This document shows positions 1 to 64,000 of a stretch of 64,000 nt of DNA, piece by piece. Numbering within the stretch: the first letter of the stretch is position 1; each line of letters begins with the position of its first letter. The DNA lies in assembly GCA_947184155.2 (NCBI GenBank), contig CAMXCT020003180.1, forward strand, positions 1 to 64,000, given 5' to 3'. Below the pieces are notes generated by a model that was not told the DNA's origin, made no database searches, and was given only the letters and a program-made list of their open reading frames with translations. The position numbers were made by a program, and so were the translations under genes. This DNA comes from Cladocopium goreaui (Eukaryota; Sar; Dinophyceae; Suessiales; Symbiodiniaceae).

Positions 1-402
1 TGAGATTTCACCAGCATCAGGTCATTTTCATTGCACAACATGTGGTTTTATTCGGCGATTCACGGTAACCGTTTTTTTTGAAGTGTGTTGATTTGATGTG
101 TTCATCGCCAGCTTCACTGTTCAGCAGTTTGCAGGTCTCTGCGACAATGGTGCCCATGCCCAGTGTCAAACTTAGCAATTGTGCTCTGAGTTTTGAAGTC
201 AGAGAACGAATTCTTTGCATTCGATTGTGTTCTCAGTTTCTCTTGAACAAGACGAAACAAGCATAGTTTGTCTACGATGATGCAAGACGAAACAAGCATG
301 GTTTGCCTCTTTACCACTTTCCTGGGCTCAGACATGAACGGAGAAACAAGATGCATTTTGTAGGCAGGAAACACGGTTGGCAAACAGATATCTTGAACAT
401 TT
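1..402. other. Intergenic DNA, no gene seen
   Basis: No ORF with a plausible protein is seen. A short direct repeat (GACGAAACAAGCAT followed by A or G, then GTTTG) occurs at about 249-270 and 287-308. The segment probably is the 3' flank of a gene lying upstream of the window. Confidence 0.4.
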
Positions 403-458
403 CTTGCTCTTCTCGAGGTTTCTGTAGGGGCTGTCCGTGAGATCCCGAGAATTGCAAG
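403..458 (+). repeat. Conserved-loop hairpin 1
   Basis: Arms 403-422 and 439-458 pair over 20 positions with three mismatches and two G-T pairs. The 16-nt loop (423-438) is TGTAGGGGCTGTCCGT. It lies 246 nt before the first gene and is the longest stem of the family. Confidence 0.8.
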
Positions 459-703
459 TGGTAATATCAGTGTTTGTTTACGATGCAGTGGATCTATGTG
501 ATGTTTTTGTTTTTCATTGAAATGCATGAGCAGTGGACAAAAAAAATATTACGGGAAGCATTGTACCGTTCAATTTTATACCGTTCAATTTTGTTGCAAC
601 GCATGAACAGTGAACAATATAAAAATATATAGTCAAATTGGTAGACGTTGTTCGGGATGTGTGGTGGTGTACTGTAACATTGTAGAAGAACTCGGTTGGC
701 GAC

Positions 704-1555
704 ATGTCGAACCCCAGTGTTAACGTCCAAGATCAACAAAAAATTATCGAGTTCCTGCTTTTGAAGAATCAGAATTTGCTGTTGGAGCTTGGGGTGGTGC
801 AAGATGTAGAGGAGGTGTCCTTGGAAGTTGTCGAGAAAGCTGCCCGAGATGTCATGGCCTCTTATCCGCAGCCTCCGAGGGACGAGAGTGAAGAAGAACA
901 TTTGCGTGAACTGAAAGGATTATTGCTGGAGTTTGAAGATTGGAAGTTGTGTGATATTCGGGACAGACAGCACATGTTGATCTCAAGATTCAGAAGTTTG
1001 CTTTTCAATTTGGGATGCAACGACAAGACATGCAAGGAAGTTTCGTTGCCCTATTTGCAGAATGAGCTTGGGAATCTCGAATCGCGTGGTCATTCACTCC
1101 GATTTGTTTCGAACTTGAAGTGTATTCTTCGGGACTTGAAAGCTTGGAGAATGCTATGTGAAGGCCGGCTCAGCGAGGAAATGGATGATGTTACCTTTTG
1201 GCGCAAAATGAGATTTGCACCACCGTCTCCGAGCGATGAAGACTCGGATAGTGAAGGTCCGACACTGTGTCGCGACGCTCCACATTGCAATGACTTCGAT
1301 GAGAACTATCCTCTGGGACCTGGTATCTCGAAGAAAAGAAAGAAGACGATCACCGAGGAGAGACGGATGGAATACAAATTTCTCTTTGCGGCTGAGGCTC
1401 ATTGTTTGAGGTGCCTGAAATATTATGCGGCGCAGCCAGACTTTGATGTCAATTGTGAGTCGTGCGGGAAAAATGCTCGGGGGTGGGCAGATTCGAACAC
1501 GACTTACAACATTCCCACGGACATCGATGCGTGGCTCCGTGGCAAGAATCTTTAG
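704..1555 (+). CDS. Unknown protein with C-terminal zinc-ribbon-like Cys pairs
   Basis: A 283-residue protein starts at ATG 704 and I do not recognise a named family. The N-terminal two thirds are charged and probably helical. An acidic Ser/Asp stretch at about residues 175-186 is followed by a basic patch SKKRKKT (209-215), a possible nuclear signal. Near the C-terminus two Cys-x2-Cys pairs (C234/C237 and C251/C254), 13 residues apart, look like a zinc ribbon or treble-clef knuckle. Two conserved-loop hairpins follow the stop codon within 85 nt. It is the first gene of a same-strand series. A role in RNA or DNA binding is a guess from the Cys pairs and basic patch only. Confidence 0.75.
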   Translation: MSNPSVNVQDQQKIIEFLLLKNQNLLLELGVVQDVEEVSLEVVEKAARDVMASYPQPPRDESEEEHLRELKGLLLEFEDWKLCDIRDRQHMLISRFRSLLFNLGCNDKTCKEVSLPYLQNELGNLESRGHSLRFVSNLKCILRDLKAWRMLCEGRLSEEMDDVTFWRKMRFAPPSPSDEDSDSEGPTLCRDAPHCNDFDENYPLGPGISKKRKKTITEERRMEYKFLFAAEAHCLRCLKYYAAQPDFDVNCESCGKNARGWADSNTTYNIPTDIDAWLRGKNL

Positions 1556-1567
1556 AAGCGTTTCACA

Positions 1568-1597
1568 GTGACACTGTAGGAACTGTCCGTGTGTCAC
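1568..1597 (+). repeat. Conserved-loop hairpin 2
   Basis: Perfect 7-bp stem GTGACAC/GTGTCAC around the 16-nt loop TGTAGGAACTGTCCGT (1575-1590). It begins 12 nt after the stop of the first gene. Confidence 0.85.
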
Positions 1598-1610
1598 CTG
1601 AAGCCCATTG

Positions 1611-1646
1611 AAGGTGACATTGTAGGAACCGTCCGTGCGTCACCTG
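1611..1646 (+). repeat. Conserved-loop hairpin 3
   Basis: Loop TGTAGGAACCGTCCGT at 1621-1636. Arms GGTGACAT/GCGTCACC pair with one mismatch and one G-T pair. It is a tandem neighbour of hairpin 2 with a related stem. Confidence 0.8.
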
Positions 1647-1649
1647 AAG

Positions 1650-2127
1650 CTGCCCGGGATGTGATTCCCGTTTTGTGAGGAAAGGATGGCAGCTTTGTAG
1701 AGCGGAATCATACACAGCGCATGTCATACAGGTGATCATGGTGCCGAGCTTTTCTGATGTACTTGCTTTGGCATGTCGTGGTAAGGGTAGTGTCACACGA
1801 GTCTTGTCAGGGTGAAGAAGCAGCAGTTGAGTCTTGAGCTTGCAGGTCCCTCTCCAGAGGATGGTGCTTCGTTATCGCAAGCTCCGGAGTCGCGATCCCA
1901 GTCTCGGGCTTCAGCGAGTATGCTTTGTGTTGCTCCATGGGAATTCATTGTTTCACGTACAGACCTTGTTGACCTCTTTGCTCCATAGATGTGAATCAAA
2001 CATTCCTGGGCTCCGATGGCAGGCAATGGACAAGACAAGAGTCACGCATGAGGAAAGAAAATACCATGCAGCATGAGCAAATGGTGTAGGCATGCTTGAC
2101 AAGACACCACCAAACGGTTGTTGCATT
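1650..2127. other. Intergenic DNA with GCATCATGG-type motif
   Basis: No convincing gene. A copy of the recurring intergenic motif (core ATCATGGTGCCGAGCTT) lies at about 1734-1752. Confidence 0.4.
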
Positions 2128-2167
2128 TCTCGAGATTTCTGAAGGGACTGTCCGTGAGATCTCGAGA
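2128..2167 (+). repeat. Conserved-loop hairpin 4
   Basis: A 12-bp stem (2128-2139 with 2156-2167, one G-T pair) built on CTCGAGAT/ATCTCGAG encloses the loop TGAAGGGACTGTCCGT. It lies 83 nt before the chosen start of the kinase-like gene. The only upstream in-frame start is a non-ATG codon at 2118, so the hairpin is in the 5' flank and is not coding. Confidence 0.85.
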
Positions 2168-2249
2168 TTTGAAACTGACCGATGATGTTCTCAAACATGT
2201 AGTCATTGAAAATTTGAGACATAGCCTTTCTCTTTTCAAGTGTGCCGCT

Positions 2250-3200
2250 ATGTCGTTGGAGCCACTTCGCTCCCATAGGCTCGTGGAGGCCAAGATCTCG
2301 GATCTCGAGATAACATGGAGAAAGGTTTCTAAGAAAGCGCCAGCCCAAGCTTTGATTCTCAGAGCAAGTGTGACGCTGGTGTTTGGGTCTCAGGAGGACC
2401 CAAATGTGATTTCAACTATCCGAGATGTCATGACACCTGCCGGCTGTGGCGCCTTCAAAGATGTTTACGTTTTGGACAACCATCTCCTGGTGGTGAAGAT
2501 GATGTTGAAGCATCGCAATAGTGCAACGTGGCCACATGGAGGTGCAGAAGAAGAGCAGAAGCGGTTTGACATGTACCGTGGCAGTCTTTCGGACTGGATG
2601 GCCTTTTGTTATGGTCAGGTGTATCTTCGAAGTAGCCTTCCAGCTGGCAAGGATGGTATTTTGTTCCCAGGAAACAGTTTCTATGGTCAGCAAGTGCCGC
2701 GCTTGTCGGCTGCAGATGTTGTCGCATCTATCACGGTCCAGGAAAAGTTGATGGCGGTCGGATTGGAAAAGGTTCGATTACTAGTTTCCAAGCAGCAGTG
2801 TGACGCCGACGGATGGTGGGAAGCCTGCAAGGAGTACATGAACATGTTGGAAGTGTTGTTCGAGTTCATGAGAAAAGGTGTTTTTCCGTGGGACGCAAAG
2901 CTGGACAACTTGGGCATCGCGCAGAGGGGCGTGGTCGGCAAGTGGGTGATGCACGATCTGGATGGTTTGCGTGCCGTGGGTGAGGAAGACAAATACAAGA
3001 ATCTGGGAAAGGGGATGAGAATGATTTTCCAGAACCTTGTTTCCCAGGATCGAGGGTTCCTTGCCGAACTGCGGAGACAAAGTTTGATTGGAGATTCTTG
3101 GCACGAACAATTTCAGAAATTGCTTGCCTTGGTCTCCACACACCTCGCACATCGTGAGTTGGGCAGTTTCTATTCAGATCTGAAACAGTCGCTTGCATAA
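2250..3200 (+). CDS. Divergent protein-kinase-like protein
   Basis: 316 residues from ATG 2250. An open frame continues upstream but runs through hairpin 4 and has no ATG. Kinase-fold signs in order: a short glycine-containing turn GCGAFKDVYVL (65-75) followed by VVK with Lys83 as the candidate ATP-binding lysine; then FPWDAKLDNLGI (212-223), which fits the catalytic-loop pattern D-x4-N (D215, N220); then MHDLDGL (234-240), which sits where the DFG metal-binding motif is expected. The H of HRD is replaced by Trp and DFG by DLD, as in aminoglycoside-kinase-like or atypical kinases. Substrate unknown. The assignment rests on motif order and spacing. A pseudokinase is possible. Confidence 0.6.
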   Translation: MSLEPLRSHRLVEAKISDLEITWRKVSKKAPAQALILRASVTLVFGSQEDPNVISTIRDVMTPAGCGAFKDVYVLDNHLLVVKMMLKHRNSATWPHGGAEEEQKRFDMYRGSLSDWMAFCYGQVYLRSSLPAGKDGILFPGNSFYGQQVPRLSAADVVASITVQEKLMAVGLEKVRLLVSKQQCDADGWWEACKEYMNMLEVLFEFMRKGVFPWDAKLDNLGIAQRGVVGKWVMHDLDGLRAVGEEDKYKNLGKGMRMIFQNLVSQDRGFLAELRRQSLIGDSWHEQFQKLLALVSTHLAHRELGSFYSDLKQSLA

Positions 3201-3290
3201 ATATATCTATATGTAAGGTTTTCTTTATTTAATTCGATGTTGTTACGTTTTTTTCTGTACTTCTATTACCCAAGAACGAACATTGTCAAA

Positions 3291-4775
3291 ATGAAAATCA
3301 GGTTTCAACCGGGAGAGCCCAAAGAATGGACGAAGTTTCAAGAGGCTGTGTCAGCTATGACCGTTGAGTTTCGAGCAGTTCGTCAGAGCAATTTTCCATA
3401 CCCTTGGCACGAGGACAAACTTCCACGAACGCAGGCTGCTGGTGCTGCTTCCAGCTCTTCTTTTCATCGCAACGTTGCTAGATCTCCAGAGGTTGTTGTG
3501 CACGAGGTTCCACCTACGAGGGAGATCGACACGTGGGGTGACACCATTTGTGTTGAACTTCTCCGGGAATCGCCGCTGGTGGTTTGCAAGGTTGAAATGA
3601 ATACTGCTAGAGGACGCCAAAGCACGGTGATGCTGCATTGTTTTGAATCTGAAGAGCCGACGCAATGGGCGGTCGTCATCTTGGCGGTGCCAAAAGAGCT
3701 TTTGATGGAGAAAGGAGAAACGAACGTGGCGGTGTGCAAAAGACATGGTGAAACTAGGCCTGAGAGCAAAAAACAGATCTCCGGCAGTTATTTGGTTATC
3801 ACTGAATGTCTCCACCCGTCTTCGCGCATGGCTTCTTTTTTGTGGAACAAGATCACATCGGAGTGCTTCAATCCTTCACTGCAGCATTTTGCGCAGGAAG
3901 TGCTGGGTCGCATGGATTTGGACGTGTGGCAAAATGAAGTCATGAAACAAGGACTGCAAGACCTCGAAGACAAATTTGTGGTTCGACCAGGTCAGAAAGG
4001 TTTCTTTGCGAGGCCCACTCGAAAGAGTGAGACTTTGACTTTTGTGGAAAGACAGGAACAAGGCCACCTACCATTCGATCGTGACAAGAATAAGGACGGA
4101 AAACGGCAAAGAAGAAAGGACAAATTGCCAGACGGCGTTTCGGACCACAATGTTCACTCGGTCATGCAGGAGTTGCGTTGGAAACCGCTGGTTTTCGCTT
4201 TCATGTTATTTCCGTTGTTTTTCGATTTTAGATTTGAATTTTGGGATATATGGCTGATGATTTTAATTGAAGTGTTTGACACCTGATGACTGGTGCTGCA
4301 TGTGCAGGATTTGATGCGAACTATTCATTCTATGTTGCCTCTGGAAAGAATTATTTGGGCCAACCGGGAGACGCCTTCTGGGAAAGCCTTCTGTTGGGAG
4401 GCCACAAGTCAATGTGCCTACAACTTTGCGAGTTCAGATCGCCTCATTGCTTTGCTGAAGCACATGAAGGTCGAGTGGTTCTATCCCGGAGAAAAAGAAG
4501 AAGAGGGACGCATTCGCTATGGGATTTGCCCAGATTATCTCAACGACGTGATCGAAGGCGTTTGCTGTTGGATGCTTCCAAGAGCTGGGCCTTCTGTGCA
4601 GAATGTGGAGCATTGGCAAAAACACCTCTTATTCTATAACTTCGAAATGACTGCACAGGAGATTAAGCAACTGGTTCGAGCAGCTGTGATCGTGACGTTG
4701 TTTCGATGGCAGTGGATCACTTGTTGGATTGAAGTGAGAAAATCTGTGCGAGATGATGCGCGGGATGCGCTGTAG
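3291..4775 (+). CDS. Unknown protein, two exons (3291-4190, 4308-4775)
   Basis: Read unspliced, the first ORF ends in an unlikely hydrophobic tail (PLVFAFMLFPLFFDF...) and the second ORF has no good start. Removing 4191-4307 joins residue WKPL to DLMRTIHSML in frame and gives about 455 residues. The start is ATG 3291; an in-frame ATG at 3237 would add 18 residues. The protein has a Lys/Arg-rich stretch before the junction (DKNKDGKRQRRKDK) and a region WFYPGEKEEEGRIRYGICPD that resembles part of the next gene product. The family is not recognised. The last residues (VRDDARDAL) are encoded by a segment that is duplicated as untranslated DNA after the next gene. Confidence 0.6.
4191..4307 (+). 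other. Predicted intron, 117 bp
   Basis: Donor GTTTTC follows a Leu codon and acceptor TGTGCAG is followed by G, with a T-rich interior. Both flanking exons are in phase 0. The length is divisible by three but the intron reads as a hydrophobic tail and a stop. Confidence 0.55.
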
Positions 4776-4938
4776 TGCCATGTGTTTGTTGCCGTGTGCT
4801 TTTGCGTTCAGTACTCATTGCGGAAGGGACTGTCCGAGCAATGGGGAAATAACGCAGTTCCACTGGCATCATCTGCACGATCGCGCTTCGCGGCTCTTGC
4901 TTCGAAAAAGACAGAGTTTAGTGGTTCATCTCTGTGCG
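4747..4938 (+). repeat. Duplicated 3' module, copy 1
   Basis: About 192 bp repeated at 5783-5974 with about five differences and no gaps. This copy contains the last ten codons and stop of the upstream gene plus hairpin 5. Weaker similarity continues to about 5040. Confidence 0.9.
4814..4845 (+). repeat. Conserved-loop hairpin 5
   Basis: An 8-bp stem (CTCATTGC/GCAATGGG, one G-T pair) encloses the 16-nt loop GGAAGGGACTGTCCGA. It starts 38 nt after the stop at 4775. Confidence 0.8.
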
Positions 4939-5050
4939 AGGTGCATTGTCGTCAATCAAAATTTGATGTGAATGCATGTGTTTGAGACGCGGCATGCGGC
5001 ACCGAGGATGTCAGGGCGTGACGCTGCATGCCACAGTTTGCCGAGATCTC

Positions 5051-5066
5051 ACGGACAGCCCCTTAG
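5051..5066 (-). repeat. Lone loop core, opposite orientation
   Basis: The reverse strand reads CTAAGGGGCTGTCCGT, matching the loop consensus. The flanks GAGATCTCGG and the other side do not pair well, so this is a decayed or rearranged copy. It is the only one found on the minus strand. Confidence 0.5.
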
Positions 5067-5322
5067 CTTGGTATCGATCTTATTTAGTGGTTTATATGGG
5101 AATTGTTATGAAAAAAACAGTTGTCACGTGTCAGTTGTGTCATCATGAACGGTTTGTTTTTGATTTGCTGTAGTGAAACTGTGAGTTTAGGCGTGTGGAG
5201 TTGTCATGTTGAACTGGAAGTTGACTGTAGACTTGTCTGTCGTTGGTTTGGGAAGAACTGTAAGCGGTAGAGTTCACAGTCTAGAGATCAGCATGGACAG
5301 AGATTTGCAGTGAGTGTCAATC

Positions 5323-5778
5323 CACATGCAAGGCATCGGTGTCGCGAAGCCATTTTCTTTGCTGAGTGTGGGAAGTAATCTCGGTTTGAACTCAATGGAG
5401 GATAGTATTCGTCTGTGGATAGCTCTCGCCCCACCACAGATGGAGGAGCTGCGGACGCATCATAGAATCCAGCCAGACATCTTTACCTCCAGGATCGATT
5501 TGAGTGCGACTCAAATGCCTCTTGGGCGTGCCACAGATGTTCAATGGTGTCACACTTACAACTACTTCGATTACAGCTTCCTCCAGGTAGAAATAACTGC
5601 TCTGGGTTACTTTCGAAAGATGGAGGCAAATGTCTTGGAGAAGGTCCAACCTGGTGAGTTTCGTTGGTATGGATTTCTTGTTCCAGAAGAACGTGATGAG
5701 CAGGGAAGATTGCTCTATCAGATCATCGACCCCATGGTTGCTAATGAGCCGGTTCATGAGCGTCCTGCTAGGAACTGA
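5323..5778 (+). CDS. Unknown 151-residue protein
   Basis: ATG 5323 is the first ATG after an in-frame TGA at 5311-5313; a later ATG at 5395 is also possible. The family is not recognised. The stretch FRWYGFLVPEERDEQGRLLY near residue 110 resembles WFYPGEKEEEGRIRY of the preceding gene. With the shared 3' module this suggests an old tandem duplication in which the bodies have diverged far more than the 3' flanks. Confidence 0.6.
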   Translation, partial: HMQGIGVAKPFSLLSVGSNLGLNSMEDSIRLWIALAPPQMEELRTHHRIQPDIFTSRIDLSATQMPLGRATDVQWCHTYNYFDYSFLQVEITALGYFRKMEANVLEKVQPGEFRWYGFLVPEERDEQGRLLYQIIDPMVANEPVHERPARN

Positions 5779-5782
5779 GGAA

Positions 5783-5974
5783 TGCGAGATGATGCGCGGG
5801 ATGCGCTGTAGTGCCATGTGTTTGTTGCCGTGTGCTTTTGCGTTCAGTACTCATTGCGGAAGGGACTGTCCGAGCAATGGGGAAATAACGCAGTTCGACT
5901 GGCATCGTCTGCACGATCGCGCTTCGCGGCTCTTGCTTCGAAAAAGACAGAGTTTAGTGGTGCATCTTTGTGCC
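5783..5974 (+). repeat. Duplicated 3' module, copy 2
   Basis: Partner of 4747-4938, offset 1036 bp. Here it lies wholly after the stop codon (5776-5778), so bases that encode a C-terminus in copy 1 are untranslated in copy 2. Confidence 0.9.
5850..5881 (+). repeat. Conserved-loop hairpin 6
   Basis: Same stem and loop as hairpin 5, carried by the duplicated module. It starts 71 nt after the stop at 5778. Confidence 0.8.
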
Positions 5975-6548
5975 AGTGTATCAAAATATTTTCTCTCAAA
6001 CATTCTTCTATATGAATGCATGTGTTTGAGACGGATCATGCGACAGTGAGAATATCACAACGCGACGCTGCATCTTGCATGACCTGGGTCAGTGAGGCGC
6101 AGCTCTCATTCAGAATCAAAACTGGTGTTGTGTTTTGCAGTCAAAAAATCTCAGGACCCGTGTTCTGTTGGCATTCTATTGATTGTGTCGTTCACTACGG
6201 CACTACACCAAGGCCACGACCTACGAGTGTTGCTCAATACCTTTGATTTCGTCTGTAACTCAAACTTTTTTCTTTTTGACTTGGCTTTTGCATTTGGCCT
6301 CTGTTGCAAGCATCTGCAGACATTTCACTAGTGAAGCATCATTGTACCGATCTTTTTGGATCATTCTTGTGGGATTGTCTATGCGAAAATGAAACAACAG
6401 GTGTCATACGTGACATCATGGTATCGAGCTTTCTGGGATGATTTGCGTGATCAGTAGATGACATCGATTTGAACTTTTTTTGGTGAAAAAAAAACAGTGA
6501 GATTGTGTGTTGCTCGTGACCGCTTTCTCGTTGCTTGTGTCTTTCGCC
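5975..6548. other. Intergenic DNA
   Basis: No supported gene. A GCATCATGG-type motif lies at about 6403-6432 (core CATCATGGTATCGAGCTTT). Confidence 0.4.
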
Positions 6549-7394
6549 ATGGAAGTATGCTACTCTGCTTCCGGTGAGCTGGTTGTGTCTCTGCCAGCCG
6601 ATGTGGTGGAAGGGAAACCCGTAAAGTGGATTAAGGGCAGCATCGCCGTTGCAATTGGCATGTCCCGACATCGACTGAGATTGTTTCTGCACGAGGCATT
6701 GCTTGGCGACGCTTACACGTTTACTTGTGCCTATGGACCATTGGTTGTGCAGCTCGTGATTCTGCCGTTTGTGACCCATGATCCGGTGGTCATGTCTGAA
6801 TTGAACTTGGCTGCCACTGAAAACAATGAAATGACAGTGGAGGAAATGTTGCAATTGCCTTTGGATCCAAACCAGGACGACTTTGATGGTGTGACACCTT
6901 TGTGTGCTGCTGCCGAAGCAGGAGCAGCAAGGACTGTTTGCTTGTTAGTGGAAGCCATGGCCGATACCGAGCGGACGGGGCAGCGGCAAAGGACGCCGTT
7001 GCATCTCGCAGCTCAAGGCGGCCGCGATTTTGTGGTGAAGCTGTTGCTGGAGGCATCCGCGTCGACAAACACCGCAGATGTATACGGGAGAACGGCGTTG
7101 CATGTCGCAGCGTGCAATAACTTCAGCCGGCAGGTTGCACTTCTGCTCCAGCACCGTGCAGCGGTGAGCCCAAGCGATCGATGGGGTCAAACACCTCTGT
7201 TTCTGGCAGCGGAAGAAAATGATGTGATTATTTGCAGGCTGCTGCTGGATGCAAGAGCGAATATGAGGGCAAAGGATTGCAACGGGGACACTCCACTGCA
7301 TGCAGCGGTGCGTGGATGCTGCTATGAGGCTGCCGAGCTTTTGGTCGACTTGGTTGAGGAAACGCCCTTGAAAGTGAGGAGTGCCAAGTGGTAG
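6549..7394 (+). CDS. Ankyrin-repeat protein with ubiquitin-like N-terminal region
   Basis: 281 residues from ATG 6549. The frame is open further upstream but offers only non-ATG starts. Residues 1-60 (MEVCYSASGELVVSLP ... HRLRLFLHEALL) look like the beta-grasp or ubiquitin-like segment often found before ankyrin repeats in dinoflagellate proteins. Five ankyrin repeats follow at about 114-145, 147-178, 180-211, 213-244 and 246-270, with the usual TPLHLAAQGG and TALHVAAC signatures. Such proteins are protein-interaction scaffolds; the partner is unknown. The last 16 codons belong to a DNA module that also ends the RPA1-like gene in another reading frame. Confidence 0.85.
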   Translation: MEVCYSASGELVVSLPADVVEGKPVKWIKGSIAVAIGMSRHRLRLFLHEALLGDAYTFTCAYGPLVVQLVILPFVTHDPVVMSELNLAATENNEMTVEEMLQLPLDPNQDDFDGVTPLCAAAEAGAARTVCLLVEAMADTERTGQRQRTPLHLAAQGGRDFVVKLLLEASASTNTADVYGRTALHVAACNNFSRQVALLLQHRAAVSPSDRWGQTPLFLAAEENDVIICRLLLDARANMRAKDCNGDTPLHAAVRGCCYEAAELLVDLVEETPLKVRSAKW

Positions 7395-7472
7395 TTTATT
7401 TTTTTTGGTTGCAAAATCATTGCTGACAGTGGTGCTATAGGAACTGTCCGTGCATCACGCAGCGTGATTCTT
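7344..7472 (+). repeat. Shared gene-tail module, copy 1
   Basis: 129 bp nearly identical to 10314-10442 (offset 2970, no gaps). It spans the last codons of the ankyrin gene, its stop and hairpin 7. Diverged similarity continues downstream. Confidence 0.9.
7429..7458 (+). repeat. Conserved-loop hairpin 7
   Basis: A 7-bp stem GTGGTGC/GCATCAC with one G-T pair around the loop TATAGGAACTGTCCGT. It starts 34 nt after the stop. The right arm overlaps a second palindrome ATCACGCAGCGTGAT (7454-7468), so two folds are possible. Confidence 0.8.
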
Positions 7473-8130
7473 CGTGCACAGCATTTTTTTCATTGCAAGC
7501 AGTGTGATGCTTCTCGACCTTCCAAGAGTGATAGGGTCTGTCCGTTCTGTCGACGGTCGCAGAAGGCGTGTTGCGTCCTGAAAAATGTGACGATGCACCT
7601 CTATTGCTTATTGCAAATGATGTCATCCACGGCAACATGCCATTCTGACAATGACCATGTACAGCATGTCGTGCAATCTGCAATTTCCGAGGTGGCTCTT
7701 GCGGCAGTTTGGTACCGGCCTGGGTTTTTGATGGATGTGTTTGGTCTTGGAGTGAGTCAAATTCTCGCACATCGTTATAGAACTGTTTGCCTGGAAACAT
7801 GTGTGGTATAGTGACGACTTGCGCATTCATCGCTGCACCACGTGAACACAACGTGTCTTGCGCACACATCCGTTGATTTCGGGTCTGTGTTGGTTTGTGC
7901 ATGTTTTGGGATATGTTTCGGATAGTTGTAAGAACTTGAACTAACTGTTTGTGGATGCTCATTATGAATTGCAGTTGTGTACGTGCACTTCCTTGCCAAG
8001 ATGTTGTCCTGTCACGGTGTTTGCGTTGATGGCTTCACGGTGTAGGCTCAAATCCATTGACCAATTTGGGCATCATGTGCAAGCAAGATGTGTCAACAAA
8101 AACGAAAACAGTTGCATGCAGAATGTCAAA
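7473..8130. other. Intergenic DNA
   Basis: A 115-codon open frame (7464-7811) contains two CxxC pairs, but its DNA matches diverged intergenic repeats near 10445-10740. I do not call it a gene. Confidence 0.4.
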
Positions 8131-8175
8131 CAAGCCACGGTTTTCTGTTGGGACTGTCCGCGAGACCGCGGCTTG
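8131..8175 (+). repeat. Conserved-loop hairpin 8
   Basis: Arms CAAGCCACGGT... and ...ACCGCGGCTTG pair over about 14 bp with one mismatch and one bulge. The loop (8146-8161) is TGTTGGGACTGTCCGC. It lies 135 nt before the RPA1-like start. Confidence 0.75.
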
Positions 8176-8310
8176 TGCAAGAGCCATTGATTTCTGCAAC
8201 ATAGCGTAAAATCACTGCCAAACACGCACTGTTATAATTTGTTTCTCACTTGCCTTCTTTGGTGCTGCATGCACCTATTCGCGGGCCTCTTGTCACCGCG
8301 GTCTGAAAAC

Positions 8311-10341
8311 ATGTCTTTGCAAGAAGTGACTTTGGAACGCATTACGAAGAGCAACACCCACATGGTCATGGTGGTTTTGCGTCCGGTGTACCATGAAATG
8401 AAGCAGTTGCCTGGAAAAGATAAGGGCACCTGGTGGAAGTCGATCGTTCGGCTCGTGGATCAAAAGGGACAGGGACTCTATGCAGAGATCCGGGGATCTT
8501 CTGAGAGCGGTGTTCGCAAGTGGGCCCAGGAGTTTTACCAACCCAAATACATCCAATTGACGCAAGCTGTTGTAGTGCAGAATTCACTTTTTTTGTCCGG
8601 TTTCTCTGCCGATGTCACGAACAAGGGCAAGGTGTCGCCGGTGGCAGAGGCTCATGCCAGTGCGATGAAGTTGCGCGGCCTTTTCCCCACCGCCAGGTCC
8701 AACTTTGGTGTTTTGGCGGAACATTCCGAAGGAAAGGAGAGGGCGGATGTCATTGGAAAGGTGACCCGGAAGGAGACGCCCACGATGAGAGTCCAAAAGA
8801 TGACATTGTGGCTGAAGGATGAGTCTTTCAACGAACTGGCTGTGCATCTATGGGGAGGGCGTTTTGTTGCCAAGGGCAACGAAATCGATGTTGGCTCGGT
8901 GGTGCAGGTGGACAATGCTTTGTTGTCGAAGATCCCTGCCGGCATCGAGGCGAGCTGTGAGCACTGGATGGATAGCAGCAGGAATTGGTTCAGTGCTTTG
9001 CATGTCAATCCCACAGGCAGTCGTGTCAAGAAACTGAAGGCTTTGTCCGACACGCGGGGTGAGGCGCTGTCCGTGCCTTGGCTCCAGACTGCTTCACGTC
9101 GAATGGTGTCGGATGGCATGGAGAAGTTCATTTCGTGCTGCGCCACTGTATCTTCGTGCTCTCTGGCGCTTACGGATGCGATGTTAGAGGCCGCTGTGTC
9201 GCGCTGAACTAGCTTGTAATGAACACGCTTAGTCCGTGTGATTGGGAGTCTTTCTTTGTTGATTGCTTGTTGTGTTTTCCCTTTCTTTATCATTATCTGT
9301 TGTCAGGCACAGCAAGAGATCATCGAAGTGCAGTTGAACTGCGTTTGGGTCACAGGCATCTTGGGGGATCCCATCTACACGGCATGCAAGAATTGCGCGA
9401 CGAAGGTTGATTTGATGACCGGGCATTGCAAACGTCATGAAAGTCACAATTGCCAAACGATTCGAGAGGAAGAGGTATCCATCTTGGCCACAGTGACTTT
9501 GGCAGATCACACCGGTGAAGTTGACAGAGTCTTGGTGGATGGGGACAGGTTGCGGTTGCTGGCAAATGCCAAGAGCAAGGAAGATCTGGTCGCCCTCTTG
9601 ACGAAGCGTGGTCCGCAGGCCGTGTGCTTTTGTCATCCAGTGGACGTCCGCTTGGCTACCAATGGCCGCAAGCCAGGCGGCGGCAGATCCAACTTGCCTG
9701 CTGCTGCGCAGGGAGTCCTCCAGTCGCAGGAGACGGATCAGGAGAATTTGCCCGAGTGTCAGTTTCAGGTGCTCGCCGCACAGCACGCTCTCTGCCAGAG
9801 GTATTCGGATGCACAGCGTCCGATGATCAAGAAGGTAGTTCGAGTGGAGAATCAGAGGGCGACGGGAATGGTGTTTCCGATCGCTTGCCCTCATGAGGAC
9901 CTGTTGTTCTCTGGCTTTGGTACCAAGCTGCGAGCCGCGGCAATCTTTCCCAGCTATGTCACTGTGTTGGTGCGGGCAGAAGATGAGGAAGCCAAGATCG
10001 TTGAGACGGGCACGGGGGACGACAAGGTCATCATGCTGCAGTATGAGAAGGTGGTGGCAGTGGAGGCGTCGTTTCCCAAGCATTTCCGGGTGGAGGCCTT
10101 TTGCCAATTGCAGCAGGCGATTCGCTTCAACATGTGTGATGGCAATGTGCATCCTGTCATCGGCAAGGTGACGGCGGAAGATGATGGCTCCGACATGGTT
10201 TTGGTTACGGAAAGAGTCTTCAAATTGCAATCGGAGGAACAGGTGAAAGCGATCATGGCCGAGCGTGCCGCCATCGCAGCTGTGCAGATGATTTCTTCGA
10301 AAAAAGACACGCCGTCGACTTGGTTGAGGAAACGCCCTTGA
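8311..10341 (+). CDS. RPA1-like single-stranded-DNA-binding protein, two exons (8311-9195, 9307-10341)
   Basis: Joining the two exons gives about 639 residues, close to the usual RPA large subunit (about 600-650). The start is ATG 8311; ATG 8269 is an alternative. Residues 1-140 could be a first OB fold. Residues 146-205 (DVIGKVTRK ... MTLWLKDESFNELAVHLWGGRF) match the REPA_OB_2/DBD-B pattern. The second exon opens with VTGILGDPIYTACKNCATKV followed by two more cysteines (Cys 27, 30, 41 and 49 of that exon), as in the zinc-bearing DBD-C fold that follows DBD-B in RPA1. The order DBD-B then DBD-C is the main argument. Known family role: binding single-stranded DNA in replication and repair. 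The last six residues (WLRKRP) come from the module shared with the ankyrin gene. It could be an RPA1 paralogue. Confidence 0.55.
9196..9306 (+). other. Predicted intron, 111 bp
   Basis: Donor GTGTCG after GCCGCT and acceptor TTGTTGTCAG followed by G, both in phase 0. Unspliced reading meets a stop at 9205-9207. The splice puts two halves of one RPA1-like fold in frame. Confidence 0.5.
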
Positions 10342-10442
10342 AAGTGAGGAGTGCCAAGTGGTAGTTTATTTTTTTTGGTTGCAATATCATTGCTGACAGT
10401 GATGCTACAGGGACTGTCCGTGCATCACGCAGCGTGATTCTT
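10314..10442 (+). repeat. Shared gene-tail module, copy 2
   Basis: Partner of 7344-7472. The same bases are read here in a different frame, giving TWLRKRP and a stop at 10339-10341, whereas in copy 1 they read on as VDLVEETPLKVRSAKW. Confidence 0.9.
10399..10428 (+). repeat. Conserved-loop hairpin 9
   Basis: Perfect 7-bp stem GTGATGC/GCATCAC around TACAGGGACTGTCCGT, 57 nt after the stop. Compared with hairpin 7, a G-T pair has become A-T. Confidence 0.85.
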
Positions 10443-10540
10443 TGCACCACGGCTTTTTTTTATTTCAACCAGCGTGGTATTTCTGGCTAGGAAAGATCCA
10501 TGCTGTGGAGGGTCGCAGAAAGTGTGTTGCGTCCTGAAAT

Positions 10541-10713
10541 GTCTGTTAATCACAGAATTTTGACGGGCTTGATGCTTCAGGGACTGTCCGTGCATCGAGC
10601 GAAAAAGCAATGAAAATGGTGCTATCCGTGCCATCATGATAAGCATTCGTTTGCGTGCTTTTGTTATTCTTTGTTTACAGTTTCACCGTACAGAGAAAGT
10701 CGTGCAACTGAGG
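10541..10713 (+). repeat. Intergenic module, copy 1
   Basis: About 170 bp, roughly 90% identical to 12690-12863. Includes hairpin 10. Confidence 0.85.
10567..10600 (+). repeat. Conserved-loop hairpin 10
   Basis: A 9-bp stem GCTTGATGC/GCATCGAGC with one G-T pair around TTCAGGGACTGTCCGT. Confidence 0.85.
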
Positions 10714-10859
10714 TCACAGAGCAGTGTGTTGCGTCCTCAAAAATGGGGCGATGCGACTTTCTTTCAAAGGATGTCATCGACAGCATCATGGCATTCCACT
10801 GCAGCATGGCACCACTTTTGTAGAAGTATGCATAAATCAATGATATACCGTCTGTTTTT

Positions 10860-10889
10860 GACAGCATCATGGTACCGAGCTTTTTTTGG
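10860..10889 (+). repeat. Recurring intergenic motif, best copy
   Basis: Core GCATCATGGTACCGAGCTT, usually preceded by GTCATNCACG and followed by a T-run. Other copies start near 1734, 6413, 10784, 11871, 12878, 13055, 14176, 14369, 14507, 14868 and 15012, all on the + strand and all between genes. Two copies (about 10631 and 12779) change to CATCATGATAAGCATT. Function unknown; the T-rich tail and placement would suit a processing or trans-splicing signal, but that is a guess. Confidence 0.6.
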
Positions 10890-11015
10890 CTATTCACGCA
10901 TAGGTTTGCCAGTGATTTGTTGATGGATGTTGCATTTCCGGCTTACATGTCCTAGATTTGTCTTTTTTGCTTTTCGTTATTGCCCTGTCCCTCGTTCCCT
11001 GTCTTTCCGTGCAAG

Positions 11016-11453
11016 ATGGAGCCGGCAGAGGGCAAGGCCGCTGAGGCCGAGGAAATGCCACCCAAAGCAGGTGCCTGCCAGCCTCGACATGGGCATGAAA
11101 GAATTGGTCGTAAAGATTACGGGCCAGCAGCTCTAGTGCTCAGGTCCATCAAGCGGCGCAAGGTGCTTATGAACCTTTCGCTCAAGTACCGCTGCCTGGG
11201 TGAGACTGTGCTGGCGGAAACTTTGCCGGATCCCACTGCGTGTGCATCCAAGAGAAAATGGGAGACAGCAATACAGAAGGCACGTGAGACTCTTCGACTC
11301 AAGGCCCCAGATGTCGATCCTGACACAGATGTCGACATTAGCCTTGCTGGCACTGATGCACTGCCATGTATTTCAGCAGGGTGTGAGCTGGAGCTTGCTG
11401 AATCTGATGGCGCGCCAGATTTTGATGGCATGCCTGATTTTCAATGGATTTGA
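11016..11453 (+). CDS. Small unknown protein with acidic C-terminus
   Basis: 145 residues from ATG 11016; upstream codons in the frame are non-ATG starts and Pro-rich. The middle is basic (RSIKRRKVLMNLSLKYR, about residues 43-59) and the end is acidic (SDGAPDFDGMPDFQWI). The family is not recognised. The stop codon is only 3 nt before the loop core of hairpin 11. Confidence 0.6.
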   Translation: MEPAEGKAAEAEEMPPKAGACQPRHGHERIGRKDYGPAALVLRSIKRRKVLMNLSLKYRCLGETVLAETLPDPTACASKRKWETAIQKARETLRLKAPDVDPDTDVDISLAGTDALPCISAGCELELAESDGAPDFDGMPDFQWI

Positions 11454-11456
11454 ATC

Positions 11457-11472
11457 TGGAGGAACTGCCCGT
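11457..11472 (+). repeat. Conserved-loop core 11, stem decayed
   Basis: Loop TGGAGGAACTGCCCGT is intact but the flanks no longer pair well. The left flank is coding sequence of the preceding gene, which may have prevented compensation. Confidence 0.6.
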
Positions 11473-11525
11473 GTACTTACAAGCTTTGCACTTCTCGCAT
11501 AATTAAGTCCTGTCGTCCTGTCGTT

Positions 11526-11557
11526 CTCGATGCTGCAAGGACTGTCTGTGCGTCGAG
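11526..11557 (+). repeat. Conserved-loop hairpin 12
   Basis: An 8-bp stem CTCGATGC/GCGTCGAG with one G-T pair around TGCAAGGACTGTCTGT. Confidence 0.8.
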
Positions 11558-11962
11558 CGACGTGATTCTCATACAAATTCGCCTGCTTTGCGGCGGTTTG
11601 CACGTTCGGCACAAGGAACTGCAATGCCTGCCTGCACGGTGCTTCGAAAAATGTAAGAGTGCGTTGACGCTGTCTGACACGGGCAAGTTTCTTGGACGGG
11701 CGTGTTGCAGTTCCATTTGTGAAGTGTTCGTCTTGCAATGCAGTGTCGCACTTGGAAATAAGTAATGCAGTTGGTGATCATGAAAAAATGCGGTGAGGCA
11801 TCTCTCTGAAATGCATGTTCTGATCTTGCAGTTTATACCTCTAAACTATTGTTACATATATGATTGACGGCATCATGGTATGTAGTAATTTTCATGGGGA
11901 AATTACTTGGTGTGGACTGCAGTTTTAATTGCTTTGACGTCGGCGGGATTATAGCTGCTGAC
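11558..11962. other. Intergenic DNA
   Basis: No gene seen. It ends in a stretch carrying a GCATCATGG-type motif (11866-11882), which is why the upstream open frame of the next gene is not taken as coding. Confidence 0.4.
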
Positions 11963-12691
11963 ATGGAACCCGGCGCCTTGCGTCGTCGTCTGGATGGCAT
12001 CTATCTCCATCGAAGAGAACGGCCTGGTTTGATACTGTCAGCTGTCCATGAACACGCGTCGCCGAACTTGGCGGAGACACAGCCCATGTCGGTAGAGATT
12101 TGTTTTCGTTTGAGCATCTGGCCTCTCCAGCAGCTGAGTGCCCTTCCGGAGTTTCATTTTCTAGTCGACATGGATCCACGGGATGCCAGTGTCGATCTCT
12201 TATACCAAGAGCATTTACTGCAGTGGATGACTGTGGTGGATTTACTGGGCGACTTGGTTGGTCGCATAGAAACGCATCATGGAGGACGTTGTGACAAAAG
12301 ATACATTTGCATCGCAGCGGAAGGTCATCGCCGATTCGCGGCTCGTGAGAGTTTGACTATTCTTCGTGAGCTTGCGGATGAGAATTCTGTGGTCTCTCTT
12401 GTTGCTCGCCCTTCCAGCGTTGGTAAACAAATGCTGGCTCAATTCTGGCTTCCCAAGCTTGACGCAAAGCTGGCAGCTCCAGCGTTGGCCCGACTGGACT
12501 TGCATTGTTTCCAGGTGATTCTGGCTTGGATCTCACTTTGCGGGTGGTACAACCTATGCAGAGTGAATAGACAGTGGAGCCGCTGGCTTCGTGCAAACCC
12601 GACCTTTCGATCTGTGGTGTCGGATGCGCGTTGGGCCAAGGATCCCGAGTTGCTGTCCATCCAACGGGAGGTGCGAGCCAACGAGGAGTGA
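11963..12691 (+). CDS. F-box-like protein
   Basis: 242 residues from ATG 11963; the open frame extends upstream but through an intergenic motif and without a good ATG. Residues about 181-210 (HCFQVILAWISLCGWYNLCRVNRQWSRWL) follow the F-box pattern of two helices, with the Leu/Cys-Arg-x-x-x-x-x-W ending seen as CRVNRQW. F-box proteins recruit targets to SCF ubiquitin ligases; here the F-box would be C-terminal, which is unusual. The rest has no recognised domain. Hairpin 13 begins 26 nt after the stop. Confidence 0.5.
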   Translation: MEPGALRRRLDGIYLHRRERPGLILSAVHEHASPNLAETQPMSVEICFRLSIWPLQQLSALPEFHFLVDMDPRDASVDLLYQEHLLQWMTVVDLLGDLVGRIETHHGGRCDKRYICIAAEGHRRFAARESLTILRELADENSVVSLVARPSSVGKQMLAQFWLPKLDAKLAAPALARLDLHCFQVILAWISLCGWYNLCRVNRQWSRWLRANPTFRSVVSDARWAKDPELLSIQREVRANEE

Positions 12692-12863
12692 TCTGTTAAA
12701 CGCGGAATTTTTGACGGGCTCGATGCTACAGGGACTGTCCGTGCATCGAGCGAAATGCAATGAAAAGGATGTCTTCCGTGCCATCATGATAAGCATTCGT
12801 TTGCGCGCTTTTGTTATCCTTTGTTTACAGTTTCACCGTACAGAGAAAGTCGTGCAACTAAGG
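12690..12863 (+). repeat. Intergenic module, copy 2
   Basis: Partner of 10541-10713. It begins at the stop codon of the F-box-like gene, so it is a complete 3' flank module. Confidence 0.85.
12718..12751 (+). repeat. Conserved-loop hairpin 13
   Basis: Perfect 9-bp stem GCTCGATGC/GCATCGAGC around TACAGGGACTGTCCGT (12727-12742). It is the cleanest member of the family. Confidence 0.9.
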
Positions 12864-13311
12864 AAGGTCATCCACTGCATCGCGGTACCGAGCTTATTTG
12901 GTGAATTCTATGAGATTTTCGATATGAAAACTCGTGAACAGGTGAGATCATCGGCATTATGGTAAGGAGCATGTTTTTTCCGTATATGCTCGTACAGCAG
13001 TTTCTGTTACGCATGCCATGGAGGAGGGCTGGAAACAGCAGTGGTTCTACAGCATCATGGCATCGAGTTTCGGCTTGCAACTCAGTGTCCGACTTGGAAG
13101 TAAGTACTCAGCTGGATCTTAGCGCACCTCTGGTTGAAGGCATCGTTGCATGCTGTAACCGTAGATTAAAACAATGATCTGTAGTTGTGTTTGCATCGTT
13201 GTCGTTCGCGTGGCTTGCGGATGAATGACCTGTAGTTGTGCATTGCGGATCTGTTAAATCGCTTGCTTCGTGTTCAAGGTAGGAAACGTTTGTTCGATCA
13301 CAGTGGCAGCC
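12864..13311. other. Intergenic DNA
   Basis: Three GCATCATGG-type motifs lie at about 12867-12900, 12950-12970 and 13050-13075. Immediately before the next start, CACAGTGGCAG at 13300-13310 could be a splice or trans-splice acceptor. Confidence 0.4.
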
Positions 13312-14043
13312 ATGACCACTAGCGCTCGTGAGTGGAGAGCGGCGCGCGAAGAAGATATCAGGAAGGCTTACGCCGACAAAGAATGTTGGACCGACCTTGA
13401 CCGCATTACCTGTTGGCACCCTTACAGTTTCGGGTCCATAGAGGAGTGGCCATTGGACGCTGCCGTGATCTGCAAACCTACGGATCGAGCGTCGGTGCTG
13501 CTTGGCAGCATCAAAGCGGCCTGCAGCTTGGAAGACATTTGCCAGGCTCTGTCGGTGAAGGTCACCGTGGTGGTGACCATGTGCGCAAATGAAATGGAGA
13601 TTCGAGGCGCCCCAAAGGATTGGGCGCAGTATTTCCAGCAAGAAAATGTCTATCACGTCAAGTGTCATTTGGAAGACACGACATTGAAGCCGCCGCACCG
13701 TTGGGAGGAAAGAATCCCTGACTTGGTAGCTTCTTGTTTGGAACAGTGGAAAATTGTTTGTGGCCAACTCTGGAAACAGTCCATGCTGGCAGTGACCAGG
13801 GGCGAATCCATGCACGTGCTCTTTCATTGCTTTGGAGGCATCAATCGAAGCGCTGGGGCTTTATGTGCTTGGCTCGTCGTGGGTTACAACTACCCTGCAG
13901 AGGATGCCGTCCAGTTGCTGCTTAAGAAAAGACCGTCCTTGCGCCCTTGGCACAATCGCCCCTATGTCTTGGAGGCTTTGTGGCAGCTGGAAGGTTTGCG
14001 GGCCGAGTGGCACATGGAACTGAGCGCGGCGTGCACAAATTGA
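13312..14043 (+). CDS. Dual-specificity protein-phosphatase-like protein
   Basis: 243 residues from ATG 13312. The signature HCFGGINRS (172-180) matches the Cys-dependent phosphatase P-loop HC-x5-R-S/T, with Cys173 as nucleophile and Arg179 as phosphate binder. Upstream, HLEDTT (119-124) offers Asp122 as a candidate general acid at about the usual distance of 40-50 residues. After the P-loop, AGALCAWLVVGYNYPAEDAVQLLLKKRPSLRPW has the helix and RP motif typical of dual-specificity phosphatases. It likely removes phosphate from Ser/Thr/Tyr or from a non-protein substrate; the target cannot be told. Hairpin 14 starts 6 nt after the stop. Confidence 0.8.
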   Translation: MTTSAREWRAAREEDIRKAYADKECWTDLDRITCWHPYSFGSIEEWPLDAAVICKPTDRASVLLGSIKAACSLEDICQALSVKVTVVVTMCANEMEIRGAPKDWAQYFQQENVYHVKCHLEDTTLKPPHRWEERIPDLVASCLEQWKIVCGQLWKQSMLAVTRGESMHVLFHCFGGINRSAGALCAWLVVGYNYPAEDAVQLLLKKRPSLRPWHNRPYVLEALWQLEGLRAEWHMELSAACTN

Positions 14044-14049
14044 TTTGCA

Positions 14050-14088
14050 CCACTGTTCGCCTGGAGAAACTGTTCGTGGCGAACGTGG
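14050..14088 (+). repeat. Conserved-loop hairpin 14
   Basis: Stem CCAC(T)GTTCGCC/GGCGAACGTGG with a single bulged T around TGGAGAAACTGTTCGT. Confidence 0.8.
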
Positions 14089-14238
14089 TAGATCAGTAGC
14101 CAACTGTTGTTTGTCTGTAAAAATTGTTCGATCCTGTAGGGACATCCAAGAAATGGAGTGCAACAGGTGTTATCTATGCCATCATGCTATCGAACTTGTT
14201 TTGTCAAGGTTTCACTGCGTACACAAACGAATTTGCAC

Positions 14239-14275
14239 CACTGTTCGCCTGAGGAAACTGTTCGTGGCGAATGTG
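14239..14275 (+). repeat. Conserved-loop hairpin 15
   Basis: Stem built on TTCGCC/GGCGAA, with further pairs beyond a bulge, around TGAGGAAACTGTTCGT. Confidence 0.75.
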
Positions 14276-14689
14276 TTACATGAGTAGCCAAGTGTTGCTT
14301 CTCTGTAAATATTGTTCGATCCTGTAGGGACATCGGAGAAATGCAGTGAAACAGGGTGTCGTCCAGGCCATCATGATATCGAACTTGCTTTGGGCCCGGA
14401 ATCATTCACTGCGTTCACTTGTTGTTTTTTGGATACCAATTTTTAAACATTTCCAATCCAAAGCTGTGTTTGCGCACCTTTGTTTGGAAGTGAGGTCATA
14501 CACGGCATCATGGTACCGGGCTTATTTGCTATGTCAAACTCCGGAGTCGTGTTTTCAGTTTCGAATTGAAAGAGCAGATGCTTCGCATTGGATTGTGTGT
14601 TATACATTTTTTTGCCTCAGATGTAAACGCTGGAAGGCTTGCATACCGAGTGGCACTGAGTGCAACTGGCGCAAATTAATCTGTACCAC

Positions 14690-14721
14690 TGTTCGTCTGG
14701 AGAGACTGTTCGTGACGAACA
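14690..14721 (+). repeat. Conserved-loop hairpin 16
   Basis: Stem TGTTCGTC/GACGAACA around TGGAGAGACTGTTCGT. Against hairpin 14 (GTTCGCC/GGCGAAC) one C-G pair has become T-A, a compensated change. Confidence 0.85.
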
Positions 14722-14733
14722 TGCAAAACCAGT

Positions 14734-14767
14734 ATGTTCGTCTGGAGAGACTGTTCGTGACGAACAT
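14734..14767 (+). repeat. Conserved-loop hairpin 17
   Basis: Perfect 9-bp stem ATGTTCGTC/GACGAACAT around TGGAGAGACTGTTCGT, a tandem copy of hairpin 16 (45-bp period). Confidence 0.85.
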
Positions 14768-14885
14768 GCAAAACCAGTAGCCAACTGTTGTTTGTCTGTA
14801 AAGTTTTTTTCCATCCTGTAGGGACATCGGAGAAATGCAGTGAAACAGGTGTTATCCTTGCCATCATGATATCGAACTTGTTATC

Positions 14886-15281
14886 ATTCACAGCATTCTT
14901 GCACGGAGTTCTAGTTTCTTACGGAGCCTTTGTTTGTGTACTTTTGCATTTTGTAGCATTTCCATTGCGACTATGTTTGCTCACCTTTGTTTGCAACTAA
15001 GGTCATCCACGGCATCATGGTGCCGAGCTTCTTTTGTATCTCAAAGGTCTTTGTGTGGAAATGCGTCTGACCTCTCTCTCTCTCTTTTATCTCTTCCCCC
15101 TCTTTCTCTCTGTGGTTCCACGACACATGTCATCTGATGCCCTTTACCCAATATTCTCTTCTTGATCAATTTTACTTTTTTACATCATGTCTTTCCATAG
15201 CTCATTTAAAATTCACCAATAAAATTCACCGACTATCTTTTACGACTACCATACTCAGAGCTGCTTGAAACACATCTTTTT
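14886..15281. other. Intergenic DNA with CT-rich run
   Basis: A GCATCATGG-type motif lies at 15002-15035 and a CT microsatellite at about 15070-15113. The compact-gene repeat grammar ends here. Confidence 0.4.
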
Positions 15282-15308
15282 CGCTCTCGGGCCAACCGTC
15301 GTCTAGTT
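15282..15308 (+). repeat. 27-nt dispersed element, copy 1
   Basis: Matches 40788-40814 at 26 of 27 positions (begins CGCTCTCGGGCCA, ends CGTCGTCTAGTT). CGTCTAGTTG-like bases recall a tRNA A-box, but no B-box is visible near either copy. It lies 125 nt before the KH-like gene. Confidence 0.6.
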
Positions 15309-15432
15309 AAAATTTGCAAAATTTTGTTTTTTTTGGGGGTTGGAACTTGACAGGAAAGCAGCTTTGAATGCATGTGTTGCACTTCGGTTGCCATTTCATT
15401 GCTTATTTTTGGGTGGCTCGCCCCCTTTCTGC

Positions 15433-16257
15433 ATGGCTCGCCTGCAGGCCTGTGTGGCAAAGATGTCAAGGCATGGCAGTGGCGGTTGGTTTCACAATGG
15501 CTATGGTGGAGGTGGTGGCTCTGGCGGTGGCTCTGAAGCCCATATGGGCCCAATACCGTTGCAAGGTGGAGGCACCTTGACGGCTGAGGATCGTGCCAGG
15601 ATTCTTTCAGCGACTGGCTGCAGTGCTGTGGTGCGGTTTCGACAGCAGTGGGGTCAAAGATGCCTTTCCATCAGCGGCCCTGCAGAGCGTTTGAGCGAAG
15701 CAAGGAGGTTGTCGGATGAAGCCATCAGAGCACATGGGGAAGAAGGTGGGCGACGGGAAAATGCTGCCATAGAAGGTCTCCGGCAAGAGAACATTGCCAT
15801 CAAGGCAAGGGTGACGGCCTTGGAGTATCAGAATGGACAACTGTGGGCTGCAGCTCGGTGTGCCATGCAGGCAGCAAAGGAGACCAAAGATGCCTTGGAA
15901 ACCCTGCAGTCAAACATGGAGACAAAGAAAAAGAAACACAAGAAGAAACATGACAAAGGAGAGAAGATCAGAGCCGAGGGCAAGCAAGTTACGACCACCG
16001 AAGACGAGGTGCCCATGAAGCAGGAACAACAAAGCTCTGACGATGAGAAACCCCAGGTTTCAAGCGCAATGGATGAGAAAGCTGAGAGCCCAACAAGTAC
16101 TCGACAGTTGTCCCTGGATGCCATGCGCTTGCGCTTGCAGCGCTATGTATGGATGTGGTACTGGAGACACAGGATCTCGAGTGAAGGATCCGATGTTTTA
16201 GAAAGTTTAGGAGCTTTGATGTCCAAAGTGAATGACGCCTTGGGTTACTGGAAATAA
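15433..16257 (+). CDS. KH-like, coiled-coil, Lys-rich protein
   Basis: 274 residues from ATG 15433 (ATG 15463 also possible). Order of parts: a Gly-rich head (residues 17-34); a KH-like fold at about 50-98 (ILSATGCSAVVRFRQQWGQRCLSISGPAERLSEARRLSDEAI); a predicted coiled coil at about 108-162; a very basic stretch KKKKHKKKHDKGEKIR (near 166); an acidic, Glu/Asp-rich linker; and a C-terminal RLRLQRYVWMWYWRHR segment. KH domains bind single-stranded RNA or DNA. The GxxG loop is not obvious, so binding is uncertain. It is the last gene of the + strand cluster and has no conserved-loop hairpin after its stop. Confidence 0.6.
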   Translation: MARLQACVAKMSRHGSGGWFHNGYGGGGGSGGGSEAHMGPIPLQGGGTLTAEDRARILSATGCSAVVRFRQQWGQRCLSISGPAERLSEARRLSDEAIRAHGEEGGRRENAAIEGLRQENIAIKARVTALEYQNGQLWAAARCAMQAAKETKDALETLQSNMETKKKKHKKKHDKGEKIRAEGKQVTTTEDEVPMKQEQQSSDDEKPQVSSAMDEKAESPTSTRQLSLDAMRLRLQRYVWMWYWRHRISSEGSDVLESLGALMSKVNDALGYWK

Positions 16258-16736
16258 CCAGTAGAAGACAAGCAAGAAGTGAAAAAAGGAGCTTAGCAAA
16301 ACACGTATGGGCATGAGATGAAATTTTCGAAAGAAATGTTTAGTCAGAAATGACGTTTTCGCTATAGCCAAATACAAGATTTTGAAAAAATGAGGCGCGC
16401 CTACAGCACTTTTGACGCTTCCACACGAAGCATTTGAAGATGGCATGTACCAAAGCACTGTAAATAATGGGATGTGAATCGAAGACAGGATCAAAGTCAC
16501 GTATAAATAACGCAGAAAGCGTGGTCGCCCTACAGGCGCCTTAACCATGTTTTTCCTTATTGGGGCTATCTACTATCCTTTGACCCGGATCAAGCTTCTG
16601 GGGTATTATAGTATATGTCCAACCCTGGTCTGGGTTAGTTATTTTAAGAAATGAATTGGGCCATATCTGAAGGACCGTATTCAAGTCCCACACCGTTGTT
16701 AGTGATTTCAAAAATACATTCCCTGGACAGGTTTAC
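16258..16736. other. No gene supported
   Basis: A 113-codon minus-strand frame (16207-16548) overlaps the end of the KH-like gene and is hydrophobic without family features. I see nothing convincing. Confidence 0.3.
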
Positions 16737-19200
16737 CAGTATGCAGTTGATTGAAATCAAAAATCTTCGTGTTGGGGTCCCAGCCTTCTTCTCCTGAGTA
16801 GATGCTGCATGCAGCTTAGCTTCCTTCAACTGTACAGCCAACGCTGACAACTGCTCATCCTTTGGGTTCTTCATCGCCAAGTCTGGAAGTGCTCCACTGC
16901 TCGACTGCAGGGTCAGGTCATACGAAAAACATGCCAACATATCTACCTTTAACCATACAATTGATGTACATGTGAACTCATATGGGGAATGGAGAGAGGA
17001 ACACACCTGGGGGTGAACCATTCTTCTACTCCATAGACAATACACCCAAACACACAAATATATATATATATACACATATTTATAGTTATTTACATGTATA
17101 CACATATCATATCCTGTGAAAATCTAAAAGGTATTTGCTGGCAATATTCCAGCAATCAAGTCACCGTTTCAGAAAGCTCAGAAAGTGTCTCCACACTTCC
17201 AAGAGGGGTATCATCTTCGCAATCATCCTCATCATCATCGGGATGGCTTTCTCCAGGTTTGAAGTCCTTGGGCGCCAAAGCAATAGAAGTCACCCTCAGA
17301 TCATGCACACACACGTTCATATATAAAATATATAATTAATATGTGTATATCTAAATTATAGGATGCCTATCTGGAATAAAATTGGTTGACTGATCTTTGT
17401 ACTTGATTCAAATGCTTTTCACAATGTGAGAGTTCCTCATAATTTTCATACAGGGATTTTTTTCCTGGAATTTCCTCACCCAAAACACTGTTGCCCCCCC
17501 AAAGTCATGTGAGATTAGCTGCCACAAAGCCCACCAATGAGCGCTTCAGGTCGGTAATCTTCTTCCGCTTGCTGGAGCCAGCCAATCGATAGAGGCGACG
17601 GAAACGGCTCACCTGGGCAGTGACGGGTTTCCACCTTTGACATAGTACATTTTTTGCACCCTTTAAAGGAAAGTAAAACTTTTGGGTCTACCCAAATATC
17701 AATCCAATTGAAAACTTGAATGGTCCAACATGGATGGCAACAAACAAAATTTCTATCGGGTATGTTAGATCTGGAATATCTGTGCATATACAATGTCAAC
17801 ACAGAGAATCCCAACAGTGATTCATCGATATATGCTGGTTCCCAAGATCATGGAAGGCCTGATCACTGGGGGAGCCATATCAACAATAAAATTGGAGGGG
17901 CAGGTCCCTACATCGCTTGATCTGGACTATAAACAAATAAATAAACAAATAAAAAAATAAATAAATAAATTTTACTCTTGTTGTCAACCAAACTTTTCAA
18001 AGCCTAAAGTGAAAGCAGTACATTCCAATAAGTCACCAAACGCCTTAGCGCATGCCCCTGGCGCAATGCCCAGGTGTCCACCACGGACATACATGAGGTG
18101 AGCCCTGTTGGGAATAGTTGACAATCCTCATAAAACCGCAAGATGGCCTCCTTCAAGATAATGCTGCTAAAGCGACCGACTCCTTTGGAGGTTCGCATTG
18201 CTGCAAAGATGGCTTCGCTAATTATTCCCCTCGATGTCCCGGAGTGTCACCTTGTTCTTTTTGAACACGTTTCCGGAGACGTCCAACAAAAAGGAAAACC
18301 CAACCTCAAGGAAGTGGGGAATGTCTAGCGTTAGCAATGGGCTCAAAAAAATAGGGCTGCTAAATTCTTGATATGTCCCCTTTTAAGTGGCAAAAACCAA
18401 GTAGGAAACTATATAGGGTGATTAACCTGGGTTGATATTCAATATATATATAAATAGATATGTATATATATATATATATAAAAATGGTGTATATATAGAT
18501 ATAGATATATATATATATATACTATCTTTCTCTCTCTCTCTCTATCGATATCTACCTATCTACATACACTATCTACCTATCTATCTTTCTTTCTTTTCCT
18601 ATCTATCTATCTACCTAGCTAGCTCTCTATCGATCGATCTATCTACCTGTACTTTTTTTATTTGGAAATTCCAAGACAATATATGTGGGATCAAACATCC
18701 TTGGGGTAAAGATTAAAAAAAATCTCACGCCGTGTACTATCCCAGACACTGATTTCAACCGCTCATGCTCCTTAAACGCAGCAGCATATTGCTCCACAAG
18801 ATGTTTGGGAATCTTGGGGCCCATGGTCACGTCCCACACAGGGCTTGAACCCCTGATGCACATGGATCAACAGGGTGCACAGCATAAAAAGTGAAGGTGA
18901 AAACCATTTGATTGGTTGAATGTACTATAAACCTGCATTTTTAATGGATCACAACCATGCCCAACCATGTAATTATGTGGCTTTGGTTCACGCCCATGTT
19001 GTGGTCAATCTATCATTTTCTTTGCTATGAATTCCAGCTGGTATCCCTTATCCAATATTTATCATGTGGTTTCCCTATATATCGTTCGGAACACACAGCA
19101 TCAAACTGCTGCACAATCCCCGGCACCGCCGCAGGGTGGGCGACGCACCTTCACTCACCTGCCACACCGTAGCCTCGAGGTGCAGCAGAGATGAGACCAA
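16737..19200 (-). CDS. Possible multi-exon gene, exon-like pieces only
   Basis: Several minus-strand pieces read like protein and end at GT/AG sites: about 19152-19190 with a donor GTGAGT; about 18735-18850 (SSPVWDVTMGPKIPKHLVEQ...); about 18004-18215 (RTSKGVGRFSSIILKEAILR...); about 17515-17640 (FRRLYRLAGSSKRKKITDLK); 17165-17294, acidic (FKPGESHPDDDEDDCEDDTP) with donor GTGACT; and about 16737-16904 (SSSGALPDLAMKNPKDEQLS) with acceptor CTGCAG. I do not recognise the product and cannot prove that they belong to one transcript. Some frames do not join cleanly, so it may be a decayed gene. Confidence 0.3.
18438..18655. repeat. TA, CT and CTAT microsatellites
   Basis: Runs of TATA, CTCTCT and CTATCTAT-type repeats. 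The open frame across them is an artefact. Confidence 0.85.
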
Positions 19201-20530
19201 TGGGGTGCCAAGGTCCATTTAAATTGTAGTGGTTTGCAAATAAGGTCCCCTAGAAAAATGCGCCAAATCATCACCAGTTTTTTTTAAACAAAAACCATGG
19301 CTTTGGGGGTTGGCATTTGGGTCCTAGTTAATTTGATTTTAATGGGTCCACTTGCACATGTATATCTCGTTTCTTTCAAGATATATCATACCAACTGAAC
19401 CAACATCGCAAATCTTAGTAGGTTGTCAGGGGTGACCAGAAGAAATAATTTCACCTCCTTATTCAACTAAATCTTTACAGCACGAATTTGTGAATCCACC
19501 CTCCACTTCAACTGGGCACCAAACCATCAGAGCGAGGGTCAGGAACTTCACCAGCTGGATCCCATTCCCTTGCGGATGGCACAATTGCGGGACACCCTAA
19601 AAATTCAAACTAAGAGATGATCTGCACATGGCCCAAAAAGACATGAACATAACACTGTTAGAATCATAGAAAAATCAACTTGATCTGCGCATTTAGAGCC
19701 GTGGCAGGCCAACCGAAACTGAGAGGCTGAAGTCAGACTTGCATTAGGTGCAACTCAAATCAAACCACAAATTCACAAATGTTGTCACACATGCAGGTAA
19801 CCAAAAAGTTGATACATATTCACGTGGCCATCCATGACAAGTCCGATATCCTTTAAAGGACTATAGGAACTTCGAAACGGCTACTCGACACATCAACACG
19901 CCTGGAGTAACGAAGCTCCGAAGACCATGCGGGAAAAGGCACTGCACGAACCGATGCCCAGGAATTAAGTTGCCACGATTTCAGACCAAATCGTTAAAAT
20001 AAACATATGTAGCGGGGATCATAGGAGATCGTTCTAATTTGAACCTCGAAACGATGGCCCGTGTTTATCTGTATAAACCGGTACTCTAGGATGTTCTTAT
20101 TATGACATTTTTAAAACCAAAGATGATGTCCTAAAAAACATCCTAAAACTGAAGCTGCCGTTCCTGGTCAGTGCGCGCGCGAAAATCACACCAATAGAGT
20201 TTGATGTTTTAAAAAAAAGTCCAAATTAGTGGATAATTTGTGTTCCCAATTTAGCTACAGATGTCAAATTCGAGAAAATGATTTCCAATTGTTAACATTT
20301 GGGTATGCACCTGTGGACTCCCAACGCAAGTAGGTTTGGATTTTCAATTTCGATTGGAGGGTGTGTTCAAATCAAGGATGTGGTTTTAAATTTGGATATT
20401 GACAAACGTGGGTTCCGGATGTACAGCTTGGGTTCCGAATTCCGACTCCCAATGGAAAATCAAACTTTGTCTTTAGAACACAAAGAAGTTTAGGGTATAC
20501 AGCCGTACATATTAAGCTACCCCATCATAT
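19201..20530. other. No gene supported
   Basis: AT-rich unique DNA. A short + strand frame (20299-20493) has no features that favour coding. Confidence 0.3.
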
Positions 20531-20620
20531 CCCATAGGATCCATGTATGGTATATATGCTAACATTTGGGGTATATTGATGGTAAATGTTACCATATATA
20601 GCATACATGGATCCTATGGG
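20531..20620. repeat. 90-nt near-perfect hairpin
   Basis: Arms of about 37 nt (outer 19 bp perfect, CCCATAGGATCCATGTATG and its complement; then two mismatches) around a ~16-nt loop. It resembles a tiny foldback or MITE remnant and lies in TA-rich DNA. Confidence 0.8.
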
Positions 20621-21009
20621 TATATATATATAATATGTATATATATATGGTTTCCCAAAAATGGCACACCAAATGTTGGGAATCCCAACAACGAACCCAC
20701 ATGAGGAAATGGGAATGACTGTTTGTCAACCGAATTGACATTGGGAATGTTGCCATAGAAATACATGTAGCAGATCAGAAAATAGCGCATGTATAAAACA
20801 GTATTTAAACAATAGTTAGATATATATATATATGTGTGTGTGTGTATACATATATATATGACACATATTTGGTACATGCTAGAACCTCCTGCTCAATTCT
20901 TCTATATAGAAATAGCTTACATACAATACATATGTTCTATATTTTTTCCTCTGCGCATCATGCCCACAAAGTGGACATGAATGTCGTGAATGGTTTTGGC
21001 AAGCACAAG

Positions 21010-21134
21010 GTAAACCTCTTTGGCTCAATGGTGAAAGTGAATAGTATCAGTGCCAAAAATGGTCATCAGTTTGTAAATCTCTTTGGCTCAATGGTGAAAG
21101 TGAATAGATCAGTGCCAAAAATGGTCATCAGTGA
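21010..21134. repeat. 63-bp tandem duplication
   Basis: Two copies (21010-21072 and 21073-21134) differing by a few bases, each containing CTCTTTGGCTCAATGG. Confidence 0.85.
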
Positions 21135-21235
21135 TTTTCACGCCCTTTCACGGCTATATGGCTTTTGAGGTCTAAATGGCTCAAACGAGCAATGTACCCG
21201 ATAAACTTGTACAAATGTCACTCTAGGAACTATAG

Positions 21236-22500
21236 CAAATTGCGATGTCCTGTGTGTAAAAGCGTCTCTGTGTAAACGCGTCTGTGTGTAAAAGCGTCTG
21301 TGTGTAAAGGAGTCTGTGTGTAAAAGCCTCTGTGTGTAAAAGCTTCTGTGTGTAAAAGCTTCTGTGTGTAAAAGCTTCTGTGTGTAAAAGCGTCTGTGTG
21401 TAAAAAGGGTCTGTGTGTAAAAGGGTCTGTATGTAAAAGCGTCTGTGTGTAAAAGCGTCTGTGTGTAAAGGAGTCTGTGTGTAAAAGCCTCTGTGTGTAA
21501 AAGCTTCTGTGTGTAAAAGCGTCTGTGTGTAAAAGGGTCTGTGTGTAAAAGGGTCTGTATGTAAAAGCGTCTGTGTGTAAAAGCGTCTGTGTGTAAAGGA
21601 GTCTGTGTGTAAAAGCCTCTGTGTGTAAAAGCGTCTGTGTGTAAAAGCGTCTCTGTGTAAAAGTGTTAGTGTGTAAAACCGTCTGTGTCTAAAAGCTTTT
21701 GTGTGCAAAAGTGTCTGTGTGTCAAAGTGTTTGTGTGTGAAAGCGTCTGTGTGCAAAAGCGTCTGTGTGTAAAAGCGTCTGTGTGTAAAAGCGTCTGTGT
21801 GTAAAGGCGTCTGTGTGTAAAAGCGTCTGTGTGTAAAAGCGTCTGTGTGTAAACGCGTCTGTGTGTAAAAGTGTTTGTGTGTAAAAGCTTCTGTGTGTAA
21901 AATCTTGTGTGTAAAAGCCTCTGTGTGTAAAAGCGTCTGTGTAAAAGCTTCTGTGTGTAAAATCTTCTGTGTGTAAAAGCGTCTGTGTGTAAAAGCGTCT
22001 CTGTGTAAAAGCGTCTGTGTGTAAAAGCTTTTGTGTGCAAAAGTGTCTGTGTGTAAGGGCGTTTGTGTGTGAAAGCGTCTGTGTGTGTGTGTGCAAGCGT
22101 CTGTGTGTAACTGTGCGTGTGCAAGCATCTGTGTGTAAAAGCTTTTGTGTGCAAAAGTGTCTGTGTGTCAAAGTGTTTGTGTGTAAAAGCGTCTGTGTGT
22201 AAAAGCGTCTGTGTGTAAAAGCGTCTGTGTGTAAACGCGTCTGTGTGTAAAAGCGTCTCTGTGTAAAAGTGTCTGTGTGTCAAAGTGTTTGTGTGTAAAA
22301 GCGTCTGTGTGTAAAAGCGTCTGTGTGTAAAAGCGTCTGTGTGTAAATGCGTCTGTGTGTAAAAGCGTCTGTGTGTAAAGGTGTTTGTGTGTAAAAGTGT
22401 CTGTGTGTAAAAGCGTTCGCGTGCAAACGTGTTTGTAGAAGCGTTGGTGTGTAAAAGCTTCTGTGTGTAACAGCTTCTGCGGCTAAAAACTTTAGAGCTG
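21236..22500. repeat. 16-bp tandem array, left block
   Basis: Unit TGTGTGTAAAAGCGTC with common variants at two positions (GC-GT, GC-CT, GC-TT). About 78 units. The minus strand has no stop in any frame, so long Thr/His/Phe-rich frames appear. Blocks are repeated at higher order, e.g. the variant AAAGGAGTC recurs at 21306, 21467 and 21595. Confidence 0.95.
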
Positions 22501-22579
22501 GCCGAGTGTGCTGCATCTGTCGCAGACTCAGGTTCCATTGTTCCCGAGAACGCCTGAGCGCAGGGTTCTTCCAATAGTG

Positions 22580-23100
22580 GGGGTGTGTCTCTCATCTTCT
22601 CATCTTCACATCTTCTCATCTTCACATCCTCACATCTTCACATCTTCTCATCTTCACATCTTCTCATCTTCACATTTTCTCATCATCTTCACACATTCAC
22701 ATCCTCACATCTTCACATCTTCTCATCTTCACATCTTCTCAGCTTCACATCTTCTCATCATCTTCACACATTCACATCTTCACATCTTCACATCTGCTCA
22801 TCTTCACATCTTCTCATCCTCACATCTTCACATCTTCTCATCTTCACATCTTCACATCTGCTCATCTTCACATCTTCTCATCCTCACATCTTCACATCTT
22901 CCCATCTTCACATCTGCTCATCTTCACAGCTTCACATCTTCACATCTGCTCATCTTCACATCTTCTCATCCTCACATCTTCAAATCTTCACATCCTCACA
23001 TCTTCACATCTTCTCCTCTTGCCTTCTTGCCCTCTTGCCCTCTTGCCCTCACATCTTCACATCTTCTCCTCTTGCCCTCTTGCCCTCTCCTTCTTTTCTA
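22580..23100. repeat. CATCTTCACATCTTCTCAT-type array
   Basis: 8-9-bp units based on CATCTTCA, CATCTTCT and CATCCTCA, ending in CCCTCTTGC repeats. Serine/His-rich frames across it are artefacts. Confidence 0.9.
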
Positions 23101-23127
23101 TGTCTCTTCTGAAGGCGGGGGCAGGGG

Positions 23128-23343
23128 CAGTGCCAACGAGACGGCACGAAACGCAACCCTTTCGCACGAAATGAAGTTCGATCGCCAAAAACTGAAGTAA
23201 AATTGCGATTTCAAGGTGTCCCGCGCAACCCTTTCGCACGAAATGAGGGTCGATCGTCAAAAACTGAGGTAAAAGTGCGAGTTCAAGTCGTCCCGCGCAA
23301 CCCTTTCGCACGAAATGAGGTTCGATCGTCAAAAACTGAGGTA
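23128..23343. repeat. 72-bp tandem array, left part
   Basis: About three copies of a unit containing CGCAACCCTTTCGCACGAAA and TCGATCGTCAAAAACTGAGG. It is cut at 23343 by the transposon and resumes at 38690. Confidence 0.9.
23342..23343. other. Target-site duplication TA, left
   Basis: TA here and TA at 38690-38691 flank the element. Removing the element and one TA restores the uninterrupted 72-mer sequence CTGAGGTAAAAGTGCG, present intact at about 23266. Confidence 0.85.
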
Positions 23344-23393
23344 CTTGGATGGGCTGTGCCTTTGCTAGTGGGTTAAGAGGTTTAAGATGTTTA
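23344..23393 (+). repeat. Left terminal inverted repeat, 50 bp
   Basis: Starts CTTGGATGGGCTGTGCCTTT. All 50 bases match the reverse complement of 38640-38689. Similarity continues for a few more bases after one mismatch. Confidence 0.95.
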
Positions 23394-24054
23394 GCTAACC
23401 TATAGCTAAGTCCTTATAAGTGTAAGTTGCAAAGCGCCATTCTGTCGACTCAGAACATGGTTTTGCTGAAAACTTTTCAAAAGTTTGAAAGAAAAATGTA
23501 CCAATTTTTCTTGTTTTTTTCAAAGATTTTTCTACAAAAGCAAATGAAGTTCAGCAGATGGCTGGTGTCCAAGATTTGCAAAAGAATTCCAAGAAGAAAA
23601 ACTTTAGTTTCTCCTTTGCCATTCCCAAATTGTATGTTTCTTTTCTGTGCCTTTTTTGAAAAACAAATTTATTCAAAAACATCGCCAATTTTCTGCCAAT
23701 CTTGGAGGAAAACCACTTAGATTGGAATATACAAAGTCATTGCAGCCTTGCTGGTACCATTGAGACACAAAGCCAGGGTAAGCCAGAATGAAACAGCATT
23801 GAATATTTGTGCCCACTCCAAAGCCACCAAAGGCTTGCAAGCTCAATGTTTTTGAAAAAGCCATGAAGGCTTGAAATGCAGCCATGAAAGGCTTCAAATC
23901 CAGCCATGAAAGGCTTGAAGTCCAGCCATGAAAGGCTTGCAGTCCAGCCATTAAGGCTTTGAACAGCAGCCATTGCAGGCTTATAGTTCCCAGCAAAAAG
24001 CAATCTAAAGGCTTGGCACCACAGCCATGTCAATTCTGACACCAATGCATTTGT
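23394..24054. other. Element left subterminal DNA with AGCC-GGCT hairpins
   Basis: Short AGCTAA-type repeats follow the TIR. From about 23770 to 24030 there are about eight mini-hairpins such as AGCCATGAAAGGCT. Confidence 0.7.
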
Positions 24055-26060
24055 TCACCTCAAGTGGAAAGGAATCAATGTTAAGACTCCTGCTTTACAA
24101 TGGCTGTATGTAACAGCTGTCAACAATTCAGAAGCTGCCACACACAGCCAATGGCCAGCCTCCTGCCACAGTGCATGGCCATTTTTGGAATCCACCAAAT
24201 TGAGCATTTCTACAATGGACCATGCCTCATTGCCAATGGCAAAGTTAAGCAGCACCTTGGCTGCAGCCAGCTGGCCTTTCTTCTCACTGGCAAGCAGCAC
24301 AACATCATTCACTGCTGCCACAGTGCCATTCTTCAGAACCAAAGTCTTGCAGCTTGCAATGTTGGTGCTGATGCCCAAATTGGCTTCCAGCCACGCCACC
24401 ACTTTCTTGGGTGCTTTTGCATTCAATTCCAGTGCAGCTTCGATCCCAAAGGGCTTTTGAGCCAATTGGTGCAAACAATGCCCCAACACTTCCACCAGCA
24501 GACCCTGCTCAAAGTTCTTCAAATTTTGGACCCTAGTGGCCACCAAGGTCACATCCTTGTGTTTCCTCTCCATTGTCCAGCAAGGAAGCAGCAATCCATG
24601 TTCCTCCAACTCATCACCATAATGCAAAAGCCAATGGAATTTTTTGATGCAATGGTCTGAATACCCAGCTGTTTTGTAAGCTACCAAAACTTTGGAGGCA
24701 GCATTGTCAAGCATGGGGCCAGTCACACACCCCATTGGTGTTGCCACCAGCAAATCCATCATGTGACAAAGCTTCAAGAAAGCATCAGTTGCAGGACAAG
24801 CTCCACCTTGAGATTCGATCTTTTCCACATAGTGCTGCAAAATGGGGTACAAGCACAGCATTTCACTTGCAGTTGCTTTCACTTTGTTGGCATTTCTGTG
24901 TGAATCCACTTTGCCAGTTGTAAACAAAGAAGACAAAGCACCCACTTTATGCAAAGCTGATGGTAAGCACCACAAATCCAAATAGTTCGACATTGCATGC
25001 CAAGCTGGAAGGCCTTCAGATTGCAAATGCTCCAACAGCAAGTACATGCCAATGTTCAAAGTGCCATTGGATACCATGCCATGCATGTAGTCATGCATAT
25101 ATTGTGTGCAAGGTTTCAGCCAAGGCCTCAAGCTTGGAGAAGATAGTAAAGCTTCTTCAGAGAAAGTCCAGCCAGCGCATTGCTCCCAAACTTGAAACTC
25201 TTTTTTGGAGCACGCATTTTTCCTGTGTGCCATTCTGTCCCAACTTGCCAAAGCTTCATCATCAGTTGCTAGGACCAATTCAGTTTTGGAAATTGTTCTG
25301 AGAACTGCTTTCTCTGCATCTTCCTCCCCTTCATGCAAAAAGACAATTTGATTGCAACATTTCAGACAGAAATTGCTGCCACTGTCCCCTTTGAGTCCAA
25401 AAGTGACTTTTTGAGAGGCACCGTCTTGAACAATAAAACCTAGTTTGTAAAACAGTCTGCACTCCTGATTGCTGGGGCCATGTAGAAGTACACCAACCAA
25501 AGGTGATGCCACTGCACTGCAAAAGATTTGTTCCATCACTGCTCTCACCACTTGTGACATTCCACCTTCCAAAGTTGCCACAATGCTGGTCCTGATGATG
25601 CCAAGCACAAGCCAATTTTGTGTGTGACTCAGAGCTGCCCTGCCCAATTGCTTGATGGAACAATACACAACCCAGACTTTTTTGTTGGCCCTCCCCAAAG
25701 CATTTGCAGGAAGGCATTCATCAGAATACAAAATGAGGTCAAATTCATTGCCAGGCCCATTTCCCAAAGAAGTAATGGCTGTAGCCAGGGAGTTGTAGAA
25801 GGAACCATTGATGCTGTAGCAAGCACTCAGCAAAGAATGAAAATTGACCAAAGGGATGGCCACCACATTGGAAGTCTTTGCTGTACAGTAAAGGGCCATA
25901 AGCATGATATTGGTCAAGGTATCTTTGTGCAGCCTCTGTCATTTGCTTCCTGCCTGCCATCTCTGGCAGCCCATATTCAGCAATGTGTTTGACAATGGCT
26001 TCCAAAGAAGATTTTGAACAGTTGGGCACTGATCTTCTTAGAAGATTCAGTTTTTGTAGC
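24055..26060 (-). pseudogene. Transposase-like gene, frameshifted
   Basis: The N-terminal part runs from an in-frame ATG near 26080 (MAERAAKLQKLNLLRRSVPN ... YHAYGPLLY) and the body is a 620-codon frame ending at 24055. The two join by a one-base shift near 25890. The body has, in order: LILYSDECLPAN (about residues 62-72), GDSGSNFCLKC with a Cys pair (about 180), YMHDYMHGM (about 275), and WTMERKHK (about 455). I recognise this layout as a high-copy family of Symbiodiniaceae genomes. I infer a DDE-type transposase related to Tnp2/Plavaka elements, with D of SDE, D or H of HDYMH and E of ERKHK as candidate catalytic residues. No non-dinoflagellate homology is proven. The short AGCC hairpins do not interrupt it. 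Confidence 0.6.
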
Positions 26061-26104
26061 TTTGCAGCTCTTTCTGCCATGGCTGCAAGTGGTAGAAACA
26101 ATTC

Positions 26105-26460
26105 TGTAACTATCTTATGTCACATTGGAAATTCTGTGAGGTTATGTCTTTGGTAAGAAGTTAGAAGAAACATTTGATTGGGGATGCAGGTAGTGCCTAG
26201 GGCCATGAAAATTGAACACTGAACCAAAAAGCCTTGGGCCATCCAATGCTTTTGTGGTTGGCACTCAAAGCTGGGAACTAGCCATGCAAGGCTTCCTATT
26301 GCTTGCCAGTACTCAACAACCAGCCACTGAAGGGCTAACAGTTTTTGTCACAAGGATTTGCACAAGCCACCAGGGCTAACCAAAGCCACAAGGGCTTGAA
26401 TAAGCCACAAGGGCTGGTCATAGCCACTTGGGCTAGCCCTCAACAACAACAGCCACCAAA
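26105..26460. other. Spacer with AGCC-GGCT hairpins
   Basis: Between the Cys-rich and transposase-like genes; contains about seven mini-hairpins, for example AGCCACAAGGGCT. Confidence 0.6.
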
Positions 26461-26631
26461 AATTGCTAACTATGCTGCAACAGAAAGCTATTCTTTTCAA
26501 GCCAAGCTTGAAGCAAATCTCCCACCAGGCACACAGCCACCAATGTTGGGCACTGGGGCCTTTGCCAACAGATCCCAGCCAAGAGGTACATTTCAGCACC
26601 TATTGAACCCCAGAAAACTTTCACAGCACAC

Positions 26632-27884
26632 TCACTTCCAGCCTTTTTTGGCTGCCATATCATTCCACTCATGCCTTCCATTGAATCTCTGTCCCTTGAA
26701 GCCTGGGCTTCGACACTTTTCACACCCTTTGGGGTTTCCCCTGCACCTGCAGCAGCCAAAGACTTTGGAAGTGCTAGCATTGTCCTTCTTCACAGTCTTC
26801 TTCTTCTCCTGGCCATTGCTGCAAGAAGCTGAAGATGCTGCTGGTCTCTTCATCACTTTGCGAGTTTTCTTGCTACTGAGAGCATCATGGGCCATTTGTT
26901 CAAAGTCTTCCAACCCAGGCTTATCATTCACCTGGTGTGGTGCACATGGAAGTGGAGGAGCATTGGGCAATGCCAAGGGCTGAGCAGCACTTGCAGGGGA
27001 AGGTACATCCTGCAATGCCAGTCTGGTGCCACCACTGCCACCAGCTTTTTGCTTCAGTTCTGCTTTCTCCTTGTCTTCATTGTACTGGTCAATGAACTTC
27101 TCCATCTTCTCCTGAAAGCCACCATCTGCCAGTGCAGCCTGTGGAGCAGGTGCACTCCTCTGGGGTTTTGGGATGCCAGTCAACAAGTTGGAAGTGCTCC
27201 TCAAGGGAATCTTGGGGTAGATGGCTGCCAATGAAACATTCATCAAAGCAGGCTGCTCAATGCCATAAGCCTTCTCCTTGAAAGCAGCAGTGAGCTGACT
27301 GGGGGAGAGCGGGTACACCTTGAGGCCAGGGAGGTCATTGTTAGCACAGTGACCAAAGGTTTTGGTTAAGTCTTGGACCATCCAGTAGATTGCCCATGGG
27401 TTTGGCATTGGCTGGTGCTGCAGGTTCACTAACACATGCAGCAGGACTCCCATGGCACTCCTTTTGGTGTCCTCTTTCATTGACCTCATCCCAAGGCTTT
27501 TGAGTCTTTCACAAATGACCCTCTGCCCATCCACATTGCTGCCTTGCTCCAAAGCCAACCAATCATTGCTGGTCAGGTAAGGTGGCAGGTTGTGCAAACT
27601 TTGGGGCCTTTGGGAAAGTTGCAAACCACTTTGGCCAGAAGCACTGAGGGCATCCATCTCATTCATCACATCATCCTTCAAACTCTCAGGCAAATTGGCT
27701 TCAGTGACTTTCTCATACAAGTCAGACAGACAAAGCACTGGGTGTCCAAGAGGTCACTCCATGCAGCCTTTGCTTCAAAGTTTCCAAAGCAGCTTTGCCA
27801 ACTTGGGACCCAGGCCTGGCTTCCAGCAATTTGGAGACATGTTCCAATTCATTGCAAAAATCTTCTGTAGACCATTGGTGGCTC
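26632..27884 (-). pseudogene. Cys-rich element protein, frameshifted
   Basis: N-terminal frame from ATG near 27884 (MSHQWSTEDFCNELEHVSKL ... HGVTSWTP) passes by a one-base shift near 27735 into a 368-codon frame (SDLYEKVTEANLPESLKDDV ...). The C-terminus has a compact Cys cluster CCRCRGNPKGCEKCRSPGFKG preceded by a basic stretch KKTRKVMKRPAA. I recognise this Cys cluster as common in Symbiodiniaceae predicted proteins, though its role is not known to me. A zinc- or nucleic-acid-binding accessory protein of the element is a reasonable guess. It lies just upstream of the transposase-like gene on the same strand. Confidence 0.55.
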
Positions 27885-27999
27885 ATGATGGGCCAGTGTG
27901 AAAGTGTGTATATGGTGAAACAAGGAGTGCTATGAACCCAAGGCTGCAAAGTCCTGGGTGAAATGCTGAAATAACAAAATACCACCAAAGCTCTCAATC

Positions 28000-28241
28000 T
28001 GACTTATAGCCACACTTGGGCTTCCACTTTGGTTTTGAGCCACTGGGGCTGGAGTATAGCCATTGAAAGGCTTGCCACACAGAATGCATCAATACAGCCA
28101 TCTAGGCTTCAACAGTACCTTCTAGCAATCAAAGGCTGGGTCATCCAAAGGCAAGCAAAGCTCACAACATTGTTTTGAAACTGCAGACATGCAAGTTGCA
28201 CAAATACACAAACTGAATTTGTTTGCACATGCCCAAGCAAA
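28000..28241. other. Spacer with AGCC-GGCT hairpins
   Basis: About four mini-hairpins between 28010 and 28110; no coding sequence. Confidence 0.5.
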
Positions 28242-28585
28242 TCAATTGGGCAAGGATTGCATTAAAGAATTTGTAATTTCTGTGTAGTATGTGACACACA
28301 CTTCACAATCACAAAGCAGTGGGTGCTGTGCATCAGAATCCCAATCAGGGATAGAAGGTGGCTCCAGTCTCACTTGCCAATAGATCTCTTCCCAGCTAGT
28401 AGTGGTGCCACTGGGGTGGACAACTGTTTCCTCAGGAACATGTTCAAGAGCAGATGTGTTGTTGCTACTGCTTTGGCTGCCTGGGTCTTCTTCAGCAGGA
28501 ATAGGCAAAATTGGCAAGACCATTGCAAATCAGCACTGGGCACCTCACTTTCCAGACCAAAAACTTGCAGGTGAAATTGAAGCAT
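28242..28585 (-). CDS. Exon-like piece, acidic, CDCEVC motif
   Basis: A 93-codon frame (VLPILPIPAEEDPGSQSSSN ... CDCEVCVTYY) ending in SLMQSLPN and a stop. No ATG in a convincing place, so an upstream exon is expected. Probably the last exon of the gene that also includes 29659-30409. Function unknown. Confidence 0.35.
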
Positions 28586-28749
28586 GTTGGGTTTGCAAAA
28601 AAAAAATGCAACTTACACAAAATATGCTGTGGATAGCTGTGAGTTTCTTGTATACTTTTGTGTGTGCAATAATTTGTAACCATATCTTGAACAATGTTTT
28701 TGTGAAAGTGGTTTATTTGGAAATATTATAGGATACAATGCTTTTGGAA

Positions 28750-29640
28750 ACTATCATTGCATTGGGCCTGCAAGTGCTACCTAGCCATGAATAACAAAAC
28801 ACTCAAGCAAAGACAGCTTTGTTCAACAAATAGCCCCATGTGGCTTGGGAGCCCATTGTGCATTGACATTTGTGCCCCAAAAGAAAGCTTGAGTTTGGGT
28901 TGTACAAGTGAGCAACCATTACAGCTACTCACACCACAAACCATAGCCATAGCCATTAAGAGGCTCAGCAAAACCATACAAGTTAAACATAGCCATAAAG
29001 GCTGAACATAGCCATAATAGCTGGACATAGCCATAAAGGCTAAACATAGCCAAAAAGGTTAAACATAGGCTGTGGGGCTCAACACATGCTATGTAAGCCA
29101 CTAGGGCTAAACAAAAGCCACCAAGGGCTAACTACAGCCACTAGGCTAAGCAAAAGCCACCAAGGGCTAGCTACAGCCACTAGGGCTAAACAAAAGCCAC
29201 CAAGGGCTACCTACAGCCACTAAGGCTAATAAAGCCACCAGGGCTAAGCAGCCACTTTGGGCTCAACCATTTGCAAGTCAGCCTCCCCTCCCCAAAGAAA
29301 AGCCACAAGGGCTAAAAAACAAGCACTGCTAAACAACTTTTACCACTGCAGCCACACAGGCTTCATACCTCTTACAACCCATTGGGTTATGGCATGGGCC
29401 TTTGCTGATCACCTACCATGATGCTTTTTTTTGAACCATTTCTAAAACAGTTTCAGTTCACCCTCAGTACCTTTCAAGTTGAATGAATTACCTTTTTCAA
29501 TTTCATTTCCATCATTTTGCATCATGATAGGTTCTTTTCCAGTCAGTGCCATGGTTCTTGTCCAGCTCATCATTGATTATCACCAGCAGTTTTGCCATTG
29601 CAGGGTGGGCATTGTACCTGAGTGGAATTGATGGGTTTAT
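28750..29640. other. Intron or spacer packed with AGCC-GGCT hairpins
   Basis: The densest run is 28930-29360, with about twenty mini-hairpins (AGCCACTAGGGCT, AGCCACCAAGGGCT and relatives). One copy at 29249-29267 reads AGCCACTTTGGGCTCAACC, close to the 3' half of the dinoflagellate spliced leader. Confidence 0.7.
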
Positions 29641-29658
29641 CACAAAAAAAGAAATACC

Positions 29659-30036
29659 TTACACCCCAAAAAAAACAAAAAAATGTTGTTGATAGCTTCC
29701 CAGTTGCTGTTTCTGGAGTTCTTTCACTTTGTCCCTTTCACCGCGGTTCAATCTGGCCAGCAGGATGCCACACCTATTCATCCATCCACTCCTGTGGCCT
29801 TCTTCCCTTTTCACTGCCACATTGGAATACCATTTCTGTTCCTCCTTGGCATTTTCTTCCTCCTTGACATTTTCAGTCTCATCATTGGCAGAACCAGAAC
29901 CACTGCCACTTGCTGTTTTGCTAGCATTTCCATCATAGGTCTTCAGTTTCTTGGCAGTTACTGGTTGTGGCAATCCCCTTTTCTTCTTCTCAGCATTGAT
30001 TGCATCGACAATCTTCTTCCTGGTAACTGTGTTTGA
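29659..30036 (-). CDS. Exon-like piece, Lys/Glu-rich
   Basis: Reads TRKKIVDAINAEKKRGLPQP ... KTYDGNASKT, then a Gly/Ser linker and NVKEEENAKEEQKWYSN. Composition and the EEQKW position resemble linker-rich proteins of the same dinoflagellate element family. No start codon of its own. Confidence 0.35.
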   Translation of the reverse strand, partial: SNTVTRKKIVDAINAEKKKRGLPQPVTAKKLKTYDGNASKTASGSGSGSANDETENVKEEENAKEEQKWYSNVAVKREEGHRSGWMNRCGILLARLNRGERDKVKELQKQQLGSYQQHFFVFFGV

Positions 30037-30109
30037 TCAGAACCTACACCAAAATAAGCAAACATGTTGCCAAACCAAAAGAAAACAAAAACAAACAGCA
30101 AAATCAATA

Positions 30110-30409
30110 CTATTTATAGCCAAGGCACTCCATCTCAGTGGCTGTGGTGCTCATTGTAAGGCAGCCATCCTTGCTGAGTTTTTCCAGCTTCACTTTCACT
30201 TCCTCTTGTAGTTGTTGCAGATGGGTGTCAGTCTCATTGTCATTGTCCACCTCCAGTTCCACCATTTCCATCTCTTCTGGTTCATGCAATGGTTCCACCA
30301 CTGAAGCTGGGCTGGGTGGCTCAGCAGGTGCCTCTTGCTTCATCCTCACTTCCATGCCAAGTAGTTGCCATGCTTGACCAATTCCAAAACAGTCTTCATT
30401 CCCTGCCAT
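30110..30409 (-). CDS. Exon-like piece, acidic
   Basis: A 99-codon frame from ATG 30409 (MAGNEDCFGIGQAWQLLGME ...) with a long Glu/Asp-rich run and a LQQLQEEVKVKLEKL coiled-coil-like segment. Probably the first exon of the gene continuing at 30036-29659. Confidence 0.4.
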   Translation of the reverse strand: MAGNEDCFGIGQAWQLLGMEVRMKQEAPAEPPSPASVVEPLHEPEEMEMVELEVDNDNETDTHLQQLQEEVKVKLEKLSKDGCLTMSTTATEMECLGYK

Positions 30410-30754
30410 TGCAACTTCAGTTGTGCAACTAAATTGCTACACAGTTCCAGATTCAGATTCAATATCTTTGCAAAAGATGCTTTGTAAGTTTTCATGATGT
30501 TTATATGAAACTCTATAGGTAAAAAAATAGATCTATTGATATCAGTTGTATATCAAGGTTTACAGTTCAAAATGTAAAAGAAACACACATACAAACATAC
30601 AGAGAACAATGCAAGTTTGGGTTTCAATTTTGGAGCTTGTTTGTTGTTTTGTTTTCTTTGCCAAATCCATAACTTTTGCTGTCAAAATGTAAAAGTGATA
30701 TTTTGAATTTATGGTTTTATTTTTCAGATTATGAGTTCAGGCTCTTGGTGTATG

Positions 30755-31090
30755 ATTTCATTCTCAAGATTCTAGATTAAGATTCTTAATCTAGGATTCT
30801 ATTTCTCAAATTCTAGATTAAGATTCTTAATCTAGGATTTCATTTCTCATATTCTAGATTAAGATTCTTAATCTAGGATTCCATTTCTCAAATGCTAGAT
30901 TAAGATTCTTAATCTAGGATTTCATTTGTCAAATTCTAGATTAAGATTCTTAATCTAGAATTCTATTTTCCAAATTCTAGATTAAGATTCTTAATCTAGG
31001 ATTTCATTTGTCAAATTCTACATTAAATTGTTTCATCTAAGATTTCACTTGCCAGATTCCAGATTAAGGTTTTCATTCTAGAATTTCATG
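30755..31090. repeat. 41-bp satellite of palindromes
   Basis: About eight copies; each unit holds CTAGATTAAGATTCTTAATCTAG, a 10-bp inverted repeat around three bases. Later copies decay toward 31090. Confidence 0.9.
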
Positions 31091-34000
31091 TTCCAATTGT
31101 TGCATTGTTGTATTTGTTTTTTTTATTTTACCTGTTGATATTTGGTATATATGTGTGACATTTTTTTGTTTGTAGTTCAGTATTCTTTGATATATGTACT
31201 GTCTGAACCTGGAACTTCAGATCGGGCACCAGTGTTTTGGAAAGCAGTGAGTTTGCCAGTCTTCATGGAATGATGAACCAATGCAATCCAATATATATAT
31301 ATATATTCAATTGATCAAGATTCAAATACATTTCAATTCATCTACTCAATTGTAATGATATTGTCTCTAGATCTGATTTGTTTGTCTTATACTAACAAAT
31401 GTAGAAATGAAATGTATGCAGTTCTATACATGTTGAGGCACTGGAGTGCTGCTGAACCAAGAGTGTAGCAATAAAAACATGTTTTGAAATGAATTGCTGT
31501 GATCCCACCATTCAAAAATAACAGCCACTTGGGCTATAGATAAAGAAAGCCACTAGGGCTAGTGAAGCCATTCAGGCTGTATGAAATCAGCCACTAGGAC
31601 TAGAAATTGAGCCACTTGGAATAGATTAGCCAAATGATGCTGAAAACAATGAGTCACTAGGACTGGAAACAAAGCCACTGGGGCTTGATGAGCCATTGTG
31701 GCCAGATGAACCATCAAAGCTGCAAGTGTCAAGCCTTTCAGGCTGCAAATGATTCTTATTAAGCTGGATAAAATCAATCCAATTGTAAAATATCAAGCCA
31801 CTGGGGCTCTAGGTGATCAACTGCAGTCAAACTAAGAAGGACACGCAAACAAGCCACCAGGGCTGGACATAAAAGCCACTTAGGGCTTCAATAGCCATAA
31901 AGGCGTGCATAGCCATTCAGGCTCCCAGGGCCCTTTGCCAAAGTCCAAGCAGCATTTTCACTCCATTGCCCAAAGAGTCATCCTCTCAGCTGTTCCACCA
32001 TTGGAAACTGGACCCACTTGTTGCATGTAAAATGCATTTTGGTGATAGGTCCAATCCAGGCCCATGCCAATTCACTGATTTCATCATTGGGGTACCTAGT
32101 CTTCCAATGTGTTGCATCCCCAACATTCAAAAGAACTGTTTAAACCTTTCAGGGGAAAAACATAGCAACTTTACAATGAATCACATCCAAGACACCAGCT
32201 CTCCCATCAATTGCTGTATTTTGCAACTCGGTAGTGGATACCATTCCTGGTGATCCATCCAGAGAAGGCCACATTGGAGTACCTGTGCCACTTCTGCATC
32301 CTGAGATGATGCATTCCACAATTAGTTGAGATAAGAAACAAAGCCACCAAAGCCACCAGGGGCTTGATTAGCAATGGTCGATCTTATACCATTTGACCCA
32401 TTGAAGGTGACACCAAAAAAATAATTGAGAAAACCAAGTGTCTCCCTTATCTCTCCATTGTCAAAGTAAAGGTAGGTCACTTCCTGGGTGTGCTTCACTT
32501 CCTTCAGTTGAGGAGCAGCTGGCATTGCTCTCAGACCTCTATCCAGTTCCTACACTTCCACTTTCACTATTCAGTTCCTACACTTCCACTATGGGGCCAA
32601 ACAGTGGCAGGTAGGAAAAACATTAGGCTTGCTCCAAACAAAAAGCCATTGGCAATAGACATGGTGCCCTTTCTGCAGAGTGGTGTTATTACTTTCCATA
32701 TACTGGAACAATGACCAATGTTGTGAAAACTACATGGTACCAAACCAAATTCAACAGAGTGGGTAAACATCACTACTTCATGAAACCAAACACTTGTGTA
32801 ACAAAAAAGTCAAGGAGGCTTGGTTGAGCCACTGTGGGGCTTGAAAGCCATAAAGGCTACAGCCACTATAGGGCTAGGTATGCTTGAAGAAGCCTCACAG
32901 CCATTGAGGCTAAGGTGCAAGCCACTGCAGGCAAACCATAGAACCATGGAGGCCCAGGTGTCAGCCATTAAGGCTAAGTTTCCAGCCATTGAGGCTAAGG
33001 TGGGTGGCTAAGCCAAGATACCAGCCATTGAGGCTAAGGTGCAAGCCATGGTGGCTACAGTGCCAGCCATTGAGGCTAAGCCAAGAACCAGCCATTCAGG
33101 CTAAGATACAGGCCATTCAGGCTACATTTTGCAACCATTCAAGCAAAGGGGCAAGACATGATGACTAAAGCCACAGCCACTGGATTCAAGCCACAAACCA
33201 TTAAAGACAAAGTACAAGCCATTCAGGCTCAGATTCAAGCCATTCAGGCTAAGCTGGCAGCCATGGAAACAAAGTGGCTAGACATTTAGGCTGAGAAGCC
33301 TGCAGCTGCAATGCAAACAGCTTTTTCCATTCCCACATAGCACTGGCTCCTCAGTTGTTCCAGTATTTGTAGTCATTGACAATCCAAGACCACCACCACA
33401 GGGTATCACACTGCCTGCATCGCATGTTGTCCTCATTCAGTCTCCAAGTCCATATCCAGCAGTGGCAAGGTCTAACACTTGATGCCCCCACACATTGCAG
33501 CCAGGAGCCCTCTGGGTGTCCCTTCACAGCCCATGCCCTGGCAGTTGCCCTGTTGGCTGAATGGCCTTCTTCCCAGGTCTGTGGGCCTTTTGGCCTTGCA
33601 CTGCCCATTGCTGGAGAAGCTTGCAGGAGCTGCTTAAGCCAAGTGCTGCTATCATGGCACAATGGCTCCTGCTGGGACAGCCAAACAAAAGACATGAGCC
33701 ACAAGGGCTGAACAGCAAACATGAGCCATCAAGCATGCCACCAGGGCAGAGCAAACAAAACCTGAGCCACCAATGGCTGAACTTAAGACTTGAGCCACTA
33801 AGGGCTAGACAAGAGAAGCCACCAAGGGCTAAACAAAAAAGACCCAAGCCACCAAGGGCTGAACACAGCACAAGAGCCCCATGGGCTTGCAACAAGTAAA
33901 TGCAATACCTACCTGCACAAAAGACCTAAACTATACAATGTGTTTTGAACACAATTTCACACAAGATGCCAAGCAAGGAGGCAAACTTGGCAAGTCATTG

Positions 34001-34387
34001 AAGCAGCCCAGGCTGAGATGCAAGCCATTCTGGCCAACATATGGGCCATGCCAGAATTGTGGTACATCTATATCCATCCCCATGCAACTGTAGCAGCAAG
34101 GCTTTCATTTGTACATTGAAACATAAGCCAATGTCTGTTGTGAACCATTTATAGGGACAACACCATCCTGAAATGCCAAGGTTTACAGCCCAGGGGGGCA
34201 AGCATTCAAACCAACTGGGCAAAAGTTTCACACAATTACACAGACCACATGGAGCACAGCCATTCCAGGCTAACTTTGGCCAAGGGGCCATGCAGGCTTA
34301 GTGTGTGCAAAGCCATGAAGGCTGATGTGTTGGCAAATGCTTCTTGTGCAGCAGCCATTCCTGTTTTGACACCACCAGTTCTGGTTG
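31091..34387. other. Long element spacer, mostly AGCC-GGCT hairpins
   Basis: Hairpin-rich stretches at 31520-31930, 32810-33260 and 33690-33890. A minus-strand piece at 32322-32525 (QEVTYLYFDNGEIRETLGFL) and one at 33351-33722 read somewhat like protein, but no gene is supported. Confidence 0.5.
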
Positions 34388-34965
34388 TCAGTCTGCTTTC
34401 TTTGATTTCTTGACATACTGCCTCTTAGCAGCATTCAGGGCATCAGACACACCATCCTTCAAAAATGCAATCACTGCAGCCAACTCTTCAGGCACCAGCT
34501 TCACTAGAAGATCCCCCTTCCAAGGCCTGGTGCCTTGGCACAGAATGTGCACTGGCTGGTCAGCCACTGAAATCTGCACCACATGGCTACCACAATTTTC
34601 TTGCACTTTTCTTTTCTTGCTTCCAGCAGCAGTTTCATTTTGAGGCACTGCATCTTGCCACATGTCTTCTTTTTCCTCACCATCTTCAGTGCCATCTTCT
34701 CCAAGGTGTAGTGCTTCCAGTGCCCTGTTCCTCAATTTCACCAACTCCTGCAGCTTGGGGCTATTTGAGAAACATGCATTCTTCTTTGCTGATGTCTGGG
34801 ACACCAGAGCAACAATGGTGTGTGAAGATGCCCTCAGTCTCAAATAGGTCACCCCTTCATATTCTTCCAGCAAGGTGCCTGGCACATGGAACCACTTCCC
34901 TTCATCACATTGAATTTCAATGCTTTGCCTGATTTTGACACCAGACATTGCTGCTGCCAGACTGC
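34388..34965 (-). CDS. Last exon of the HPDNRGG-type gene
   Basis: Reads SLAAAMSGVKIRQSIEIQCD ... to a basic end KRQYVKKSKKAD and a stop at 34388. Includes an acidic GEDGTEDGEEKEDMW run. The splice acceptor near 34965 is estimated. Confidence 0.4.
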
Positions 34966-37767
34966 ACTTGAACCAGAACCTTGCAATCAAAACAATACAT
35001 CATTCTTTAATTCTTTGCAAGCACTGATCAGTGGAAGTAGCAGCCATAAAGGCTTTCTAACCCCCTGTCAGCCATGAAGGCTTCAAGCCAGGACCAGCCA
35101 TGCAGGCTTGTATTTAGCCACAGCCACTGGGGCTAGAAGTGAAACAAGGAAAGCAAGCTCCATTTTTTGCCATGTTCACTGAAAGTGCTGGGTATGTTTC
35201 AGAACCAGACTTAGAAGCAACTCAGTGGCTGGGCTGGGCTTCTTGAACCTTCTTCTTCTTCTTGGCAATGTCCTTGGGGTTCTCAATGAGCAAGCACTCA
35301 TTTGGCTGGATGGGCCCAATGTTCTGCAAGATGGGGATTTTGCAGCCATCCACTGACATTTCACCAAAGGTCATGTTGTGGTCTTCACCATCACCTGCAG
35401 ACTTGACCCACCAAAATGGGCTCAGCACACCTTCATCCTTGTCGAAATTCTGCAAGGCTTTCATTTGTGAAATCAACCACATCTTCCCAAAGGCTTTGAT
35501 GTAGTGCTTGTCAGCAACAGGGGTGTCTTTCAGCAAAGAGACAATGCCACAGGGGACCAGCTTCAATGCATTCTTCTTGCCAAATTTCTTTGAAGCCCAC
35601 ACATGGCTTGGATTGCTGGAGAAAACCACTTCCTTGCAAGTAGGGTCACTGTCTATGCAAGCCTGCAGCAAACACTTTTGCACATGACTCTTCTGGAATT
35701 CCAATTCCACAGCACCACTCTTCTGAACAGTGTGGCTCTCTGCCTTCCCTTCAGGGCATGCCACTGCCATTGATGCTTTGGTTGCCCTCCAATCTTTCAA
35801 CTTCAAGAAATCCACCTTGACTTCCAGGGTTGGGTCAAACAATGGCTTGTGGATGAAGATGCAATGGTCATTGTGCACCTTGTCCAGTACAAAGATCTTG
35901 TTGGCATGGTCCTTGTTTTGGTACCTGGTGGGTTGGGAACAACAGTCACTTTGAAATTAAAAAGAAAAAGGGCATGAAACCTTTTTGGAAATCCAGCCAG
36001 CAAAAATTGATCAGCAAAACCCAAAGCATACTCATTGGCCATGCTGCTTCTCCTTCTCCTTGATGTGCACATTCTGCAACAAGGCCATCTCCTTTTTGCT
36101 CACTGCCAAAGTGTCACAAACTTGCAATTTGGACTCACTACTGTCAGCTTTGGCCTGTGCAACAGCAATGCCACCCAACTCATCAGTGAAAAGCTTGGAC
36201 ATGGTTGGGATGTGTTTGTGGCCATCGACTTCTCTCCCAAGCTTTTCTTTCTGCATTACATGCAGGCACAGCCTTGTTGCCAATCTCCCAAAGCAAGCCA
36301 TCTTGTAGTTCTCGGACCAGGAATCTTCCAGTATGGTCCTGGGCCGGTGTCTGGGTACAGATTGAAGCAGCAAAGAAAAACAATGCAAAAACAACAGGTA
36401 CTTTAGGTGGTGCTGGTGTTTGATAAAACAATGGAAAAGTCTGTGCTGGCAAGGGGCTCTGCCTCCAACAGTTTTGGTTTCACTGTTGGTGCCTTCAATC
36501 TCTCAATGTCTGCTTTTCCCAGCAGCTTTGCCACCCCATCCACTTGCCTGGAAGCTGTCATCATTGTTGCCCACCTAGGCTTCAAGAATGTTGGTTATGA
36601 ATAATTTGTTGCCCAGCCCAAGAATTCACTTTTGTCAAAAAACAGCAATAGACAGGATTACTGGTGCCATTCAAGCCAAGGGCATCCCAGCTCTGAAGAA
36701 CGGCACTAGGTTCTGCTCACCCTTGAGGTCAAAGTAGGTGATGGCTTTCATCATTTCCTCCCCAATCATCACAGTAGCAAAAGCTTTGCCTAGGCTGAAA
36801 TGCAACAAAGCAAGGATGGGTATTTAGACAACAAGCACCAGGAAGAGCCACTAGGGCTTGCAAGTGCCCAGGGCAAAGCCATGTGGAGGCTGAATCATTG
36901 AAAGCCATGTTGAAGATTGCACATGCTGCATGGTGATGCCTGTGTGCAGCCCAAAAATTGAATTTGAGGAGAAACATCACCAACTCCATCTTCCGGCCAC
37001 CACCAAACTTGGAGACATAGGTTGCAATTGCATCCAAGGACTTTTTGCAAGCAGGTGCACATGCCTTCAATTCCCCAAAGGCCACTTGCAGCTCTTGACC
37101 ATGTAGTACACCTTGGGCCAGCTGGGCAGCACATTCAATTTCAGACAGTTGCTTGTTGTTGGAATTGGTGCTGTTCAAGGCCATTTGGAAAAAGCCAGGC
37201 ATTTTGGGCCATTCCTCCTCCACTGCACTGCTCACTACAACCCATTGCCAGCCATCATGTAGCAGTGTTGAAACAGCATCACTTGTTGCTGTCACCTTGC
37301 CTCAGCTGCAATGGCCCTATGTCATTTGGCCCACCACATCCAGAGCCAACTGCTTTCAGCCATGCAGTGGAGTGGCTAGAGGAAACACTGAGAAACCTTT
37401 CTTGGCCAGTCATGGCAGCCAGCAGGCCACCACTACCTTCAACCAGCCTCTGATTGGCATTCAATTGCTTCTCTCTTTGGTCAGTCTTGATGGCCAGTTC
37501 AAAAGCCACTGAGCCAGTGAGGAGTTCTTTTCTCACCCCCACAGCCCACATTTTCATGCCCTTGTTCCAGCAATCCACTGCTGACAGCATTTGCCCACCC
37601 CTGTTGTCAGGGTGGGTCAAGATTTCACTGGGCTTGACCATCATTTTGTAAGCCAAGCCACATTGCAGCAATTGCTCCTGCAACCTTTCAACCTTGACTA
37701 ACACTGGGTCTTCACTGGCCATAATTTCATCCACTTTGCTTTTGACATTGGGTGGCGCTGAAGACAT
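34388..37767 (-). CDS. Multi-exon element gene of the HPDNRGGQML type
   Basis: Starts at ATG 37767 (MSSAPPNVKSKVDEIMASED). Exon-like pieces on the minus strand: 37279-37767 (with HPDNRGGQML, VGVRKELL, TGQERFLSVSSSHS), then by a one-base shift about 36915-37295 (EEWPKMPGFFQMALNSTNSN), about 36683-36793 after acceptor GCATTTCAG (LGKAFATVMIGEEMMKAITY), about 36410-36570, about 36032-36360, 35222-35925 and 34388-34965. It ends KRQYVKKSKKAD and a stop. Introns hold AGCC-GGCT hairpins. I recognise the HPDNR and SSSH motifs from a large dinoflagellate-only family; its biochemical role is unknown to me. Presence between the TIRs makes it element cargo or an element gene. Confidence 0.5.
35222..35878 (-). 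CDS. Penultimate long exon of the HPDNRGG-type gene
   Basis: A 218-codon frame (DHCIFIHKPLFDPTLEVKVD ... NPKDIAKKKKKVQEAQPSH). Its stop lies just inside the next intron, so the exon probably ends near 35230. Contains GVLSPFWWVKSAGDGEDHNM. Confidence 0.4.
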   Translation of the reverse strand: MHNDHCIFIHKPLFDPTLEVKVDFLKLKDWRATKASMAVACPEGKAESHTVQKSGAVELEFQKSHVQKCLLQACIDSDPTCKEVVFSSNPSHVWASKKFGKKNALKLVPCGIVSLLKDTPVADKHYIKAFGKMWLISQMKALQNFDKDEGVLSPFWWVKSAGDGEDHNMTFGEMSVDGCKIPILQNIGPIQPNECLLIENPKDIAKKKKKVQEAQPSH

Positions 37768-37789
37768 GGTTTAAAAAGCACCAAGACTA

Positions 37790-38639
37790 CCTGCAACACT
37801 CAGAAGCCAAGGCTGCATTGGCTTGGAAATGGTTCAACCACACTCAACCAAGGATTGGGGTTGCAAACATCATTTTGCACACAATTGCCACCAGGGCTGT
37901 GAACAAGTTAGCCATGGCAGGCTGGTAAAGTATATAGCCACCATGGGCTGGTTGACACAGCCATCAAGGCTTAGGCATCCTTTTTCAGGTTTGCAAACGT
38001 AGCCAGGGCTGGAGCTATACCACATTGCCACTAGGACTGCCATGCATTGCCACCAAACATAAGAAACAAACAGCTTGGTTGGAAGGAAGCAAGATTCCAA
38101 GGCAACAAAAACAAATCTGGTAGAATTTCAATAGAATCAAAGCTTCAAAGCAAAAGAACAACAAGCATGCTTGCAAGGGTTCACCCACAAGAAATTGGAA
38201 AGCACCAGCCATGTGCAGGTTTGGTACACAGAGCTGAAACAGCACTTGTGTTGCTTGCAAACAAAATACATATGGTGTGCACATTGGCCAGCAAGTTCCA
38301 ACTGGCATTTTTGTTTGTTTCCACAAAATCACAAAAAAGAAATATGCCTTGTTTTTTTTGTTGATACTTTTACTTTGAAATTTCCAAATTGTATTTTCAA
38401 CACAAATCCTGGCAACACATTTTCACTTGCCAAATCAAAATTTGCTAGAAAGTCACTAATATAAAAATAAAGAGAAAAATATTGCTAAACAGGCTAAACC
38501 TCCTAAAGTCTTAACATGTTTAAGATGGCTAGCTAAAAAAACTAAACTCTTAGCTAAACATCTTAAACCTTGTAACATGTTAGCAGAATGTTAGCAATAT
38601 GTTGACATATGATAAGCATATGCTTAACAAGCCCTTAGA
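37790..38639. other. Element right subterminal DNA
   Basis: AGCC-GGCT hairpins to about 38050, then unique DNA, then short TTAGCTAAAC/TCTTAAAC repeats next to the right TIR. This is the probable promoter side for the minus-strand genes; no specific signal was recognised. Confidence 0.5.
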
Positions 38640-38689
38640 TAAACATCTTAAACCTCTTAACCCACTAGCAAAGGCACAGCCCATCCAAG
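38640..38689 (-). repeat. Right terminal inverted repeat, 50 bp
   Basis: Reverse complement of 23344-23393 with no mismatch. Followed by TA at 38690-38691. Confidence 0.95.
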
Positions 38690-38915
38690 TAAAAGTGCGA
38701 GTTCAAGTCGTCCCGCGCAACCCTTTCGCACGAAATGAGGTTCGATTGTCAAAAACTGAAGTAAAAGTGCGAGTTCAAGTCGTCCCGCGCAACCCTTTCG
38801 CACGAAATGAGGTTCGATCGTCAAAAACTGATGTAAAATTGCGATTTCCGGGTTCCCGTTGCAACCCTTTCGCACGAAATGAGGGTCGATCGCCAAAAAC
38901 TGAGGTAAAATTGCG
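38690..38915. repeat. 72-bp tandem array, right part
   Basis: About three more copies in the same orientation as 23128-23343, continuing the array across the insertion. Confidence 0.9.
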
Positions 38916-38924
38916 ATTTTTCTG

Positions 38925-39720
38925 CGTGTACAAAGCTTCTTTCTGTGTGCTGTGTGTCAAAAATTCTGTGTGTAAAAGCATCTGTGCGTAAAAGCCTCTG
39001 TGATGTAAAAGCGTCTCTGTGTAAAAGCGTCTGTGTGTAAAAGCGTCTGTGTGTAAAAGCGTCTGTGTGTAAAAGCGTCTGTGTGTAAAAGTGTCTGTGT
39101 GTAAAAGCGTCTGTGTAAAAGCGTCTGTGTAAAAGCGTCTGTGTAAAAGCGTCTGCTTAAAAGCTTCTGTGTGCTCTGTGTAAAAGCGTCTGTGTGTAAA
39201 AGCGTCTGTGTGTAAAAGCGTTTGTGTCAAAAGCGTCTGTGTAAAAGCTTCTGTGTGTAAAAGCGTCTGTGTGTAAAAGCCTCTGCGTGTAAAAGCTTCT
39301 GTGTGTAAAAGCCTCTGCGTGTAAAAGCTTCTGTGTGTAAAATCTTCTGTGTGTAAAAGCCTCTGTGTGTAAAAGCGCCTGCGTGTAAAGCCGTCTGTGT
39401 GTAAAAGTTTCTGTTGTGTAAAAGTGTCTGTGTGTCAAAGCGTTTGTGTGTAAAAGTGTTTGCGTGTAAAAGCGTCTGCGTGTAAAAGCGTCTGCGTGTA
39501 AAAGCGTCTGTGTGTAAAAGCGTTTGCGTGTAAAAGCTTCTGTGTGTAAAAGCCTCTGCGTGTAAAAGCGTCTGCGTGTAAAGCCGTCTGTGTGTAAAAG
39601 TTTCTGTTGTGTAAAAGTGTCTGTGTGTCAAAGCGTTTGTGTGTAAAAGTGTTTGCATGTAAAAGCGTCTGCGTGTAAAAGCGTCTGCGTGTAAAAGCGT
39701 CTGTGTGTAAAAGCGTTTGC
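38925..39720. repeat. 16-bp tandem array, middle block
   Basis: Same unit and orientation as 21236-22500, with more CTGCGTG variants. A block of about 200 bp recurs at 39290-39490 and 39520-39700. Confidence 0.95.
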
Positions 39721-40207
39721 TCTAACCCCTTGTCGCCCAAACTGAGAAAGTTAACGCATACCACGCAAATATCGTACTCCACATACCTGAGCGGGAACGC
39801 ACTCCACAAGTTTAACACACTCCACAAATTTAACGCACTCCGCAAAGGTAACGCATACCATGCAAACATCGTACTCCACAACACTCCACATATAGTGGCT
39901 CTAGGCTATCCACAGGAACAATGCATACCTGAACTTCATCGCCGATCATGGCAGTGCCTGGACAATCCCTTAAACTTGAAATAGGCATGCTCAATCTGCA
40001 TACCTGTGTGGGAACGCGCTCCACGAAGTTAACGCATACCGTGCAAACATCATACTCCACATAGTGAGTTCAGGCTACTTACAGGAGTAACGCATACCGA
40101 TGCTTCATCGCATACCATAGGATGGACGAATACCACCAATATACCGCCTTTCAGGGTACTTCAGCCATTTTGGCTTGGAGTATGGCCAGCCTTGGAATAT
40201 GGCTAAG
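39721..40207. repeat. Diverged ACGCATACC / TACTCCACA repeats
   Basis: Units such as ACGCATACCNNGCAAACATC followed by GTACTCCACA recur four or five times. AGCCATTTTGGCT at 40152-40164 equals the core of the dinoflagellate spliced leader. No gene. Confidence 0.6.
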
Positions 40208-40650
40208 ATTCTGGTAGATTTGCGTGTAAAAGCGAGTGTGTGTGTGTAAATAAGTCTGTGTGTGGAAATGCTCTCAGAATGACTGAACTGTGTGGTGCAA
40301 AAGCGTCTGTGCGTAAAAGTTTCTGTGTGTAAAAGCGTCTGTGTGTAAAAGCGCCTGTGTGTAAAAACGTCTGTGTGTAAAAGCTTCTGTGGTAAAAGCG
40401 TAAAAGATTGTGTGTAAAAGCGTCTGTGTGTAAAAGCAACTGTGTGTAAAAGCGTCTGTGTGTAAAACTGTCTGTATGTAAAAGCGCCTGTGTGTAAAAG
40501 TGTCTGTGTGTAAAAGTGCCTTGTGTGTAAAAGCGTCTGTGTGTAAAAGTGTCTGTGTGTAAAAGCGCCTGTCTGTAAAAGCTTCTCTGTGTAAGGGGCT
40601 CTCTGTGTAAAAGCTTGCTCTGTGTAAAAGCTTCTGTGTGCAAAAGTGTT
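40208..40650. repeat. 16-bp tandem array, right block
   Basis: Same unit as before, more degenerate. Confidence 0.9.
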
Positions 40651-40787
40651 TGCGATGCAAACTATTGTCTTGTACTTATGCTATATCGTCTTGATACTCC
40701 TCTTTTCGACTGTGTATAACACATCTTTAATATATTGTTTTGTAATATGGTGTCTCAATACTAACAAGAGAAGACTCTGCTCCTCTA

Positions 40788-40814
40788 CGCTCTCGGGCCA
40801 TCCGTCGTCTAGTT
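40788..40814 (+). repeat. 27-nt dispersed element, copy 2
   Basis: Partner of 15282-15308 (one difference). It again sits between repeat DNA and the next coding-like segment. Confidence 0.6.
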
Positions 40815-40941
40815 GTTATTTTGTTTTTAGGTTGTCTTTTTTTTAATTACGTTTTGAAGTTTTTGTTTTTTTTTAAATGTTTATGCTGAGTGTGTGTTTT
40901 CGAGGCCCCAAGGGAGATCGTTGCGTCTGAGCATAACACCG

Positions 40942-41103
40942 ATGGGGCGTGACGTATTGCTGCACAGAGAATTGTTAGTGATACGACAAAATGCGGAGGG
41001 TCGTATCTGGGCAAGGTACTACGGTCCCTTGTATCTTGGCAATACAACTCTCGGCAACTCAGCAGAGCACGTCTTGATCACCTTTCATCCCTTTCAGCCT
41101 TGA
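40942..41103 (+). CDS. Small ORF or exon, unknown
   Basis: 53 residues from ATG 40942 (MGRDVLLHRELLVIRQNAEG ... LITFHPFQP). The frame is open to 40894 without ATG. GC content and codons differ from the surrounding repeats. No family recognised. Confidence 0.35.
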   Translation: MGRDVLLHRELLVIRQNAEGRIWARYYGPLYLGNTTLGNSAEHVLITFHPFQP

Positions 41104-41181
41104 GTGCCGGCGACGGGGAAATCTGTGATGGTCGTTAGCCACGGATCGTTCTCGACGGCTTTGCGCGACACTGCAACTGGG

Positions 41182-41215
41182 CGCCACGAATCCGTTTGAT
41201 GAGTGGCGCGGGTCG
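41182..41215 (+). repeat. Hairpin after small ORF
   Basis: GCGCCAC and GTGGCGC pair perfectly around GAATCCGTTTGATGA (15 nt). The layout resembles the conserved-loop family but the loop sequence is different. Confidence 0.5.
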
Positions 41216-41291
41216 GCAGAGTTGCTGCGTTTTTTCATTTCTGCTTCGTGAGCAGCTTTGCGCAAGACAAACATTGCGCACGACAAACTTT

Positions 41292-41560
41292 GCGGCTGTC
41301 CTCTGGAGGAAAAGTTGGAGAGCTCTGGATTTGCACTTTAAAATCTGTTGTTTCTTTCTGATATTGACGGTTCGTGCGTGACGGCATGCGGGCATCTATT
41401 GTTTTCTTTCTGCCGACGATATTTTCTCATTGGACGCCTTCTTTCCTTAAAACTGCATCTGCCGGGTGTCCTCTGGAGGAAAAGTCGGAGAGCTCTGTGA
41501 TATGCACTTTACTGTTGTTTCTTTCTGATATTGACGGCTCGTCTGTGATGGCAGGGCTCA
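41292..41560 (+). repeat. Diverged ~90-bp direct repeats
   Basis: Copies at about 41292-41388 and 41466-41558 share TGTCCTCTGGAGGAAAAG, GGAGAGCTCTG and TCTGATATTGACGG. Confidence 0.8.
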
Positions 41561-42590
41561 GGCGCAAGCTGACACCAGCTGCTCGTTCGGCCAGGGCCTT
41601 AATCCTTTGCGGGTTGATCGTGGGAAACTCATCTTTGAAATGGATGTGACACATGTGGGCGATGATCTTTATGACCTTGCGGTTTTCAAATTCGTGTTGT
41701 TTGGAAGGTACTTGGGAGTTATTTGTACTTATTCTTGCTTGTTCAGAGCCGATGTTGAACTGGAAATGCTGAGGGTTTCGATTGCTTACGAATTCATTTC
41801 ATGATGCTTCGTTGGAATATCTATTCATGCATCACTATGCTTCTGAAAGATGGGCATCAAACAAACAACATGGTGGCGTCATGCAATCAACTTCTTATTG
41901 GCTTTTGCATGCGACTACTGACATTCCTCATTGCACCCCCATGCATCCCTCGCCCGCTGCGCCCGTCAGGGCGCCGCACAGTTGTATTTGTTTATACTTA
42001 TATTCTTTTGTTTCTATCCCCGAATACAGTTTTCAGCGATTTTTTTTTGTTTGGAGATATGTGGTTCTTTTTTGTTTGGAGATATGTGGTTCGGTTTCTG
42101 TTTCCGAAACTGTTTTTATCTTGACATGTGGCTTCAATTTCCAATGATATGTTGTCGTGATTCATTTACCACCCTTCGTGTACTGTCATCGTCGTCTGTG
42201 ATATTTCTTTTGGCGTTAGCTTGGTTTCAGAGCGCCATCAAGCAGCACAGCACCTGCTCATAGAGATTCAGGCATTGCTGGAATTTGAATCAGCAGCGCA
42301 AGGCGCCGCGGAAATCTTCCCGGAGGAGCCACTGCGGTTGGTCGTCTCCGGACCGGGGGCCATGCACCGGATGTAGACACGCGCATTTTGCGCCAGATCG
42401 TTTCGGGCGGAAACATTGGTCTTCGTGTATATTGCTGGATCGTTGAATTTCATGGAGACTCCAGACGCTGTGTGGAAGTTGCCACACATCGGGCGGTACC
42501 ACGACAAATGGCCGTTATTCGGTTGAAGGACAATGGGGTCAACGAATTCTGCCTATTCGATGTCTCGTGCCACTCTTCGCATGTGTGTTG
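41552..42590 (+). pseudogene. Fragmentary multi-exon gene, unknown
   Basis: Exon-like 41553-41707 (after GGCAG; reads AQAQADTSCSFGQGLNPLRV ... LYDLAVFKFVLFG, donor GTACTT) and about 42229-42590 (after GGTTTCAG; RHQAAQHLLIEIQALLEFES ... VVSGPGAMH, then after a one- or two-base shift near 42368 DVDTRILRQIVSGGNIGLRV ... FDVSCHSSHV, donor GTGTGT). Reads like protein but needs a frame correction. Family not recognised. Confidence 0.35.
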
Positions 42591-42984
42591 TGAGTTGGGG
42601 ATGTTTAGTTTCGTCCCCCCACCCTGGCGGGGCTCAGGCGCATCCTTCGACCGCACCACGTCGGGCCCTCGTCGGAATTTGGTGTGGTTTCCTCCTTCAG
42701 CTTTGCTGTCGATTAATCAAGCACCCAGTTATTGCAAAATTTCCCAATTGATTGTGACACCATACAAAACACCAAGGTATGAGCCACCAATGGGGCCACC
42801 TTTGTTGATGTTCTCCCAATGGAGTGATGATGGTGGCCAGAGAGAAGTGGCCATGCTCCAAAACATCCAGGCCACCTACTATAGGACTGTTGACAACCAT
42901 GTGCTGTTGAACCACCATCTATGCATTTTCATGTGTGATTTTGTTTTGGCTAGCACCTGGTGCTTTTCATCTTGTGCTGCAGTG

Positions 42985-43142
42985 GCATGACTTTTGTTTT
43001 CATGGCTAGATTTTATGCCAGGATCTCCAGGGATGGTTTAGCAGAGTTGCTCCTCTACCATGACTACCAGGAAAGGCAGTATGAGGTGGACTACTGGTTT
43101 GGCACCCACTGCCACTGGCCAAACCCCTTCAACTTCACATAA
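42985..43142 (+). CDS. Exon-like piece, unknown
   Basis: Reads MTFVFMARFYARISRDGLAE then LLLYHDYQERQYEVDYWFGT to a stop at 43140-43142. Within the second element. No family recognised. Confidence 0.25.
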
Positions 43143-43256
43143 AACTAAGGGCACCATGTTCAGCCGAAGTGCTGAACCACCAGCCAACCAAAGCTAGATA
43201 CCAACCAAGAGAGAAAACATCTTGCAGTGCAGATTTAACAAGTTGTTTCTTCACAT

Positions 43257-43862
43257 GTGCCAAGAGAAGCACGCAGTGCTTTAACATACATCCAATTTCA
43301 AAATTTGGGTGAGATCAGCAGCAAATTTTCCCAAAAGCTTCATGATCTTCTCAATGGCACCAACACTGCAGCTCCCACCCCTTCTTCCGCTGCAGAGCAA
43401 GAGGTGCCAGAGTCCTTTCAGGAGTCGACCTTGTGTTTCCATACATGGAAATATTTTATCCAGCACACAGTGCTTCCATCCTTCTTGTCAAATTTCTTTT
43501 TGAAATGTTTGTTGCCAGGAGAGCCATGGTGCCAAGTTGATTGCCAAAGGAAGTGGGGCATGGGAGAGAACCAATTTTACCACCAGAAAGGTGCTTTGAA
43601 GCATTGGCAATTCAAGTCCATGACTGACACTGTTGCCAAATTTGAGCACATGCCATTGTTTCCACCCAAAGATGGCCAACCATGGAAGATGGAAGTAGAA
43701 TTGGAGGAATTGAAAAATGCCAAGAAGGCTGCCACTGAGCCACCACAGTTGCTTCTGAACCAAGCCATGCAAGACCTTTTGCCAGAAAGCTTGGGCACTT
43801 TCCACCAAGACAAGTTGAAGGCAGAAGCCACCATTGCCATGACCCAGCTGTACCATGAGTAG
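43257..43862 (+). CDS. Unknown ORF within the second element
   Basis: A 201-codon frame with no ATG near its start (first good Met is inside). Contains KWGMGENQFYHQKGALKHWQ and a C-terminus LKAEATIAMTQLYHE. It overlaps two AGCAC hairpins near its start. It does not match the N-terminal part of the other transposase. Possibly a neighbouring element gene. Confidence 0.3.
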   Translation: MPREARSALTYIQFQNLGEISSKFSQKLHDLLNGTNTAAPTPSSAAEQEVPESFQESTLCFHTWKYFIQHTVLPSFLSNFFLKCLLPGEPWCQVDCQRKWGMGENQFYHQKGALKHWQFKSMTDTVAKFEHMPLFPPKDGQPWKMEVELEELKNAKKAATEPPQLLLNQAMQDLLPESLGTFHQDKLKAEATIAMTQLYHE

Positions 43863-43914
43863 CTGGGTTGCAATATGGTTGCTCAGGAATGAAGTTTGAC
43901 TTCAATTCTAGACA

Positions 43915-45714
43915 TTGTTTTGTGTTTTCAAATTTGTATCTGTAGCCTTTAGTTGCTTTCAACTGAGGAACTTGTTGCCAGAAGGCTCAGTGGCAGTTGC
44001 AGAAAGGTCTTTTGGGCTCTTTGCCAACAAGACATTTGCCAAGGAGGTTTATGCCATATATGGATCATTTGCCCAACACAAAACCAAGCTCCAATGTGAA
44101 GATGCTTGGTTCATTTTAGCCATATTGCCATCCACTATAGTGGCTGAACTGGAAGCCAGCATTGGCCAAGTCTTTGCCAAGCTCATTGAAGCAATATTCT
44201 TGGGGCCAGCTTGTGATCCAAGGATTGGCTTGTACATGCCACACCCAGTAACCTGCATGGATGTCATGCTGTACTTTGATTTGGGTGGCTTTGTCCAAGA
44301 TGGCTTAGCCATGAAGCAAACCTTCAATATCAAGGGGGCTTCTGGTGACAAGTTTTGCATGTTGTGCAGCAACATCAGGGCCATTTCTTTGGATTTGCCA
44401 CCAGTTACACCAGAGGAAGATATACCAGGGTCTCATGTGACCAAGCTTGCAAATTGCATCCTGCCCACTGACTAAGAAGTTTTGGATGCATTCCAGGTTT
44501 GCAAGGAAAAGTCTACCACATTACCCAAGAAACAATTTGAAATGTGGGAGAACGCATGTGGCATCACCTTCAACCACCATGCCCTTTTGCTCAACCAGAC
44601 CCTTTTGGATAGCCACCTCTTGAAGCCAATTAGTGGCTACATCCATGACTGGATGCACACCATGGCTTCCCAAGGGGTGATCCAAAGGTCCATTTGGCTG
44701 CTGCTTTCCCAGCTGGACATGTGGGACCAGCTGGAGCCATTTCTCCAGTTGTGGACTTTGCCAAAAGCCATGGCCAAAGCAGGAAACTTGCATGATTTGT
44801 TCCAGACCAAGAGGGCCAAATTTTACAAGGAAAATTCCAAGTTCAAATGCGCAGCATCAGAAGCCATTGGCCTCTCCACCATGCTGGCATACCTGGTAAA
44901 CACCATTTGTGCGCCAGCTGCTGCCCATTTGGACCAATGCCACAGCTTTTTGGCCATGGTGGAAGCCTTGGAAACACTGCAAGCCACCCAGCTTGGCCAA
45001 GTGCAGCCACCCAGGTTGCAGCAAGCCATTGAAAAGGCCTTGGACTTCTTCAAAGATTGCAATGGCGAAGCCATGATGCTGAGGAAGCATCACTGGATGC
45101 TCCATTTGGCAACCCATTTGCAAGTATGGGGCTTTCTTCCCAACTGTTTCAGCCTTGAAAGAAAGCACAAAACCACCATGAAGTTTGGCAACCAGACCAA
45201 GAAGTTGACAGGATTCAGCTTCAGCCTGCTGGAGGAATGCCTAGCCCATGACTTGTACAACTTGCAGCATTCAGACAACTTGGAAGCAGGGGTGCAATTG
45301 TTGAACAAGCATGCTCCCAGTTCAAAATTTCATGATTTTTTTTGTGCTGCAATTTTCAATCAGCAAATTCCAAAGGACCAGGTTTGGACTGCAACTTCAG
45401 CCAAGTTGCACAATGGTGCCTCCATCCACAACAAGGATTTTGTTCTTGTCAGCAGCACCAATGCCTATAAATGGCAAGTTGCCAGAATGGAACACCACTT
45501 TGAAGTCCAAGGGGTTGTGTACTCTATTGTGACTTTTTTGCACATGCATAGAATATTTTTATTCCAGCCATTCAGCACAAGTCCAAATTCAGGATCAGCT
45601 GCAGCTGATAGAAACTTCTGCCATCCTTTGCCCTCTCATTTATGCAGAGGAAGAAAGAGCCACCAGGGTTCTCATTCCATGCCTACAGACCATCCAAAGA
45701 CTAGATGCCATTGA
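43915..45714 (+). pseudogene. Transposase-like pseudogene, second copy
   Basis: Two frames in the same phase (43915-44475 and 44482-45714) are separated by a single in-frame TAA at 44473-44475. Shared order with the 24-26 kb copy: GGFVQDG, GASGDKFCMLC, YIHDWMHTM, RKHHWMLHL, FSLERKHK, and a C-terminal LHNGASIHNKDFVLVSS. The SDE-x-PAN segment of the first copy has no equivalent here, so the first catalytic acidic residue is missing or on a lost exon. The two copies differ at most positions, so they are old relatives, not recent duplicates. Confidence 0.6.
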
Positions 45715-46761
45715 TGAAGGAAAATCAATGCTTCCCAGGTGCACAGTGTTCAGCATTGTCTTTTTGTTTGTGACATGCATGGAAGGGTTGCTTGGAGCGT
45801 GTAGCACACAGTGCTTTCACATTTTCATGTTGTAAAGGAAGCTTCACAAATCTCATGTTTTCACTGTGTGCTTTCCAAAGCCCAGCACCTTGTGCTTTCC
45901 AACCACCAGCATTGATGGGCACAGCATTGCAGTGCCAATGGGTGCCCATCATGGATATGGTGCAACAAAATCAATGCAAGAGCCACCTGCACCCAGCGTG
46001 GCAGACCATGGATTCGATCCTTCATGGATATTGGCCCACATTTTTGTGGGGAATGGCCTCCACCTGCAGACCACCATGAGCAAGGAGGCAATGACCAAGC
46101 ACCAGACCAAGGGCACCATGACCAAGGGCACCACCACCAATGGAATTGGTGACCATGCCATGGACAAGGACCATGCAGTACCAGTATGAATGGCCACATC
46201 AGACAGTGACCATTGCCAAATGCTGCAATGTCTTCGCAGGTGGAAAAAAGTTTGCAGTTTCCTGACCAATGATGTCTCTAAGTCTTCTCCATGCGCATTG
46301 CTTTGAAAGCACCAATTTATAGCACCCAGTGCTTTTGGCATGCCACCTGGATAGATTCCATTTTAACACCCAGTGCTTTTGCCTTAGCACCCATTGCTTT
46401 TCATACATGCAAGCCATGCATGCTTCATGGACATGTTGTTTTTGTGATAGCACTCAGTGCTCATGGCATGACATGGCTTTTGTGCAGAAATTTTTCTTCC
46501 AGTGAGATGCAATCACACCATGGGCACTGAGCTGAATGAATGGCTTTTGCATGGAAATCCAAAGCAGACTTCCATGTTGTACATACAACCAAATCCAATG
46601 GATTTGTTATATGTTGTTGCCAGGATAATCATTATAGCCATCAAATGCAGAAAATCATGCACCATCCTGATGAGTTTTGTTATTATATTTTCTTTCTTCA
46701 ACAAGTTTAAGTTCCCACCAAAACACTATATGTTAAAGGATTCCATTGAACAAAATTGAAC
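45715..46761. other. 3' part of second element, no gene supported
   Basis: Contains AGCAC-type hairpins and short repeats of GCACCATGACCAAGG-type sequence near 46100-46140. Confidence 0.4.
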
Positions 46762-47249
46762 CTTAGCAGATGCTTAGCTTATGTTTAGCTAAGTGCCTCC
46801 TAAGTGGACTAAGCAGGCTAAGTACTTAGCAAGGAACCGTCCTTCTCAAGTTGGGAAATTGGACTCATAGCTAAGCTATATACACTACGCTATACCTACC
46901 TGCTTATGGTACACATAGTGGGGGCTCAGGGGTCGATATATTTCAACTTAGATACACACAAATGCAAGGTCTTTACCCGCACCACTGCAGCAATGCCGAG
47001 CGGCAAACAGCTAACATAGCAATCACCGAAGATTTGCCCCCTATCAGTGCTTTCACCCCGCTGGCTGGATCAATGGAAATAAATGGCTTTGCAGCCAAAT
47101 TTATGAAATTAAGTCCAAAGTTGCGGCCGTTCCGAGTAGCAAGTATTTGAACAAATTACCTTTCAACTTTTGTTACCGTAATAATATTGCCCAGTAAAAG
47201 AAAAGATCAGGCCCCACGGAGTCAGTCTCCGAAGCACTTTTCATCTTTT
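46762..47249. other. AGCTAAG-rich stretch and unclear coding traces
   Basis: 46765-46845 is rich in AGCTAAG/CTTAGC. On the minus strand about 46975-47125 reads LAAKPFISIDPASGVKALIG, which might be a tail exon; not enough to call. Confidence 0.3.
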
Positions 47250-48524
47250 TCAATGCCCAGAATGCACCAAGCGCGGTTTGCAATACTTCGCTACAATTTT
47301 GTTGTGCATGGCCGTTGCCGTTTGCAAGGCAGCATTCCTCTCGGCAGAAAGGTCAAGAATTTGATCGGCTCCTCGTCGGTACTGTTTTGCGACGACCTGT
47401 CTGAAAGCCTTGGGATTCTGCCTTGACCCCATAAAGGACAAAAGGTCGGCAATGCCTGCGTTGGGTGTTTCATACTTCCAGCAAGCTATAAAGGAAGGAT
47501 CGATCAAGTTGAGCTGCGCACTCAGCAATGCCAGGCTCGAAGTGTACTTTTTGATTGCATGCATGACATCAGGTTCAAAATTCCTTTTCATGGCGCTGCG
47601 AACTGCACTCGTGGGATGGCGGACCAACAGTACAATACGTAAATCGATGCCCGCATCTTCAGCCACTTTCGCTAGTGCATGGATGTCTGGGTTTTGAATC
47701 GCTCTGTCAGGGCCCAAAAAATTTGGAAAAGACATCATCCCAGATGTATTTTCGCACAAAACATTTAATGGCACAATACCGCCACCCTGTTTGCGAACAC
47801 TTCGTTCCGCATCTGCCATCAATTGCATAACTCGAATAGCAGAATTTGACCGAATGGATTCGTTGTAAGTGCTGAAAAACCCAAGCCTGTGATGCCCGTC
47901 GTACAATTCGGTAGACAAAGCATCTGACCAGTTCTTAAATGGGTTTAAATATGGCAACAAAATTTGCCAAACGTGATGACCCGTGCCTTCAATTCCAGCA
48001 AAAAAAACAAAGCGGCAGGTTTGACTAACAATTCGTTTTTCCAACAATGCCTGGGAGTCATGCGCTTTGTCATGGCATGATGGCCACCAAGGCCAATCTC
48101 CCCTCCACAAAAACATTGTAGTGGACGGATGGTCGAAAAAACGACCGGAATCATACGAAATGTCGCACAAACCGCCACGAAGCCAACGATGCCGAGCAAT
48201 GGCACAACTGTAACTCGAAAGACTGAAACCTGAAAATTTTTGGGCTCTTTCCAGGATCAACTGATTTATTGGGCCGAAGGAATCCAAACCATCCAAAGTT
48301 TCCAGAACATCTGAGAAGTTCGACAAAGCCACAATGGTGTAAGGTCGCAGCGCTTGCGCAAATCTTTCCAATGACACCTCATCAAGGCAGGCGACAACAA
48401 ACAATGTCATATTCTTTGTTTTCCTTGCGCATGACTGCGCGCCAGTAAAACATGGGAAAGCATGAAAAACATGAAAGCATGGAGAAACATGAACAAGAGC
48501 TTGTTTCCGGAGAGTGGAACGCAT
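47250..48524 (-). CDS. Sulfotransferase-like protein
   Basis: 424 residues from ATG 48524, intron-free. A later ATG at 48410 (MTLFVVACLDEVSLERFAQA) may be the real start, because the first 38 codons overlap a CATG-rich repeat. Family signs: FFAGIEGTGHHVWQILLP (174-191) fits the 5'-phosphosulfate loop of PAPS-dependent sulfotransferases (G-x-x-G-T/S-G-x3-W), and LRIVLLVRHPTSAVRSAMKR (295-314) fits the 3'-phosphate motif with its R-H-P-x3-V-x-S core. Expected reaction: transfer of sulfate from PAPS to a carbohydrate or other hydroxyl or amine group; the acceptor is unknown. No signal peptide or clear membrane span. Base composition is more AT-rich than the 1-16 kb genes. It stands alone between repeats. 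Confidence 0.75.
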   Translation of the reverse strand: MRSTLRKQALVHVSPCFHVFHAFPCFTGAQSCARKTKNMTLFVVACLDEVSLERFAQALRPYTIVALSNFSDVLETLDGLDSFGPINQLILERAQKFSGFSLSSYSCAIARHRWLRGGLCDISYDSGRFFDHPSTTMFLWRGDWPWWPSCHDKAHDSQALLEKRIVSQTCRFVFFAGIEGTGHHVWQILLPYLNPFKNWSDALSTELYDGHHRLGFFSTYNESIRSNSAIRVMQLMADAERSVRKQGGGIVPLNVLCENTSGMMSFPNFLGPDRAIQNPDIHALAKVAEDAGIDLRIVLLVRHPTSAVRSAMKRNFEPDVMHAIKKYTSSLALLSAQLNLIDPSFIACWKYETPNAGIADLLSFMGSRQNPKAFRQVVAKQYRRGADQILDLSAERNAALQTATAMHNKIVAKYCKPRLVHSGH

Positions 48525-48999
48525 GGTAGAGAAAAGAAAGGGCCAACAGCTGGCCGGCGTTTAAGGTTTCCATTTTTTCCCCTTTTCAGCTTTAAATTTA
48601 AACATTTTGAAAATTTTGGCTTTACGGGATGTGTCAGACACAACGCATTATTAAACCAACTCTTTCCCTGCAAAATTTCAAGCATCTAAATCGAATTGAA
48701 TGTTGTAAAGTACAACCGGATCAAAACTTGGAAGAACAAACCGATTTATTAAACTAAGAAAATGTGTAGAATACCAAAATCAATATTGATATTAATATAT
48801 ACACTATACATCAATCTCATTATATACCAGTAGTACCGCACAAGGCGGTGGCGGAAGTTTCAAAAATAGGAAACCTATAGGAGAAGTTGGTTGTTGTGAA
48901 TCAGGGATGGCAGAGCGAAGCCACTGATTGACCGAAAGGTGGTTGGAGTTGTGTTTGCTGGAATGGTTGCAATGGTTGCAGCGGTCACCTCACCCACAA
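48525..48999. other. Upstream flank of the sulfotransferase-like gene
   Basis: No gene seen. CATGAAA-type short repeats lie at 48450-48500. No promoter motif recognised. Confidence 0.4.
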
Positions 49000-49216
49000 C
49001 TGCTGGATGTAGTGTGATGTACTGCAACTGTAGTTGTAGTTGTAGCGTAGTGGAGTTGTGGTTGTGGTGTAATGTAATTAGTGTAGTGTAGTTGCAGTCA
49101 TATAGTTGTAGCTGTAGTTGTTTTGTAGTTGTAGTTGTTTTGTAGTTGTAGTTGTTGTTGTTGTTGTAGTTGTAGCTGTAGTTGTTGTGTGGTTGTAGTT
49201 GTTGTGTAGTGTAGTT

Positions 49217-49260
<44 letters not shown>

Positions 49261-49440
49261 TGTTGTTGTAGTAGTAGTAGTTGTTGTTGTTGTTGCTGTT
49301 GCTGTTGCTGTTGTTGTTGTTGTAGTTCTAGTTGTAGTTCTAGTTGTAGTTGTTGTGTAGTTGTTGTAGTTGTAGTTGTTGTAGTTGTAGTTGTTGTGGT
49401 TGGTGTTGTTGTTGTTGTTGCTGTTGCTGTTGTCGTCGAA
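49000..49440. repeat. TAG/TTG trinucleotide microsatellite
   Basis: Long runs of GTAGTAGTAG and GTTGTTGTTG. A 127-codon minus-strand frame of poly-Thr/Gln/Leu is an artefact. Confidence 0.95.
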
Positions 49441-49499
49441 GTTAGGGTAGTTAAGTTAGTGAAGTTAGTTAAGTTAGTCAAGTTAGTTAAGTTAATCAG

Positions 49500-49995
49500 T
49501 GTCTACTTTTTCGACATCTTCACGTCAAAAAAGGCTCAAAACCCGCAGTTTTTTTACACTTTTGACTTCGAAATGTGCTTCGCGCCACAACGGCGTGCAC
49601 TTTTTCGACACTTTTTCGACATCTGAACCTCCAAAAGTGGTCCGAGACCGCCAGTTTTTAACACTTTTGACTTCGAAATGTGCTTCGCGCCACAACGGCG
49701 TGCACTTTTTCGACATCTTAACTTCCAAAAGTGGTCCGAACCCCTAGTGTTTTGTACATTTTGACTTCAAAATGTGCTTCGCGCCACAACGCCGTGCACT
49801 TTTTCGACATCTCAACTTCCAAAAGTGCTCCGAGACCGCCAGTTTTTAACACTTTTGACTTCGAAATGTGCTTCGCGCCACAACGGCGTGCACTTTTTCG
49901 ACATCTCAACTTCCAAAAGTGCTCCGAGACCCAGGTGTTTTGTACATTTTCACTTCGAAATGTGCTTCGCGCCACAACGGCGTGCAATTTTTCAT
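49500..49995. repeat. 94-bp satellite, five copies
   Basis: Each unit contains TTCGAAATGTGCTTCGCGCC and CGTGCACTTTTTCGACATCT. Preceded by GTTAGTCAAGTTA-type repeats at 49441-49495. Confidence 0.9.
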
Positions 49996-50387
49996 CTCTC
50001 CTCTGGCCAGCTGGCTCCGCACCCGCCGCTTTAGCGAGCCTACTTTTCGACCCTCCGGAGCCAAAAATCATTGGAAAAACACAGTGTTTCGCGACTTTCC
50101 TACCTTTTCGCGCATCTGTATCTTCTGTCTTCTTACTCTTTCTCTTCTAATCTTTCTCTTCTCTATGCCTCTTCCCTGCTCTGCTTTTCATCTCTCCATA
50201 TTGTCGGAAGTTTGACTTCTAAACTTCCTTCGATCAATATTGAAAGAAAAACTTCATAGCACATCGCAGTTGCCAGTTTCTACATAGCACAACATACGTG
50301 TGGATATATGCATATATGTATTTGTTTGTTTACGTACATATATGTATGTATAATACATCATGCTAGCTTTTTTCCTCACATCTTTGT
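49996..50387. other. No gene supported
   Basis: CT-rich DNA and a TATG-rich stretch near 50300-50350. Confidence 0.3.
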
Positions 50388-50590
50388 GTGGGGTTCTCGT
50401 TTTTGGTTTTGCGCTCCCGTCCGCGTCCGCCCCGCCTCCTCCTCCCGCCCCGTGCACCCCCACACCCTCACACACACCTCTCTCACACACACCTCTCTCA
50501 CACACAACTCTCTCACACACAACTCTCTCACACACAACTTACTCACACACAACTTATTCACACACAACGTACTCACACACTTGCTCAGAA
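50388..50590. repeat. Leader plus CTCACACACAACT array
   Basis: A leader (GTGTGGGGTTCTCGTTTTTG then CCGCCTCCTCCTCCCG) precedes about ten units of CTCTCTCACACACAA type. A related leader precedes the array at 56470. Confidence 0.8.
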
Positions 50591-50654
50591 CTGTCATTGC
50601 GAATTTTGTTGTGGAATGCATCTTACGTGCAAAAACACTTCCATTATACCTGAC

Positions 50655-50855
50655 AGGAGTGGGTCAGTGAAGAGACCCGACAAAGTATCACGAAGTTACC
50701 ATCGCCATAGCCAGTGCTGAAAAGATTGAATGAATTGGAAACTGACTCTTCCCCTTCCAAGAAAATTGCAGATTGCGACAACAGTGCAGCAGAATGCAAA
50801 AAACCACGTGGAGGTTCTTGGGTTGAGCCTCTTCCCATTGTCACATTGTGAAACC
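50655..50855 (+). pseudogene. Coding relic, unknown
   Basis: Frame SEETRQSITKLPSP, a TAG stop, then VLKRLNELETDSSPSKKIAD ... WVEPLPIVTL and a stop. It reads like a small exon with one premature stop. No family recognised. Confidence 0.25.
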
Positions 50856-51094
50856 CTGAACAACAGGTAATCACAACAATGCAGGTACGCCAGACTGGCA
50901 AAGTCTGGTATCACCGTCGATGGTAAGTGTCTTCGTAGGCAGGAGACTTACCATGACGCTCCTGCCCCCTGCATCTAAAATCATCGTGACGTCAATCTAC
51001 GCGACTACAAACCCTCTTTATCCAAGAAAGACAGTGGTATATCGTTCCAACAGAAACCGGAGCAGCACCAAATTAGAAGTTTTACATCTTTTCA

Positions 51095-51480
51095 GATGGT
51101 TCACGCACACACACAAACTCTCACACGCAACTCTCTCACACAACTCTCACACACACACAACTTACTCACACAACTCTCTGACACACAACTCACTCACACA
51201 GCTGTTTGTGTGGCAGGCATGGCATTCAGAAGCATCGACCTCCATTCTGGGTGGCAGGCTTGGCACTTGGCGACATCGACCTTCACTTTGTGTGGCAGGC
51301 GTGGCACTTATGATACTGGGCTGGCTCTGGTGGTGCGCTTGGTTCCCTGGCACACAACTCACTCACACAGCTGTTTGTGTGGCATGCGTGGCGTTTGGAG
51401 GCATCGACCTCCACTTGGCGACGTCTAGTCTAGGCTTCACTGTGTGGCAGGCGTGGCACTTGGGGCGCTGGGCTGGCTCT
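51095..51480. repeat. CACACAACT array and 60-75-bp GTGTGGCAGGC repeats
   Basis: Units containing GTGTGGCAGGCNTGGCA and GCATCGACCTCCA recur about four times from 51205. The 267-codon frame across it is not called. Confidence 0.8.
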
Positions 51481-52009
51481 GGTGGCGCACTTCCGGTGAC
51501 GCCGCTCCATTTTCTTGCCTCTGTACATTGGTTGCCCTGGTTGCCCTTGGCCTCCCTGATCCCTGTGGCCTCCCTCAGGCAGAAAAAGATACATGGGATA
51601 TTGTTTAAATCAGCTGTTAAAGATGTTTCAGGTTATCAGCCGTATTTTTCCTTTGTCAAGTCGTCGTCGTTTTGTTTCACTGAGAAGCAGCAGCTGTTGT
51701 GTAAAAAAGATCAAACGTGCTGAAGACGAGCACCTTAAAGGACCCTGAAACAATAAATTTCAAGCACATTGTAAACTTATGTCACAATCAGGGAGGTATT
51801 GCTCTGTTAATTCGTCTGAATTCTTTTAGTCTATGGCTATGGATGTCGAATCTTTAGAAGAAGGACAGTATAAAATTTACTTTTAAGTTGGTTGAAATCG
51901 TGAAGGTAAAAACCCAGGCATACTGAGCAGGGTCTTCTGTTGTTAGTATTGAAACAAAAACTATATAATTACATGACAATATATTAAAGATGTATTATAG
52001 GCAGAGGAA
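51481..52009. other. No gene supported
   Basis: Unique DNA between repeat blocks. A short + frame ends at 51723 without recognised features. Confidence 0.3.
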
Positions 52010-55000
52010 ACAAGTAGCATCAAGACAATTTACACACAGACGCGTTTACACACAGAGACTTTTACACACAGACACTTTTACACACAGACACTTTTACACG
52101 CAGACGCTTTTACACACAGGCGCTTTTACACACAGACGCGTTTACACACAGACGCTTTTACACACAGAGCTTTTACACACAGGCGCTTTTACACACAGAC
52201 ACTTTACACACAAACGCTTTTACACACAGATGCTTTTACACACAGATTCCTTTACACACAGAGGCTTTTACACAGAGAGGCTTTTACACACAGACGCTTT
52301 TACACACAGATTCCTTTACACACAGAGGCTTTTACACACAGACGCTTTTACACACAGACACTTTTACACACAGACGCTTTTACACACAAACACTTTCACA
52401 CAGACGATTTTACACACAGACGCTTTTACACACCCACGCTTTTACACACAAACACTTTCACACACAGACGCTTTTACACACAGAGGCTTTTACACACAGA
52501 GGCTTTTACACAGAGACGCTTTTACACACAGACGCTTTTACACACAGAAGCTTTTACACACAAACGCTTTCACACACAGACGCTTTTACACACAGAGGCT
52601 TTTACACACAGACGCTTTTAAACACAGACGCTTTTACACACAGACACTTTGACACATAGACACTTTTACCCACAGAAGCTTTTACACACAGACTCCTTTA
52701 CACACAGACGCTTTTATACACAGGAGCTTTTACACACAGACGCTTTTACACACAGACGCTTTTACACACAGAGACTTTCACACACAGAAGCTTTTACACA
52801 CAAACGCTTTTACACACAGACACTTTTACCCACAGAAGCTTTTACACACACAAGCGCGCTTTTCTTTTACACACGCACACTTTCACACACAGACGCTTTT
52901 ACACACAGACTCTTTCACACACAGACGCTTTTACACACAGAAGCTTTTACACACAAACACTTTTACACACACACACTTTTACACACAGAGGCTTTTACAC
53001 ACAGACGCTTTCACACACAGAGACTTTTACACACAGAAGCTTGTACACACAAACGCTTTTACACACAGGCACTTTTACACCCACACACCCACACACACAC
53101 ACGATTTTCTTTCACACACACTCACACTTTCACACACAGACGCTTTTACACACAGACGCTTTTACACACAGACGCTTTTACACACAGAAGCTTTTACACA
53201 CAAACGCTTTCACACACAGACGCTTTTACACAGAGAGGCTTTTACACACAGACGCTTTTAAACACAGACGCTTTTACACACAGACACTTTGACACACAGA
53301 CACTTTTACCCACAGAAGCTTTTACACACAGACTCCTTTACACACAGACGCTTTTATACACAGGAGCTTTTACACACAGACGCTTTTACACACAGACGCT
53401 TTTACACACAAACGCTTTTACACACTGAAACTTTTACACACAGACGCTTTTACACACAGAGGCTTTTACACACAGACGCTTTTACACACAAACGCTTTTA
53501 CCCACAGACGCTTTTACCCACAGAAGCTTTTACACACAGACTCCTTTACACACAGACGCTTTTACACACAGAAGCTTTTTCACACAGACGCTTTTCCACA
53601 CAGACGCTTTTACACACAGACGCTTTTACACACGAACACTTTCACACACTGAGGCTTTTACACACAGAAGCTTTTACACACAGATTCCTTTACACACAGA
53701 CGCTTTTACACACAGAAGCTTTTACACACAGACGCTTTTACACACAGACGCTTTTACACACAGAGACTTTTACACACAGAAGCTTGTACACACAAACGCT
53801 TTTACACACAGACACTTTTACACACAGACACTTTTACACACAGACGCTTTTACACACAGACACTTTTACACACAGACGCTTTTACACAGAAGCTTTTACA
53901 CACAGACGCTTTTACACACAAACGCTTTTACACACAGACGCTTTTACACACAGACGCCTTTACACACAGACGCTTTTACACACAGACACTTTGACACACA
54001 GACACTTTTACACACAAACACTTTCACACAAAGAGGCTTTTACACACAGAAGCTTTTACACACAGACTCCTTTACACACAGACGCTTTTACACACAGAAG
54101 CTTTTACACACAGACGCTTTTACACACAAACACTTTCACACACAGAGGCTTTTACACACAGAAGCATTTACACACAGAGACTTTTACACGCAGACGCTTT
54201 TACACACAGACGCTTTTACACACAGACGCTTTTACACGCAGATGCTTTTACACACAGACGCTTTTACACACAGACGCTTTTACACACAGACTCCTTTAAA
54301 CACAGACGCTTTTACACACAGAAGCCTTTACACACAGGCGCTTTTACACACAGACGCGTTTACACACAGACGCTTTTACACACAGAGCTTTTCCACACAG
54401 ACGCTTTTACACACAGACACTTTACACACAAACTTTTTTACACACAGACGCTTTTACACACAGACGCGTTTACACACAGAGGCTTTTACACACAGAAGCT
54501 TTTACACACAGACGCTTTTACACACAGACGCTTTTACACACAGAAGCGTTTACACACAGAGAATTTTACACACAGACGCTTTTACACACAGAGATTCTTA
54601 CACACAAACACTTTCACACACAGACGCTTTTACACACAGAAGCTCCAACACTTTCACACACAGAGACTTTTACACACAGAAGCTTTTACACACAAATGCT
54701 TTTACACACAAACACTTTTACACACAGACGCTTTTACACACACACACGCTTTCACACTCAGGGACTTTTGCACACAGAAGCTTTTACACACAAACGCTTT
54801 TACACACAGACACTTTTACCGACAGACGCTTTTACACAAAAACACTTTCACACTCAGAGACTTTTACACACAGAAGCTTTTACACACAAACGCTTTTACA
54901 CACAGACGCTTTTACACGCAGATGCTTTTACACACACACACGCTTTTCTTTTACACACACACACACTTTCAAACACAGAGGCTTTTACACACAGACGCTT

Positions 55001-56270
55001 TTACACACAGAAGCTTTTACACACAGAAGCTTTTACACACAAACGCTTTTGCACACAGACGCTTTTACACACAGAAGCTTTTACACACAGACGCTTTCAC
55101 ACACAGAGACTTTTACACACAGAAGCTTTTACACACAAACACTTTTACCCACAGCACTTTTACACACACACACACACTTTTCTTTTACACACACACACTT
55201 TCACACACAGAGGCTTTTACACACAGACGCTTTTACACACAGATCTTTTACACACAGATGCTTCTACACACAGATGCTTCTACACACAGAAGCTTTTACA
55301 CACAAACGCTTTTACACACAGACGCTTTTACACACAGACGCTTTTGAACACAGACGCTTTTACACACAGAAGCTTTTACACACAGACACTTTTACCCACA
55401 AAAGCTATTACACGCACACGCTTTTCTTTTACACACACACACATTCACACTCAGAGGCTTTTACACACAGACGCTTTTACACACAGAGGCTTTTACACAC
55501 AGACGCTTTTACACACAAACGCTTTTACACACAGACGCTTTTACACACAGAAGCTTTTACACACAGACTCCTTCACACACAGATGCTTTTACACACAGAA
55601 ACCTTTGACTCCTTTACACGCAGACGCTTTTACACACAGACGCTTTTACACACAAACACTTTCACACACAGAGGCTTTTACACACAAAAGATTTAACGCA
55701 GGGGCTTTTACACACAGACGCTTTTACACACAGAAGCTTTTACACGCAGAGACTTTTACACGCAGACGCTTTTACACATAGACGCACTTTCACACACAGA
55801 GGCTTTTACACACAGACTGCTTTACACACAGACGCTTTTACACACAGACGCTTTTACACACAGAAGCTTATACATACAGACTCCTTTACACAAAGACGCT
55901 TTTACACGCAGAAGCTTTTACGCACAGACGCTTGTACACACAGACGCTTTTTCACACAGACGCTTTTACACACAGACGCTTTCACACACAGAAGCTTTTA
56001 CACACAGAAGCTTTTACACACAGACTCCTTTACACACAGACGCTTTTACACACAGAGGCTTTTACACACAGACGATTTTACACACAAACACTTTTCACGC
56101 ACAGAGGCTTTTACACACAGAAGCTTTCACACACAGACGCTTTTACTCACAGAAGCTTTTACACACAGACGCTTTTACACACAAACACTTTTCACGCACA
56201 GAGGCTTTTACACACAGAAGCTTTCACACACAGAAACTTTTACACACAAACACTTTCACACACAGAGACC
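52010..56270. repeat. 16-bp tandem array, inverted 4.3-kb block
   Basis: Same 16-mer as at 21-40 kb in the opposite orientation (TTTTACACACAGACGC). About 260 units. 52521-52760 recurs at 53161-53400, an exact offset of 640 bp (40 units). Insertions of CGCTTTTCTTTTACACAC type recur near 52850, 53100, 54930, 55165 and 55410. Frames of up to 484 codons repeat a 16-residue Thr/His/Phe-rich peptide and are artefacts. Confidence 0.95.
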
Positions 56271-56275
56271 GGACC

Positions 56276-56395
56276 CGTGAAATCGCAATTTTACCTCAGT
56301 TTTTGGCGATCGAACCTCATTTCGTGCGAAAGGGTTGCGATCGGACTAACTAAAATCGCAATTTTACCCCAGTTTTTGACGTCCAACTTGGCAGT
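56276..56395. repeat. 72-bp repeat, inverted, two copies
   Basis: Reverse complement of the 72-mer at 23.1 and 38.7 kb (TTTCGTGCGAAAGGGTTGCG). The 16-mer and 72-mer arrays thus occur next to each other in both orientations. Confidence 0.85.
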
Positions 56396-56407
56396 TCCCC
56401 ACATTGA

Positions 56408-57230
56408 CGTGTGGGGTTTTTGTTTTTAGTTCTGTATCCGCCTTCCTCCTCCTCCGCCTCCCGTCCACTCAACTCACTCACTCACTCAACTCACTCACTC
56501 ACTCACTCACTCAACTCAACTCAACTCAACTCAACTCAACTCAACTCAACTCAACTCAACTCACTCACTCACTCACTCACTCACTCACACTCTCACACTC
56601 CACTCACTCACACTCTCACACTCTCACACTCTCACACTCTCGCTCACAACTCTCGCTCACAACTCTCGCTCACAACTCTCGCTCACAACTCTCGCTCACA
56701 ACTCTCGCTCACAACTCTCGCTCACAACTCTCGCTCACAACTCTCGCTCACAACTCTCACTCTCAACTCTCACTCTCAACTCTCACTCTCAACTCTCACT
56801 CTCAACTCTCACTCTCAACTCTCACTCTCAACTCTCACTCTCAACTCTCACTCTCAACTCTCACTCTCAACTCTCACTCTCAACTCTCAACTCTCACTCT
56901 CAACTCTCACTCTCAACTCTCACTCTCAACTCTCACTCTCACTCACTCTCACTCACTCTCACCCACTCTCACCCACTCTCACCCACTCTCACCCACTCTC
57001 ACCCACACTCACCCACACTCACCCACACTCACCCACACTCACCCACACTCACCCACACTCACTCACACTCACTCACACTCACCCACACTCACCCACACTC
57101 ACTCACACTCACTCACACTCACTCACACTCACTCACTCACACCCACTCACACCCACTCACACCCACTCACACCCACTCACACCCACTCACACCCACTCAC
57201 ACCCACCATCCCGGTCCCCCCCCACCCCCT
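56408..57230. repeat. Leader plus CTCAA / CTCACTC arrays
   Basis: Leader GTGTGGGGTTTTTGTTTTTA followed by blocks of CAACT, CAACTCTCGCT, CAACTCTCACT and CACCCACACT units. The + strand has almost no G for more than 700 bp. Confidence 0.9.
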
Positions 57231-57606
57231 CCCCCTCACCCCCCCTCCCCCCCCTCCCCCCCCAGCTCCCCACCCCTCACACCCCCCTCCCGCCCGCCCT
57301 CCCCCCCCCTCCCCTACCCTCCCACTCCCTCCCCCCTCCTCCCTCCCCTCACCTGATCCCCTCCCGGTCCCCCCTCCGCTCCCCTCCCTCCCCTCCTCCC
57401 CTCCCTCCCCTCCTCCCCTCAAATCCCCTCCCTTCCCCTCCCTCCCCTCCCCCTCCCCTCCCGGGTCCACGTTCACTCCGCCCGCCTCCCTCCCCTCCCT
57501 CCCCCATCCCTCCTCTCCCTACCGCGGCCTCCCTCTCCCTCCTCTCCCATCCTTCCCTCTCCCCACCTTCTACTCCCTCCCTCCCGTCCCGTCTCCATTC
57601 CTCGTC
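57231..57606. repeat. C/T-only low-complexity DNA
   Basis: CCCTCCC-type homopyrimidine run; the 500-codon Ser/Pro/Leu-rich frames across it are artefacts. Confidence 0.9.
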
Positions 57607-57930
57607 CTCCGCTCACTCCGCTCACTCCGCTCACTCCGCTCACTCCGCTCACTCCGCTCACTCCGCTCACTCCGCTCACTCCGCTCACTCCGCTCACTCC
57701 GCTCACTCCGCTCACTCCGCTCACTCCGCTCACTCCGCTCACTCCGCTCACTCCCCTCACTCCACTCACTCCACTCACTCCGCTCACTCCGCTCACTCCG
57801 CTCACTCCGCTCACTCCGCTCACTCACTCACTCACTCGCTCACTCGCTCACTCGCTCACTCGCTCACTCGCTCACTCGCTCACTCGCTCACTCGCTCACT
57901 CGCTCACTCACTCACTCACTCACTCACCTT
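57607..57930. repeat. CTCACTCCG 9-bp array and CTCACTCG 8-bp array
   Basis: About 24 copies of the 9-mer, then about ten of the 8-mer. A 9-mer gives the same three-residue repeat along one frame (SER on the minus strand). Confidence 0.95.
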
Positions 57931-58164
57931 GCCGATGTTAATTAGGAGTGAAGGAGTGGGTTTGAGGCTGCAGAATCGAAGGGAAAGAGGAAAAAACAAA
58001 AAACAAAGAACAAAAATGCATTTTGTTTCCGACTATGTTGTCTAAAATTGTATGTTTGGGGCGGTCAATAAATTCAGGGACTAGTGCTTGCCCCATGTGT
58101 GCACATGATCAGACATGTATAACTTCTTAGAAGATTTTTTGTGAGTGGCTGCACCCTCACAATC
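57931..58164. other. Unique spacer, no gene
   Basis: Nothing recognised. Confidence 0.3.
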
Positions 58165-58690
58165 ACAGTTTTGAAGCTATGTAAAATCATTGGTTTGGCA
58201 TCCCATGTCTTGCTGTGACACAGAAATGAAGCACACTATCTGTCTGTGCTTTCTTACAAGGAATGCTGTGATATTACCACACGTTTTGCATAGTTTTAAT
58301 TTAACAATTTTGAAGCCAAAACTGTGGAAATACCACACCTTTTGCACAATTTCGAAGCCCAAACTGTGGTATTACCACGCTTTTTACAGAGTTTCAAAGC
58401 CAAAGCTGTGGTATCTCTACATTTTTTTCATTTTCCACACCGTTTGAAGCCAAAACTGTGATATGTCTTCATTTCTTGCATACTTGTGAAGCCACAAATT
58501 GATATTACCACACGTTTTGCACAGTCTGAAACCTAAAACTGCGATATGACCACATGTTTTGCATAGTTTTCGAGCCAAAACTGTGATATTACCACCAGTT
58601 TTTCATAGTTTGGAAATCAAACCTATGATGTTTCTGCATCTTGTGCGTAGTTTTGGAAGCAAAACTAACTGTGAAATTACCACATGTTTT
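58165..58690. repeat. ~42-bp satellite
   Basis: About twelve imperfect copies of a unit containing GAAGCCAAAACTGTGATATT and CCACACGTTTTGCATAG. Spacing between GAAGCC landmarks is 40-50 bp. Confidence 0.85.
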
Positions 58691-59330
58691 GACATTGTTC
58701 TTCAATTTCCATAGGGTGGACCACCATTTTATCATGAATAATGTTGGATGCTGATTAGTGTGGGGATACACTATTGTGTCCACAGACCTCAAAATTATTC
58801 TGTAACTCTGGAAATGTTCGAGGGGTACACTATTGTGTCCACAGGATTTTGGTGTAAGTTTTTTTTTATTTTTTTTCATTTTTTAGTTTTTAATTGTGTT
58901 TTATTTTATTTTAAAATTTTTAAATATTTTTTATTTTTATTTTTAATCATAATATTTTTTTTAAAAAAAAATATTTTTTAAATTATTTTTTTGTTTTTAT
59001 TTTTAGTTAAAATATTTTTAAAAAAATATTTTTTTATTTTTATTTTTAATTATTTTTATTTTATTTTAAATTATTTTTTATTTTTATTTTTAATTATAAT
59101 AATTTTTAATTTAATTATTTTTAGTTTTAATTATATATTTTTTATTATTTTGTAAAATTGTGTCAGGATACACAATTGTGTCATTGTGTCAGGATACACA
59201 ATTGTGTCTTTGTCTTTTTTGTTGTTCAAACATTTTTCATTTTTTTTCATTTTTTAAAGCTTTTTCCTTTTACTTTTTATTTTCCATCATTGAAATTTTC
59301 CAGATGCCTTCCACAGAAAATTACATCCAG
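58691..59330. repeat. A/T-rich low-complexity DNA with ACACTATTGTGTCC motifs
   Basis: 58860-59150 is almost only A and T. Copies of ACACTATTGTGTCC or ACACAATTGTGTC occur near 58770, 58827, 59168 and 59190. Confidence 0.85.
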
Positions 59331-60480
59331 GTACAAAATAGTGTGGTTTGTTTGGAGGGTACACTATTGTGTCCAGCTGCTTTCCTGAGGTCATGATTTT
59401 TTGATTTTTTTCAATCATTTCCTTTACCTTTTCCTTTGCTAGCTAAAGTGTTTTCCTTTTAATTAATTTCTTTCTTAGTTTCTTTCATTTGGAATTCTCA
59501 GAAATGACAAGTTTCCCAAAATATATCATGCCTTATTAAAACCCAATTAAAAAACATCACTCAAACAATTTTTCAAGGGGGTAGTCCATGAGCAGCCCTG
59601 GTACACAATAGTGTGGTTTGTTTGGAGGGTACACTATTGTGTCCAGCTGCTTTCCTGAGGTCATGATTTTTTGATTTTTTCAATCATTTCCTTTACCTTT
59701 TCCTTTGCTAAAGTTTTTTTTCTTTTAATTACTTAATTACTTTCTTAATTTCTTTCATTTGAAATTCTCAGAAATGCCCAGTTTCCCAAAATATATGATG
59801 CCTTATTAAAACCCAATTAAAAAACATCGCTCCAACAATTTTTCAAGGGGGTAGTCCATGAGCAACCCTGATACAGAATAGTGTGGTTTGTTTGGAGGGT
59901 ACGCTATTGTGTCCAGCTGCTTTCCTGAGGTCATGTTTTTTTGATTTTTTTCAATCATTTCCTTTACCTTTTCCTTTGCTAAAGTTTTTTCTTTTAATTA
60001 CTTAATTACTTTCTTAGTTTCTTTCATTTGAAATTCTCAGAAATGCCCAGTTTCCCAAAATATATGATGCCTTATTAAAACCCAATTAAAAAACATCACC
60101 CAAACAATTTTTCAAGGGGGTAATCCATGAGCAACCCTGATACACAATAGTATGGTTTGTTTGGAGGGTACACTATTGTGTCCTGCTGCTTCCTGAGGTC
60201 ATGATTTTTTTGATTTTTTTCAATCATTTCCTTGAACCTTTTCCTTTGCTATTTTTTTTAAATTACTTAGTTACTTTCTTAGTTTCTTTCATTTGAAATT
60301 CTCAGAAATGCCCAATTTCCCAAAATATATGATGCCTTATTAAAACCTAATTAAAAATCAACACTTAAACAATTTTTCAAGGGGGTAGTCCATGAGCAAC
60401 CCTGATACACAATAGTGTGGTTTGTTTGGAGGGTACACTATTGTGTCCAGATGCTTCCTCGTGTGATTTTATGTTCAAGC
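59331..60480. repeat. ~270-bp satellite with palindrome, first block
   Basis: Landmark GTGTGGTTTGTTTGGAGGGT at 59341, 59611, 59881, about 60140 and 60415 (spacing 260-275). Each unit has ACACAATAGTG and CACTATTGTGT, an 11-bp inverted repeat about 20 bases apart. Confidence 0.95.
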
Positions 60481-60519
60481 ATTCCCTTTACCTTTTCCTT
60501 TGCTAAAGTTTTTTTCTTT

Positions 60520-63090
60520 TATGGTATTTCTATGGTATTACTATGATATTTCTGGAGGATTTCTATGGGATTTCTGAAGGGGTGCTATGGGAGTTCTATG
60601 GTATTCTTATGGGATTTCCATTGGATTCCTATGGGATTTCTATGGTATTTCTATTGGATTCCTATGGAATTTCTATTGGATTCCTGTGGGATTTCCAAGG
60701 TATTTCCATGATGTTTCTGTGATATTTCTATGGGATTATTATTGGAATTCTCATGGGATTTCTTTTGTGGTTCCTATGCATTTCCATGTTATTTCTATGA
60801 TCTTTCTATGGGATTTCTGTAAGATTCTTATGGGATTTCCATGTTATTTCTATGATCTTTCTGTGAGATTCCTATGGGATTTCCATGTTATTTCAGTTAT
60901 TTCTATGATCTTTCTATGGGATTTCTGTGAGATTCCTATGGGATTTCCATGTTATTTCTATGATCTTTCTATGGGATTTCTGTGAGATTCCTATGGGATT
61001 TTCATGTTATTTCTATGATCTTTCTATGGGATTTCTGTGAGATTCCTATGGGATTTCCATGTTATTTCTATGATCTTTCTATGGGATTTCTGTGAGATTC
61101 TTATGGGATTTCCATGTTTTTTCTATGATCTTTCTATGGGATTTCTGTGAGATTCCTATGGGATTTCCATGTTATTTCTATGATCTTTCTATGGGATTTC
61201 TGTGAGATTCCTATGGGATTTCCATGTTATTTCTATGATCTTTCTATGGGATTTCTGTGAGGTTCTTATGGGGTTTCCATGTTATTTCTATGATCTTTCT
61301 ATGGGATTTCTGTGAGATTCCTATGGGATTTCCATGTTATTTCTATGATCTTTCTATGGGATTTCTGTGAGATTCCTATGGGATTTCCATGTTACTTCTA
61401 TGATCTTTCTATGGGATTTCTGTGGGATTCCTATGGGATTTCCATGTTATTTCTATGATCTTTCTATGGGATTTCTGTGAGATTCCTATGGGATTTCCAT
61501 GTTATTTCTATGATCTTTCTATGGGATTTCTGTGAGATTCCTATGGGATTTCCATGTTATTTCTATGATCTTTCTATGGGATTTCTGTGAGATTCTTATG
61601 GGATTTCCATATTATTTCTATGATCTTTCTATGGGGTTTCTGTGAGATTCCTATGGGATTTCCATGTTATTTCTATGATCTTTCTATGGGATTTCTGTGA
61701 GATTCCTATGGGATATCCATGCTATTTCTATGATCTTTCTATGGGATTTCTGTGAGGTTCCTATGGGATTTCCATGTTATTTCTATGATCTTTCTATGGG
61801 ATTTCTGTGAGATTCCTATGGGATTTCCATGTTATTTCTATGATCTTTCTATGGGATTTCTGTGAGATTCTTATGGTATTTCCATGTTATTTCTATGATC
61901 TTTCTATGGGATTTCTGTGAGATTCTTATGGGATTTCCATGTTATTTCTATGATCTTTCTGTGGGATTCTTATGGTGTTTCCATGTTATTTCTATGATCT
62001 TTCTATGGGATTTCTGTGAGATTCTTATGGGATTTCCATGTTATTTCTATGATCTTTCTATGGGATTTCTGTGAGATTCCTATGGTATTTCCATGTTATT
62101 TCAGTTATTTCTATGATTTTTCTATGGGATTTCTGTGAGATTCCTATGGGATTTCCATGTTATTTCTATGATCTTTCTATGGGGTTTCTGTGAGATTCCT
62201 ATGGGATTTCCATGTTATTACTATGATCTTTCTATGGGATTTCTGTGAGATTCCTATGGGATTTCCATGTTGTTTCTATGCTCTTTCTATGGGATTTCTG
62301 TGAGATTCCTATGGGATTTCCATGTTATTTCTATGATCTTTCTGTGGGATTTCTGTGAGACTCTTATGGGATTTCCATGTTATTTCTATGATCTTTCTAT
62401 GGGATTTCTGTGAGATTCCTATGGGATTTCCATGTTATTTCTATGATCTTTCTATGGGATGTCTGTGAGATTCCTATGGGATTTCCATGTTATTTCTATG
62501 ATCTTTCTATGGGATTTCTGTGAGATTCTTATGGGATTTCAATTTTATTTCTATGATCTTTCTATGGGATTTCTGTGAGATTCCTATGGGATTTCCATGC
62601 TATTTCTATGATCTTTCCATGGGATTTCTGTGAGATTCTTATGGGATTTCCATGTTATTTCTATGATCTTTCTATGGGATTTCTGTGAGATTCCTATGGG
62701 ATTTCCATGTTATTTCTATGATCTTTCTATGGGATTTCTGTGAGATTCCTATGGGATTTCCATGGTATTTCTATGATCTTTCTGTGGGATTTCTGTGAGG
62801 TTCCTATGGGATTTCCATGTTATTTCTATGATCTTTCTATGGGATTTCTGTGAGATTCCTATGGGATTTCCATGTTATTTTTATGATCTTTCTATGGGAT
62901 TTCTGTGAGATTCCTATGGGATTTCCATGTTATTTCTATGATCTTTCTATGGGATTTCTGTGAGATTCTTATGGTATTTCCACGTTATTTCTATGATCTT
63001 TCTATGGGATTTCTGTGAGATTCTTATGGGATTTCCATGTTATTTCTATGATCTTTCTATGGGATTTCTATGATATTTCTTTGGGACTAC
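60520..63090. repeat. 55-bp satellite, about 41 copies
   Basis: Unit contains GAGATTCCTATGGGATTTCC, ATGTTATTTCTATGATCTTT and CTATGGGATTTCTGT. 60520-60800 is a degenerate edge. It interrupts the ~270-bp satellite. Confidence 0.95.
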
Positions 63091-63099
63091 TATTGGATT

Positions 63100-63262
63100 T
63101 CTATGGGATGCCGATTGAAAGTAAATTGGCAGTAAATTGAATTTAATTGAAAGTAAATTCAAAGTAATTTGAAATCAATTCAAAGTAAAGTGAAAGTAAA
63201 TTGAAATCAATTGAAAGTAAATTGAAATCAATTGAAAGTAACTTCAAATCAATTGAATGATC
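63100..63262. repeat. ATTGAAAGTAA / ATTGAAATCA repeats
   Basis: About fourteen 10-11-bp units at the right edge of the 55-bp array. Confidence 0.85.
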
Positions 63263-63264
63263 GA

Positions 63265-64000
63265 GATCCACAATAGTCTGGTTTGTTTGAGGGTACACTA
63301 TTGTGTCCAGCTGCTTCCTGAGGTTATGTTTTTTTTTTCAACCATTTCCTTTTCCTTTTGCTAAAGTTTGTTTCCTTTTACTTAGCTTCATTTTTCTTGG
63401 AATCAAAACCAAAGGCTTTCCAAAGGATTAGTTTCAGCCAAGCAAAAAAAAACATGAATGATCATGATACACAATAGAATGGTTTGTTTGAGGGTACACT
63501 ATTGTGTCCAGCTGCTTCCTGAGGTGATTTTGTTTTTTAACATTCCCTTTACATGTTCCTTTGCTAAAGCTTTACTTTCTCAATTAGGTTCTTTTATTTA
63601 GAATTCTCAGAAATGCTCAATTTCCCAAAATATATGATGCCTTATTAAAGCCCAATTAAAAAACATCACTCAAACAATTTTTCAAGGGGGTAGTCCATGA
63701 GCAACCCTGATACACAATAGTCTGGTTTGTTTGAGGGTACACTATTGTGTCCAGCTGCTTCCTGAGGTTATGTTTTTTTCAACCATTTCCTTTTCCTTTT
63801 CCTTTGCTAAAGTTTGTTTCCTTTTACTTAGCTTCATTTTTCTTGGAATCAAAACCAAAGGCTTTCTAAAGGATTAGTTTCAGCCAAGCAAAAAAAAAAC
63901 ATGAATGATCATGATACACAATAGTATGGTTTGTTTGAGGGTACACTATTGTGTCCAGCTGCTTCCTGAGGTTATGTTTTTTTTCAACCATTTCCTTTTC
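63265..64000. repeat. ~270-bp satellite, second block
   Basis: Landmark GGTTTGTTTGAGGGTACACT near 63280, 63480, 63722 and 63928 (spacing 200-240), running off the window end. Shorter units than the first block. Confidence 0.9.

Follow-up and report, generated by a model that had tools for sequence, protein, structure and literature searches.

Among described transposable elements, the closest to the one reported here belong to the CMCT clade, which in the available text of PMC12730594 comprises EnSpm/CACTA, Mirage, Chapaev, Transib, Plavaka, ESTA and Lanisha and is defined by a transposase with three catalytic acids, two cysteines and three histidines. Members of the clade make target site duplications (TSD) of 2-5 bp and carry CA..TG termini “in most cases”, according to the same text (PMC12730594). 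The fungal Plavaka elements are there given a TSD of 2 bp (PlavakaA) or of 2 or 3 bp (PlavakaB) and termini of the form TGT..ACA or CATCA..TGATG. In plant CACTA elements the transposase is accompanied by the product of ORF2, which supports excision (PMC4158355, available part). The EnSpm elements of the red alga Chondrus crispus reach 16-20 kb and hold 4-5 ORFs, as described in the accessible portion of PMC6431247, so large multi-gene CACTA-like elements already have a precedent. For dinoflagellates, the literature searched, outside which lie most subscription papers and Repbase Reports, yielded no paper recognised as describing an element such as the one below; transposons are mentioned in a review of dinoflagellate genomics from 2024, the main text of which, as far as available, does not use the word transposase (PMC11453091).

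The window, meaning the whole stretch of 64,000 nucleotides analysed (positions 1 to 64,000 of contig CAMXCT020003180.1 of the dinoflagellate Cladocopium goreaui), contains a large element whose ends can be placed to the base (Table 1). The genome around it has 34 matches to DVNP, the dinoflagellate nucleoprotein family, against none in 14 control genomes, as befits a dinoflagellate. The first-pass annotation had described it as an intact transposon with perfect terminal inverted repeats (TIR) and a TA target duplication, the excision of which together with one TA would rebuild a 72-bp tandem repeat. The ends live up to this description. The two TIR agree at all 50 positions, and an inverted comparison of both ends shows that identity stops after these 50 bp, with divergence beyond. 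TA stands at either side, and the flanks joined with one TA match the adjacent 72-bp units at 79/80 and 78/80 positions. A longer joined-flank test gives 117/120 matches to the repeat when one TA is kept, against 75/120 with both TAs and 74/120 with none. The word “intact” holds for these ends and fails for the genes, two of which (II and III) carry frame-shifting indels in this copy.

Table 1. Positions of the element, its target site and its internal features in the window.
Feature	Positions	Strand	Length or number	Remarks
C. goreaui element	23344-38689		15,346 bp	window contig = C3180
Left TIR	23344-23393	+	50 bp	starts CTTGGATGGGCTGTG; 50/50 against right TIR as inverted repeat
Right TIR	38640-38689	-	50 bp	
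Inverted end sequence expected of relatives in other dinoflagellates				CTTRGATSRGCTG
TA target duplication, left copy	23342-23343			
TA target duplication, right copy	38690-38691			
72-bp tandem repeat (target), portion left of insertion	23152-23343			
72-bp tandem repeat (target), portion right of insertion	38690-38916			
Gene I	35222-37767	-		several exons, approximate limits; start codon 37767; pieces conserved with families B and C
Gene IV	34388-34948	-	~190 aa	38% identity with family B across 197 aa
Probable gene V or extra exons	28242-30409	-		weakest member of the gene set
Gene II	26632-27886	-		basic; frame-shifted in window copy
Gene III	24055-26080	-		putative DDE transposase; frame-shifted in window copy
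Dyad AGCCAY..RGGCT	23822-37959	+	66 copies	all outside exons

At least four co-oriented genes or gene parts had been claimed for the element, and protein comparison of the window copy (family A) with the related family B recovers four clearly conserved minus-strand blocks and a probable fifth. From the right end they run in the order I, IV, probable V, II, III. Probable gene V shares with family B conserved pieces of 72 aa (E 2e-12) and 37 aa (E 6e-4), its first piece not being conserved, and these pieces could belong to gene II. In families A and B the gene II protein ends in a basic KRPAA stretch and a C.RCRGN.KGC..C motif. The gene is open over 455 aa in C176 and C3788 (C-numbers denote contigs of the genome searched, 1.17 Gb in 6,202 contigs), and the window copy differs from both by a 4-bp indel. 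In gene III the window copy lacks 14 bp near 25871 relative to C176; the same 14 bp are missing in C3788, and C176 itself is short of ~35 bp close to the beginning of gene I. The gene III deletion is thus common to the window and C3788 copies at different sites, which suggests that damaged copies moved in trans; duplication of a larger stretch is a less likely origin of the shared deletion, one flank of C3788 being known.

Protein family libraries provide no convincing name for any element gene. No Pfam match above cut-off was returned by the 16 element ORFs of the window, by 16 gene III relatives or by five ORFs of relatives outside gene III, four of which belong to genes II and V, and five proteins have no NCBIfam match. 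The best weak library match links gene II to an unnamed PHROG (E 0.0045). Elsewhere in the window, a distant relative of gene III lies at 43963-45600 (+), 29-33% identical to 16 queries, and the remainder outside the element holds no gene I main exon and no gene II match.

A second full-length copy (C176:118753-134095, 15,343 bp) is 99.1% identical to that of the window; identity stops exactly after the TA at each side, and the flanks are unrelated. The joined flanks of C176 (300 bp) occur as empty sites in C284 (100%) and C317 (99%), which are either alleles or duplicated loci. The third copy of family A, C3788, ends at a contig border. The TIR of the related family B matches at ~80% across 76 bp. 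Three bounded copies of this family, 14.4-14.5 kb long, lie at C743 (14,534 bp), C4376 (14,426 bp) and C6042 (14,458 bp), the last with an empty site in C1071 (99% over 250 bp). More ends of this family lie at C3651, C4982, C3725 and C553, with two at C2741; C3651 and C4982 share a flank and may be one locus counted twice. Bounded copies of more distant families, at C211, C2046, C3613, C4082, C5821 and C877, measure 11.7-12.2 kb. Bounded copies of similar length and empty sites were what the first-pass annotation expected a genome search to find, and both are present.

Both flanks could be read in seven copies, and in six of them the 2-bp duplications are equal: TA in the window, C176 and C4082, TG in C6042 and C4376, and TT in C743, where removing one TT restores a 79-bp tandem repeat at 119/120 positions. 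The flanks of C2741 are unequal (AA versus CA), the only exception among the seven. The TA duplication is therefore real at the window site, and as a general target rule it falls to the TT, TG and TG of other copies. The insertions at C743, the window, C4376 and C2741/C3725 sit in tandem or simple repeats.

Is the association of these genes a peculiarity of a few recent copies? Genome matches number at least 92 for gene I (main exon), 123 for gene II, 73 for gene III and 99 for gene IV, all lower bounds, with 150/151, 110/456, 70/779 and 139/139 candidates scored, respectively. Merged into places, they become 91, 102, 70 and 98. In 67 of the 91 gene I places a gene II of the same orientation lies no more than 15 kb downstream, and in 55 of the 102 gene II places gene III follows within 6 kb. 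Of the 70 gene III places, 43 are preceded by both genes I and II in the same orientation; I, II and IV are all present in 30, one or more of these three in 64, and none in six. These 64 places bear out the proposal that families usually seen as separate high-copy dinoflagellate proteins are joined in one element. For genes I, II and III there is no place with a partner solely in the wrong order or strand. The position of gene IV relative to gene I is variable, since it follows gene I in 27 places and precedes it in 21 (the nearest 8 kb are free of gene I in 50); in two places it lies downstream of gene III. The loci extend to ~30% transposase identity, and the gene set is therefore old.

The terminal sequence, too, recurs in other families. 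Downstream of gene III, 1.2-1.5 kb past the gene in eight other copies, CTTGGATCAGCTG is found in C589 and C4968 and CTTAGATGGGCTG in C211 and C2046, while C4082, with both ends located (12,203 bp, TA/TA), has CTTAGATCAGC. Three of the eight (C4101, C454 and C12) show no CTTRG end within that distance, and 2.4 kb of sequence examined for the opposite end of the C589 element did not contain it. A degenerate pattern for the TIR end, CTTRGATSRGCYKKGNNNKTNYTARYNRGTT, derived partly from sites that it recovers, occurs at 58 genome sites, against none for the reversed-pattern control. Thirteen pairs of these sites are convergent. Genes I, II and III together lie inside nine of the 13 and at least one of them inside 11, so that recurrence of the gene set between TIR pairs, a further expectation of the early reading, is also found. 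The C3613 pair encloses genes I and II; that of C877 encloses gene III, and gene IV is there too. A single-base difference at its far end keeps C176 out of these pairs. Two pairs hold no gene I, II or III among the matches listed (C191:355245-362535, 7.3 kb, and C4195:1871-5922, 4.05 kb) and are perhaps candidate non-autonomous forms. Among the matches listed, these genes lie inward of 16 of the 32 unpaired ends, within 20 kb, and outward of none; the other 16 ends are without them.

The non-coding DNA of the element carries a further signature. Besides the 66 strict dyads of Table 1, two more occur in the opposite form, and none falls in the 6.86 kb of element exons (approximate limits), in the 48.65 kb of window outside the element or in 75.4 kb flanking other copies. 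The loose form AGCC..GGCT has 77 sites in the element, against 3.3 in shuffles, with three more elsewhere in the window and four in the flanks. Family B (C743) has 38 dyads, again with none in 6.65 kb of exons. In eight more distant families the strict dyad has three sites in total and the loose form, counted without a shuffle control, is present in seven; the exception, C4101, has no loose dyad within 2.2 kb. The loose form is often a variant particular to the family, as in C4082 (AGCCTGCAAAGGCT), C2046 (AGCCCTCAAAGGCT) and C211 (AGCCCTTGCAGGCT).

We would guess that the dyads are binding sites of an element protein, most likely that of gene II. Could they instead work in RNA, in splicing or in the processing of a long transcript? 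Their confinement to introns and spacers lends this some weight, as does the fact that in families A, B and C they all point opposite to the genes. However, dyads also occur downstream of the last gene, and in the window arrays they are often spaced 19-26 bp apart, close to two helical turns, which speaks for protein-bound DNA. A role in RNA is a possibility to be taken seriously, with the balance tilting against it. The dyad core also resembles the dinoflagellate spliced leader. As relics of that leader the dyads were rejected: the leader (up to three mismatches) is absent from the window, and the dyads are oriented against the genes.

The class of the element turns on gene III. In an alignment of 16 gene III sequences, whose identity to that of C176 is 29-96%, D125, D224, C243, C246, H338, H487, H491 and E509 are invariant in all 16, the D, D, E plus two cysteines and three histidines of the CMCT signature. 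The short TSD of the clade is matched as well, with 2 bp in six of seven copies. The clade mostly has CA..TG termini, whereas this element ends in CTTRG..CYAAG; the mismatch is still compatible with membership, since those termini are given only for most cases. It also differs in its four to five genes and in showing no detectable profile similarity. The Pfam Plavaka family (PF18759) gives a best E of 0.061 in one of 16 gene III members, below cut-off; a genome-wide search with this family returned no match, its control being silent too. Against the PDB, a single-sequence search gives a match at chance level (E 1.4) and a profile search none. The residues and the TSD agree with the clade, the ends disagree, and profile support is absent or very weak; gene III is best taken as a putative CMCT-like transposase and is assigned here to no named lineage. 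Values of dN/dS of 0.15-0.23 in four comparisons between families, with dS at 1.2-2.8 and near saturation, point to purifying selection at that depth; within family B the ratio is 0.55 on very few changes, and within family A the changes are too few for an estimate.

With exact ends, varied 2-bp duplications, empty sites, a conserved terminus, recurring co-oriented genes and recent movement all in evidence, the element is probably a DNA transposon that moves by cut and paste, from a large lineage with several genes per element and a transposase bearing the CMCT residue signature. Might it belong to a lineage that already has a name, such as Plavaka, ESTA or Lanisha, or to the enlarged red-algal EnSpm? 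The signature and the 2-bp duplication would fit, the latter being shared with Plavaka, and the Chondrus crispus elements are alike in size and gene number, a likeness of description, not of sequences (PMC6431247, available part). Against this, the termini are unlike those of PlavakaA, PlavakaB and EnSpm as given in the available text of PMC12730594, and no Pfam match rises above cut-off. Membership of a named lineage is on this showing rather unlikely.

Plant En/Spm elements have CACTA (or CAC..GTG) ends, a 3-bp TSD and two ORFs, and the present element departs from them in ends, duplication and gene number. TnpA sites of En/Spm are subterminal, unlike the dyads here, which span the whole interior. 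In outline the two may nevertheless be alike, if a transposase is here joined by a second protein that supports excision.

In our reading, multi-gene CMCT-like transposons of this type form a new lineage in dinoflagellates. By analogy with DDE transposases, the gene III protein would pair and cut the CTTRG ends and insert the element with a 2-bp staggered cut of the target. The gene II protein, basic and cysteine-rich, might serve as a DNA-binding helper in the manner of TnpA, with the dyads of the element as its sites, and genes I, IV and probable V would encode accessory proteins. A more far-reaching version, which we consider tentative and would not yet favour, makes the lineage a dinoflagellate superfamily of its own, marked by CTTRG termini, a module of 4-5 genes and an element-wide oriented dyad code read by an element protein. 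If true, the dyads would mark all non-coding DNA of the element, for example assembling or shielding it in the unusual chromatin of dinoflagellates, dyad variants and reader protein would diverge together between families, and several abundant unnamed dinoflagellate protein families would be explained at once.

Two readings outside the CMCT clade fare much worse. A Tc1/mariner-type element, with its TA target and captured passenger genes, would suit the TA duplications of the window, C176 and C4082. However, three of the six equal-flank copies have TT or TG, with the repeat restored at C743 and the empty site of C6042 behind them, so the duplications do not keep to TA alone. Nor are genes I, II and IV recent passengers, because they accompany gene III, in 64 of its 70 places, down to ~30% identity; this origin is very improbable. 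Polintons make target duplications longer than 2 bp. A Polinton/Maverick or other virus-like element, suggested by a size of 12-15 kb, TIR and several genes, is just as hard to credit, given a 2-bp duplication, no polymerase, capsid or integrase Pfam match in the 16 window ORFs and five ORFs of relatives (hence no polymerase B and integrase pair), and 38 pattern matches in IMG/VR of which none was confirmed as a relative.

The many matches to genes I to IV in a 1.17-Gb genome are for the most part pieces of a single type of mobile element. Its exact ends, recent insertions and empty sites provide a means to annotate unnamed proteins and to date its activity. They may also lend themselves to a transposition tool for organisms in which transformation is difficult, and in the oriented dyads there is an element-wide signal open to bench testing.

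Some structures in and around the copies are worth recording. C2741:15275-37063 is a bounded element of 21.8 kb with genes I and IV present twice, 7,345 bp apart; since these genes are doubled and the flanks resemble those of C743 and C3725, it is likely the product of recombination or an assembly misjoin. A 16-bp repeat (CTGTGTGTAAAAGCGT or its complement) forms long arrays on either side of the element in the window (21250-22479, 38950-39716, 40295-40646 and 52029-56266). Within the element, a 41-bp tandem array at 30754-31089 is found in C176 too, and family B has a related version of it.
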